Shown in pieces: positions 1-40,204 of a DNA stretch of 40,204 nucleotides; position 1 is the stretch's first letter; each line of letters begins with the position of its first letter. A program made the translations under genes and the position numbers. Location of the stretch: assembly GCA_029211065.1 (NCBI GenBank), contig JARGFK010000036.1, forward strand, positions 1-40,204, read 5' to 3'. Source of the DNA: Desulfobacterales bacterium (GTDB lineage Bacteria; Desulfobacterota; Desulfobacteria; Desulfobacterales; JARGFK01). The notes under the pieces are model-generated. The model was not told the origin of the DNA and did no database searches. It saw nothing but the letters and a program-made list of their open reading frames with translations.

Positions 1-148
1 CAGCAACAGGGTGTCTTGGCTCCTCCATAACCGCATACTACACCATGTGGTCGGTTGAGTAAAGTGCATACCCACTAAGAATATTTTTATAAAGTTGATT
101 TTGGGGAAGAATATACAGAAGAAAATCTAAGACAATAAATCGGAAGGT

Positions 149-313
149 TCAAACCGCCGAAGAATATATAGTTTCAGATCGCCGCTGACAGCTGGATTTA
201 ACCCCATCGTCATATCCTTCAATGAGTACATCCACCAGCACTTCTTCGGAATACGCAGAATTGACAAGGGAAAACGTCAGCATGAGACAAACCAGCAGTT
301 TTCTTAAAATCAT
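149..313 (-). CDS. Possible truncated exported protein, 54 aa
   Basis: A 54-residue frame starts at ATG 313 and stops at TGA 149. Residues 1-22 look like a Sec signal peptide: basic start (MILRK), a hydrophobic core, and a likely cleavage site after SAYS. The mature part begins EEVLVDVLIEGYDDGVKS and then stops abruptly after an Arg/Ser-rich stretch. A weak AGGT lies about 9 nt before the start. The first mature residues read like the beginning of a longer periplasmic protein, so this may be the broken 5' end of a bigger gene; no obvious continuation is seen in 1-148. Function unknown. Positions 1-148 hold no other gene I can support. Confidence 0.35.
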   Translation of the reverse strand: MILRKLLVCLMLTFSLVNSAYSEEVLVDVLIEGYDDGVKSSCQRRSETIYSSAV

Positions 314-448
314 ATTATGCACCTGAATTATCAGCGGGTTATAAATAAATTAAAGGGGGATTTTATCACATGTTTTACGAAATTACCATAATTTTTCAGG
401 CGGGACAATCAGGTATCGGCAAAGCAATGAACGACCCCGTAGCAAGGT

Positions 449-531
449 CATGCCGGACTTGAGGAGCCTGCCCCGCACCTTGATGCGGGGGCATCCAGTT
501 TATGTTTCTGGATTCCGGCTTTCGCCGGAAT
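449..531. repeat. REP-like palindromic repeat
   Basis: Two back-to-back hairpins are visible: CCCCGC (471-476) pairs with GCGGGG (485-490), and ATTCCGGC (512-519) pairs with GCCGGAAT (524-531) across a 4-nt loop. The 'GGATTCCGGC..GCCGGAATGAC' wording matches the dispersed extragenic palindromes common in many proteobacterial genomes (general knowledge). Its copy number in this genome cannot be seen here. Confidence 0.65.
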
Positions 532-655
532 GACGGCTCGCGGCAAGCCGCGGGGAATTGGACCCAAAAGAGAATTAAAATTTTTACATAACATTCAAAA
601 CCGGCTTATATCCTTGTCTTTCTACAACCCATAAGCCGTCGGTTACTTATATTGT

Positions 656-808
656 TTAGCAGGCTGTTGAAAAACTGCGTCTGAGGCCGCCATACGGTGT
701 TGCGCAGCTCTCGCCAATACTCACATATGCTTGAGAATATGCTGCGCTTGTCGAATCGCCGCGCGCCTTGTCTGTCGACCTGATTCTTGTTTTTCAACAA
801 CCTGTTAG
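656..808. mobile_element. MITE-like element, 145 bp with 16-bp terminal inverted repeats and TTAG duplication
   Basis: The left end CAGGCTGTTGAAAAAC (660-675) is the inverse of the right end GTTTTTCAACAACCTG (789-804) with 15 of 16 matches. The tetranucleotide TTAG directly flanks both ends (656-659 and 805-808), as expected of a target site duplication. The interior is GC-rich and has no supported gene. This is the structure of a non-autonomous miniature transposon; the transposase that would move it is not evident in the window. The flanking IS4-type pieces at the far right have no visible matching ends. Confidence 0.7.
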
Positions 809-900
809 AATCCTGATCAGGCCAAATGGCAGATCGGCGCAAAAATATACCCCCGATTCTTTATTTTAGGATCCGAGCAGGGTGAAGTTCCATATTCTTT

Positions 901-996
901 CTACAGCCCAAACACCAGCGTTCCCATAATCGATACGGCCACAACCATCGCCATAAAAAAGCAATCGAATATCCCTTCAACGATTCTAGTGAACAT
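901..996 (-). CDS. Putative 31-aa single-pass membrane peptide
   Basis: The frame runs from ATG 996 to TAG 901. It begins MFTRIVEGIFDCFF and continues into an uninterrupted hydrophobic helix (roughly residues 8-31) ending LVFGL. A run of six G residues about 4 nt before the start, inside the last codons of the upstream gene, can serve as the ribosome binding site. The gene overlaps the end of the 63-aa gene by 11 nt, which suggests translational coupling. It is the last of four co-directional genes that begin with a phage-type repressor. No family is recognised. A short hydrophobic peptide of this kind could be a membrane-active toxin, a phage-like peptide or a small regulator of a membrane complex; the sequence does not decide. 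Confidence 0.5.
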   Translation of the reverse strand: MFTRIVEGIFDCFFMAMVVAVSIMGTLVFGL

Positions 997-1177
997 AATG
1001 CCCCCCATAACTGCTGCCCTCATCATTAAAAAATTCCTGGGCCTCCTCAACAGAATCAAATAGCATCCAGTCGCGTTTAATGGTGACCCCGGCCTGTTTT
1101 CGGGTTATTTCCACAGTGGTGTTTCCATGATATTCGTAACACTCATAATAATTCGGATAGGATTCATATCGTGTCAT
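986..1177 (-). CDS. Hypothetical acidic 63-aa protein
   Basis: A strong GGAGG lies 8 nt before ATG 1177, which supports a real start. The product is Tyr-rich and acidic at its N-terminus (MTRYESYPNYYECYEYHG), followed by a segment that can form a beta hairpin and a helix (DWMLFDSVEEAQEFFNDEG). The 'EITRKQAGVTIKR..LFDSVEEAQEFF' part resembles small single-domain proteins that follow phage repressors, but I do not recognise a named family. It sits between a 53-aa zinc-ribbon-like gene and the 31-aa membrane peptide, overlapping the latter. Function unknown. Confidence 0.6.
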   Translation of the reverse strand: MTRYESYPNYYECYEYHGNTTVEITRKQAGVTIKRDWMLFDSVEEAQEFFNDEGSSYGGHYVH

Positions 1178-1199
1178 TTTCCTTTACCTCCTTAAAATA

Positions 1200-1227
1200 G
1201 GATCACCACCTCTTTTGGAGGTGATCC
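1200..1227 (-). terminator. Hairpin between two micro-genes, possible attenuator
   Basis: GGATCACC (1200-1207) pairs with GGTGATCC (1220-1227). On the minus strand it follows the stop of the 53-aa gene and is followed by TATTTTAAGGAGG, so it lies just ahead of the binding site for the 63-aa gene. The short U-rich stretch makes it at best a weak terminator or a processing/attenuation structure. Confidence 0.35.
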
Positions 1228-1231
1228 AAAT

Positions 1232-1393
1232 TTAATTAAGCTCATCGATGTTGAGTTGCTTTCCGCAGCAGGGACACCGGGTCAAATTATCCATACTTTT
1301 TCCTTTAGATTTGAAAATTATCCGGCAGTTCATATTTGAAAACTGATACTGGACCCATATCGCGCATCCGCAACCACAAAAGCGTTGTTGCAT
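1232..1393 (-). CDS. Small Cys-rich protein, possible zinc ribbon, 53 aa
   Basis: ATG 1393 is preceded by GGAGG at good spacing (GGAGGTGTTAA). The protein has two cysteine clusters: CGCGC at residues 6-10 and CPCCGK at residues 40-45 with one more Cys at 22. A CxC..CxxC arrangement resembles compact zinc-ribbon or Com-like proteins of phages, which are known small zinc-finger translational activators; the assignment to that family is inference. It is the first gene after the CI-type repressor (69-bp gap) and lies in the same direction. Another possibility is a rubredoxin-like or simple metal-binding orphan. Confidence 0.55.
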   Translation of the reverse strand: MQQRFCGCGCAIWVQYQFSNMNCRIIFKSKGKSMDNLTRCPCCGKQLNIDELN

Positions 1394-1462
1394 TTAACAC
1401 CTCCTGTTGTTTATCTATACGTTTAAATGTTTATATATATCAACTCTAAAGGCAAAAAAAAT

Positions 1463-2113
1463 TTACCTGAGTTCCCTGCTGACCCAGATTACCTTTCCAA
1501 TAATGCGTACGCTGTTTATTTCACTGCCCTGAAGGTAAATCGGAGAATAGTCCTTGTTGTCACTCAGCAGGACAAGCTTGTTCGGGTGTTTTTCCAGCCT
1601 TTTGACCATTATCGTATCATCAACACCCACAGCGTATATGGCGCCTGCCAAAACGTCCCTCTGGGATTCATCGATCAGAATGGTGTCGCCATCCTTCATC
1701 TCGGGTTCCATGCTGTTGCCAAAGATATCCATTAACACCATTTTATTTACGGCGCCTTTGGTACCCAGCCAGTCCTTCCGGAAAGCATAGTAACCTTCAA
1801 TTTCGGAACCGACTTCAAAAGACCCGCCGCCGGCACATAACCGGGCTTTTACCTTTGGAATGTTCTTATATATGGACTCGGAATCGGTTTTTTTGTGAAA
1901 TATCGGGCCATTGCCTGTTTCAATCCAGTCCGGATTTAAACCAAAGGATCGATACAACTGCAATATCCATTTGTCAGGGATAGAATCCTTTTTTCTGGCC
2001 TGTGTTATTGCGGACCGGTTTATATTCAGTGCGGACGCCAACTCGGTTTGGGAAGTCATCCCTGTTGCTTCAAAGACCCGCTTTAAAAAGGAATCAAATT
2101 GAGTAGTCGCCAT
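1463..2113 (-). CDS. CI-type repressor: HTH plus S24 peptidase domain
   Basis: The 216-aa product has an N-terminal helix-turn-helix of the phage CI type (about residues 5-60; SQTELASALNINRSAITQAR is the recognition region) and a C-terminal LexA-like S24 domain. The self-cleavage dyad is visible as Ser134 (GNSMEP) and Lys171 (MVKRLE), and the bond cleaved in the family is probably Ala94-Gly95 (CAGGG). Such repressors bind operators as dimers and are inactivated by RecA-stimulated self-cleavage on DNA damage (family knowledge). I chose ATG 2113 because GGTG lies upstream and the extra 51 residues of the longer frame are non-conserved and cross the operator-like palindromes at 2141-2190. No prophage structural genes are seen; three micro-genes follow in the same direction. 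Confidence 0.85.
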   Translation of the reverse strand: MATTQFDSFLKRVFEATGMTSQTELASALNINRSAITQARKKDSIPDKWILQLYRSFGLNPDWIETGNGPIFHKKTDSESIYKNIPKVKARLCAGGGSFEVGSEIEGYYAFRKDWLGTKGAVNKMVLMDIFGNSMEPEMKDGDTILIDESQRDVLAGAIYAVGVDDTIMVKRLEKHPNKLVLLSDNKDYSPIYLQGSEINSVRIIGKVIWVSRELR

Positions 2114-2140
2114 ATTATCACCTTGGAACATATTTGTTTT

Positions 2141-2190
2141 TAATTGTTGTTTAACTATATAAACATAAAATATATAAAATGCAACAATTA
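2141..2190 (-). promoter_or_regulatory. Likely autoregulatory operator/promoter of the CI-type repressor
   Basis: Two inverted repeats sit immediately upstream of the repressor start. TGTTTA (2148-2153) and TAAACA (2160-2165) are separated by 6 nt, and TAATTGTTG (2141-2149) is the inverse of CAACAATTA (2182-2190). The DNA is very AT-rich. TGTTTA half-sites recur at about 1407-1436, ahead of the 53-aa gene. Position and symmetry suggest binding sites for the adjacent repressor. Confidence 0.5.
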
Positions 2191-2367
2191 TTTTTAAAAA
2201 AATGGTTTTTCCCCAACGCGCCGGGAGAAAGGGTGCCGGGATTCGAAAGCTCAGGTGTTCAAGCAACTGTTATTAATTATTTTTTCAAAGCTTTCGATAC
2301 CCTCTCACCCTCTCCGATACTTCGCCGGGCATCGCTGGCGGGTAGGATTTTGCAGGGGGGAAAGACT

Positions 2368-2408
2368 GAAGCCGTTTCAAAACCCAGCCAAGGTTTTGAA
2401 ACGGCTTC
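2368..2408. repeat. 17-bp perfect-stem hairpin
   Basis: GAAGCCGTTTCAAAACC (2368-2384) is the exact inverse of 2392-2408, with a 7-nt loop. No T-run follows on the plus strand, so it is a poor intrinsic terminator. It forms the outer part of the left arm of the inverted structure described for 2421-2604. Confidence 0.65.
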
Positions 2409-2420
2409 TTTGGTAAAACC

Positions 2421-2604
2421 CCTTAATTGAGCCAAAAGATGTACGGTCTTTATCAGGCGCCGCATTCAGAATCAGGTATCGCCGCTTCTACAGCTTCAGG
2501 CCAGGTCAACTTATTTTCTTTTCAAACCAGATCAGCTTCAACATGAGGCTCAGGTCGAGATCAGTCATCGTATCAGATTGCCGACATTTTTGGCTCAATT
2601 AAGG
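2421..2604. repeat. 17-bp perfect inverted repeat enclosing 150 bp
   Basis: CCTTAATTGAGCCAAAA (2421-2437) is the exact inverse of 2588-2604. Outside each copy lies a hairpin (2368-2408 and 2614-2637), and the sequence joining repeat and hairpin is also loosely alike in both arms. The 150-bp interior has an open plus-strand stretch but no start or binding site. The symmetry suggests a small non-autonomous element or an inverted duplication. No flanking target duplication was found. Together with the operator region it fills the gene-free stretch 2114-2643. Confidence 0.55.
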
Positions 2605-2611
2605 TTATCGG

Positions 2612-2638
2612 TAAAAAGACGGTTCCAGCCGTCTTTTA
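2612..2638 (-). terminator. Intrinsic terminator of the gcd operon
   Basis: Stem AAAAGACGG (2614-2622) / CCGTCTTTT (2629-2637) with a 6-nt loop lies 6 nt past the gcdA stop. Read on the minus strand it is a GC-rich hairpin ending in a run of five U residues. Confidence 0.75.
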
Positions 2639-2643
2639 TTCAC

Positions 2644-4377
2644 TTATCCTTTAATACTGCGGGGAAGCAGCATCTGGTGCTGGGGGCAAATCGATTTGGG
2701 GTTCTGGTAGGCAGATCCCGCAAAAGCCACCATGTATTTGCGCATCTCGTTCATGGGAACGACTTCATCCACCAGGCCATATTTGGCGCAGTAAGCCGGT
2801 CTGGAATTATCGTGATATTCCTGGGCCAGCTTGTTCATGCTTTCGATCACGGGTCCCAGTGGCCGGCCGGCTTCTTTTTCCTTGACCAGACGGCGCGAAT
2901 AGGTTGCCACTGAAGCTGTTTCACCATGCATGACGTAGATCTCCGTGGCGGCCGTGCCCAGCGTAAAGGCCGTGTGCCGGTTGGCGGTGGGCCCTCCCAT
3001 GATATAATGCGCGGCGGCCGTGCCCTTTCTTAAAACAAACAGCATCATGGGTACATCCGTTTGCTGAATCGAATAGATCAGGCTCTGGCCGAGCCCCAGC
3101 AGTTCAGCCTTTTCGGCAATATCGCCCACATCGATCCCGCTGGTGTCCTGGAACCAGACAATCGGCACCCGGTCTCTGCCGCACAGGGTCACAAATTCAT
3201 TCAACTTGATAAGTCCCTGGCGATAGAGCTTGCCGCCGATACCGGGATAATCGGCGTATTCGGGGTAGCCTTTGCCCAGAAATCCCTGCCGATTTCCGAT
3301 GCACCCCACCAGGTATCCGTCGACCTTGCACAGGCCCGTATATACCTCCGGCCCATAGTCCGGTCGAAACTCCATCTGTTCGCTGCCGTCCACCAGCCGC
3401 GCCAGCACGTCGTCAAAGCTGTATACCTGTTTTTGATTCATGGGTATCAGCCGGTAGATGTCGTCGCTGGAAAATTTCGGCTCTTTGGGTTCAGCCACCC
3501 GGAAGAACTTGGGATTATAAGCCGGCATATCCTTCATGTAATCTTTCAGCCCGTCCAAAACTCCTTTTTCTTCTTCATACACATACCTGAAAAAGCCGGT
3601 CTCATCATAATGGATTTTTGCCGACCCGGGTGGTTCTACTTTAAATTTTTTCGCAGCGTCGATGAGCTGTTCGGCGCCCTCTTCATCAAAAAATCCCCTG
3701 GGCGACATGCCGCTCAAGATTCCGCCGCCCCCCACTGCAATGTTGCAGTCTTTATGGGCAAAAAGGATGGCGGGGCTGATGCCCTGATAACCGCCGCCGG
3801 CCGGATTGGTCCCATAGATGCCGGCCAGGACCGGAATGCCGCACTGCGCCAGCTCGGCGTGCCGGAAAAAGGTTGTGCCCGAACCGCGCCGGTTGGCATA
3901 AAATTTTTCCTGCTCATCCAGTTTAACGCCGCTGCAGTTCACCAGCCAGACCAGCGGAACATTCAGCCGCTTGGCGAGATCCGTCGCCCGTAAAACATTT
4001 TCAGCCTGGCCCGGAATCCAGGCCCCGGCAATGTATTTGTTGTCAAAGCCGATGATAACCGCCCATTTTCCGGAAATTTTAGCAAGGCCGTCGAAAACAT
4101 TGGTGGTCCCGACTTCATTGTCCATGGGGTTGTATAGGGTGTGCAGCGGGCACCAGGTGCCCGGGTCAACCAGATATTCCAGCCGTTGCCAAACCGTCAT
4201 CTGGCCGCGCTGGTTGATTTTCTCCGTGGGAAATCCGGCGTTTTTTGCTTTTTCCACGGCTTCGGCAATTTCGCTTTCGGTTTTCTTGACCAGTTCAACA
4301 TTTTCCTGGGTTCGCTTGATCTGGCCGTCCTTAAGTTCTTTGCCGAAATCCGTCATTTTTTCAAAATAAGATTTCAT
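2644..4377 (-). CDS. gcdA: Glutaconyl-CoA decarboxylase alpha subunit (carboxyltransferase)
   Basis: This subunit moves the carboxyl group from glutaconyl-CoA to biotin, giving crotonyl-CoA; carboxybiotin is then decarboxylated by the membrane beta subunit. The 577-aa length fits GcdA of the family (close to 590) better than the roughly 510-aa propionyl/methylmalonyl carboxyltransferases. It shows the two crotonase-fold halves: an N-terminal domain (about 60-290, with GTNPAGGGYQGISPAI) and a C-terminal domain (about 330-560, with GPTANRHTAFTLGTAATEIY). GGGAG precedes ATG 4377. It is the last gene of the run gcdD-gcdB-gcdC-gcdA and is followed by a terminator. Soluble, peripheral to the Na+-pump complex. 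The neighbouring glutaryl-CoA dehydrogenase supports the glutaconyl-CoA specificity. Confidence 0.9.
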   Translation of the reverse strand: MKSYFEKMTDFGKELKDGQIKRTQENVELVKKTESEIAEAVEKAKNAGFPTEKINQRGQMTVWQRLEYLVDPGTWCPLHTLYNPMDNEVGTTNVFDGLAKISGKWAVIIGFDNKYIAGAWIPGQAENVLRATDLAKRLNVPLVWLVNCSGVKLDEQEKFYANRRGSGTTFFRHAELAQCGIPVLAGIYGTNPAGGGYQGISPAILFAHKDCNIAVGGGGILSGMSPRGFFDEEGAEQLIDAAKKFKVEPPGSAKIHYDETGFFRYVYEEEKGVLDGLKDYMKDMPAYNPKFFRVAEPKEPKFSSDDIYRLIPMNQKQVYSFDDVLARLVDGSEQMEFRPDYGPEVYTGLCKVDGYLVGCIGNRQGFLGKGYPEYADYPGIGGKLYRQGLIKLNEFVTLCGRDRVPIVWFQDTSGIDVGDIAEKAELLGLGQSLIYSIQQTDVPMMLFVLRKGTAAAHYIMGGPTANRHTAFTLGTAATEIYVMHGETASVATYSRRLVKEKEAGRPLGPVIESMNKLAQEYHDNSRPAYCAKYGLVDEVVPMNEMRKYMVAFAGSAYQNPKSICPQHQMLLPRSIKG

Positions 4378-4416
4378 GGCTTTACTCCCGATCCTGATTT
4401 AATACGATTCGCTTTA

Positions 4417-4632
4417 CTATTCGATAACCCCCAAAACATCGTCTTCCTCAACCGTATCCCCTTCTTTGACCTTCACTTCCTTGACGGTTCCACTGCAGGG
4501 AGCAAACACCGGTGTTTCCATCTTCATCGCTTCAATGATGATGGCTTCGTCATCCTCTTCCACCTTCTCGCCAACAGAAATGTAAACCTTGAATACTTTG
4601 CCCGCCAGCGGGGCCAAAATTTCTTGTGCCAT
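4417..4632 (-). CDS. gcdC: Biotin carrier subunit of glutaconyl-CoA decarboxylase
   Basis: A 71-aa biotinyl/lipoyl-attachment domain with the canonical EAMKMETP motif; the biotinylated residue would be Lys37. It shuttles CO2 between GcdA and the membrane subunit GcdB. The protein consists of the swinging domain only: the long Ala/Pro-rich linker that precedes it in the clostridial and Acidaminococcus gamma subunits (family knowledge) is absent. A GGAGG motif lies 7-8 nt before ATG 4632. The gene lies between gcdB (24-nt gap) and gcdA (39-nt gap), in the same direction, so the three are almost surely co-transcribed. Confidence 0.9.
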   Translation of the reverse strand: MAQEILAPLAGKVFKVYISVGEKVEEDDEAIIIEAMKMETPVFAPCSGTVKEVKVKEGDTVEEDDVLGVIE

Positions 4633-4656
4633 TGTGATTCCTCCGTTTATTAAGTA

Positions 4657-5781
4657 TTATCGTAAAATTGTCAAAAAAACGCCGGCGGCTATCACGGTAC
4701 CGATGACCCCGGCGACGTTCGGCCCCATGGCGTACATCAACAGATAGTTCTTTTTATCCGCCTCCGCTCCGACCTTGTGCACAACCCTGGCCGCCATGGG
4801 TACCGCCGAAACGCCGGCAGCGCCCAGCAGCGGATTGATTTTTTCCTTGGCAAAAAGATTCATGAGCTTTGCCAGAAGCACGCCGGTGGCCGTACTGATC
4901 ATGAACGCAAACAAACCCAGAAAAAAGATAAATATAACCTTGGGCTGCAGAAACGATTCAGCATTCATGGTGGCCCCAATGGGCAGACCCAGGAAAATCG
5001 TAACAATATTGAGCAGCTCGTTCTGGGCGGCATGATTTAACCGCTCCACCACTTTGGCTTCACGGAATAGGTTGCCGATCATAAACATGGCCATGAGCGG
5101 CGCTGCCGCCGGAACCAGCAAAATAATCACCAGCGCGGAAACCATGGGGAAAAGAACCTTTTCCAGCCGAGAGACTTTACGCAGTTTTTTCATTTTGATG
5201 ACGCGTTCTTCTTTGGTGGTCAGCAGCTTCATGATCGGCGGCTGAATAATGGGCACCAGCGCCATATAGGAATAGGCCGCCACCGCACAGCTTCCCAGCA
5301 TATGGGGCGCCAGTTTGGTGGCCAGAAAGATGGTGGTGGGGCCGTCCGCTCCCCCGATGATACCGATGGTGGCCGCTTCTTTCAGGTCAAAACCGATGGC
5401 ATAGGCAACAAAAAATGTAATATAGACGCCGGCCTGGGCGCCGGCGCCCAGAAAGATCAAGACCGGACGGGCCAGCATCGGCCCGAAATCGGTCAGGGCG
5501 CCAAGCCCCAGAAAGATCAGGGGCGGAATAATTTCCCACTGAATGCCGTAGTGATAAAACCGCCACAAAAGCCCCTCGTGCGGTTTCATCAGGTCGGCCA
5601 GGGGAAGATTGGCAAGAACAATTCCGAAACCGATGGGGAGCAGCAGCAGCGGCTCATAATCCCGGGCGATCGCTAGATAGATCAGGGTAAAACCGATGGC
5701 CCACATGACGACCATGCCGGGTGTCACAAAAAAGAATCCGGACGTTTTAAACATTGCCAGTGTTTCTTCAATCAGAATCAT
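4657..5781 (-). CDS. gcdB: Na+-pumping decarboxylase beta subunit
   Basis: This integral membrane protein decarboxylates carboxybiotin and couples this to Na+ export. The 374-aa product is hydrophobic throughout with roughly nine or more membrane segments. It carries the signature GIIGGADGPTTIFL, where Asp146 corresponds to the essential ion-site Asp of OadB/GcdB proteins, and a second conserved segment GAAGVSAVPMAARVV near the C-terminus. It is a GcdB/OadB/MmdB family member; specificity comes from the partner GcdA. Its ATG overlaps the stop of the small upstream gene gcdD (ATGA), indicating coupled translation and a stoichiometric complex. Confidence 0.9.
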   Translation of the reverse strand: MILIEETLAMFKTSGFFFVTPGMVVMWAIGFTLIYLAIARDYEPLLLLPIGFGIVLANLPLADLMKPHEGLLWRFYHYGIQWEIIPPLIFLGLGALTDFGPMLARPVLIFLGAGAQAGVYITFFVAYAIGFDLKEAATIGIIGGADGPTTIFLATKLAPHMLGSCAVAAYSYMALVPIIQPPIMKLLTTKEERVIKMKKLRKVSRLEKVLFPMVSALVIILLVPAAAPLMAMFMIGNLFREAKVVERLNHAAQNELLNIVTIFLGLPIGATMNAESFLQPKVIFIFFLGLFAFMISTATGVLLAKLMNLFAKEKINPLLGAAGVSAVPMAARVVHKVGAEADKKNYLLMYAMGPNVAGVIGTVIAAGVFLTILR

Positions 5782-5909
5782 TTTTCACCTTCGCCGGAAT
5801 TCAATCGACTGGTCACGCCGGACACGATCTTAATGGAAATGTAAAGAAGCGCCATTCCTAAAAATACACCGCTGATGCCGGCAACGAAAACGCTTAAAGC
5901 CTCATACAC
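5778..5909 (-). CDS. gcdD: Small membrane subunit of the decarboxylase (OadG/GcdD-like), 43 aa
   Basis: A short gene easily missed: GTG 5909 to TGA 5778. The product begins with a membrane helix (about residues 4-29, LSVFVAGISGVFLGMALLYI) and ends in a short polar tail (TSRLNSGEGEK). This is the plan of the gamma/delta subunits of Na+-pump decarboxylases, which hold the carboxyltransferase to the beta subunit (family knowledge). GGAG lies about 7 nt before GTG. The stop overlaps the gcdB start as ATGA. It is shorter than typical OadG/GcdD, so the C-terminal interaction tail is reduced. Position and topology make the assignment likely; there is no diagnostic motif. Confidence 0.7.
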   Translation of the reverse strand: MYEALSVFVAGISGVFLGMALLYISIKIVSGVTSRLNSGEGEK

Positions 5910-5950
5910 AACGCATCTCCTTTCAGATTTGATTGGAAGAAGGCCTGTTC

Positions 5951-5970
5951 CACATAATGAAACATTGTTT
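5951..5970 (-). promoter_or_regulatory. Putative IclR-type operator upstream of gcdDBCA
   Basis: AAAC-ATT-GTTT (5960-5970) preceded by CATAATG repeats the core and context of the palindromes at the iclR and gctA starts. It lies about 45 nt upstream of the gcdD start, a position suited to repression or activation of the gcd operon. Confidence 0.5.
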
Positions 5971-6048
5971 GGTTTGGCTAAATACCTATACCAGACCGAA
6001 GCAGCATGTCAAGTCGCATTTTATACCAAGGCAGCCCGGTTCAATGCA

Positions 6049-6438
6049 CTATCGAAGCGGCCACTGGCCTCTTTCGGTCAACACCGCCCGGAGCTCCTTC
6101 AAGGCCTCGTTCGTGGCAGGCACACCGCCATAAACAGCCGTTTGAAAAATGACTTCTGCAATCTCCTGCGGGGTGCAGCCCACATTCAAGGCCGCCTGAA
6201 TATGCAGGTTCAGTTCATCCGGGCGGGAAAGCACCGTCAAAGCGGCAACCGTAACCAGCTGCCGGGTTTGATGGGGTATTTTTTCCCGGGCATACATCTG
6301 GCCGGTAATAAACAGGGACAAATCTTTTGCCAAATCCTTGTCAAACGCCTTCCACAGTTCAAAAGGCCTTTCACCGGAAACATCCTTAAAGTAAAGGGCT
6401 GCCGTCTCTTTTGTTTTTTCAACGACTGTTTTGCTCAA
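6049..6438 (-). CDS. Carboxymuconolactone decarboxylase family protein
   Basis: A 129-aa all-helical protein of the CMD/AhpD fold: the core segment HQTRQLVTVAALTVLSRPDE and the following HIQAALNVGCTPQEIAEVI are typical. There is no CxxC redox pair as in AhpD, only one Cys in the conserved helix, so it is more like the gamma-carboxymuconolactone decarboxylase-type proteins of unknown substrate. The start is TTG 6438 with AGGA about 11 nt upstream. It sits between the acyl-CoA dehydrogenase (78-nt gap) and gcdD in the same direction. A role in the glutaryl-CoA pathway is suggested by location only. Confidence 0.8.
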   Translation of the reverse strand: MSKTVVEKTKETAALYFKDVSGERPFELWKAFDKDLAKDLSLFITGQMYAREKIPHQTRQLVTVAALTVLSRPDELNLHIQAALNVGCTPQEIAEVIFQTAVYGGVPATNEALKELRAVLTERGQWPLR

Positions 6439-6516
6439 AACGATAATGTCCTTTCGCTGCCGGAACCGCGGGCGAGATGCAACCCGACAATCCGTATTTT
6501 TCAGAATCCCCGCCGG

Positions 6517-7680
6517 TTACCGGTTCGCTTTGCGGACACCGAGCTGATCAAGGGCGATGATCCATTTGCAGATATTGGCCGAACCTTCCACCATGGCATA
6601 GGTCGGTGCATCCCGATAGTAGCGGGCAACCGGATACTCGGTGGAGTAACCGTAAGCGCCCAGAATTCTCATGGCAAAGGTTGCCGCCCGCGTGACCGCC
6701 TCCCCGGCCAAATACTTTGCCTGGGCCACATCCAGGCCATTGTCCAGTTTGCCCTGGTCCTTTGTCCAGGCTGCTTTATACACCAGCAGCCGCGCCGCCT
6801 CGATTTCAGTGGACATCTGGGCGATCATATCCTGGTTCATCTGAAACTCGCCGATTGATTTTCCGAATTGTTTTCGGTCCTTGCAGTATTTTACGGACGC
6901 GTCCAGACAGGCCTGTGCCAGACCGACCCCTCCTGCTGCAGCCGAAAGACGGGTCTGGTTCAGGGAGCTGAATACAATTTTGGCGCCGTCGCCGGGTTTT
7001 CCGAGAATATTTTCCTTGGGCACTTTTGTATCGGTCAGGAATATTTCGCCGGTGGGGGATGAATGGGATCCCATTTTATCCAGTTTTGAAGTCTTGACAC
7101 CGTTGAAATTTTTGAGTTCCACCACAAATGCAGACAGTCCCTTGGAGCCCTGGTCACGATCGGTATAGGCATAGTAGATAACGACATCGGCAATATCGGC
7201 ATTGGAAATCCATGTCTTGGATCCATTCAAAAGCCAGTGGTCGCCTTTGTCTTCCGCCTTGGACGCCAGGGCCATAACATCCGAGCCCGCATCCGGTTCC
7301 GTGATGGCGAACCCACCGATATAATCGGCCTCCACCAGCTTGGGGATATATTTTTTCTTTATTTCATCGTTGCCGTATTTAAAAATCGTATAAGCGCATC
7401 CCAAGGCCTGCATGTTGACCTGGACCCTGAGCGAACTGGATGCCCGCGCGATTTCTTCAGTGATGATCATGGCCGCCAGCCAACCCATATCCGTACCTTC
7501 AAATTCTTCCGGGATGACGGTCCCAAAAAATCCCAGCTCTCCCATGGGCTTGATGGCTTCCTTGTAAGGGAAGTAATGCTTTTCGTCCCATTCATCGGCA
7601 AACGGGGCAATCTGCTTGGTGGCAAACTCCCGCACCACCTTTCGCAACATCTCAAGATCATCCGATAATTTAAAATCCAT
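6517..7680 (-). CDS. Glutaryl-CoA dehydrogenase, probably non-decarboxylating
   Basis: An FAD-dependent acyl-CoA dehydrogenase of 387 aa. The catalytic base is Glu365 in YAMVEGSANICKWI. FAD/substrate motifs include GGFAITEPDAGSD and DRKQFGK, and the C-terminus reads LGAYGYSTEYPVARYYRD. Arg85 (SSLRVQVNM) is at the place where glutaryl-CoA dehydrogenases hold the distal carboxylate. From memory the sequence closely follows Gdh of Desulfococcus multivorans, which oxidises glutaryl-CoA to glutaconyl-CoA without decarboxylation. The presence of a complete GcdABCD decarboxylase next door supports that reading, as the decarboxylation step would be separate. GGAGGAGG precedes ATG 7680. Electrons would go to ETF. 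A decarboxylating enzyme cannot be excluded without a residue-level alignment. Confidence 0.85.
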   Translation of the reverse strand: MDFKLSDDLEMLRKVVREFATKQIAPFADEWDEKHYFPYKEAIKPMGELGFFGTVIPEEFEGTDMGWLAAMIITEEIARASSSLRVQVNMQALGCAYTIFKYGNDEIKKKYIPKLVEADYIGGFAITEPDAGSDVMALASKAEDKGDHWLLNGSKTWISNADIADVVIYYAYTDRDQGSKGLSAFVVELKNFNGVKTSKLDKMGSHSSPTGEIFLTDTKVPKENILGKPGDGAKIVFSSLNQTRLSAAAGGVGLAQACLDASVKYCKDRKQFGKSIGEFQMNQDMIAQMSTEIEAARLLVYKAAWTKDQGKLDNGLDVAQAKYLAGEAVTRAATFAMRILGAYGYSTEYPVARYYRDAPTYAMVEGSANICKWIIALDQLGVRKANR

Positions 7681-7841
7681 GTTTTCCTCCTCCGCATTTT
7701 AATGTTAATCGGCCGAAACGGTGAATAAAATTTCGACCCCTAAACCGTTGACTGCTCCGGAACCAATTGCGGCCGCAGTTAAGTGATACGTAACCCCTGC
7801 TTCAACAGGATTTATCAGCCCTTATAATTATGGGGCCGGTT

Positions 7842-8621
7842 CTAATGGGCATCGCGAGCGCCCATTGCTTCAGAAAATTTTTTGGCAACCAGCAGCAACT
7901 CCCTGACGTATTTTTTTCTGAGTTTTTGATCCCGGTAACGCATTTCCGGAATGGCCAGACTGATCGACGCCAGCAGTGACCCCCGGTAGTCCAGTATCGG
8001 CGCGCTCAGCGACCCCAGACCCGGATTGCGTTCGCCCAGACTGGCGGCATACCCCTGTTTCCTAATGGTTTCAAGTTCTGCCTGAATTTTCTTTTTGTCG
8101 ATCAGGGTGTTTTTTGTAATCGCCGCCAGTTTGACCTGCCGCAGGTATGATTCGATAAATTCCTGCCCTGAAAACGCCAGCAGACATTTGGAAGATGCCC
8201 CGGCATATAGGGGCGAGCGGCTGCCGACCGGCATAAATCCTTTAAGGTTCTGGGAAGATTCCCTATTGTCGATACAGATGCGTTCATTTCTTTCGATGAC
8301 GTTCAGATGGACCGTTTCCTGCGTCCGGGAAAGCAGCTGCATCATATAGGACTGGGCCGCCTGTGTAACCGGATAGGTGCGCTGCAGCGAATGTAAAAAA
8401 CTAAAATAAATATTGCCCAGCCGATACTGGCGGGTTTGGGCGTCCTGATCAACAAAGGCATACGATTTCAGGGTCTGGAGAATTCTCTGGACGGTTGCCG
8501 GGCTGAATCCCAAATGCGTACTGAGTTCTCTGACACCCCAATAGGGTCGCTCCCCTTCAAATGCTTTCAGAATTTTGAGGGCTTTTTCAACCGAGTTGAA
8601 TGTAGGTGTCGTTTGTTTCAT
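7842..8621 (-). CDS. IclR family transcriptional regulator
   Basis: A 259-aa regulator with an N-terminal winged helix-turn-helix (about residues 8-65; WGVRELSTHLGFSPATVQRIL is the HTH) and a C-terminal IclR effector domain (about 80-255). IclR proteins bind small acids or acyl derivatives and control adjacent catabolic operons. The gene is divergent from gctAB and ends the gcd-acyl-CoA dehydrogenase side. ATG 8621 is the first ATG; there is no ribosome binding site, and a perfect palindrome (8625-8641) lies just 3 nt upstream of the start codon, which argues for tight autoregulation or a leaderless transcript. It probably controls gct, gcd and itself in response to glutarate, glutaconate or their CoA esters (inference). 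Confidence 0.88.
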   Translation of the reverse strand: MKQTTPTFNSVEKALKILKAFEGERPYWGVRELSTHLGFSPATVQRILQTLKSYAFVDQDAQTRQYRLGNIYFSFLHSLQRTYPVTQAAQSYMMQLLSRTQETVHLNVIERNERICIDNRESSQNLKGFMPVGSRSPLYAGASSKCLLAFSGQEFIESYLRQVKLAAITKNTLIDKKKIQAELETIRKQGYAASLGERNPGLGSLSAPILDYRGSLLASISLAIPEMRYRDQKLRKKYVRELLLVAKKFSEAMGARDAH

Positions 8622-8641
8622 AATATAAAACAATGTTTTAT
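8610..8641 (-). promoter_or_regulatory. Palindromic operator at the iclR start
   Basis: ATAAAAC-AAT-GTTTTAT (8625-8641) is a perfect 7+3+7 palindrome. A second overlapping near-palindrome, GTTTCATAATATAAAAC (8615-8631), spans the ATG. The minus-strand text from the palindrome into the first codons is nearly repeated, in mirror orientation, at 8776-8805. Confidence 0.65.
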
Positions 8642-8775
8642 TAACAGCGAAACTTATGTCAGACCCGCAGGGCTTTTGTCAAGAATTTTTTGTGCGGCGC
8701 TTCTCCCGCTTTCCGATTCTCCGTTGCTGCAAATGCCTCTTGACAATCAACCCTGAAATTTGTCATAATTTTTTT

Positions 8776-8805
8776 TAAAACATCGTTTTATATTATGAAA
8801 CAAGC
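8776..8805 (+). promoter_or_regulatory. Palindromic operator upstream of gctAB
   Basis: TAAAAC-ATC-GTTTTA (8776-8790) is a perfect 6+3+6 palindrome followed by TATTATGAAACAA. It is the mirror-image counterpart of the site at the iclR start, so the same regulator should bind both sides of the divergent promoter. Confidence 0.65.
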
Positions 8806-8854
8806 AGCGACCCCGTCTTTCAGGAACGTTGCCGCAAACTTAACAGGCAGTTAA
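8795..8854 (+). pseudogene. Vestigial copy of the iclR start (19-codon frame)
   Basis: The plus strand here carries ATG AAA CAA and a 19-residue frame (MKQAATPSFRNVAANLTGS) ending in TAA. It parallels the N-terminus of the divergent IclR regulator (MKQTTPTFNSVEKAL), and the DNA upstream, including the operator, is also duplicated. No ribosome binding site is seen. It is either a remnant of an inverted duplication of the iclR 5' region or a short leader peptide upstream of gctA. Confidence 0.45.
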
Positions 8855-8881
8855 ATCTCATCTTCCAGGAGATTGCGATTC

Positions 8882-9868
8882 ATGCGCATTGAAAAAGGCG
8901 ATTCAAACAAAATAATGCCCCTTGCCGAGGCCATAAAACGTTATGTTTTCGACGGTTGCCATATATCTATCGGCGGTTTTACCATGGTCCGAAACCCCAT
9001 GGCGGCTGTATATGAAATCATCCGGCAGGACATCAAAAACCTTCATCTTTATGCCCATTCCAACGGGCAGGGCGTTGATGAACTCATCGGCGCCGGCTGT
9101 TTGGCAAAGTTGGAAATCGCATATGGCGGAAACGGCCGGTTTGCTTCAACCTGTGTTCGCTTTCGCAAGGCGGTTGAAGCGGGCGCCCTTTCCGTTGAAG
9201 ACTATACCAACTATCAGATGACGTTAAGATTCATGGCCGGCGCCATGGGAGTTCCCTATCTGCCCACCCGCGCCTCTTTGGGAACCGACATCATCAATAA
9301 ATGGGGATTTTCTGAAGCCGTGCGCAAAAAAGATCCGAAAATTCCCGACCGGAAACTGATTGTTGCGGATAATCCCTTTGATACGACGGGCGAAGTGCCG
9401 AAAGTGGTTCTGGTCCCGGCCATCAATACCGATGTGGCGATTTTACATGTTCAAAAAGCAGATGCCCAGGGTACCGCCCGTATCAACGGATTGACCTTTT
9501 CCGATATCGAACAGGCCAAATCCGCCCAACACGTCATTCTTACCTGTGAAGAAATCGTCAGCACGGATGATTTGAGGGCAGATCCGGACCAAAACCAGAT
9601 TCCTTTTTTCTATGTGGATGCGGTCGTCCATATCCCCTTGGGCGCTTTTCCCACGTCCTGTCACCGCTGCTATGACTATGATCCGGTTTATTTGAATGAA
9701 TATCTGAAATCGGCGCAGGACGATACGCAGTTCAAAGCGTACCTTGACAGATACGTCTACGGCGTCAGAGACCATCAGGACATGTTAAAACTCATCGGCC
9801 CGGAGCGCATCAACCGGATCAAGGCGGATCCGCAGAAAGGATATGCCGTCGGACTGGACAGAAGATGA
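8882..9868 (+). CDS. gctA: CoA-transferase subunit A (glutaconate CoA-transferase type)
   Basis: A family I CoA-transferase alpha subunit of 328 aa. It begins with the GctA-like pattern MPLAEAIKRYVFDGCHISIGGF (quoted in part) and contains the glycine-rich segment GAMGVPYLPTRASLGTD. With GctB it moves CoA from an acyl-CoA donor such as acetyl-CoA to a dicarboxylate such as glutaconate or glutarate. AGGAG lies 10 nt before ATG 8882; an upstream in-frame TTG at 8873 would have no spacing to that site. gctB follows after 13 nt. Specificity is inferred from the neighbouring glutaryl-CoA module; related 3-oxoacid or cholesterol-ring CoA-transferases look similar. Confidence 0.82.
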   Translation: MRIEKGDSNKIMPLAEAIKRYVFDGCHISIGGFTMVRNPMAAVYEIIRQDIKNLHLYAHSNGQGVDELIGAGCLAKLEIAYGGNGRFASTCVRFRKAVEAGALSVEDYTNYQMTLRFMAGAMGVPYLPTRASLGTDIINKWGFSEAVRKKDPKIPDRKLIVADNPFDTTGEVPKVVLVPAINTDVAILHVQKADAQGTARINGLTFSDIEQAKSAQHVILTCEEIVSTDDLRADPDQNQIPFFYVDAVVHIPLGAFPTSCHRCYDYDPVYLNEYLKSAQDDTQFKAYLDRYVYGVRDHQDMLKLIGPERINRIKADPQKGYAVGLDRR

Positions 9869-9881
9869 TTTGGAGAGAATC

Positions 9882-10649
9882 ATGACAGAATATACCCCGC
9901 GGGAAATGATGGCAATCGCAGCGGCCCGCCAGATTCAAGATGGTGATATTGTTTTTTGCGGCACCGGCATATCCATGCTGGCCGCCATGGCCGCCAAACA
10001 TATCAGCGCACCCCAGAGCGTCTTGTTTTTCGAAACCGGAGCGATCGACTCGGTTTTAGAAGAAATCCCGCTGACAGTGGCGGATTCCCGGGTCATGTTC
10101 TGGACTTCCGTCAACGGAAGCCTGGCAGACGCTTTTGCCACCATGCAGAATAGAATAACCGGCAGCCATGTCATCGGCATTCTGGGGGCCGCCCAGATCG
10201 ACCGGTTCGGCAATTTAAACTCCACTGTCATCGGCGACTACCACAAACCCGCCGTCCGGTTTTCCGGAAGCGGGGGCGCCAGCGATGTGGCTTCTTTTGT
10301 CAGCCGAACCATCATTTTCATGCAGCATGAAAAAAGAAAATTTGTCTCCAAGGTTGATTATGTCACCAGCCCGGGATGGATCGACGGCCCTGACGGACGG
10401 AAAAGGGTCGGACTCCCGGACGGCGGTCCCTATGCTGTCATCACAAATATGGGAATCTTGTATTTTGACGATCGAACCAAAGAAATGTATCTGGGCGGAT
10501 ACTACCCCGGAGTTGACCCCGACCGCATACTTGACAATATGGGATTTACGGTGGACATTTCCCGGGCAACCGAGGTGGCGCCGCCTTCCCAGCATGAACT
10601 CAGGATTCTGCGGGAGGTTTGCGACCCCCAGCGACTAATACTGGGGTGA
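9882..10649 (+). CDS. gctB: CoA-transferase subunit B (glutaconate CoA-transferase type)
   Basis: The beta subunit of a family I CoA-transferase, 255 aa from ATG 9882 (GGAGAG just upstream). The catalytic glutamate that forms the CoA thioester is probably Glu51 in FFETGAIDS, matching the E(S/T)G motif of GctB. Other hallmarks are the FGNLNSTVIGD segment and the SGGASDVASFV segment around residues 120-140. A longer frame from ATG 9843 would overlap gctA and lacks a binding site. It is followed by a hairpin shared with the convergent aminotransferase gene. Confidence 0.82.
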   Translation: MTEYTPREMMAIAAARQIQDGDIVFCGTGISMLAAMAAKHISAPQSVLFFETGAIDSVLEEIPLTVADSRVMFWTSVNGSLADAFATMQNRITGSHVIGILGAAQIDRFGNLNSTVIGDYHKPAVRFSGSGGASDVASFVSRTIIFMQHEKRKFVSKVDYVTSPGWIDGPDGRKRVGLPDGGPYAVITNMGILYFDDRTKEMYLGGYYPGVDPDRILDNMGFTVDISRATEVAPPSQHELRILREVCDPQRLILG

Positions 10650-10653
10650 GACG

Positions 10654-10684
10654 AGAACCCATCTCAAAAATGCAAATGGGTTCT
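10654..10684 (+). terminator. Hairpin between convergent gctB and aminotransferase genes
   Basis: AGAACCCAT (10654-10662) pairs with ATGGGTTCT (10676-10684) around a 13-nt loop. It is followed by only a short T-poor stretch, and its right arm covers the stop of the convergent gene, so it may act as a weak two-way terminator. Confidence 0.45.
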
Positions 10685-11531
10685 ATTCCGATTCGATGCA
10701 CTTTTTCCGCAGCGCATCCCCAAGTCGCCTGCTAAATGGCCCCACTTGGCCATCGGCGATAGTCTTCCCGTCTATTGTGACGATGGGAAGCACTTCGGTG
10801 GTTGTTCCCGTCAGGAAAACCTCTTCGGCCCCGTATAATTCTTCAATCCCGTAAAACCGCTCGGCGGTTTCAAGTTGCATTTCTTTCGCGCAGTTTAATA
10901 CAACCGCCCGGGTTATTCCCGGCAGGATGTTTTCTGTCAACGGATGGGTAACAAGGGTTCCCTGTACAACAATAAACACATTGGAACTGGTGGCCTCGCG
11001 CACCACCCCGTTCTCGGCCACAAAAATGGCATCATATGCGCCGCTGTCAACCGCTTTCTGTTTGGCCAAAACGTTGGCTAAAATCTGTACCGTCTTAATG
11101 TCGCAGCGCCCCCACCGGAAATCTTTCACGGTGATCGCTACAGCACCCGCTTGCCTCAGTTTCGGATCGGTTTCATGCACCTTGCGGACGGTCATCACCA
11201 CCTGGGCCTGCGGCGCATCGGGAAACGCATGATTCCGGGGAGCGACCCCGCGGGAAATCTGGATATACACCCCTGCCCGCGCCAAAGCGGCCTTATGGAA
11301 AAGCTCATTAACCGCTTCCCTTATATTTTCCTTGGAAATTGCCGGAAAAGAGAGCGCGTTCAATGACCGGTCGAGCCTGTCCAGGTGGGCTTCCTGGAAA
11401 AACAGGCGGCCGTTGTAACTGGCAATATATTCGTAGACGGCATCCCCGAACTGGTATCCCCGGTCTTCAACCGGCACCATCGCTTTTTCAATCGGCAGAA
11501 ACGTGCCGTTGACATAGGCTAACTCTGGCAT
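10683..11531 (-). CDS. D-amino acid aminotransferase (class IV, PLP)
   Basis: A 282-aa fold-type IV aminotransferase. Lys146 (RCDIKTVQILAN) is the PLP lysine and Glu179 (REATSSNVF) the pyridine-nitrogen contact. The RGVAPRNHAFP motif resembles the RGxxxRxH motif of D-alanine aminotransferases, which binds the substrate carboxylate, and argues against branched-chain aminotransferase or aminodeoxychorismate lyase. It makes D-amino acids or 2-oxo acids reversibly. It is convergent with gctB and divergent from the aldolase gene at 11700. A 2-oxo acid product could feed the neighbouring aldolase/dehydrogenase genes (inference). Confidence 0.82.
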   Translation of the reverse strand: MPELAYVNGTFLPIEKAMVPVEDRGYQFGDAVYEYIASYNGRLFFQEAHLDRLDRSLNALSFPAISKENIREAVNELFHKAALARAGVYIQISRGVAPRNHAFPDAPQAQVVMTVRKVHETDPKLRQAGAVAITVKDFRWGRCDIKTVQILANVLAKQKAVDSGAYDAIFVAENGVVREATSSNVFIVVQGTLVTHPLTENILPGITRAVVLNCAKEMQLETAERFYGIEELYGAEEVFLTGTTTEVLPIVTIDGKTIADGQVGPFSRRLGDALRKKCIESE

Positions 11532-11635
11532 TTTTATTTCTCCATTTCTGTTTTAATAAAAAATATTTATATCCGCCGCAAGGTACGTACTATACTCAAC
11601 TCGAATGATAGTTGCAAATTTTAATTTTCATTATA

Positions 11636-11648
11636 GAATGTTTCATTC
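11636..11648. promoter_or_regulatory. Small palindrome in the aminotransferase/aldolase divergent gap
   Basis: GAATG-TTT-CATTC is a perfect 5+3+5 inverted repeat in the 168-bp AT-rich region between divergent genes, about 50 nt upstream of the aldolase start. It may be a regulator site; the regulator is unknown. Confidence 0.3.
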
Positions 11649-11699
11649 TTCCCGATAACAGGACACAATTTTTATCTTTTTCCCAACAAGGAGGTATAA

Positions 11700-12461
11700 A
11701 TGAAGTTTATACGTGACCGCGTGCTGCGCCGGGAACTCATGTTCGGCGTAGGCGCCCAACTGGGTTCCAGCCTCACCGTTGAAATGATCGGCGCCGCCGG
11801 CTTTGATTGGACCTGGATCGACTGTGAACATGGGGCCGGCGACCACAGTGAGCTGATTACCCAGATTCAGGTCGCCAGTCTGGGCAACGCCCCGCCGGTT
11901 GTAAGGATCGCCTGGAATGAGGCACCTCGCTTCAAACGGGTTCTTGATCTGGGCGCCAGCGGCATCATGGTGCCGTATGTCAACACCAAGGCCGAAGCCC
12001 GGCTGGCCGCCCAATCCATGCGCTACCAGCCCGAAGGAATTCGCGGGGTCGCGCAGTCTCCCCGATCGTGTGGGTTCGGCCAAAATTTCGAGGATTATTT
12101 TGCCAAGGCAAATGACAATCTCCTGACAATCGTGCAGATTGAAACCCGGGAAGCGGTGGACAACGCCGCTGAAATTGCTGCGGTTCCGGGCGTTGACGTT
12201 CTGTTTGTGGGCCCCTTTGATTTGAGCATCAATATGGAAATTGTTAAAAAATTTGACCACCCCGACTTTATCGCCGCCCTTGAAAAAGTATCCGATGCCT
12301 GCAAACAGCACGGTAAAGCCGCTGGAATCCTGACCCCCAGGTCCGATTATCTTACAGCGTGGATTGAAATGGGGTACACTTTTTTTGTCGTGGGCTCGGA
12401 CAGCGGTTGTGTTACCAACGGCTTAAATCAGATCTATGGCGCCTGTAAAAATTACAAATGA
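11700..12461 (+). CDS. HpaI/HpcH family class II aldolase
   Basis: A 253-aa TIM-barrel aldolase of the 2-dehydro-3-deoxyglucarate / 2,4-dihydroxyhept-2-enedioate aldolase family. The expected active-site residues are present: Asp41 and His44 in WIDCEHG, Arg69 in VVRIAW, and metal ligands Glu148 (IETREAV) and Asp174 (VGPFDLS). It should cleave or form a 4-hydroxy-2-oxo acid with pyruvate as the nucleophile. AAGGAGG stands 6 nt before ATG 11700. A hydroxyacid dehydrogenase and a second, divergent aldolase homologue follow in the same direction with gaps of 60 and 92 nt. The natural aldehyde substrate cannot be read from the sequence. Confidence 0.85.
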   Translation: MKFIRDRVLRRELMFGVGAQLGSSLTVEMIGAAGFDWTWIDCEHGAGDHSELITQIQVASLGNAPPVVRIAWNEAPRFKRVLDLGASGIMVPYVNTKAEARLAAQSMRYQPEGIRGVAQSPRSCGFGQNFEDYFAKANDNLLTIVQIETREAVDNAAEIAAVPGVDVLFVGPFDLSINMEIVKKFDHPDFIAALEKVSDACKQHGKAAGILTPRSDYLTAWIEMGYTFFVVGSDSGCVTNGLNQIYGACKNYK

Positions 12462-12521
12462 ATATAGCTGTGTTCCGTATGTGGAATACCGGCATGACCA
12501 CTTGATCTCAAAGGAGACTAT

Positions 12522-13481
12522 ATGAAAACGGTTCTCGTCAACAAGCCGATTCACCCGGATGCCTTGAAAAGACTGTCGGAAGAGGTCCGGATATTGACCC
12601 CGTTTAAAGCATCCCGTGCGGAACTTATGGACATGCTTTCCGGGGTGCAGGGGGTTGTCCTCTGTCTCGGGTTGGATTTTACCGCAGAAGTAATCGATCA
12701 CTGCAAAGTCATTGAAGTCATCGGGCGCCACGGCGCCGGCGTCGAAACCGTCGATGTTGAAGCGGCAAACCGCAGGAACATTCCGGTGGTGTTTACGCCC
12801 TTTGGCCCTACGGAATCCACGGCCGAACACGCCTTTACGCTGATGATGGCGACGGCACGCAAATTGTCCCTGCTGGACAGGGAAATCCGTGCGGGTAATT
12901 TCCATATCCGGGATCAGGTCATCGGACGCGAATTGTTTAGCGCCGGTGTCGGCGTTGTCGGATTCGGCCGCATCGGAAAACGCTTTGCGCAAATGTGTCG
13001 GTCTGCCCTGGAAATGGAGATCCATGTTTTTGATCCGCTTTTGGATCGGTCGGAGGTGGAAGCCTGGGGCGCTGTTTATGAAAACGACCTTGTGGAAATG
13101 GCGCGCAAGGTTGATGTCCTTTCGCTGCACTGTCCCCTGACCGATCAGACCCACCAGGTGGTCAACCGCCAAGTGATCGCCGCAATGAAAGCAGATGCGA
13201 TTTTCATCAACGCCTCGCGCGGGCCCCTTGCGGACGAACGCGCCTTGGTTGAAGCCCTGCAGCAGAACAAGATAGCCGGTGCCGGCCTGGATGTATACGA
13301 TCCCGAATCGCCTGCAGAAGACAATCCTTTGTTTTCTTTAGACAATGTGGTACTGACGCCCCATCTGGCCAGTTTCACGGATGAAGGACGAAAGCGCATG
13401 GGACTAACCGTCGTGGAAGATGTTCTCAGCGTCCTGCGCGGCGATCCGCCTAAGTATCCACTCAATCCGGAAGTGCTTTAA
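12522..13481 (+). CDS. D-isomer-specific 2-hydroxyacid dehydrogenase (SerA-like)
   Basis: A 319-aa NAD(P)-dependent enzyme. The Rossmann motif is GVVGFGRIGKRFA (about 147-159), and the catalytic triad Arg (INASRGPL), Glu (YDPESPAEDNPL) and His (LTPHLASFT) is intact. It lacks the ACT domain of long phosphoglycerate dehydrogenases. It probably interconverts a 2-oxo acid and a D-2-hydroxy acid. AAGGAG precedes ATG 12522. Placement between two HpaI-type genes suggests that it reduces or oxidises an aldolase substrate or product rather than serving serine synthesis (inference). Confidence 0.85.
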   Translation: MKTVLVNKPIHPDALKRLSEEVRILTPFKASRAELMDMLSGVQGVVLCLGLDFTAEVIDHCKVIEVIGRHGAGVETVDVEAANRRNIPVVFTPFGPTESTAEHAFTLMMATARKLSLLDREIRAGNFHIRDQVIGRELFSAGVGVVGFGRIGKRFAQMCRSALEMEIHVFDPLLDRSEVEAWGAVYENDLVEMARKVDVLSLHCPLTDQTHQVVNRQVIAAMKADAIFINASRGPLADERALVEALQQNKIAGAGLDVYDPESPAEDNPLFSLDNVVLTPHLASFTDEGRKRMGLTVVEDVLSVLRGDPPKYPLNPEVL

Positions 13482-13573
13482 ATTGCCCATAAATTTCCGG
13501 CTAACCACCATCGGAAAACTTTCGGATCTTTATCGGTTTTCTGAATATACCGCTTGTTGCCATAAAGGAGATT

Positions 13574-14365
13574 ATGATGAGAAAAAATAAATTGCGCGAA
13601 TTGCTGAAGGCAGGCAAACCGACTGTCGGCACACGGGTGCAAAGCAGCTGGCCGTCTATTGCCGAAGTCATCGGTCATACCGGCATGTTCGACTATATCG
13701 AATTCCTAGCTGAATATGCCCCTTTTGAACTGTATGCACTGGATAATTTTTGTCGTGCGGTGGAACTTTTCGACATGTCCGCCATGATCAAAGTCGATGC
13801 GGAGCACCGGGGGTTTCTGGCCCAGCGCGGCATCGGCGCCGGATTCCAGAGCGTCAATTTTGCCGACTGCCGGTCCGCCGATGACGTTCGCGAATGTGTG
13901 AGAATCACCCGCCCGGATACGCCTGAAGACGGTGGAACCCACGGCGCCGGCATGCGTCGCTTTACGTACATGGGGTACGGGGGCGGCCCTGATTACGTTC
14001 AGGCGCTCCGGGATGTTGTCATCGTCGTGATGATCGAAAAACAATCGGCCGTCGATCAGCTCGATGAAATACTCTCGGTCCGGGGGGTCGACATGATTCA
14101 GTGGGGTCCGTCGGATTATTCCATGAGCGTCGGGCTGGCAGGGAAAAAAAGTGACCCCAAAATCAAAACGGCTGAACGTCTTGTCTTTGAAAAAGCAGCT
14201 AAATACGGCATTCCCGCCCGCGCCGAAATTGCCGGTATCGATCAGATGAAATACTATCTGGATATGGGCGTTCGTCATTTCAATCTGGGTACGGATATCG
14301 GCATTCTATATAACTGGCTGAAAGAAAACGGCGGCAAATTAAGAGAGGTAATAGCAGGCGCTTAG
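13574..14365 (+). CDS. Divergent HpaI/HpcH family protein
   Basis: A 263-aa homologue of the aldolase encoded at 11700. The two metal ligands are kept (Glu155 in MIEKQSAV and Asp181 in WGPSDYS). The DxEH catalytic motif is replaced by EFLAEY, so the His is Tyr48, and the pyruvate-binding Arg is Lys73 (MIKVDAEH). It may therefore bind the same kind of oxo acid but use another mechanism, or act on a different substrate. AAAGGAG lies 5-6 nt before ATG 13574. It is the last gene of the rightward run and is convergent with the GlcD-type gene. Confidence 0.75.
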   Translation: MMRKNKLRELLKAGKPTVGTRVQSSWPSIAEVIGHTGMFDYIEFLAEYAPFELYALDNFCRAVELFDMSAMIKVDAEHRGFLAQRGIGAGFQSVNFADCRSADDVRECVRITRPDTPEDGGTHGAGMRRFTYMGYGGGPDYVQALRDVVIVVMIEKQSAVDQLDEILSVRGVDMIQWGPSDYSMSVGLAGKKSDPKIKTAERLVFEKAAKYGIPARAEIAGIDQMKYYLDMGVRHFNLGTDIGILYNWLKENGGKLREVIAGA

Positions 14366-14433
14366 GTAAAACTTTTTAACCAATCTTTACAACTTGAACC
14401 GCAACAGCGAGTCCATTCGCGGCAAGACTTGTA

Positions 14434-15816
14434 TCAATCCAGATCCATTTTGCCCGGGTTCAGGATGTTGTTGGGGTCCACCAGGCGCTTGATTCCCCGC
14501 ATGAGGGCCATAGCTTCGGCATCATGCTCCAGTGACATGTAGGGGGCTTTGGCCAGCCCGATCCCGTGCTCCCCGGTCAGGGTGCCCCCCAGCGCGCAGG
14601 TGAGCCTGAAAACTTTCTCCACAACATTGCCGAGCCGCCGGACCTGGTCGGGCTCATTCTTGTCATACATGACCTTTGGGTGCAGATTCCCATCACCCGC
14701 ATGCCCGAATATCACGAAAGGGAATCCTTCCTCGCGAACGATTTTGGCAATCTCATCCAGCATGACCGGCACCTGGGAAATCGGTACGGTGACATCTTCA
14801 CTCACGTTGTTCGGACGCATGGACGCCGCCAATCCTGAAATGGATTTTCTGATCCGCCAGAGTTTGGCCGACTTTTCCGATGAACTGGTCGTCTGCTGTT
14901 CGATGGCGCCGCAGCGGGTAAAGACCTCGATAACCTTATCCATCTGAAATTCGGCTTCCGCATCGGTATAGCCGTCCGTTTCCACCAGAATACAGGCCTC
15001 TGCCTGGGCTATCTCCATTTTGTTATTATTCTTCAGCAGTTCCAAGGTATTTGAATCCATGATTTCCATCACACTGGGGACGATGCCGGAGCTCATGATA
15101 CCCGCCACTGCCTCTCCGGCTGCTTTAAGGCTCGCAAAGTAGGCCAGTCCCGTGTGAAAGGCCAAGGGTTTCGGATTAATCTTGAGGGTAATCTCGGTGA
15201 TGACCCCCAGGACGCCCTCAGAGCCCACAAACAGACGGGCGATATCCAGCCCTGAACTGGACTTGATGCAGTGGGAACCAGTCCGCATCAACTTGCCGGA
15301 GGGAAGTACGACTTCCAGCCCCAGGACATAATCACGGGTCGTGCCGTATTTAGCCCCCCGGATGCCGCCGGCATTGGTCGCAACATTGCCGCCAATCGTA
15401 CAGGCCATGGATGACGCCGGGTCTGGCGGAAAGAAATACCCCACCTTGGCCAGCTCCTTATCCAGCTCCGCATAGATGACTCCCGGCTGGACAATCGCCT
15501 GCCGGTCGAGGATATGGATACCCACGATCTTATTCATTCGCATAAGGTCCAAGACGACACTGTCCCGGCCCTGGCTGGGAACGGCTGCCCCTGCCAGGCC
15601 CGTTCCGGCGCCCCTGGGGATAACCGCAAAACGTTCCTGATTCGCCAATTGAAGTACCCTTATGACCTGTTCGGTATTGACGGGCCAGACGGCCGCCAAG
15701 GGTCGATGCGAATGATCCGATGCATCGTATGAATAGGATATCATATCGATTAGACCGTCTGTGACCTGTTCGGGCCCAAGGAATTCCATCAGTTTTTCTT
15801 TAATGCGCTTTCCCAT
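14434..15816 (-). CDS. FAD-linked 2-hydroxyacid oxidase/dehydrogenase, GlcD type
   Basis: A 460-aa flavoprotein with an N-terminal PCMH-type FAD domain (PRGAGTGLAGAAVP near 60-75; GGNVATNAGGIRGAKYGTT near 140-158) and a C-terminal FAD-oxidase domain holding the metal-binding motif GHAGDGNLHP and the terminal GEHGIGLAK. Members oxidise glycolate, D-lactate or D-2-hydroxyglutarate. The usual partners GlcE and GlcF (FeS subunit) are absent nearby, so the electron acceptor is uncertain; ETF is one possibility. The gene is convergent with the aldolase cluster and shares direction with the LarA-like gene. A weak binding site precedes ATG 15816. Confidence 0.85.
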   Translation of the reverse strand: MGKRIKEKLMEFLGPEQVTDGLIDMISYSYDASDHSHRPLAAVWPVNTEQVIRVLQLANQERFAVIPRGAGTGLAGAAVPSQGRDSVVLDLMRMNKIVGIHILDRQAIVQPGVIYAELDKELAKVGYFFPPDPASSMACTIGGNVATNAGGIRGAKYGTTRDYVLGLEVVLPSGKLMRTGSHCIKSSSGLDIARLFVGSEGVLGVITEITLKINPKPLAFHTGLAYFASLKAAGEAVAGIMSSGIVPSVMEIMDSNTLELLKNNNKMEIAQAEACILVETDGYTDAEAEFQMDKVIEVFTRCGAIEQQTTSSSEKSAKLWRIRKSISGLAASMRPNNVSEDVTVPISQVPVMLDEIAKIVREEGFPFVIFGHAGDGNLHPKVMYDKNEPDQVRRLGNVVEKVFRLTCALGGTLTGEHGIGLAKAPYMSLEHDAEAMALMRGIKRLVDPNNILNPGKMDLD

Positions 15817-15936
15817 CCGGCATCCAGTCTTTCAGTTGTATGGAGGAATGTCCGTTTGATGAGACAATCCTTTCCAAGGCATAACACTGCATCATGTCTT
15901 GCTTCAGGTTTTAATGATGTTGCTGTAATTAACCGG

Positions 15937-17199
15937 TCAGCCGGCAAACGGACTGATTAGGTCGCCAGCCTTGTCAAGTTCCATCTCATTCCATTTCCCA
16001 AGGATTTTCAGGCCCGGTTTTTGCCTGATTTCACTTTCAAGTGCTTGTGAAACAGAAATATTTTCTAGATCCAAAGTATTTTTGATATGGACCATTCGGA
16101 CCTGCGCCATGGGGATATCGCCGATGGAACTGAAGCAGGCCGCCAATGCCTCCCGGTCGGTGTCAAAATACATCGGGATGGCCCCTTTTTCCGGACTGAT
16201 GGCCGTCAGGCAGTTGACATAGGTCTTATGCCGGTCCATCTTGTTGACGAGCCGCGTGGTGGTAAAATCGGCAAAACCAATTCCAATCGCACTTCCTTCG
16301 GTTGCGGCCGTCAAGTCTCTCACATATATCCGTTTAGGCCGCGGGCCGGTTATAAAGTCGCCCAAAATATCACGGTTGCGGCCGATGACCTTGGTGTCCA
16401 TCCCGGTCCCGGATATATCTTTTCCGATCTGATCGATCACCAGCACATCGATCGCATCAAACGGAATCCGGGCCATCCGCTCTTTTGACGCGGCCAGCAG
16501 TTTCTTTTCACCCTCAAAAATAGATTCCGGCTGCAGCGCCTTGATCAGGCAGGTCTGGTGATAGGCGTTTTCAACAATGCCCAATCCAAAAAGAACCGGG
16601 CATCTCTGGATCACCTCCAGTCCGACATTTTCGACGATCCTTTGAAATGTTAATTTTACTGCAGCGCTGTGATAGTATTCGGCGCCTTTGTGTTTGCCCA
16701 TGCCGATGGCCATCATCTTCATAAGACCGCTTTCGATGGGACCTTCAAACTTTGTATGCGGCTTTACCCGATTGACGACAACAATATGATCCGCCTCATT
16801 GGCATATTTGTCCACATATATCGGATAGCCGTCACTGGCATCTCCCAGGCAGACCACCGCCATGCTGCTGTGCACGGGGCATCCCATGGCCGCTTCGGTT
16901 ATTCCTAAATTTTCAAGAACCTTTAACTGCCCCTTATCCGTTGCGCCGCCGTGGCTGCCCATGGACGGAAAGATAAATGGCTGCGCACCTGTTTTTTTCA
17001 GTTCGTCAACGACGCCCCGTGTTATTAAGTCAATATTGGCGATGCCCCGGCTGCCCCCTGTTATGGCCACCGTCTCCCCGGCTTTTACTTTTTCTTGAAG
17101 CCGGAGCGCCGATACCTCCCTGTACGTCTCCGCACGGACATCCCCAATATGCTGAGGATCAAAGGTCTGATTTATTTTCGCCATTTTAGGAAATTTCAT
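15937..17199 (-). CDS. LarA-like (DUF2088) protein
   Basis: A 420-aa protein of the DUF2088 / nickel-dependent lactate-racemase-like superfamily. The N-terminal domain shows AGETVAITGGSRGIAN and FIFPSMGSHGGAT, in which SHG takes the place of the GTHRP-type motif of LarA. The central RVKPHTKFEGPIESGL and GMGKHKGAEYYH segments are rich in His/Lys. True lactate racemase motifs are not fully matched, so it may be a racemase or epimerase of another hydroxy acid, or need no nickel pincer cofactor. AGGGG precedes ATG 17199; the longer frame from 17241 crosses this site. Its place beside a GlcD-type oxidase suggests hydroxy-acid metabolism. No LarB/C/E genes are in the window. Confidence 0.7.
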   Translation of the reverse strand: MKFPKMAKINQTFDPQHIGDVRAETYREVSALRLQEKVKAGETVAITGGSRGIANIDLITRGVVDELKKTGAQPFIFPSMGSHGGATDKGQLKVLENLGITEAAMGCPVHSSMAVVCLGDASDGYPIYVDKYANEADHIVVVNRVKPHTKFEGPIESGLMKMMAIGMGKHKGAEYYHSAAVKLTFQRIVENVGLEVIQRCPVLFGLGIVENAYHQTCLIKALQPESIFEGEKKLLAASKERMARIPFDAIDVLVIDQIGKDISGTGMDTKVIGRNRDILGDFITGPRPKRIYVRDLTAATEGSAIGIGFADFTTTRLVNKMDRHKTYVNCLTAISPEKGAIPMYFDTDREALAACFSSIGDIPMAQVRMVHIKNTLDLENISVSQALESEIRQKPGLKILGKWNEMELDKAGDLISPFAG

Positions 17200-17396
17200 A
17201 TAACACCCCTTTTGTATGTATACGCCGCTGGATAAAAGCATCTCCTGTTGTAAGATGCAGATGGTTTATCGAGCTATGTCCTTATTGTCAATTGCTGAAA
17301 AATAGGTGCATGATCCATCTGCGTGGATTTCGCTCGTTGTCGCGGATTCAATCTCAGCCGACTCCAAAATGGCAGCCCGCTCGGGCAAGTCGCCCG

Positions 17397-18371
17397 TTAG
17401 GCACACGCAAACTTCTGAAAGGTATGGGCGTCCTCGCGCACACCGCCGCGCGATACGCCGAAGGTATGGGTAACCTCGCCCACATACATATCACCACGCG
17501 AATCCACGCACAGGGTATGCGGCGCAACGAAATTTCCGGGAGCTTCACGGTCGGCGCTGCACCAGTGCGACAGCAGGTTGCCCCCAAGGTCCAGAAGCCT
17601 TACACCTCCCGGCAGATCGAATCTGACCGGACCGTTGGTGAAAGACATGCTCCCGGGTTTCCACCAAAGCTCCGATACGTAAACCCGCCCTTCCTTGTCG
17701 AAGGAAATGTCTGTGGGCCGCTGGACGTGCGTCCACATGTCAAGATACTTTCCATCAAGGGAGAAAATCTGAATACGATCATTTTCCCGGTCGGCCACGA
17801 AAACGCGCCCGTCAGGAGAAATCCCGATACCGTGCGGCAGGATGAACTCGCCGGCGCCGGTTCCAGGCTCGCCCCAGGACTGGATAAGCTTCCCGTCGGC
17901 ACTAAAACGATGCACCCGTGAGTTGCCGTAACCGTCGCAGACGTAAAGATCGCCGTTTGAAGCAATGGCGACATCGGTGGGCCGGTTAAAGGGCGGGCCG
18001 CCTTTTTTGACACTATCCATGTTCTTTCCGTCGTAGCCGGTATCCGAGGCCTTGCCGGAGGTACCGATCATCATCACCTGTTTTCCCTCGGGCGTAAATT
18101 TACGAACGGTATGATCGCCGTCGTCAACCGTGTAAATCATGTCGTTCGAATCGATGGCAATCCCGTGCGTACGCTGTGTGAATATGCCTTCACCCCAGGA
18201 ACGAAGAAAATTGCCGCCCCTGTCGTAGACGATAACTCTGGCGTCTTTCCGGGTCATCAGATAAACGTTATCCTTGGAGTCGACCGCCACCCCGTCCACG
18301 TCCTTATGGACATACCCCTTAGGCAGCTTCTCCCACCCTTCAACAACTTTGAAATTCGGAACCACTTTCAC
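17397..18371 (-). CDS. NHL-repeat beta-propeller protein
   Basis: A 324-aa protein made of repeated NHL blades, for example DGVAVDSKDNVYLM, HGIAIDSNDMIYTVD, TDVAIASNGDLYVCD and HGIGISPDGRVFVAD, giving a six-bladed propeller. It is related to the peptidyl-hydroxyglycine lyase-like (PAL) and gluconolactonase-like proteins. No signal peptide is seen, so it is probably cytoplasmic. The start is GTG 18371 with GGAG 9 nt upstream. It lies between the LarA-like gene and the dehydrogenase at 18525, all leftward. It could be a lactonase for a sugar-acid lactone, but the calcium-site residues were not verified. Confidence 0.75.
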   Translation of the reverse strand: MKVVPNFKVVEGWEKLPKGYVHKDVDGVAVDSKDNVYLMTRKDARVIVYDRGGNFLRSWGEGIFTQRTHGIAIDSNDMIYTVDDGDHTVRKFTPEGKQVMMIGTSGKASDTGYDGKNMDSVKKGGPPFNRPTDVAIASNGDLYVCDGYGNSRVHRFSADGKLIQSWGEPGTGAGEFILPHGIGISPDGRVFVADRENDRIQIFSLDGKYLDMWTHVQRPTDISFDKEGRVYVSELWWKPGSMSFTNGPVRFDLPGGVRLLDLGGNLLSHWCSADREAPGNFVAPHTLCVDSRGDMYVGEVTHTFGVSRGGVREDAHTFQKFACA

Positions 18372-18524
18372 TGATTTATACTCCTTTTTTCGGATTTGAT
18401 TATTTGGCTATCCATTTTAAGATATTTACCTGCCAAGCAAAATAAAAACACCCGATTATTTCTTTTGGTTCGCCTGCTGCCCCCGAAAAGGCACCAGGTG
18501 ATACGCCCGGCCTGACAGTTCATT

Positions 18525-19367
18525 TTATTCATGTTTCATCGCTTCCAATATACTTTCTATTGTCGGAAGGGAGGGAGCATCTTTAAAGCCTGCGAGTCGG
18601 GTATAGACATTTGCCGCTGTCTCATGAAACCCGCCCGGCAATCCCGCCGACTCAAAAGTGGACGAAATTTCTTTCATCTCACCAATAAAGCGCCAGGCTT
18701 TTTTGGTAACAAGCCTTACCTTGTCTTTGGACTCATCCGCAAATGTCGAACCGTTTCGGGACCATTCCTCATAAAGTTCTTCACTGACGTTAAAAGCCGA
18801 TGCCGTGGCCAGTATTGCACACAACAATGCAGTCGTGCCCTTTGTATATGCGGCGTAACACATTTTTAGAGCCGACGCTTTTCCGATTTCCTCGCCGATC
18901 ACACTGGTTTCAAGGGGACCGCCAGTAAAAAAAGAGGCCGCCTCGTCGGCACTGGATCCTGACAGATACAACCAGGTCATTCCCCGTTTCGTTGGTGGGT
19001 TGCCGATAATACCGCCGTCAACAAAATCTGCTCCTGCTTTTTGAATCACCTGGGCGATCCGTTTTGTCCGTTGCGGTGAAATTGCGTTTGCATCAAGGTA
19101 AAGGCCTTTGAACCCAAGCGTGGAAACCTGATCGGCAACCGCTTCAGCCGCATGGGGCGGGCATACGCTTACGATGGCCGAACAGGTAGCACACAATGTT
19201 TTCAGATTTTGGGCGTCCTTAAGACCTATTGCTGAGGCCCGCTCATGGGTCTGTGGCCCACGGCCTTCGGAAACCCAGTAAACATTGTTTCCGGCATTCC
19301 GGATAGTTTCCGCGACCCTTATGCCCATATTCCCTGGATTTAATATGCCGATTTTTCTTTGATTCAT
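18525..19367 (-). CDS. NAD-binding 3-hydroxyisobutyrate / 6-phosphogluconate dehydrogenase-like protein (DUF1932)
   Basis: A 280-aa beta-hydroxyacid dehydrogenase relative. The N-terminal Rossmann motif is IGILNPGNMGIRVAE (5-19). The middle carries DGGIIGNPPTKRG, and the C-terminal helical domain (about 160-275) matches the DUF1932 domain; the usual catalytic Lys is in SALKMCYAAYTKG. It probably oxidises a small hydroxy acid or reduces a semialdehyde. GGGGGG precedes ATG 19367. It is divergent from the kor operon across a 315-bp regulatory gap, so the two transcripts may share control. Confidence 0.75.
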   Translation of the reverse strand: MNQRKIGILNPGNMGIRVAETIRNAGNNVYWVSEGRGPQTHERASAIGLKDAQNLKTLCATCSAIVSVCPPHAAEAVADQVSTLGFKGLYLDANAISPQRTKRIAQVIQKAGADFVDGGIIGNPPTKRGMTWLYLSGSSADEAASFFTGGPLETSVIGEEIGKASALKMCYAAYTKGTTALLCAILATASAFNVSEELYEEWSRNGSTFADESKDKVRLVTKKAWRFIGEMKEISSTFESAGLPGGFHETAANVYTRLAGFKDAPSLPTIESILEAMKHE

Positions 19368-19682
19368 TTTTCCCCCCTTGAACCCCAGATGAATGTTTGA
19401 GGTTTTATAACAAATAACAATTTTAGTAACAATAAAATTTTATAAACAACCGTTGTTTGGGCTAAGGCCGAAGTTAACGGGTATGAATCTCAAAAGGTAA
19501 CGCAGATGCAGCAAACCATAAGGGAACAACTTAAAACATAGAGCGGATTGCGATTGACTAAAATGATTTTATATGTTTTGTAACGAGCAAGTTTTTAGGA
19601 AAAATCATACTGAATACCACCCCGGTGTAAATAATATTCGAATTTTAGGCCGAAGAAATAAAATGTCAGGGGCTGAGGTAAG
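19368..19682. promoter_or_regulatory. 315-bp divergent regulatory region of the kor-abfD operon
   Basis: The gap is AT-rich and gene-free. It contains a perfect palindrome AAACAA-CCG-TTGTTT (19444-19458), which resembles but is not identical to the IclR-site cores at 5960 and 8625. A possible promoter for the kor side is the stretch with TTGACT near 19553 and TATATG/TTTGTA downstream. The regulator is not identified. Confidence 0.4.
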
Positions 19683-19919
19683 ATGTCAGAAATAATTATA
19701 TTAAAAAATTCGTGCAAAGGTATTGAAGATTGCGGGATCTGCATGTCGGTATGTCCCAAGAATCTGTTTGCGCCCTCCCATGAGATGAATGAAAGGGGCT
19801 TTCTGCCGCCAAGGGTTATTGATGAAGATCCCTGCACAGTATGTATGAACTGCATGGTCTCCTGCCCGGATATGGCAATTGTGGTGGCAAAGAAAAAGAA
19901 AACCAAGGAACCAAAATGA
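19683..19919 (+). CDS. korD: 2-oxoacid:ferredoxin oxidoreductase delta subunit (2[4Fe-4S])
   Basis: A 78-aa ferredoxin-like subunit. Two cluster motifs are visible: CKGIEDCGICMSVCP near residues 10-24, and CTVCMNCMVSCP near 51-62. The tail is basic (KKKKTKEPK). It passes electrons from the thiamine-diphosphate centre of KorB to ferredoxin. A GAGG motif lies 4-5 nt before ATG 19683. Its stop overlaps the korA start (ATGA), so translation is coupled. It is the first gene of the six-gene operon. Confidence 0.88.
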   Translation: MSEIIILKNSCKGIEDCGICMSVCPKNLFAPSHEMNERGFLPPRVIDEDPCTVCMNCMVSCPDMAIVVAKKKKTKEPK

Positions 19920-21070
19920 AAAAAGAAGAAAGACTGCCGGCCGGGGCCCATTTTATTATGGGCAATATCGCTCTGGCGGAAGGGGCCATTGCCGCCGGCT
20001 GTAATTTTGTCTCCGGATATCCCATTACACCCGCCAGCGAAATTGTCAACCGGCTATCGGTTTTACTTCCGGGTGCCGGCGGCGGGTTTCTACAAACCGA
20101 GGATGAAATCAGCGCCATTTGTGCGGCCATCGGTGCTTCCTGGGCCGGCTGTAAAGCCATGACCGCCACTTCAGGCCCCGGGTTCAGCCTGATGCAGGAA
20201 AATATAGGGTTTGCGGTGGCGACTGAGACGCCGCTGGTAATTGTTGACGTACAGCGACTCGGTCCCTCAACCGGTGTACCCTCCGTCGGGGTGGCCGGCG
20301 ACGTGATCCAGGCGGCCCGTGGTTCTCATGGGGATTACCAGATTATTGCCCTGAGTCCTGAAAGTCCCCAGGAGATGTTTGACATGACCATCCGGGCCTT
20401 TAACCTGGCAGAAACATACCGGGTGCCGGTTTTTATACTGGCGGATGCTTTCATCGGCCATATGCGCGAGCAGGTGGTGATTCCCGCCCAGGACAATGTA
20501 TCATTGCTAAACCGCAAAATACCTGCGCCGGGGACCGATCCGATGTCCCGTCAGGATTTCCTGGATCCGGCCGTTGCACCCATGCCGGTTTTCGGCCGTG
20601 GGCTCAAAGCCCATGTTACCAGTTCCTGCCATGATAAAAACGGGATGCGCAACCTGAGCGATCCGGCGAGCATGCATGCTTTTATTATGAAACCCATTGA
20701 AAAAATTCTAACCCAGCGGGACCGTATCGTCGAAACCGAAAGCGATTATCGCAGCGGGGATACACTCCTTGTCAGCTACGGCACGGTTTCACGTTCAGCC
20801 AAAGCCGCCCTGGCAAAGGGTCGCGCCGCCGGATTCAAAATCGGTCTGCTTCGCTTAAAGACAATCTGGCCGTTCGCCTCCAAAGAGATTGAAGCGGCTG
20901 CCCAAAAGGTCAAGCGGATGGTTGTTCTGGAAAACAATACCGGCCAGCTTTTCCCCTATATTAAAGCCGATGCGGCCGCGTATTGTCGTGTCGATTTTAT
21001 GGGACCCCGGATCCTGGGCCAGATTCCCGACCCCGATGATGTTTTAAAATACATTCAGGAGACTACCTGA
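19916..21070 (+). CDS. korA: 2-oxoacid:ferredoxin oxidoreductase alpha subunit
   Basis: A 384-aa alpha subunit with the pyrimidine-binding domain motif GYPITPASEIVN (about 36-47), the stretch FLQTEDEISAICAAIGAS and GWAG-type core, and a C-terminal domain II (about 270-380). With KorB, KorC and KorD it converts a 2-oxo acid plus CoA to acyl-CoA, CO2 and reduced ferredoxin. The start at 19916 overlaps the korD stop; longer frames from 19841 would read through korD. Substrate (2-oxoglutarate, branched or hydroxylated oxo acid) is not determinable from motifs; the abfD-like gene in the same operon suggests a specialised 2-oxo acid. Confidence 0.88.
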   Translation: MKKEERLPAGAHFIMGNIALAEGAIAAGCNFVSGYPITPASEIVNRLSVLLPGAGGGFLQTEDEISAICAAIGASWAGCKAMTATSGPGFSLMQENIGFAVATETPLVIVDVQRLGPSTGVPSVGVAGDVIQAARGSHGDYQIIALSPESPQEMFDMTIRAFNLAETYRVPVFILADAFIGHMREQVVIPAQDNVSLLNRKIPAPGTDPMSRQDFLDPAVAPMPVFGRGLKAHVTSSCHDKNGMRNLSDPASMHAFIMKPIEKILTQRDRIVETESDYRSGDTLLVSYGTVSRSAKAALAKGRAAGFKIGLLRLKTIWPFASKEIEAAAQKVKRMVVLENNTGQLFPYIKADAAAYCRVDFMGPRILGQIPDPDDVLKYIQETT

Positions 21071-21918
21071 TGGACGCAATTGAGCATCCTTTACGAAAAT
21101 ATACCCGACCCCATGTCACGCGTACCACCACCTGTCCGGGTTGCGGCAACGGGATTGTGGCCCAGGCCATTCTGCGGGCCATTGACGAGCTTGGCCTGGA
21201 GATGGATGATTTTGTCTTTGTATCCGGCATCGGCTGTTCGGCCTGGATCCCCAGCCCGCTCTTTGCAGCCGACACCCTGCATACCACCCATGGCCGCCCG
21301 GTGGCGTTTGCCACCGGTGTCAAACTCGGCCGGCCGGATATGAATGTAATGGTCGTCAGCGGCGACGGCGACTTGACCGCCATCGGCGGGAACCATCTCA
21401 TTCATGCCGCCAGAAAAAATATTGATTTGACTGTCGTCCTGGTCAATAACGGCATTTACGGCATGACCGGCGGCCAGACTGCCCCCACCACCCCGCTGGG
21501 CCTGACCACCATCACGAGCCCTTATGGGACCATGGAACATCCACTGGACATTTCCGCAACGATTGTCGCCGCCGGCGCCCCATTCGTGGCCCGCTGGACC
21601 ACGGCCCACCCGCGCCAGCTGACCCGCTCCATCAAAAAGGGCCTTCAAAAAAAAGGGTTTGCCATGATTGAAGCCATCAGCCAGTGTCCGGTCCAGTTCG
21701 GCCGGGTCAGCAAGCTGGGCAAGGCCACAGATTTTCTCCAGCATTATAAGAAAAACAGTATCAGTTTCAGTAAAGCATCCGGGTTAAGCAGGGAGGAACT
21801 CGCGGGCCGAATTGTCATCGGTGAATTTGTTGATATTGAAAAGCCCGAACTTTCCAGCCAATGGATGGATTTGAAGCATCAAATGGGGCAGGAGGCTCAA
21901 TGTCACAACAAGCAATAA
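21070..21918 (+). CDS. korB: 2-oxoacid:ferredoxin oxidoreductase beta subunit (thiamine diphosphate)
   Basis: A 282-aa subunit that binds thiamine diphosphate. Motifs are TTCPGCGNGIVAQ (about 18-30), GIGCSAW and the metal/TPP site SGDGDLTAIGGNHLIH with VNNGIYGMTGGQ downstream. The start codon shares one base with the korA stop (TGATG). The next gene begins inside its last codons. The GHG-D pattern and the GQTAPTTPLG segment match 2-oxoglutarate/2-oxoisovalerate oxidoreductases rather than single-chain pyruvate oxidoreductase. Confidence 0.88.
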   Translation: MDAIEHPLRKYTRPHVTRTTTCPGCGNGIVAQAILRAIDELGLEMDDFVFVSGIGCSAWIPSPLFAADTLHTTHGRPVAFATGVKLGRPDMNVMVVSGDGDLTAIGGNHLIHAARKNIDLTVVLVNNGIYGMTGGQTAPTTPLGLTTITSPYGTMEHPLDISATIVAAGAPFVARWTTAHPRQLTRSIKKGLQKKGFAMIEAISQCPVQFGRVSKLGKATDFLQHYKKNSISFSKASGLSREELAGRIVIGEFVDIEKPELSSQWMDLKHQMGQEAQCHNKQ

Positions 21919-22448
21919 CCCTGGCCGGCGTCGGCGGGCAGGGGTCGATTTTGGCCGGAGTCATATTCGGATCTGCCGCCGTCACCTACGACCATAAATA
22001 TGCGGTTCAAACCCAGGCATACTCTGCGGAGTTAAGGGGCGGGTTCGCCGCCGCCTGGGTCATCGTGTCGGATCGCCCGGTCCTGTTTCCGCGGGTCATC
22101 CGGCCGGATATCCTGGTCGCCCAGGCCCAGGACGCCATTGACCGTTTTGCCGGGACCCTTCAGCCCGGCGGGATTTTAATTTTTGATTCAGACCTGATCC
22201 AGACAGTCCCCGACGGTATCCAGAACGCCTATGGCGTTGCGGCGACCTCCCTTGCTCGAAATCAGATTCAGGATATGATCGTAACCAACATGATCATGCT
22301 CGGGGCTTTGTGCCGCTTAACTGAAGTGGTGAGCCGCAAGGCGCTGGAAACGGCCATTGCTGAGGCCGTTCCCAAGGGAAAAGTGGATATGAACCACCAG
22401 GCATTCGCGCTTGGCTTCGATACGGTTAAGCTTTTTAAACCTGAATAG
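21900..22448 (+). CDS. korC: 2-oxoacid:ferredoxin oxidoreductase gamma subunit
   Basis: A 182-aa subunit with the family hallmark GVGGQGSILAG at its N-terminus and the AYSAELRGGFAAAWV region. It completes the CoA-binding catalytic domain of the four-subunit enzyme. AGGAGG precedes ATG 21900, which overlaps the end of korB by 19 nt; the longer frame from 21861 is less likely. abfD follows after 24 nt. Confidence 0.88.
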   Translation: MSQQAITLAGVGGQGSILAGVIFGSAAVTYDHKYAVQTQAYSAELRGGFAAAWVIVSDRPVLFPRVIRPDILVAQAQDAIDRFAGTLQPGGILIFDSDLIQTVPDGIQNAYGVAATSLARNQIQDMIVTNMIMLGALCRLTEVVSRKALETAIAEAVPKGKVDMNHQAFALGFDTVKLFKPE

Positions 22449-22472
22449 AATTGTCAGGCAGGAGAATTTGTC

Positions 22473-23912
22473 ATGGGACTTAAGACAAAAAACGAATACA
22501 TTGAATCACTACGTAATATGAAGCCGACGGTTTATATGTTCGGCGAAAAGATAGAAAATGTTGTTGACAACCCCCGCTTAAGGGCCGGAATAGAGGCAAC
22601 CGCGGCAACTTATGAACTTGCTCAAATGCCGGAATACCGGGACCTGCTGGTTACAAAAAGTCCGCTGATTCATGAAGCGGTAAATCGCTTTACCCTGCCG
22701 CCCGGATCCATTCAGGACCTGGTTGCCCGCGTCAAGATAAACCGCACCCTGGGCAACTGGGTCGGCACCTGCCATCAGCGCTGCACCGGTCTGGACTGCC
22801 TCGCAGCCCTTTCCATCGTCACTTTCGACATCGACCGGAAGTACAATTCCACATATTATTCGCGCTTCATCGAATTTTTGAAATATATTCAGAAAAATGA
22901 TCTTACCGCTAACGCCGGCGTAACCGATGTTAAGGGCGACCGGTCACTTTCACCGAAAGAACAGCCGGATCCGGATGTATATCTCCATGTGGTTGAAAAT
23001 CGTGACGACGGCATCGTCGTCCGGGGGGCCAAGGCCCATCAGACCGGTTCGGTTTCCTCTCACGAGATTATCGTTCTGCCCACCCGGGCGCTGCGAAAAG
23101 GCGAAGAGGAGTTTGCCCTTGCTTTTGCGGTGCCATCAGACGCTCCCGGTCTGATCCATATTGTGGGACGTTCAAGCCTGGACACCCGCGAGCTGGATGG
23201 ATGGGATTGTGGCAACACCCGCTATTCCAAGTATTGCCCCACCGTTATTTTTGACAATGTGTTCGTCCCCTGGGAACGGGTATTCATGTACGGTGAGGTG
23301 GAATTTGCCCAGGAAATGGTTGCCCGATTTTCAGCCTTTCACCGCCAGAGTCATGGCGGCTGTAAATCCGGTAAAATCGACTGTATGACCGGAGCTGCAT
23401 TAACCATGATGGATTACAATGGAACCGCCAAGGCCGGCCATCTCAAGCAAAAAGTGATCGATATGATCCACCGCGCGGAAACCCTTTACGGATGCAGCCT
23501 GGCTGCTTCATACGAAGGGCACAAAGAGCCGTCCGGCACTTATTTCATCGATCCGGTTCTGGCAAACGCTTCCAAAATTCACGAAGGCCGGGAAATGGCC
23601 GAGGCAACCCGCCTGATGATCGATGTTTCCGGCGGGTTTGTCGCTGACCTTCCTTCTGATCGCGATTTGGAAAATGAAGACATCGGACCCCTGATTAAAA
23701 AATACTTGAAGGGGGCGTCCGAGATACCTACCGAAAAGCGTATCAAGATGTACCGGTTGGTTGAAAAGATGGCCATGGAAAGCGCCGATACCATCTCCGA
23801 TATTCACGGCGGCGGGTCGCCCGAGGCGCATCGAATCACCATTTTTCGGGAAAGCAACACCGACGCCAAGAAAAAAGCGGCCAAACGTTTGGCCGGAATC
23901 GCAGATACATAA
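22473..23912 (+). CDS. 4-hydroxybutyryl-CoA dehydratase (AbfD) homologue with altered active site
   Basis: A 479-aa flavo-iron-sulfur protein of the 4-hydroxybutyryl-CoA dehydratase / HpaB family. The N-terminal YIESLRNMKPTVYMFGEKIE closely follows AbfD of Clostridium aminobutyricum as I recall it. All four [4Fe-4S] ligands are in place: Cys100 and Cys104 (CHQRC), His290 and Cys297 (HRQSHGGC), equal in spacing to C99, C103, H292 and C299. Thr191 (AHQTGS) matches T190. However, AbfD Tyr296 aligns with His294 and catalytic Glu455 aligns with Ser442 (ISDIHGGGSP). The enzyme may thus dehydrate or isomerise a different acyl-CoA. A binding site (AGGAG) precedes ATG 22473. Co-transcribed with kor, then a VOC gene. 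Confidence 0.85.
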   Translation: MGLKTKNEYIESLRNMKPTVYMFGEKIENVVDNPRLRAGIEATAATYELAQMPEYRDLLVTKSPLIHEAVNRFTLPPGSIQDLVARVKINRTLGNWVGTCHQRCTGLDCLAALSIVTFDIDRKYNSTYYSRFIEFLKYIQKNDLTANAGVTDVKGDRSLSPKEQPDPDVYLHVVENRDDGIVVRGAKAHQTGSVSSHEIIVLPTRALRKGEEEFALAFAVPSDAPGLIHIVGRSSLDTRELDGWDCGNTRYSKYCPTVIFDNVFVPWERVFMYGEVEFAQEMVARFSAFHRQSHGGCKSGKIDCMTGAALTMMDYNGTAKAGHLKQKVIDMIHRAETLYGCSLAASYEGHKEPSGTYFIDPVLANASKIHEGREMAEATRLMIDVSGGFVADLPSDRDLENEDIGPLIKKYLKGASEIPTEKRIKMYRLVEKMAMESADTISDIHGGGSPEAHRITIFRESNTDAKKKAAKRLAGIADT

Positions 23913-23963
23913 ATCAAAAAAACAGGCTTTGTTGCAGGAACCAACAACTTACAGGAGATGTTC

Positions 23964-24347
23964 ATGACATATCGACTTCATCACCTACATTTGCTTTGCA
24001 GCGATTTAGAAAAAACCATTGCCTTTTTTACCGAGACCTTGGGTGCCGACCTGGTTGAAAGAAAACAATTTTCCAACGTCGACGGCGCGACCCTTGATCT
24101 AAACGGCGCCATCATCAATCTACGGATTGCCCGTGATGATGAAAAGGTTTCAGCGGGTGCAACGGTGGCGCAATACGGTTTTCACCATATCGGCCTTACT
24201 GTGGATGACGTTGAACAAACTTATCGGGAACTGTCGTCCAAAGGGTATGTTTTTTCCATCCCCCCAAAAGAAGTCGGGAAAAACAAAATTGCCTTTTTTA
24301 ATGGGCCCGACAATATCATCATCGAACTGCTGCAACCGATCGGATAG
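23964..24347 (+). CDS. VOC/glyoxalase family protein (methylmalonyl-CoA epimerase-like)
   Basis: A 127-aa two-motif vicinal-oxygen-chelate protein. It starts with YRLHHLHLLCSDLEKTIAFF and has the second half QYGFHHIGLTVDDVEQTYREL, ending in NIIIELLQP. Metal ligands are likely the two His of HHLHL and HHIGL and the Glu of IIIELL. Members are glyoxalases, epimerases or dioxygenases. AGGAG lies 6 nt before ATG 23964, and the ATG at 23958 has no spacing. It is the last gene of the kor-abfD operon; epimerisation of an acyl-CoA intermediate is a plausible role (inference). Confidence 0.8.
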   Translation: MTYRLHHLHLLCSDLEKTIAFFTETLGADLVERKQFSNVDGATLDLNGAIINLRIARDDEKVSAGATVAQYGFHHIGLTVDDVEQTYRELSSKGYVFSIPPKEVGKNKIAFFNGPDNIIIELLQPIG

Positions 24348-24398
24348 TAAAGAAAAGGATTTTCGAGGCCAAATTATCCCTGTGTTGCAACTGCAGGG

Positions 24399-25379
24399 CT
24401 ATCCTGCGCTGTGAACCACCGCCGAGGCCGGTACCAGGTCGACTTTTTTTCGAATTTCCGGCAGCATTTCCCGCAGCACGTCAACGGTAACCGCGTACGG
24501 GTGGGCGATGCCGACAGCCTCTCCATGGCTCTCAGCGATCAGGAGCAGCTGATCCAATTGCCTTCGGATCGCTTGGGTCTGCTGAACATTGTCCAGGAAG
24601 ACATCCCGCTCAGAGAAAGATAACTGAAACAGGCGGGCCGACGGTTTGCAAAGAGTTTCAGCCGTCGTGCGGCTGTCGATGAAAAAGAGGTCGCGTTTTT
24701 TAAGGATGGTAAATATCTGATACAATTGCGTTGAGTTGGCTGTCATCCGGGATCCCATGTGATTGTTGACCCCCTTGGCATGGGGAATCGCTTCCAGGTT
24801 CTTCTGGAGCTGTTCAATCAGCTCGTCGGGGGTCATTGTCGTCAGCAGGGCCCCTTTGCCGGGATTGATATGGGGGTACTCAACCGGCTCCATCGGGAGA
24901 TGCAGCATGGCTTCAAACCCTTTTGCATAAACGGCGTCGGCAATCTGACGATGAAACGGACCATACGGAAGGATTGAAAATGTTAAAACCGCATCGAGAT
25001 CCATAAATTTCCGGGCCATTTGGGGGTCATGACCCAAATCATCTATGATGATCGCCACCCGGGGACGTTCACGGGTCTTTTTAACTGCCGGCGGGACCAG
25101 CGGTTCGCGGACAGGGATATCCTTTTTAGGAAAAACTTCAAACGTCGGTTTAAGCACGACCGGTTTTTGTTGCGCCGGCGCTTTTTTTGCGGGCGTCGGC
25201 GCTTTTATCTGTTGCCGGTCCTCCAGCAAATAGTGAAGCAGCCATCCGCCGGCAACCACCAAAACCAGCAGGATCGCAACGCCCGCAATCGTTTTTTTGA
25301 GGTTGGCTTTAAAAATATTCTGACGCTTGGATTTGCTTTTTTTCGGTCTTTTTGCCGGCCCTGCTTTTTTTTTTACCAT
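24399..25379 (-). CDS. Divergent polysaccharide deacetylase family protein (YibQ-like)
   Basis: A 326-aa membrane-anchored protein: a very basic N-terminus (KKKAGPAKRPKKSKSKR), one membrane helix (about 31-50), a Pro/Lys-rich linker, then a periplasmic NodB-like domain (about 105-320). Domain landmarks are IIIDDLGHD, LHLPMEP, NNHMGSRMT and FFIDSRTT, which carry the metal-site Asp and His residues of the divergent family (DUF610). The E. coli homologue yibQ is next to envC, and here it lies at the end of ftsEX-envC-ctpA, so a role in cell-wall remodelling at division is likely, though the substrate is unknown. Confidence 0.85.
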   Translation of the reverse strand: MVKKKAGPAKRPKKSKSKRQNIFKANLKKTIAGVAILLVLVVAGGWLLHYLLEDRQQIKAPTPAKKAPAQQKPVVLKPTFEVFPKKDIPVREPLVPPAVKKTRERPRVAIIIDDLGHDPQMARKFMDLDAVLTFSILPYGPFHRQIADAVYAKGFEAMLHLPMEPVEYPHINPGKGALLTTMTPDELIEQLQKNLEAIPHAKGVNNHMGSRMTANSTQLYQIFTILKKRDLFFIDSRTTAETLCKPSARLFQLSFSERDVFLDNVQQTQAIRRQLDQLLLIAESHGEAVGIAHPYAVTVDVLREMLPEIRKKVDLVPASAVVHSAG

Positions 25380-25396
25380 GGATAGGTTGTGTTCTG

Positions 25397-26761
25397 TTAG
25401 TTTTTCAGATTTTTAAAAATATTGTAGCTTAAGAGAATCTCGAGCCCGCGCATCACCTGGTTATCAGACCGAAGGGATTCCGTGTCAAGCGGGCCGTGTC
25501 GGAATTTGGTCTGCTGTTTAAGCTTTTTCTCCTGTTTCTTGTCTTCGGTCTCTTTTTCTTCCGGTTCCTTAAACGGTTCCGCCTCCAGATGGTTTTTCAA
25601 ATCTTTTTCTTTTAAGAGCCTTTCCTCACTTTCATCAACTGCATTTAAGTCGATGAACTGGTGCTTCAGCACCAGGTCCGGCACAATGCCCTGGGCCTGA
25701 ATGGAGCGTCCATTCGGCGTGTAGTATCTGGCGATTGTAAACTTTAGACCGTAGCCGTCCCGCAGGCTTTCAACGGTCTGAACCGATCCCTTGCCGAAAG
25801 ATGTTGTCCCCAGGATCAGCGCCCGTTTTTGATCCTGTAGCGCGCCGGCAACAATTTCCGAAGCGCTGGCGCTGCCGCCGTTAATCAGGACAACCATCGG
25901 GTAATTTTGCTTAACCTTGTTGGGATGTGCCCCATAATTTTTTGTGTGCCGCTTCAAACGTCCCTTGATGGATACGATTTCCCCGCTTTCCAGAAATACG
26001 TCCGACACTTCAATGGCCTGATCGAGGAGTCCACCCGGGTTATCCCGAAGGTCTAATACAAGCCCTTTCAAGCCCCCGTCTTTTGATTCTAATGCTTTCA
26101 ACATATTCTCAAGATCTGCACTGGTGTTTTCCTGAAAGTTGGAAATCCGGACATATCCATAACCGGGTTTTAAAACGACGCTTTTTACGCTTTCAATCGG
26201 GATGATATCACGTACCAGTGTAAAATCGATCGGCTTGGGTGTTCCTTCCCGAACAACCGTAATGACTACGGCCGTTCCCTTGGTGCCTCTCATCATTTTG
26301 ACCGCCTGCCAAAGCATCAGGTCTTGGGTCGGCTCTCCGTCGACTTTGATGATCCTGTCGCCTGCCATTACCCCGGCTTTATAAGCCGGTGTGCCTTCAA
26401 TGGGTGAAATCACGGTGAGAACACCCTTTTGAATAGTGATCACAATACCGATACCGCCAAATTCTCCCTTGGTATCCACCTTAAGTTCTTCAAAGGCTTC
26501 GGGCGGCATGAAAGATGAATGCGGATCCAGACTGTGAACCATCCCCTGGATCGCCTTCTGAATCAGGTCTTTGGTTTCAACAGGATCCACATAGTTTTTC
26601 TCAATCAGTTCAATGACATCGGAAAACAGTTTGAGCCCTTTGTAAGTTTCTTCGTTATTGGCCGACAGGTCCCGATAAAAGCCGGCGCCTACTGTCCAGG
26701 ACACTACGGCAATAACCACCACCAGCCAAAGTTTCAAGTGACGTTTTTTATCTATGGCCAT
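25397..26761 (-). CDS. ctpA: Carboxyl-terminal processing protease, S41 family
   Basis: A 454-aa periplasmic serine protease. It has an N-terminal signal/anchor (about 10-28), a PDZ domain (about 95-175; FGGIGIVITIQKGVLTV and AGVMAGDRIIKVDGE) and the S41 catalytic domain (about 195-370). The catalytic Ser is in NGGSASASEIV (about 295-303) and the general base Lys is Lys324 (SFGKGSV). The C-terminal tail is highly charged (Glu/Lys-rich), beyond the catalytic core. Such proteases trim lipoproteins or cell-wall enzymes; with EnvC upstream it may regulate division hydrolases. Spacing to envC is 13 nt. Confidence 0.9.
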   Translation of the reverse strand: MAIDKKRHLKLWLVVVIAVVSWTVGAGFYRDLSANNEETYKGLKLFSDVIELIEKNYVDPVETKDLIQKAIQGMVHSLDPHSSFMPPEAFEELKVDTKGEFGGIGIVITIQKGVLTVISPIEGTPAYKAGVMAGDRIIKVDGEPTQDLMLWQAVKMMRGTKGTAVVITVVREGTPKPIDFTLVRDIIPIESVKSVVLKPGYGYVRISNFQENTSADLENMLKALESKDGGLKGLVLDLRDNPGGLLDQAIEVSDVFLESGEIVSIKGRLKRHTKNYGAHPNKVKQNYPMVVLINGGSASASEIVAGALQDQKRALILGTTSFGKGSVQTVESLRDGYGLKFTIARYYTPNGRSIQAQGIVPDLVLKHQFIDLNAVDESEERLLKEKDLKNHLEAEPFKEPEEKETEDKKQEKKLKQQTKFRHGPLDTESLRSDNQVMRGLEILLSYNIFKNLKN

Positions 26762-26774
26762 AAAATGACTCCTT

Positions 26775-28301
26775 TTAACCCCTTTTTATCCATTCCATCG
26801 GGTCCTGCGGTTTGCCATGATGGCGAACTTCAAAATAGAGGCCCGAGCCTATCATGGAACCGGTATCGCCTGCGGTTGCAATCACCTCATCGGATTCAAC
26901 CACTTCGCCTTTTGTTTTAAAAAATTCTTCCACATGGGCATAAACGGTATAATAACTGTTGCCATGGTCGATGATGATCATATTGCCATAGCCCTTGAAC
27001 CAGCTGGCATAAATAATTATTCCGGCACTTACCGCCCGGATGGGTTCGCCCCTGTCGGTCTTGATATCGATGCCGCTTCTGAAGTTCAACACGTTGAGCT
27101 TGGTGTTCAGATAGGAGCCGAAACTGGTCGTTATTGTACCCTTGACCGGTATTTTAAGCAACCCCTTAAGTTCGTTAAAGCTTTTGGGCGGTACTTTTTC
27201 TTCTCGCAGGGGCCTTTTTTCAGTCGTGCTTAGGGAGCGTACCTTTTGGTCCAGGGCCAGGGCCGATTGTCTTAAAGCTTCGATTGCAGCCAGTTCCATA
27301 GATTTTTTATTGCGTATCTCGTCCAGCAGCACGGTACGCTCAGACCTTTTTAGCGACATCATACCGATTTGCTTTTGAATGGTTTCCTCAAGCGACCGTT
27401 TGGTATTTTTCTCATCCTGGAGCTGCGCCTGGAGATGCTCAAGGCGGGTTTTGCTCGAACTCAACTCCTGCCGGATATTGTCATCATAGGTCAGGATTTT
27501 TTCAAGGGCAGACTTTCGCTGAAACAGATCATACATGCTTTCGGCCGATACCAGCACATTAAATCTGCCCAGCCAGTTCAACTTGTATAACGCCACCAGG
27601 CGCTTGGCCGCATATGCCTCGATTCGATCCATTTTTATAATAAGCGCTTTTGAGGCCGCGGCGTTTTCTTTTATTTTTTCATCCAGAATGCGGGCTTCCG
27701 ACCGGAGTGCCGCCACCTGTTTTCTGGAACTGTCTATCGACAGATCAATATCATTTAAGCTTTCAACAAGCGCGACTTCTTTCTTAGTAAAGGTAACGAC
27801 TTCCTGCCGGTGTTCGGACAGCTGCTGCAGGATCTCCTTTGATGCACTTTGAAACGGCGCTTTTTTGTCAGTTGCCGGCTGAAAAGACTTTTCATCATTC
27901 GCAGTCTTTTCCTGCCCGGCAGGTAAAATCTCTACATAACGCTTACGATTTCGAACATAACCAACCGTATCGTTATGTATTATGTGAAGCCATTCTTTAT
28001 CCTGCCGCAGTATTTTGATCTTCGCATCCCGATTTAATACCATTAGAATCGGCGCCGCCGGATCCGGAGCACTGCGCATGTTTAGTTTCGATGCCGCGAT
28101 GATACCCGTCCCTACGGCCTCAGACCCCGTCAGCGGTGCGGGAGTCATAACGGTCATCACCCATAAACACAGAATGATTATCGCCTTGAAACCACACGTT
28201 AAAGCGCCGTCTATGCTGGAGTCGGAACCTAAATTTCGGTAACATCCCAACGGACTTACGTTTTTAAAAATTGTTTGAGTGAAAGGTAACACCCCAACCA
28301 C
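26775..28301 (-). CDS. envC: EnvC-like amidase activator with an N-terminal SH3 domain
   Basis: A periplasmic protein with a hydrophobic export segment (around IILCLWVMTVM), an SH3b domain (about 65-125; ASKLNMRSAPDPAAPIL), a long coiled coil (about 160-370) and a LytM/M23 domain (about 395-505). The LytM metal ligands are lost: FRSGIDI has no HxxxD His and LYFEVRHHG has Tyr for His, as in E. coli EnvC, which activates amidases instead of cutting peptidoglycan. The SH3b domain is an addition to the E. coli plan. The start is uncertain: GTG 28301 overlaps ftsX by 46 nt, and an in-frame TTG at 28250 follows the ftsX stop. FtsEX upstream would drive it. Confidence 0.85.
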   Translation of the reverse strand: MVGVLPFTQTIFKNVSPLGCYRNLGSDSSIDGALTCGFKAIIILCLWVMTVMTPAPLTGSEAVGTGIIAASKLNMRSAPDPAAPILMVLNRDAKIKILRQDKEWLHIIHNDTVGYVRNRKRYVEILPAGQEKTANDEKSFQPATDKKAPFQSASKEILQQLSEHRQEVVTFTKKEVALVESLNDIDLSIDSSRKQVAALRSEARILDEKIKENAAASKALIIKMDRIEAYAAKRLVALYKLNWLGRFNVLVSAESMYDLFQRKSALEKILTYDDNIRQELSSSKTRLEHLQAQLQDEKNTKRSLEETIQKQIGMMSLKRSERTVLLDEIRNKKSMELAAIEALRQSALALDQKVRSLSTTEKRPLREEKVPPKSFNELKGLLKIPVKGTITTSFGSYLNTKLNVLNFRSGIDIKTDRGEPIRAVSAGIIIYASWFKGYGNMIIIDHGNSYYTVYAHVEEFFKTKGEVVESDEVIATAGDTGSMIGSGLYFEVRHHGKPQDPMEWIKRG

Positions 28302-29134
28302 CCCGCAATCATACTGCCCACCAAAATTGCGCCCGTACTTTCCATCGAAAGAAAACGGAGTTGGAACAAACCGGCCGCCACGCTTTGCTGAACATTTGCG
28401 GATATCAGCAAAAAGATCAGAAACAGGACGCCGATGCCGATGATGCCGCCCAATGCCCCCAGAATCAGACCTTCGATGTAAAAGGGCGCTTTAATAAACC
28501 CATCGGCCGCTCCCACCAGTCGCATGATCTCAATTTCCTCACGCCTGGAATAAAGTACGATCCGAATGGTGTTGGCCACAATAAATACCGCCGCCATAAA
28601 AAAAAGAGCGCCGATGGCGTACCCGGCCAGCCGAAACAGATTGATGATGCTGGTGAACTTTCCAACCCAGCTCTGCCCGTACTCCACCTCTTCAATCTCG
28701 GGCAACGACTCAATCCGTGCAGCCAGCCTTTCAACTTCTTCTCCGCGTTGTGAAGAGGGAATAATCCGAACTTCAAAGGCATCCGGGAGGGGATTTTCTC
28801 TCAAGTTCTCAAAGAGGGATGCCTGGCGGTGCATTTGCGCCTTAAGTAATTTTAGCGCTTCCTCTTTCGATACGAAAACGGCATCTTGAACTCCGGTTAT
28901 ACTCTGCAATGCCTGCCGAGTATCGGCAAGGTTCTTGCGATCAGGCTCCGGTTTAAGGTAAGCCATAATCCGGATCCCTTTTTTCCAGACATCCATTACA
29001 TCGGTGGCGTTTATAAAGAAAAGTGTAAAGGAGCTGACAATCAGAATCGAGAGGGCAATGGTAATAACCGTCACCATGTTCAAAAACCGGTTGCCCAGAA
29101 TATCGTGTATGGCCCGTTTTATAAAAAGCGTCAT
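28256..29134 (-). CDS. ftsX: Cell-division ABC transporter permease FtsX
   Basis: A four-helix permease of about 292 aa: N-terminal helix (residues 18-40), a large periplasmic domain (about 45-170), then three membrane helices. It opens with the FtsX-type FIKRAIHDILGNRFLNMVTV. It couples FtsE ATP hydrolysis to activation of the periplasmic EnvC. ATG 29134 has a GGGA just upstream; an in-frame TTG at 29149, overlapping the ftsE stop, would add five residues. Its 3' end overlaps envC. Confidence 0.9.
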   Translation of the reverse strand: MTLFIKRAIHDILGNRFLNMVTVITIALSILIVSSFTLFFINATDVMDVWKKGIRIMAYLKPEPDRKNLADTRQALQSITGVQDAVFVSKEEALKLLKAQMHRQASLFENLRENPLPDAFEVRIIPSSQRGEEVERLAARIESLPEIEEVEYGQSWVGKFTSIINLFRLAGYAIGALFFMAAVFIVANTIRIVLYSRREEIEIMRLVGAADGFIKAPFYIEGLILGALGGIIGIGVLFLIFLLISANVQQSVAAGLFQLRFLSMESTGAILVGSMIAGWLGCYLSLKQFLKT

Positions 29135-29145
29135 CGTCCCGGCTT

Positions 29146-29841
29146 TCAAGCATTCGTGATTTTTTCTACCCGCCCTTGACGCAGGTAAACCGTACGGCCG
29201 CCGGCCTTGCGGATCAGGTCCTTGTCATGGGTGGCGACAACAATGGTCCCCCCCCGGGCATGAAATCCCTTGAGCAGATTAAAGATGACATCGGCGGAAG
29301 CATCGTCCAGATTGCCGGTGGGTTCATCCGCCAGAATAATCCGGGGGTCGCCGACCACCGCCCGGGCAATGGCAATACGCTGCTGCTCGCCTCCGGACAG
29401 GCTTGGCGGCAAAGAATGATGCCGTTCCTCCATTCCGACGGTCCGGAGCACACTCCTGACTTTTTTACGAATCAATCCTCTTTTTTTGCCCACGGCCTCC
29501 AAGACAAGGGCGACATTTTCAAAAACCGTTTTCGTCGGAATCAGCTTGTAGTCCTGAAAAACGATTCCGAACTTTCGACGTAACAAGTGGATCCGTTTGA
29601 GGGGTATGCGAGACAGGTTCATCCCGTCCACCAGGACCTGCCCTTCGGATACCGGCTCCCCCAGATAGAGAAGTTTTAAGATCGTGGTTTTTCCGGCGCC
29701 GCTGGGGCCGCTGATACAGAGGAATTCGTTTTTGCAGATATCAAGAGTGGTGTCAATGAGGGCATTCTTTGAACCGTAGCGCTTATGAACATGGAACAAG
29801 CGGATTATCGGGCTTTTATCAACCGCATCCATCGCATCCAT
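29146..29841 (-). CDS. ftsE: Cell-division ABC transporter ATPase FtsE
   Basis: A 231-aa ABC ATPase with Walker A (GPSGAGKTT, about 40-48), signature motif [15 protein letters not shown] (about 144-158), Walker B ([12 protein letters not shown]) and switch His (VATHDKD). It is cytoplasmic and pairs with FtsX. The ATG follows the tolC-like stop by 2 nt with no clear binding site, which suggests translational re-initiation. Confidence 0.9.
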
Positions 29842-29843
29842 TA

Positions 29844-31190
29844 TTATTCCATAGCTTCCCGGCCCATCGCCCTGGAAAGGGATGCCTTTGAAATTTTTAA
29901 ATCATACAAGGCATTGTAATAATTTGTCATGGTTCGTGAAAGCAACGTCTGGGCATCCAGCACATCGGTGGTTGTGGCGACTTGTTCCTTATAGCGTTCC
30001 TGGTTAATTCTTAAATTCTCTTTGGCCTGTTCAATCGCTTTTTCAGCCGTGGCAATATTCTTTTCGGTTTCAATGGTCTTTAAAAATGCCTTTTTCACCT
30101 CCAGGATTAAAGTTTCCTGTACTTCTGCTTTCTCGTGCCCGGCTTGGGATAGGCGACTCAATTTTTCCTTAACGCCATACGTTGTGCGGCCCCATTCCCA
30201 GAAATTCCACTGTGCGGTTGCCTGGATATCCCAGCGGTGGGGGTCGCTTATCCCCGCCCCGCCGTCAACATTCCAATCGGTCCCGAGACTATATATATTT
30301 CCCTCAAGCATCACGGTCGGGTAATAATCTTTTTTTGCCAGCTTTAATTCTTTTTCCGCAATTTCAACCTTGCGGTCGGCAATCTGGAGTTCCAGACGAT
30401 TTTGTTGGGCTGTTTCCAGACAGTAATCCAGATCTTTTTCAAGCGGTGTGTACGCCAGAACATCCTGAATTTGAACCGGTGCGTTAATCGGCCGGCGCAA
30501 AAACGTATTGAAATTCGACCCTGCCGCTTCAAGATTGTTTTGCGCAATGACCAGATTCTGCTGTGCATTGGCCAGCTCTACCTGGGCCTGCAGAAGATCG
30601 TTCAGCGGCGTCATGCCGACCTGATAGAAATTTCGGGCCACATCGGTTTGGGATTCAATCTGTTTGACCGTATCCTCAGCCACCGTCAATAGTTTTTGGG
30701 CCTTTAAGACCGAAAAATAGATATTATTGGCTTCAAATATAATATTCTGGCGCACCAGTTTTTCATTGATTTTTGCGACGTCCAGTCCAAGAGCGGCAAT
30801 TTCGTACCGGTTCAAAATGGAGAAGCCGGTAAACAACGGCTGCTTGACGGATGTAACAAAAACATATTCATTTTCCGGGGAAAGAACTCCGAAATAAGGA
30901 CTGGTTACGGTTTCATAATTGCGTGTATATTGATAGGCAGCACTGAATGTAGGATAAAAATTGGTTTTTTGTGATTTCTTAGCTGCGTCGGCCGCTTCGA
31001 TTTCATCCTGTGACAGTTTAACCCGGAGATGGACTTCGATGGCCCTTTCAATTGTCTGTGCAAGGTCATATACTTTTACCGGCTCGTCCGCCCGGGCCGG
31101 AGCTGACAAAAGCAGCACACAGGCAACCGCGTAAAGGCAGAGAGAATTTATATTCTTGGGGGTTGCAATTCCAAAATATCGACGCGCCAT
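29844..31190 (-). CDS. TolC family outer-membrane efflux/secretion protein
   Basis: A protein of about 448 aa with a signal peptide (about 10-35, ending in SAPARA) and two OEP repeats. The first includes KVYDLAQTIERAIEVHLRVKLSQDEIEAA and long helical stretches such as LLQAQVELANAQQNLVIAQNNL. It forms trimeric outer-membrane channels in the family. The upstream GTG at 31202 is too close to AAGGAG, and ATG 31190 (GAGGGG upstream) is preferred. No RND or MFP partner is next to it; it is the first gene of the tolC-ftsE-ftsX-envC-ctpA-yibQ run, an unusual companion for division genes. Confidence 0.85.
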   Translation of the reverse strand: MARRYFGIATPKNINSLCLYAVACVLLLSAPARADEPVKVYDLAQTIERAIEVHLRVKLSQDEIEAADAAKKSQKTNFYPTFSAAYQYTRNYETVTSPYFGVLSPENEYVFVTSVKQPLFTGFSILNRYEIAALGLDVAKINEKLVRQNIIFEANNIYFSVLKAQKLLTVAEDTVKQIESQTDVARNFYQVGMTPLNDLLQAQVELANAQQNLVIAQNNLEAAGSNFNTFLRRPINAPVQIQDVLAYTPLEKDLDYCLETAQQNRLELQIADRKVEIAEKELKLAKKDYYPTVMLEGNIYSLGTDWNVDGGAGISDPHRWDIQATAQWNFWEWGRTTYGVKEKLSRLSQAGHEKAEVQETLILEVKKAFLKTIETEKNIATAEKAIEQAKENLRINQERYKEQVATTTDVLDAQTLLSRTMTNYYNALYDLKISKASLSRAMGREAME

Positions 31191-31237
31191 CCGGCCCCTC
31201 ACGCTCCTTTTGGGTTTTAATTCGATTCGTTTTTAGA

Positions 31238-31266
31238 TTGACCTGCCGGGGTTGTCTTGCTATAAA
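31238..31266 (+). promoter_or_regulatory. Strong sigma-70-type promoter
   Basis: TTGACC (31238-31243), a 17-nt spacer and TATAAA (31261-31266) give five of six consensus matches in both hexamers at optimal spacing. It points away from tolC and reads into a hairpin-rich RNA with an intrinsic terminator, not into a gene. Confidence 0.7.
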
Positions 31267-31272
31267 ATTCCC

Positions 31273-31363
31273 GAGTCACAAGGAGTGCTGTCTCCAGTTT
31301 TCCTTGCTCAAAGCCTCCGCTGAATCCCATCAAAGGCTTCTTCTATTCAGTGGGGGCTTTTTT
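31273..31363 (+). ncRNA. Candidate small RNA, about 90 nt
   Basis: Starting about 7 nt downstream of the promoter, the transcript would run to the terminator at 31363. It has no supported coding sequence. It shows two alternative 5' hairpins: CAAGGA (31279-31284) with TCCTTG (31301-31306), or GGAG (31282-31285) with CTCC (31292-31295), and then a 15-bp terminator stem. The GGAG segment looks like a Shine-Dalgarno sequence in or out of a stem. No known RNA family (6S, SRP, tmRNA) is recognised. Confidence 0.55.
31311..31363 (+). terminator. Intrinsic terminator of the small RNA
   Basis: Arms 31311-31325 and 31345-31359 pair over 15 bp with two G-U wobbles and are followed by a T run that ends at 31363. 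There is no plus-strand gene upstream within this gap, so it must end a non-coding transcript. Confidence 0.75.
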
Positions 31364-31473
31364 ATATGATTTTAACTTTAAAATCAACATTTACTTATGA
31401 AAGCGGCAGAAAAGCCGGCGTCAGCAACTCGCAGCCATATATTGCGATTGCATTTGGAAGGGAATCTGAAATT

Positions 31474-31842
31474 TCAGCAGATAAATGTGGCGCAGGCGTT
31501 GTCAGATTCCCAGGCGGTGACCCGGGTGACCTTCACTGCGGAATTATCGATTTCTCTTTGCAGGGATTTGGCAATATATTGTGCGATATTTTCGGAAGAA
31601 GGATTGCCGGCTTTAAAAAATTCAAGTTCATTTAAAAACTTATGGTCAAGCGAGGCCATAATGTCGGACAGGCGGGCCTTGATTTCACCAAAATCCATTA
31701 AAACACCGGCATCGTTCAGGCGCTCCCCTGCCACGCACACTTCAATTTTCCAGTTATGCCCATGAAGGTTTTCACATTTTTTTGCCACCATTTTCAGTTG
31801 ATGCGCAGCGGCAAAATCGGCAATTATTTTTAACTCGAACAT
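31474..31842 (-). CDS. queD: 6-carboxy-5,6,7,8-tetrahydropterin synthase
   Basis: A 122-aa QueD/PTPS-like enzyme of queuosine synthesis. Zinc ligands are His14 (FAAAHQL), His27 and His29 (LHGHNW). Cys23 (KKCENL) is the catalytic Cys, with Asp66/His67 (LDHKF) and Glu111 (AWES) completing the site. The motif PSSENIAQYI is also conserved. The family size (about 120 aa) is met. Other que genes are not in the window. It reads leftward toward the small-RNA region. Confidence 0.9.
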   Translation of the reverse strand: MFELKIIADFAAAHQLKMVAKKCENLHGHNWKIEVCVAGERLNDAGVLMDFGEIKARLSDIMASLDHKFLNELEFFKAGNPSSENIAQYIAKSLQREIDNSAVKVTRVTAWESDNACATFIC

Positions 31843-31878
31843 ATTAAATAATCCTTTGGGGTTTTGAAATAATTTCTA

Positions 31879-32991
31879 TTAGTTTGCACCAGCGCTGTCC
31901 CCTCTCAACAAATTTTTCAATTTGTTGCTCAACTTACCCGATTCAAGTTTTGCAAACTCTTTCAACAGATTTTCCTGCTTTTTACTTAAACCGACAGGGG
32001 TTTTAATGATGACCTGAATCAGCTGATCGCCGCGCCGGTTGCTGCGAAGTGAAGGGATCCCCTCGCCCCTGAATCGGAAAACATCCCCGGGCTGGGTTCC
32101 TTTTGGTATTTCAAGTGACTTGTTGCCATTTAAGGTCGGCACCGTAACGGAATCACCCAAAGCGGCCTGCACAAATGAAATTTCGATCTGGCAAATGATC
32201 TCCGTATTATCCCGTCTAAAAAATTCATGGGGCTCCACATGGATAAAAACATACAGATCCCCGGGCGGCCCTCCATAAACACCTGATTCACCTTCCCCGG
32301 TCAGCCGAAGCCTGGAGCCGGAATCAACGCCGCCGGGAATTTTAACCGCTACTTTTTTCCGCACCAAGACCTGGCCGGCGCCTCTGCATTCAGGGCACGG
32401 ATGCGGTATGGCCTGGCCCCGGCCGTTGCAGGTCGGGCACGTCGTACTCAATGTAAAAAAACCCTGGGTGCGTGTGGCCTGACCCGAACCTTTACATTGC
32501 CCACAGGTTTCCGGATGGGTGCCCTTTTCGCACCCGCTTCCCTCACATGAGGTACAGTTGCCTCTCTTGTTCACATCAATGTGTGTTTCCGTGCCAAAAG
32601 CGGCTTCCATAAAGCTGAGCTTTAAGTCGTAGCGAAGGTCTGCCCCTTTTTGGGTCCTTGATCTGGAACGCCGGCCGGTGCCGAACCCAAAAAAATCTTC
32701 AAAAATATCCCCGAAACTTGAAAATATATCCTCAAACCCGCCAAAGCCTGAAAACCCGGCGCCTTCAAGTCCCTGGTGGCCATATTGATCATAAATCTGA
32801 CGCTTTTGTGCGTCGCGCAGCACTTCGTAGGCTTCCGCAGCTTCCTTAAAGTTGTCCTCAGCCGCTTTGTCGCCCGGGTTTCTGTCCGGATGGTATTTTA
32901 AGGCTTGTTTGCGGTAGGCTTTCTTTAACTCTTCGTCCGTAGCATTTCGGTTTGTGCCAAGAACTTCGTAGTAATCCCTTTTCTTCGTCAT
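31879..32991 (-). CDS. dnaJ: Chaperone DnaJ
   Basis: A full-length 370-aa DnaJ: J domain (5-67) with HPD (YHPDRNPG), Gly/Phe-rich region (about 75-115), four zinc-finger motifs ([32 protein letters not shown]) and the C-terminal substrate-binding domain. It stimulates DnaK. GGAAG precedes ATG. No grpE or dnaK is in the window, so it stands apart from them. No CIRCE element was seen upstream. Confidence 0.95.
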
Positions 32992-33071
32992 TTAGCTTCC
33001 AATATCATAAACACATATGTTCTAATTGAAGGTTCCCCAGGCTTCTATGAGATATTACAATTTAATCAGCT

Positions 33072-33099
33072 AAACTAATGCATCCATACCACTTGTCAA
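33072..33099 (-). promoter_or_regulatory. Possible dnaJ promoter
   Basis: On the minus strand TTGACA (33094-33099) is followed after 16 nt by TAGTTT (33072-33077), about 80 nt upstream of the dnaJ start. A vegetative promoter is more likely than a heat-shock one on this evidence. Confidence 0.35.
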
Positions 33100-33123
33100 A
33101 CAAAATAATAACCGTATCGGCTG

Positions 33124-33774
33124 TTACAATACCATGTACCGTCGCCGCTGGCGTTTTGCACTTAAACCTAACAGAAAACCCAAAAGAAGGACCCCGGCCC
33201 CAATTAAAAACCATTTTATTTTCTGATTTGATTTTAATTTTCCAATTTCCGCTTCCAGTTCATTTGCTCTTTTAACCTGGGCATCAAGTTCCTGTGCCGA
33301 TATTTTATATTTTGACTGTAGGGCAAGGAATTCAGATGCTTCCTTTTGCAGCGTCTCGTATGAGCGGCCTGTTTCCTGCAGATTTTTTTTGAGTTTTGCC
33401 AGCTCGTTTTCTATCCCCTTGTTAATTTCGGTTAACGAATTGTTTTTACTTGTTAAATCAGAAATCTGACTGGTGAGGGCCTTGTTCTTTTCAGTTATTT
33501 GATCCAGCAACAATATTTTGGGCTTATCGGCTGTCAGTAAGCGGCTGATCACCCATCCCTGTTTGCCGTTGGAGAGATTAACCTGGGTCCACTCATCCTC
33601 CGATTTAAGGACTTCGACCTCCTGCCCGGATTGGAGCATCCCAATCACCCGATGATCGGCGCCCGGTCCCGTTCTCAGCGTAATCTTTACGATATCGGAT
33701 ATATACATCGTCTCTGCCTGAACCGGAATTGAAAACAGCAACAACCAAATTCCCATAACAATGAAATTTTTCAT
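33124..33774 (-). CDS. SH3-domain, coiled-coil, membrane-anchored protein (TIGR04211-like)
   Basis: A 216-aa protein: signal peptide (1-20, ending VQA), SH3b domain (about 22-80; DIVKITLRTGPGADHRVIG), a coiled coil (about 90-175), one membrane helix (about 186-206) and a basic tail (KRQRRRY). This is the layout of the bacterial SH3-domain family near tRNA/CCA genes in proteobacteria, whose role is unknown. GGAG lies 10 nt before ATG 33774, and the 38-codon extension upstream has no signal. Together with the SH3b-EnvC protein it makes two cell-wall-binding coiled-coil proteins in one neighbourhood. Confidence 0.8.
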   Translation of the reverse strand: MKNFIVMGIWLLLFSIPVQAETMYISDIVKITLRTGPGADHRVIGMLQSGQEVEVLKSEDEWTQVNLSNGKQGWVISRLLTADKPKILLLDQITEKNKALTSQISDLTSKNNSLTEINKGIENELAKLKKNLQETGRSYETLQKEASEFLALQSKYKISAQELDAQVKRANELEAEIGKLKSNQKIKWFLIGAGVLLLGFLLGLSAKRQRRRYMVL

Positions 33775-33972
33775 ACCCGAATCTCCATCAATCCGCTGGT
33801 TGACCGTTGTTAAAGGTAGACTCGCTAAATATTCTTTAAAAAACTGATATGTTGATATATTTTGAGTCAAAAAAATTGAATCTGTCAATAATTTCTTTTA
33901 ATATGTCAATTTTTATGATAATTTATTTCCGATTTAATAACATTACCCATCGTACGCAACGGTTTTTATTTT

Positions 33973-34395
33973 ATGATTGCATTTGATCTACAATGTGTGA
34001 ATGGCCACACCTTTGAAGGTTGGTTTGAAGACGGGCAGGCATACGAAGATCAGAACCGCAAAGGTTTGATCACTTGCCCGGTCTGCAACGATACCTCCGT
34101 CTCAAAAATCCTATCGTCGTTTGCCATCAAAAAATCGTTTCAGCCCACCGGCGAGATTTCCCCAAATTCGTCGGAACTCGAACAAATCAACAGCAAAATA
34201 GTTGATTACGTCAAGAAAAACTTCGATGATGTCGGCCCTGATTTCACTAAACAAGCACTAAAGATGCATTATGGTGTCATTGAACCGAGAAATATCAGGG
34301 GCGTCAGTTCTTCCGAAGAAGAAAAAACCCTGAAAAAAGAAGGCATTCAATTTTTTAAGCTTCCAATTCCCGCCACCCCTGAGAGCGATTCATAA
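33973..34395 (+). CDS. DUF1178 family protein
   Basis: A 140-aa protein that starts IAFDLQCVNGHTFEGWF and has the CPVC pair (residues 36-39) with Cys8 and His11 upstream, an N-terminal zinc-ribbon-like module typical of DUF1178. The rest is helical and acidic. There is no good binding site, and the gene is divergent from the SH3 protein. In alphaproteobacteria DUF1178 genes are near carbon-nitrogen hydrolases; here the crotonase gene follows. Function unknown. Confidence 0.8.
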   Translation: MIAFDLQCVNGHTFEGWFEDGQAYEDQNRKGLITCPVCNDTSVSKILSSFAIKKSFQPTGEISPNSSELEQINSKIVDYVKKNFDDVGPDFTKQALKMHYGVIEPRNIRGVSSSEEEKTLKKEGIQFFKLPIPATPESDS

Positions 34396-34443
34396 CCGGC
34401 CGCATTCGTTTAACCGTTTCTTAATTTATTAAGGAGACCAGCC

Positions 34444-35220
34444 ATGGTTTATGAAGAAATTTTATATTCAGCGGACGGTGCAATCGGAACCTTAACTTTA
34501 AACAATCCCGGAAAAATTAATGCCTTATCAAAAAAAATGATACAGGAAATAATAGATGTCCTGACAGGGGTTGCTGCGGACGAGTCTATAAAGGTGTTGA
34601 TCATCAGGGCTTCCGGCAAGCATTTTTGCGCCGGGCATTTTCTGAAAGAAATGGTTGGCCTGGGGGTTAAGGCGCATAAATATATTTTTGACCAGTGTAC
34701 CCGCATGATGCAGCTGCTGCATGAAATACCACAGCCGGTAATTGCCCAAGTTCAGGGCATCGCCACTGCCGCCGGATGCCAGCTGGTGGCTTGGTGCGAT
34801 CTGGCGGTAGCAGAAGAAAACGCCAAATTCGCCACCCCCGGTGTCCGGATCGGCCTGTTTTGCACCACCCCGATGGTGGCCATAACCCGTGCAATCGGAC
34901 GAAAAGCGGCCATGGAAATGCTCCTGACCGGACGCTATTTTTCAGCCCCGGAAGCCAAGTCGCTCGGCCTGCTCAACAAAGTCGTCCCTCTGGATGAACT
35001 GGAATCTGAAACTATTAAGCTGGCCCGCACCATCGCTGAATCGAGCCGCTTTGTACTGGAAATCGGCAAGCGGGGTTTTTACGATCAGATTGACCAGTCC
35101 GACGACCATGCCTTTCAATATGCCAAGCATACCATCACCATGAATTTGGAGGCGGAGGATGCCCAAAACGGCATTCAGGCCTTTTTGGAAAAAAAGACGC
35201 CGCAGTGGAAAAACCGATGA
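34444..35220 (+). CDS. Enoyl-CoA hydratase/isomerase family protein (ECHDC3-like), catalytic Glu absent
   Basis: A 258-aa crotonase-fold protein with the CoA/oxyanion segment SGKHFCAGHFLKEMV and the second oxyanion region QGIATAAGCQLVAWCDLAVA. The two glutamates of enoyl-CoA hydratase are replaced: GGCE reads AGCQ, and the PE before the second is PGVRIGLF. It resembles mammalian ECHDC3 (FATPGVxxGLFC). It therefore probably does not hydrate enoyl-CoA in the usual way; it could be a thioesterase-like, isomerase or binding protein. AAGGAG precedes ATG 34444. It overlaps the next gene by 4 nt (ATGA). Confidence 0.82.
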   Translation: MVYEEILYSADGAIGTLTLNNPGKINALSKKMIQEIIDVLTGVAADESIKVLIIRASGKHFCAGHFLKEMVGLGVKAHKYIFDQCTRMMQLLHEIPQPVIAQVQGIATAAGCQLVAWCDLAVAEENAKFATPGVRIGLFCTTPMVAITRAIGRKAAMEMLLTGRYFSAPEAKSLGLLNKVVPLDELESETIKLARTIAESSRFVLEIGKRGFYDQIDQSDDHAFQYAKHTITMNLEAEDAQNGIQAFLEKKTPQWKNR

Positions 35221-36293
35221 GCCGTTATTTACTGATCGATATCGGTGCCGGCACCATGGATATTCTTTATTATGATGACGCCACCGGCCTGTCCTACAAG
35301 GCGGTCGTTCGTTCACCCGTAAAGACTGTTGCTGAAAAGGCGGCCGGTTTGCCGGGAAACCTTTTAATAACCGGCAACGAAATGGGAGGCGGCGCCATTT
35401 CCGCGGTCTTAAAAAAACGCGCTCAGACCGACAGGGTCGTGATGACCGCGTCTGCTGCCGCCACCGTTCATCATGATTTAAAAAAAGTGGCCGGATATGG
35501 AATCCATGTTGTTGAAGATGCCGAAGCACTGGCTTTGGTCAAAAACGGCACCTATTCAGTTCTGGAGATTGGCGACCTCGATCTTGAACGGCTGAAACAA
35601 ATCGTTGAAGGGTTCGGTGTCCCTTTTCGTTTTGACAAGATGGGTATCTGCGTACAGGATCACGGCATGCCGCCGAAAGGGATGTCCCATCTTGATTATC
35701 GCCAGAAGCTCTTTAAGGCAGAATTGGATAAAACCCCCTTCCCGCACGCGTTGCTCTATCCCCGGGACATCGTACCGACAACATTTAACCGCCTCCGGTC
35801 CATTGCCGAAAGCAGTAAGCAACTGCCGGCTGATGAGGTCTACCTGATGGACAGCGGCATGGCGGCCATTCTGGGCGCATCCCTTGACATTCAGGCAGCG
35901 ACAAAGGAGAAGATCCTGGTCCTGGACATCGCAACCTCACATACGGTGGGTGCCGCCCTGGCCGACGGAGAGATCGCCGGCTTTTTTGAATACCATACCC
36001 ACGATATCACCCTTAAACGCCTGGAGGGGTTAATAACCGACCTGGCCGACGGAAAATTACAGCATGAACAGATCCTGGCTGAAGGCGGCCACGGTGCGTA
36101 TAACCGCAAATCTTTTGGGTATGACGCCGTGGAAATCATTGTGGCCACCGGCCCTAAACGCAAACTGGTGGAAAACTCAAGGCTGCCCATCGTCTTCGGC
36201 GCCCCTTATGGGGACAACATGATGACCGGTACGGTCGGTCTGTTGGAGGCGATTCGCCGCTACCACGGCCTTGAGCCTTTGCGCTATTTATAA
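35217..36293 (+). CDS. DUF1786 family protein
   Basis: A protein of 358 aa that begins with an ASKHA-like phosphate loop (LLIDIGAGTMDILYYD), has a second acidic Gly motif LDIATSHTVGAAL (near 235-250), and conserved GPKRKL near the end. This suggests an actin/hexokinase-fold ATP-binding protein of the DUF1786 family, with no known substrate. It starts at ATG 35217 inside the crotonase stop (ATGA); an upstream GTG at 35205 is less likely. Translational coupling with the ECHDC3-like gene points to a joint function. Confidence 0.75.
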   Translation: MSRYLLIDIGAGTMDILYYDDATGLSYKAVVRSPVKTVAEKAAGLPGNLLITGNEMGGGAISAVLKKRAQTDRVVMTASAAATVHHDLKKVAGYGIHVVEDAEALALVKNGTYSVLEIGDLDLERLKQIVEGFGVPFRFDKMGICVQDHGMPPKGMSHLDYRQKLFKAELDKTPFPHALLYPRDIVPTTFNRLRSIAESSKQLPADEVYLMDSGMAAILGASLDIQAATKEKILVLDIATSHTVGAALADGEIAGFFEYHTHDITLKRLEGLITDLADGKLQHEQILAEGGHGAYNRKSFGYDAVEIIVATGPKRKLVENSRLPIVFGAPYGDNMMTGTVGLLEAIRRYHGLEPLRYL

Positions 36294-36307
36294 TAAATCG
36301 AAGTGTC

Positions 36308-38263
36308 ATGAAAAACCCACCCCTGAAAAATTTTTTTCTATCAAAACAGCGCGACCTGCTCATCTGCCTGTTTTTAATCCTTTCAACCCTTGCCGTCTAC
36401 TGGCAGGTAAAGGACTATAAATTTGTTTACTATGATGACAATAAATATGTCAGTGAAAATCCCCATGTACTAAACGGTTTGACAGTCGAAAGCATCATAT
36501 GGGCTTTCACCACCAAACAGTCCAGCAACTGGCACCCTGTTACCTGGCTGTCCCATATGTTGGACATTCAGCTGTTCGGACCGAATCCCGGCCGGCATCA
36601 TCAGACAAACCTTTTTTTTCATATTTTAAACGCGCTGCTGATCTTCGCCGTTTTCAGCAAAATGACCGGGATGCCCTGGCAAAGCGGTGTTGTGGCCGCC
36701 TTGTTTGCCTTGCATCCGCTGCATGTGGAATCGGTGGCCTGGATAGCGGAGCGCAAGGACGTGTTAAGTACTTTTTTCGGAATGCTGGCGCTGTGGGGGT
36801 ATGTCCGTTATGCCGCCCGACCGAACGTCCATAGGTATCTGCTGGTTTTTTTGTTTTTGGCGCTGGGGCTGATGTCCAAGCCGATGCTGGTGACATTCCC
36901 TTTTGTATTCCTGCTGCTGGATTACTGGCCGCTAAACCGCTTTGCCATAGCGGCATGTCCGCTTCCTGAAAACTCCGGGCAGCGACATATTTTTCTCCGG
37001 CTGGTTCGGGAAAAGCTGCCCCTCTTTCTGCTTATTGCGATTTCCAGCATCATAACCTATTTGGTTCAGCAGCAAAGCGGCTCACTCCGGCCGCTGGATG
37101 CGGTGCCCATCGGCGTCAGAGCCGCAAACGCCCTGACCTCCTATGTCAAATACATTGGAAAGATGTTCTGGCCGGCAGACCTGGCGGTCCTATACCCGTA
37201 TCCGTCTGCTTTCATCTGGTGGAAGGTCGCGGGAGCATTCTTTTTTCTATCAACCATAAGTGTTTTTGCCGTCTGGACTGTCAAACGACGGCCTTATGTG
37301 GCCGTCGGCTGGTTCTGGTTTCTGGGAACGCTGGTACCGGTAATCGGACTGGCGCAGGTCGGCATCCAGGCCATGGCGGATCGATACACCTATATCCCCC
37401 TTATCGGCATCTTCATCATCATTGTCTGGTCTGCTTCCGAGCTGGTCGTAAAGTTTCCCCGCATAAAGATCATGCTTACAGCCGTAACCGCAACGATTCT
37501 GTTGCTCCTGATGGCGGCTACCATAAAACAGGTGCGTTACTGGCAAAACACGGTGACACTTTTCGAACATACCCTGGCGGTAACGGACAACAACTGGCTG
37601 CCGCATTATAATCTGGGTTTTGCCCTGGACAGGCAAGGTCAAACCGAAGCGGCCGTCACGCATTATCAGGAAGCCTTGCGTATCAAACCCGACTATGAAC
37701 AAGCCCACAACAATCTTGGACTCGCCCTGGAAAAACTGGGCCGATATGATCAGGCCCTCAGACATTATTCAGCAGCGCTGCGCATCAACCCGAATTTCGA
37801 AAAAACCCACAACAACCTGGGGCTCACCCTGGAAAAACTGGGACGAACCGATGAGGCCATCACCCATTATCGGGAAGCCCTGCGCATCAATCCGAATTAC
37901 GAAAATGCCCTCAACAATCTGGGGTTTGCCCTGGAAAAACGGGGCCGAACCGATGAGGCCATCACCCATTATCGGGAAGCCCTGCGCATCAATCCGAATT
38001 ATGAGCGCGCGCACTACAATCTCGCCAATGCCCTGCATCGATCGGGGCGCATCGATGAAGCCGTCGTGCACTACTTGGAGGCTGTCCGCATCAAGCCCGA
38101 TTATGAGGCCGCCCATAACAATCTGGGGATTGCGCTTTTTCAAAAAGGAAATATCGATGGGGCTGTCAGAGAGTTTCGGGAGGCCCTGCGGATAAATCCG
38201 GAATCCGCCAACGCCAAAAACAACTTGATGCGGGTGCTGGCCGTCCAAAGGGAACGACCGTAA
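36308..38263 (+). CDS. TPR-repeat membrane protein (TMTC-like)
   Basis: A 651-aa protein with an N-terminal membrane domain of about ten helices (residues 15-410) and C-terminal TPR units (about 428-640, six repeats of 34 aa such as NNLGLALEKLGRYDQALRHY). The first loop has the GT-C glycosyltransferase-like acidic motif YDDNKYV, and WHPVTWLSHMLD and LHPLHVESVAW follow, the plan of the TMTC protein O-mannosyltransferase relatives common in deltaproteobacteria. Activity is unproven. The repeats are so alike that the DNA itself carries a direct repeat. A weak GAAG precedes ATG 36308. Confidence 0.8.
   Translation: MKNPPLKNFFLSKQRDLLICLFLILSTLAVYWQVKDYKFVYYDDNKYVSENPHVLNGLTVESIIWAFTTKQSSNWHPVTWLSHMLDIQLFGPNPGRHHQTNLFFHILNALLIFAVFSKMTGMPWQSGVVAALFALHPLHVESVAWIAERKDVLSTFFGMLALWGYVRYAARPNVHRYLLVFLFLALGLMSKPMLVTFPFVFLLLDYWPLNRFAIAACPLPENSGQRHIFLRLVREKLPLFLLIAISSIITYLVQQQSGSLRPLDAVPIGVRAANALTSYVKYIGKMFWPADLAVLYPYPSAFIWWKVAGAFFFLSTISVFAVWTVKRRPYVAVGWFWFLGTLVPVIGLAQVGIQAMADRYTYIPLIGIFIIIVWSASELVVKFPRIKIMLTAVTATILLLLMAATIKQVRYWQNTVTLFEHTLAVTDNNWLPHYNLGFALDRQGQTEAAVTHYQEALRIKPDYEQAHNNLGLALEKLGRYDQALRHYSAALRINPNFEKTHNNLGLTLEKLGRTDEAITHYREALRINPNYENALNNLGFALEKRGRTDEAITHYREALRINPNYERAHYNLANALHRSGRIDEAVVHYLEAVRIKPDYEAAHNNLGIALFQKGNIDGAVREFREALRINPESANAKNNLMRVLAVQRERP
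37844..38001 (+). repeat. Tandem 102-bp TPR-coding repeat
   Basis: A 56-bp exact match occurs at 37844-37899 and 37946-38001, exactly 102 bp (one 34-codon TPR) apart. The identity at DNA level, including third codon positions, points to recent duplication or gene conversion inside the gene. Confidence 0.85.
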
Positions 38264-38264
38264 A

Positions 38265-38286
38265 AAAAACCGGAATGAAGGTTTTT
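38265..38286 (+). terminator. Possible weak terminator after the TPR gene
   Basis: AAAAACC (38265-38271) and GGTTTTT (38280-38286) form a 7-bp A/T-rich stem with a trailing T run, shared by the two convergent genes. Confidence 0.4.
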
Positions 38287-39112
38287 ATTTGGTACTTTTC
38301 GTCAGGTACGCGAAGCTGGCCGACAAATTCTCCATCACCCGCTCGTGAGGCGGTATCTCCATTATAATGGCGCTACGATAACCTATCTTTTTAAGCACAC
38401 GCATCTGACGAAGGCAGTCCACGTCGCCTGTATCGATGGTGGGGTGCGGTTTCCCGCCACGGATCTGCTTAAAGTGCACAATCTTGAGGAAGTCCGGCGG
38501 CGCCGACTCGATCTCGGCTACAGGATCGCTATCCGGGAATCGCGGAAGCTGGTTTGCCGGGTCAGGACAGATACCCAGAAATCGGCCGGCGTTCTTAGGC
38601 AGCCGGTCGCGGACCATCCCCACCAGCAAGATCATGCCTGCAATCGTCTGGCCCACGTTCTCAATGGAGACAACCACGCCTTGTTGAGACGCTTCGCGCG
38701 TCAGATCGGCCATCTGCCCAAGCGCAATGGCCGGAACCTGTCTTTCATCCGTCCAGGCAACATCGCAAGTTGTCCTGTCCACCAGGCGCAGCTGGGGGGC
38801 ATTCGCATTCAGCACCTTGGCTGCCTGGAGTGCGGACTGGAACTGCTCTCCGCGAGGGTCGGTTTCCCTTGAGAGGCACGACCACTCAATGGCCAGGTTG
38901 AACGATAGCCGGGGAAAAGCCTTTGCCATCATCGCAAGTTTCTCAATCGCCGGCCGCCAGGCTTCACCGTCCCCCGTCTCGTAGTCGCCCATGCAGGTCT
39001 GGCGCAGCTCTATCTGACGCGCCCCGCACTTCTGGGCATCCTGCACCAATTTTTTCAGATCATGGTTTGAAAGCTGTAATTGCCAGGAATTGGAGATGGC
39101 CCCGAGTATCAT
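38285..39112 (-). CDS. Sugar-phosphate isomerase/epimerase family TIM-barrel protein
   Basis: A 275-aa AP-endonuclease-2-like TIM barrel (xylose-isomerase-like). Landmarks are QIELRQTCMGDYE, VVSIENVGQTIAG (a metal-site Glu), and KIVHFKQIRGG (metal-site His) followed by the TIDTGDVDCL segment and IIMEIPP at the end. Members are isomerases or epimerases of sugars or inositol. GAGGTGAT precedes ATG 39112. No partner gene is adjacent; the IS pieces lie just upstream, so the promoter region may be recent. Confidence 0.8.
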   Translation of the reverse strand: MILGAISNSWQLQLSNHDLKKLVQDAQKCGARQIELRQTCMGDYETGDGEAWRPAIEKLAMMAKAFPRLSFNLAIEWSCLSRETDPRGEQFQSALQAAKVLNANAPQLRLVDRTTCDVAWTDERQVPAIALGQMADLTREASQQGVVVSIENVGQTIAGMILLVGMVRDRLPKNAGRFLGICPDPANQLPRFPDSDPVAEIESAPPDFLKIVHFKQIRGGKPHPTIDTGDVDCLRQMRVLKKIGYRSAIIMEIPPHERVMENLSASFAYLTKSTK

Positions 39113-39162
39113 ACAATCACCTCGTAATAGGACAGGGATGGCATAAATGGAAAGTTATTAAT

Positions 39163-39729
39163 TCAACTTTCGGGTTTCATAGCCAAATTGTTCTTTGACA
39201 AGCCGACACACTGCAACGCGGTGTTCAGAATTGCATCAAAATAGGCCGATGCTGTTTTTTCGCAGAAATTGCCGATGCTTTTCAACTGGTCCGCCGCCAG
39301 GGTCAATATTCGGTAAAGTGCCTCAATAAACGAGATATCGCTGACTTCATCACAGCAGAAGTAAAAAAGGTCTCCAAAAGTTCGATGATCTGTCTCGACT
39401 CTGCATTGGTAGGCCAGAAACATGTACCGCATAAATACGATGGAAGTATGGGCAATCAATGCGTCAAAGTCACGGCACTGGATTTCTTTTGCTAGTTTTA
39501 GATGTTGTTTGGCCATTTTAAAGAACACTTCAATGTCCCAACGTTTTCCGTAAATACGAACCACATCTTCATTGGCCAGTTTGGTATCGGTTGATAGCAG
39601 CGTCAGCCAGTCTTTTTTTCGTTTATCTCTGACAAAGACCAGCTTGGCCAATCGACCATCTTTGAGCTGCACCAAGGCGCGGGCCAATATCCTGGCCCGC
39701 CCACGTCGCTTTTTCAATTTGCCATACAA
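39163..39729 (-). pseudogene. Truncated IS4-type transposase, C-terminal part
   Basis: A 188-aa piece with the IS4-family DDE C-terminal signature YGKRWDIEVFFKMAKQHLKL (catalytic Glu in IEVFF) and the downstream IVFMRYMFLAYQCR. The N-terminal domain with the first two catalytic Asp residues is missing; the frame merely starts at TTG 39729. Upstream its reading frame runs into the end of another transposase, so the gene was cut, probably by that second element. It is not functional by itself. Confidence 0.8.
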
Positions 39730-39739
39730 TGTCGTTAAC

Positions 39740-40204
39740 TTAAGCGATTGGCTTATAGCAAATATAAAATTTCCTGGATGATACCCGGTGATTTCGGGGG
39801 TAATGGCGTCCAGGTCTTATCGGTTCGATAGTTTTTACAAGCAGCTCAAATAATGCTTCGATGATGAGCTTGATCTTTCTTTTGGATCTTTGAAAAAACA
39901 GAGGCATCAGATTCTTGGTTTTGGCCAAGGCTTGTGTGAAGTTCACCCGGTAGTTGTATTTTCGATCTGCGCGAGTATCGGCAGCCAGCATATCGTTAAC
40001 CGGCAATGCGAAAATCGACGCAATATTTTTCGTCAACACCTTGGCGTGAAAGTCCTGATAGACAGACAGGGCTGATTTTCCGGAGAAATTTTCCATTTCG
40101 ATCCGGCACTTGATAGCTTTGTAATCCTCTTCGGTGGGCCAACGAAGGTGATACAGATCGGAGAATACGGCGTAAGGATACTGCCGGGTATCGGTCAGCG
40201 ATGT
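39740..40204 (-). mobile_element. IS4-type transposase, C-terminal part running off the window edge
   Basis: The frame continues to the right edge and ends at TAA 39740. It contains PYAVFSDLYHLRWPTEEDYK and YQDFHAKVLTKNIASIFALP, the C-terminal half of an IS4-family DDE transposase with the catalytic Glu in the PTEEDYK region, and a natural-looking C-terminus (YKPIA). Its 5' part and one IS end are outside the window. It is of another IS4 subgroup than the truncated copy immediately to its left; the IS terminus and any target duplication must lie close to 39720-39740 but are not clear. In-frame coding before 40096 shows that the real start lies beyond the window. Confidence 0.82.

Follow-up and report, generated by a model that had tools for sequence, protein, structure and literature searches.

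An AbfD relative of sediment bacteria with a changed active site probably catalyses a step not yet described in the anaerobic catabolism of small hydroxy acids

The window, a stretch of 40,204 nt from a Desulfobacterales bacterium (JARGFK010000036.1), carries at 19683–24347, on the plus strand, a group of six genes laid out as first noted:

19683..19919, +, korD, 78 aa, Fer4 domains, 2x[4Fe-4S] ferredoxin-like subunit
19916..21070, +, korA, 384 aa, alpha subunit of 2-oxoacid:ferredoxin oxidoreductase (POR_N, PFOR_II)
21070..21918, +, korB, 282 aa, TPP-binding beta subunit (TPP_enzyme_C), signature GIGCSAW
21900..22448, +, korC, 182 aa, gamma subunit (POR, PF01558), AGGAGG ribosome binding site before ATG 21900
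22473..23912, +, abfD-like, 479 aa, HpaB_N/HpaB (Pfam), FAD/[4Fe-4S] AbfD fold
23964..24347, +, VOC (glyoxalase/epimerase-like), 127 aa, Pfam Glyoxalase, ribosome binding site favours start 23964

The overlaps are 4 nt (korD/korA), 1 nt (korA/korB) and 19 nt (korB/korC), and the gaps are 24 nt between korC and the abfD-like gene and 51 nt between the latter and VOC. Gene order, overlaps and gaps were confirmed on rechecking the coordinates. For VOC, the mechanical list of reading frames gave a start at 23958, and 23964 was preferred on the ribosome binding site.

The first four genes provide the POR_N, PFOR_II, TPP_enzyme_C, POR and Fer4 subunits of a general 2-oxoacid:ferredoxin oxidoreductase (KOR). 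KorA scored 448 bits against NF006412 (cut-off 411), with 1yd7 as its closest solved chain, and the best NCBIfam similarity of KorD was to the 2-oxoglutarate KOR delta subunit, at a score below cut-off. In the KorB signature GIGCSAW, a Trp is found where 2-oxoglutarate-using enzymes have Lys or Arg (StOFOR Lys49b position). Wherever the sequence covers this position, abfD-linked KorB proteins carry the Trp, with the exception of the divergent KOR of loci L051 and L058. The K49I change of StOFOR1 abolishes use of 2-oxoglutarate (PMC5020499). Because of the Trp at this position, the substrate is probably a 2-oxo acid other than 2-oxoglutarate, and an uncharged one. Conversion of 2-oxoglutarate to succinyl-CoA is weakened as the KOR reaction by the Trp, and would make AbfD needless. 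The idea that the Trp is exclusive to abfD loci was withdrawn: KorB proteins of 52–56% identity elsewhere also carry it, some of them adjoining TRAP/Liv transporters or pxpABC-like genes.

The 479-aa protein aligned to AbfD of C. aminobutyricum (1u8v) with an E value of 2e-138, and its predicted model (pLDDT 88.9) has the AbfD fold, superposing on 1u8v with a Z score of 52.9 and 1.6 Å over 475 residues. The four [4Fe-4S] ligands of AbfD (C99, C103, H292, C299) correspond to C100, C104, H290 and C297, as originally predicted, and are present in every clade locus with sequence at those positions. K298, Gln102 and Thr191 are also retained. The protein is not an HpaB monooxygenase, since it scored 192 bits against the NCBIfam HpaB model (cut-off 480) and has the cluster ligands.

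In contrast to this conserved frame, the active-site residues Tyr296, Glu257 and Glu455 of AbfD are replaced by His294, Cys255 and Ser442. Further altered sites are G255 (a new Lys253, near Cys255), Ser456 (Asp443) and Asn194 (Ser). The loop equivalent to the E455 region (437–447) was modelled with low confidence (pLDDT below 50), and the cluster ligands and the H294 and S442 replacements all fall inside gapless motifs of the alignment to 1u8v. The active site is truly changed. The original prediction had named His294 and Ser442, with correct reference numbers, and had missed Cys255 and Lys253.

These changes were followed across 89 loci in Desulfobacterota, whose proteins share 71–81% identity with that of the window and form a separate, fully supported branch of the tree. 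One of these loci, L087, is from Desulfonema magnum. Position 296 is His and position 194 Ser in all 89, position 455 is Ser in 88/88, and position 257 is Cys in 82, Ala in 5 and unread in 2. Canonical homologues had Y/E/E/N at 296/257/455/194 in 20 out of 20 checked, and all further canonical rows had Y/E/E as well. As judged from these alignments, the residue changes are far beyond chance, and they are no local oddity, being common to all clade loci sampled in Desulfobacterota. A text search of the literature found no description of this clade, which does not prove that such work is absent.

Could the protein be an ordinary 4-hydroxybutyryl-CoA dehydratase, or a vinylacetyl-CoA isomerase, that tolerates substitutions? 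Its fold, its FAD and cluster residues, Lys298, Gln102 and Thr191 would suit such an enzyme. However, none of the canonical homologues checked departs from the three residues that are replaced clade-wide, and further AbfD homologues are encoded in many clade genomes, among them this one. We consider this reading very improbable. The residues lost are those of the dehydratase itself, and the suggested route from 5-hydroxy-2-oxovalerate via 4-hydroxybutyryl-CoA to crotonyl-CoA is therefore unsupported. We conclude that the protein is a distinct AbfD-fold acyl-CoA enzyme, for which a 4-hydroxybutyryl-CoA dehydratase role is unlikely. The earlier judgement, by which a different substrate was just as likely, is supported: a substrate other than 4-hydroxybutyryl-CoA is the likely one.

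With the general acid/base residues gone, and a fold common to acyl-CoA dehydrogenases (Z about 25), a flavin/[4Fe-4S] enzyme devoid of radical chemistry might be envisaged, either acyl-CoA dehydrogenase-like or serving the KOR as an electron-transfer or structural partner. We find this improbable, given that the clade alignment shows no variation at any cluster ligand, at Lys298 or in the flavin-site motifs. In addition, the abfD-like gene persists where a ligase replaces the KOR, so that its product is not simply a servant of the KOR.

Among the clade genomes, 30/32 carry a Trp-type KorB or a SucC-like ligase, versus 3/363 other genomes. Several apparent exceptions are contig ends. Read on the tree, the Trp-type KOR is the ancestral arrangement and the succinyl-CoA-synthetase-like ligase the derived one. 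Mutual exclusivity of the two was withdrawn as independent proof, since only two changes are needed on the tree, where the switch seems in essence to have happened once. Other genomes also keep the kor-abfD pairing (24 KOR loci), but its continuation into VOC is not conserved: VOC adjoins abfD in 3/24 KOR loci and 0/26 ligase loci. Its product scored 36.7 bits against TIGR03081 (cut-off 114.95), far below a methylmalonyl-CoA epimerase. VOC was thus rejected from the core set, and epimerisation as a core step is unsupported. The Trp-type KOR is usually accompanied by a 2-hydroxyacid dehydrogenase (near 18/24 KOR loci), whereas PGDH or Ldh2 is near none of the 26 ligase loci. Where true succinyl-CoA synthetases have NIFGGI(V/T)R(C/A)D, the abfD-linked ligase has the loop NxYGGINPIHEGA. 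An LhgO-like partner is seen in ligase loci, and one genome (G033) keeps the trio of ligase, GntR and LhgO without abfD. Activation routes seen across the clade loci are KOR, ligase, CoA transferase and BKACE.

Other genes of the window bear on the possible substrate:

2644–10649, glutaryl-CoA genes
11700..12461, +, HpaI/GarL-like aldolase
12522..13481, +, D-2-hydroxyacid dehydrogenase, PGDH/GhrB-like
13574..14365, +, HpaI-like aldolase, second copy
14434..15816, -, GlcD-type FAD 2-hydroxyacid dehydrogenase
15937..17241, -, nickel-pincer 2-hydroxyacid isomerase, group 22 (NF052515, 527 bits, cut-off 400)
18525..19367, -, divergent NAD-binding/DUF1932 dehydrogenase, 3-hydroxyisobutyrate/tartronate-semialdehyde reductase-like

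A relative of the PGDH/GhrB-like dehydrogenase lies near most KOR-abfD loci, and a nickel-pincer isomerase is also found near abfD in L043, L049, L050 and L192. Aldolases (HpaI, DapA and KDPG type), an IlvD-like dehydratase and nickel isomerases recur in several clade loci, and point to sugar-acid chemistry.

The glutaryl-CoA genes are real neighbours, as had been noted, but the proposed junction with that branch was not found regularly in the other clade loci: GctA is near abfD in the window only. Gamma-dehydration might act on an acyl-CoA that bears a distal carboxylate, such as 4-hydroxyglutaryl-CoA (2-hydroxyglutarate as its 5-CoA ester), and give glutaconyl-CoA for the glutaconyl-CoA decarboxylase module. 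Loss of two Glu and gain of Lys253 would fit, as would the GctAB-like transferase, the GcdA-like and GcdB-like decarboxylase subunits and the glutaryl-CoA dehydrogenase of the window, the LhgO-like partner and the succinyl-CoA-synthetase ancestry of the ligase. Nevertheless, KOR loci would require the unusual 5-hydroxy-2-oxoadipate, KorB has Trp and not Lys/Arg, the ligase has lost the conserved R-(C/A)-D loop, and glutaryl-CoA genes are no general neighbour. We regard this substrate as unlikely.

A further candidate reaction is reductive loss of the alpha substituent of X-CH2-CO-SCoA, with KOR ferredoxin as electron donor; the foremost case would be conversion of glycolyl-CoA to acetyl-CoA. 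Genes of glycerate/hydroxypyruvate type in the window would suit it, namely those for a GhrB-like dehydrogenase, GlcD, a GarL-like aldolase and a D-amino acid transaminase. Glycolyl-CoA would come from hydroxypyruvate by loss of CO2, or from glycolate and CoA; KOR, ligase, CoA transferase and BKACE could each yield such an acyl-CoA, and in L039 an aldehyde:ferredoxin oxidoreductase-like gene and a KDPG aldolase precede abfD. A sulfonate version (sulfoacetyl-CoA to acetyl-CoA and sulfite) is suggested by the Ldh2 of L080, whose best match is an L-sulfolactate dehydrogenase model, below cut-off. Two findings weaken it: no dsrA above cut-off was found in 13/30 clade genomes, among which several are nearly complete, and the Trp of KorB argues against an anionic 2-oxo acid. 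Alpha removal in general would take two electrons and would have to pass a ketyl step of very low potential without ATP, the substrate has no beta carbon for AbfD chemistry, and the changed sites bear smaller side chains, which points to an acyl group of greater size, not of lesser. We regard this reaction as possible but rather unlikely.

From the computed clade, fold, residues and partners we infer a radical mechanism, a substrate and a product as follows. The substrate would be an acyl-CoA produced within the same operon. Ancestrally, a PGDH-, Ldh2- or GlcD-type dehydrogenase would oxidise a 2-hydroxy acid to the 2-oxo acid, which the Trp-type KOR would turn into acyl-CoA, CO2 and reduced ferredoxin; in the derived lineage, the acid would be activated to the acyl-CoA in one step by the ligase. 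AbfD-type radical chemistry would then be carried out by FAD and the retained cluster, whose Cys3His ligation leaves a place for an oxygen ligand, with Lys253, Cys255, His294 and Ser442-Asp443 as the new acid/base set. In many genomes ligase, GntR and abfD occur as a set on their own, which favours a redox-neutral reaction that leads to a central metabolite. As the reaction we prefer the gamma-dehydration of a beta,gamma-dihydroxyacyl-CoA of short chain, such as conversion of 3,4-dihydroxybutyryl-CoA to acetoacetyl-CoA, which would be redox-neutral overall, its product entering central metabolism without extra dedicated genes. Clade-wide loss of two Glu and one Tyr and gain of Lys and His support this explanation. 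Counting against it, the KOR-linked 2-hydroxyacid dehydrogenases would need to act on 3-deoxy-aldonates; to our knowledge, 3,4-dihydroxybutyrate is not an abundant substrate of these organisms. The trio of G033 that lacks abfD and the low-confidence E455 loop of the model also speak against it. We tentatively favour, at somewhat less than an even chance, an anciently split clade of AbfD-fold radical flavoenzymes that acts on an operon-made acyl-CoA, preferably by this gamma-dehydration. The broader proposal is about evenly balanced: an undescribed acyl-CoA reaction, for example dehydration of a beta,gamma-dihydroxyacyl-CoA by diol-type radical chemistry or reductive alpha-substituent removal, would define a pathway by which sulfate reducers and syntrophs degrade small hydroxy acids or sugar acids anaerobically (2-hydroxy acid, 2-oxo acid, acyl-CoA, central CoA ester).

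AbfD is among the few flavin/[4Fe-4S] enzymes whose radical chemistry needs neither S-adenosylmethionine nor B12 nor oxygen. A clade in nature with the cluster retained and the acid/base set replaced would separate reaction-setting from substrate-setting residues, and would supply a missing catabolic step for widespread, mostly uncultured Desulfobacterota. There, genes of this kind easily receive the annotation 4-hydroxybutyryl-CoA dehydratase or 4-hydroxyphenylacetate 3-hydroxylase.

Compared with known systems, the protein shares with C. aminobutyricum AbfD the fold, 47% identity, the cluster ligands and equivalents of Gln101, Thr190 and Lys300, but differs at Tyr296 (His), Glu257 (Cys/Ala), Glu455 (Ser), Ser456 (Asp), Gly255 (Lys) and Asn194 (Ser), and in its partner genes. 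The archaeal 4-hydroxybutyryl-CoA dehydratase of Nitrosopumilus maritimus (6vjr) likewise shares fold (1.8 Å over 475 residues) and cluster ligands, at 42% identity, and has the same catalytic residues that are replaced here. 4-Hydroxyphenylacetate 3-monooxygenase HpaB and its relatives have the HpaB_N and HpaB domains and the overall fold (Z 35–40), whereas HpaB lacks the cluster ligands, of which the AbfD-like protein, an anaerobe's enzyme, has an intact set. The KOR resembles StOFOR, MmOGOR and the 2-oxoglutarate KOR 8ys5 in its TPP and YPITP motifs and four-subunit korDABC make-up, but has Trp for Lys/Arg, and in the sample of the phylum its subfamily is linked to the abfD clade. Finally, the abfD-linked ligase shares overall sequence and the phosphohistidine loop GHAGA with succinyl-CoA synthetase SucCD, from which it is set apart by its NxYGGINPIHEGA loop.

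In the window, the six genes were found with the coordinates and overlaps of the original prediction, and Pfam and NCBIfam agreed with the identity it had proposed for each of them:

19683-19919, korD
19916-21070, korA, overlapping korD
21070-21918, korB, overlapping korA
21900-22448, korC, overlapping korB
22473-23912, abfD-like gene, 24 nt after korC
23964-24347, VOC gene, 51 nt after the abfD-like gene (a mechanical ORF list puts its start at 23958, but 23964 fits the ribosome-binding site better)

The closest solved structures to the abfD-like protein were two 4-hydroxybutyryl-CoA dehydratases, AbfD of Clostridium aminobutyricum (1u8v, E 2e-138) and the Nitrosopumilus maritimus enzyme (6vjr, E 9e-125). 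Alignment with AbfD, by gapless motifs, placed its cluster ligands C99, C103, H292 and C299 at C100, C104, H290 and C297 and its Lys300 at Lys298, with Tyr296 and Glu455 replaced by His294 and Ser442. The prediction of kept ligands and two replaced catalytic residues was thus correct, including the residue numbers, but it had overlooked Cys255 in place of Glu257 and Lys253 in place of Gly255. A structure model built from 35 loci (pLDDT 88.9) matched 1u8v with a Z of 52.9 (1.6 Å over 475 residues) and 6vjr with a Z of 53.4; its confidence is low in the Ser442-bearing loop (437-447). Alignment and model together show a predicted AbfD fold with an intact cluster site and a changed acid/base set.

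A search of 395 Desulfobacterota genomes and a scan of species genomes together yielded 89 loci, some of them hit twice, encoding proteins 71-81% identical to that of the window, the next homologues being at most 51% identical. His was found at position 296 in 89/89 loci, Ser at 455 in 88/88 and Ser at 194 in 89/89, and position 257 was Cys in 82, Ala in 5 and unread in 2 of the 89, whereas all canonical homologues checked kept Tyr296, Glu257 and Glu455. Further clade-specific positions were G254S, G255K, N372H, T374G, S456D, A460G and Q466H. In the family tree the clade is a single branch (support 100) adjoining the canonical enzymes (grouping support 86). The altered active site is clade-wide, and no local oddity of the window.

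Four more altered groups from the same phylum appeared in this tree: CYRC (Cys296 and Gly455), CQRC (Asp257), CATC, and one devoid of cluster ligands. Altered groups, at least four, were seen at loci L110, L111 and L113-L115; L112, L116 and L125; L118 and L119; and L117 and L120-L124. The second AbfD homologue of the window's own genome, G000:C6:22249-23691 (loci L002 and L148), keeps Tyr296, Glu257 and Glu455 and has Phe for the Cys299 ligand (HRQSY-A-FK). A distant AbfD/HpaB-like gene (L194:16364-17854, 36% identity) adjoins TRAP genes and shares its locus with a clade member.

Two main arrangements surround abfD in the clade. In KOR loci korDABC adjoins abfD, and a 2-hydroxyacid dehydrogenase (PGDH, Ldh2, GlcD or LhgO type) is near in 18 of 24, the other six being mostly short or truncated. 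In ligase loci, sucC-like and sucD-like genes, usually with a GntR regulator, are divergent from abfD, which is often followed by LhgO/GlpA-like, GlpB-like and DUF1667 genes; PGDH or Ldh2 was near none of 26. In the phylum sample, the specific KorB or SucC-like ligase was present in 30 of 32 clade genomes (two of these recovered at contig ends) versus 3 of 363 others (Fisher 3e-39, a statistic that ignores kinship), and both occurred together only in genomes G167 and G299. The abfD tree places KOR as the basal partner and the ligase as a derived one and requires two changes between them; their exclusivity therefore amounts to about one replacement and is no independent evidence. That an acid-CoA ligase replaces KOR while abfD stays implies that abfD needs the acyl-CoA, not KOR. 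Conserved linkage backs the proposed succession of oxo acid, acyl-CoA and AbfD-type step. The epimerisation that was to follow is not supported: VOC adjoins abfD in only 3 of 24 KOR loci, and scored 36.7 bits against the methylmalonyl-CoA epimerase model, below its cut-off of 114.95.

Locus L187 (genome G033) carries the ligase, GntR, LhgO, GlpB and DUF1667 set without abfD, so this set is able to function or persist on its own. BKACE and 3-hydroxyacyl-CoA-dehydrogenase-like genes lie beside abfD in L049, L051 and L058; in the last two, the place of the Trp-type KOR is taken by a different KOR with an NAD(P)/Fe-S subunit.

The abfD-linked KorB reads GIGC[SA]AW, whereas 2-oxoglutarate-using enzymes have Lys or Arg at the Trp position. 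StOFOR1 K49I loses 2-oxoglutarate activity, yet that lysine is absent from H. thermophilus KorAB, an enzyme specific for 2-oxoglutarate (PMC5020499). Similarly, the abfD-linked SucC reads NxYGGINPIHEGA, versus NIFGGI(V/T)R(C/A)D in true succinyl-CoA synthetases. Both changes lean away from a dicarboxylate. Trp-type KorB also occurs away from abfD: operons at L201, L204, L205 and L207 adjoin TRAP or Liv transporters or 5-oxoprolinase pxpABC-like genes.

Conversion of 4-hydroxyglutaryl-CoA to glutaconyl-CoA would fit the gained Lys and the glutaryl-CoA genes of the window, but not the KOR context. These genes (2644-10649) encode a GcdA-like carboxyltransferase, a GcdB-like Na+-pump decarboxylase beta subunit, glutaryl-CoA dehydrogenase (NF045552, 784 bits), an IclR-type regulator and a GctAB-like CoA transferase. 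The suggested junction with the glutaryl-CoA branch holds for physical nearness here; of the other loci, only a minority have genes of this kind close to abfD.

Some clade loci carry HpaI, DapA or KDPG-type aldolases, nickel-pincer isomerases (group 22 or LarA type), SDR, aldehyde:ferredoxin oxidoreductase-like, BKACE and OYE-type reductase genes, or TRAP, TAXI, Tct or Liv transporters. Together they suggest small hydroxy-acid or sugar-acid chemistry; some of the assignments come solely from reading sequences and are weaker than the remainder. The group 22 isomerase recurs near the clade, at window 15937-17241, L049:8498-9787, L050:17841-19100 and about 8377 in L192, and its substrate is possibly the same 2-hydroxy acid.

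With flavin and cluster, the protein would perform AbfD-type radical chemistry on an acyl-CoA. Gamma-dehydration of a beta,gamma-dihydroxyacyl-CoA, e.g. 3,4-dihydroxybutyryl-CoA to acetoacetyl-CoA, is preferred, tentatively and as something less than probable, because it is redox-neutral, it uses AbfD steps established for 4-hydroxybutyryl-CoA, the smaller side chains leave space for an extra hydroxyl, and it yields a central metabolite, which is what stand-alone ligase-GntR-abfD sets demand. Reduction of glycolyl-CoA (or sulfoacetyl-CoA) would match the activation genes equally well, but would need two electrons and a difficult ketyl step; 13 of the 30 clade genomes gave no dsrA hit above cut-off, which weakens sulfite release. 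The clade is a real and conserved variant within a known family of radical enzymes, with firm ties to partners that form acyl-CoA.
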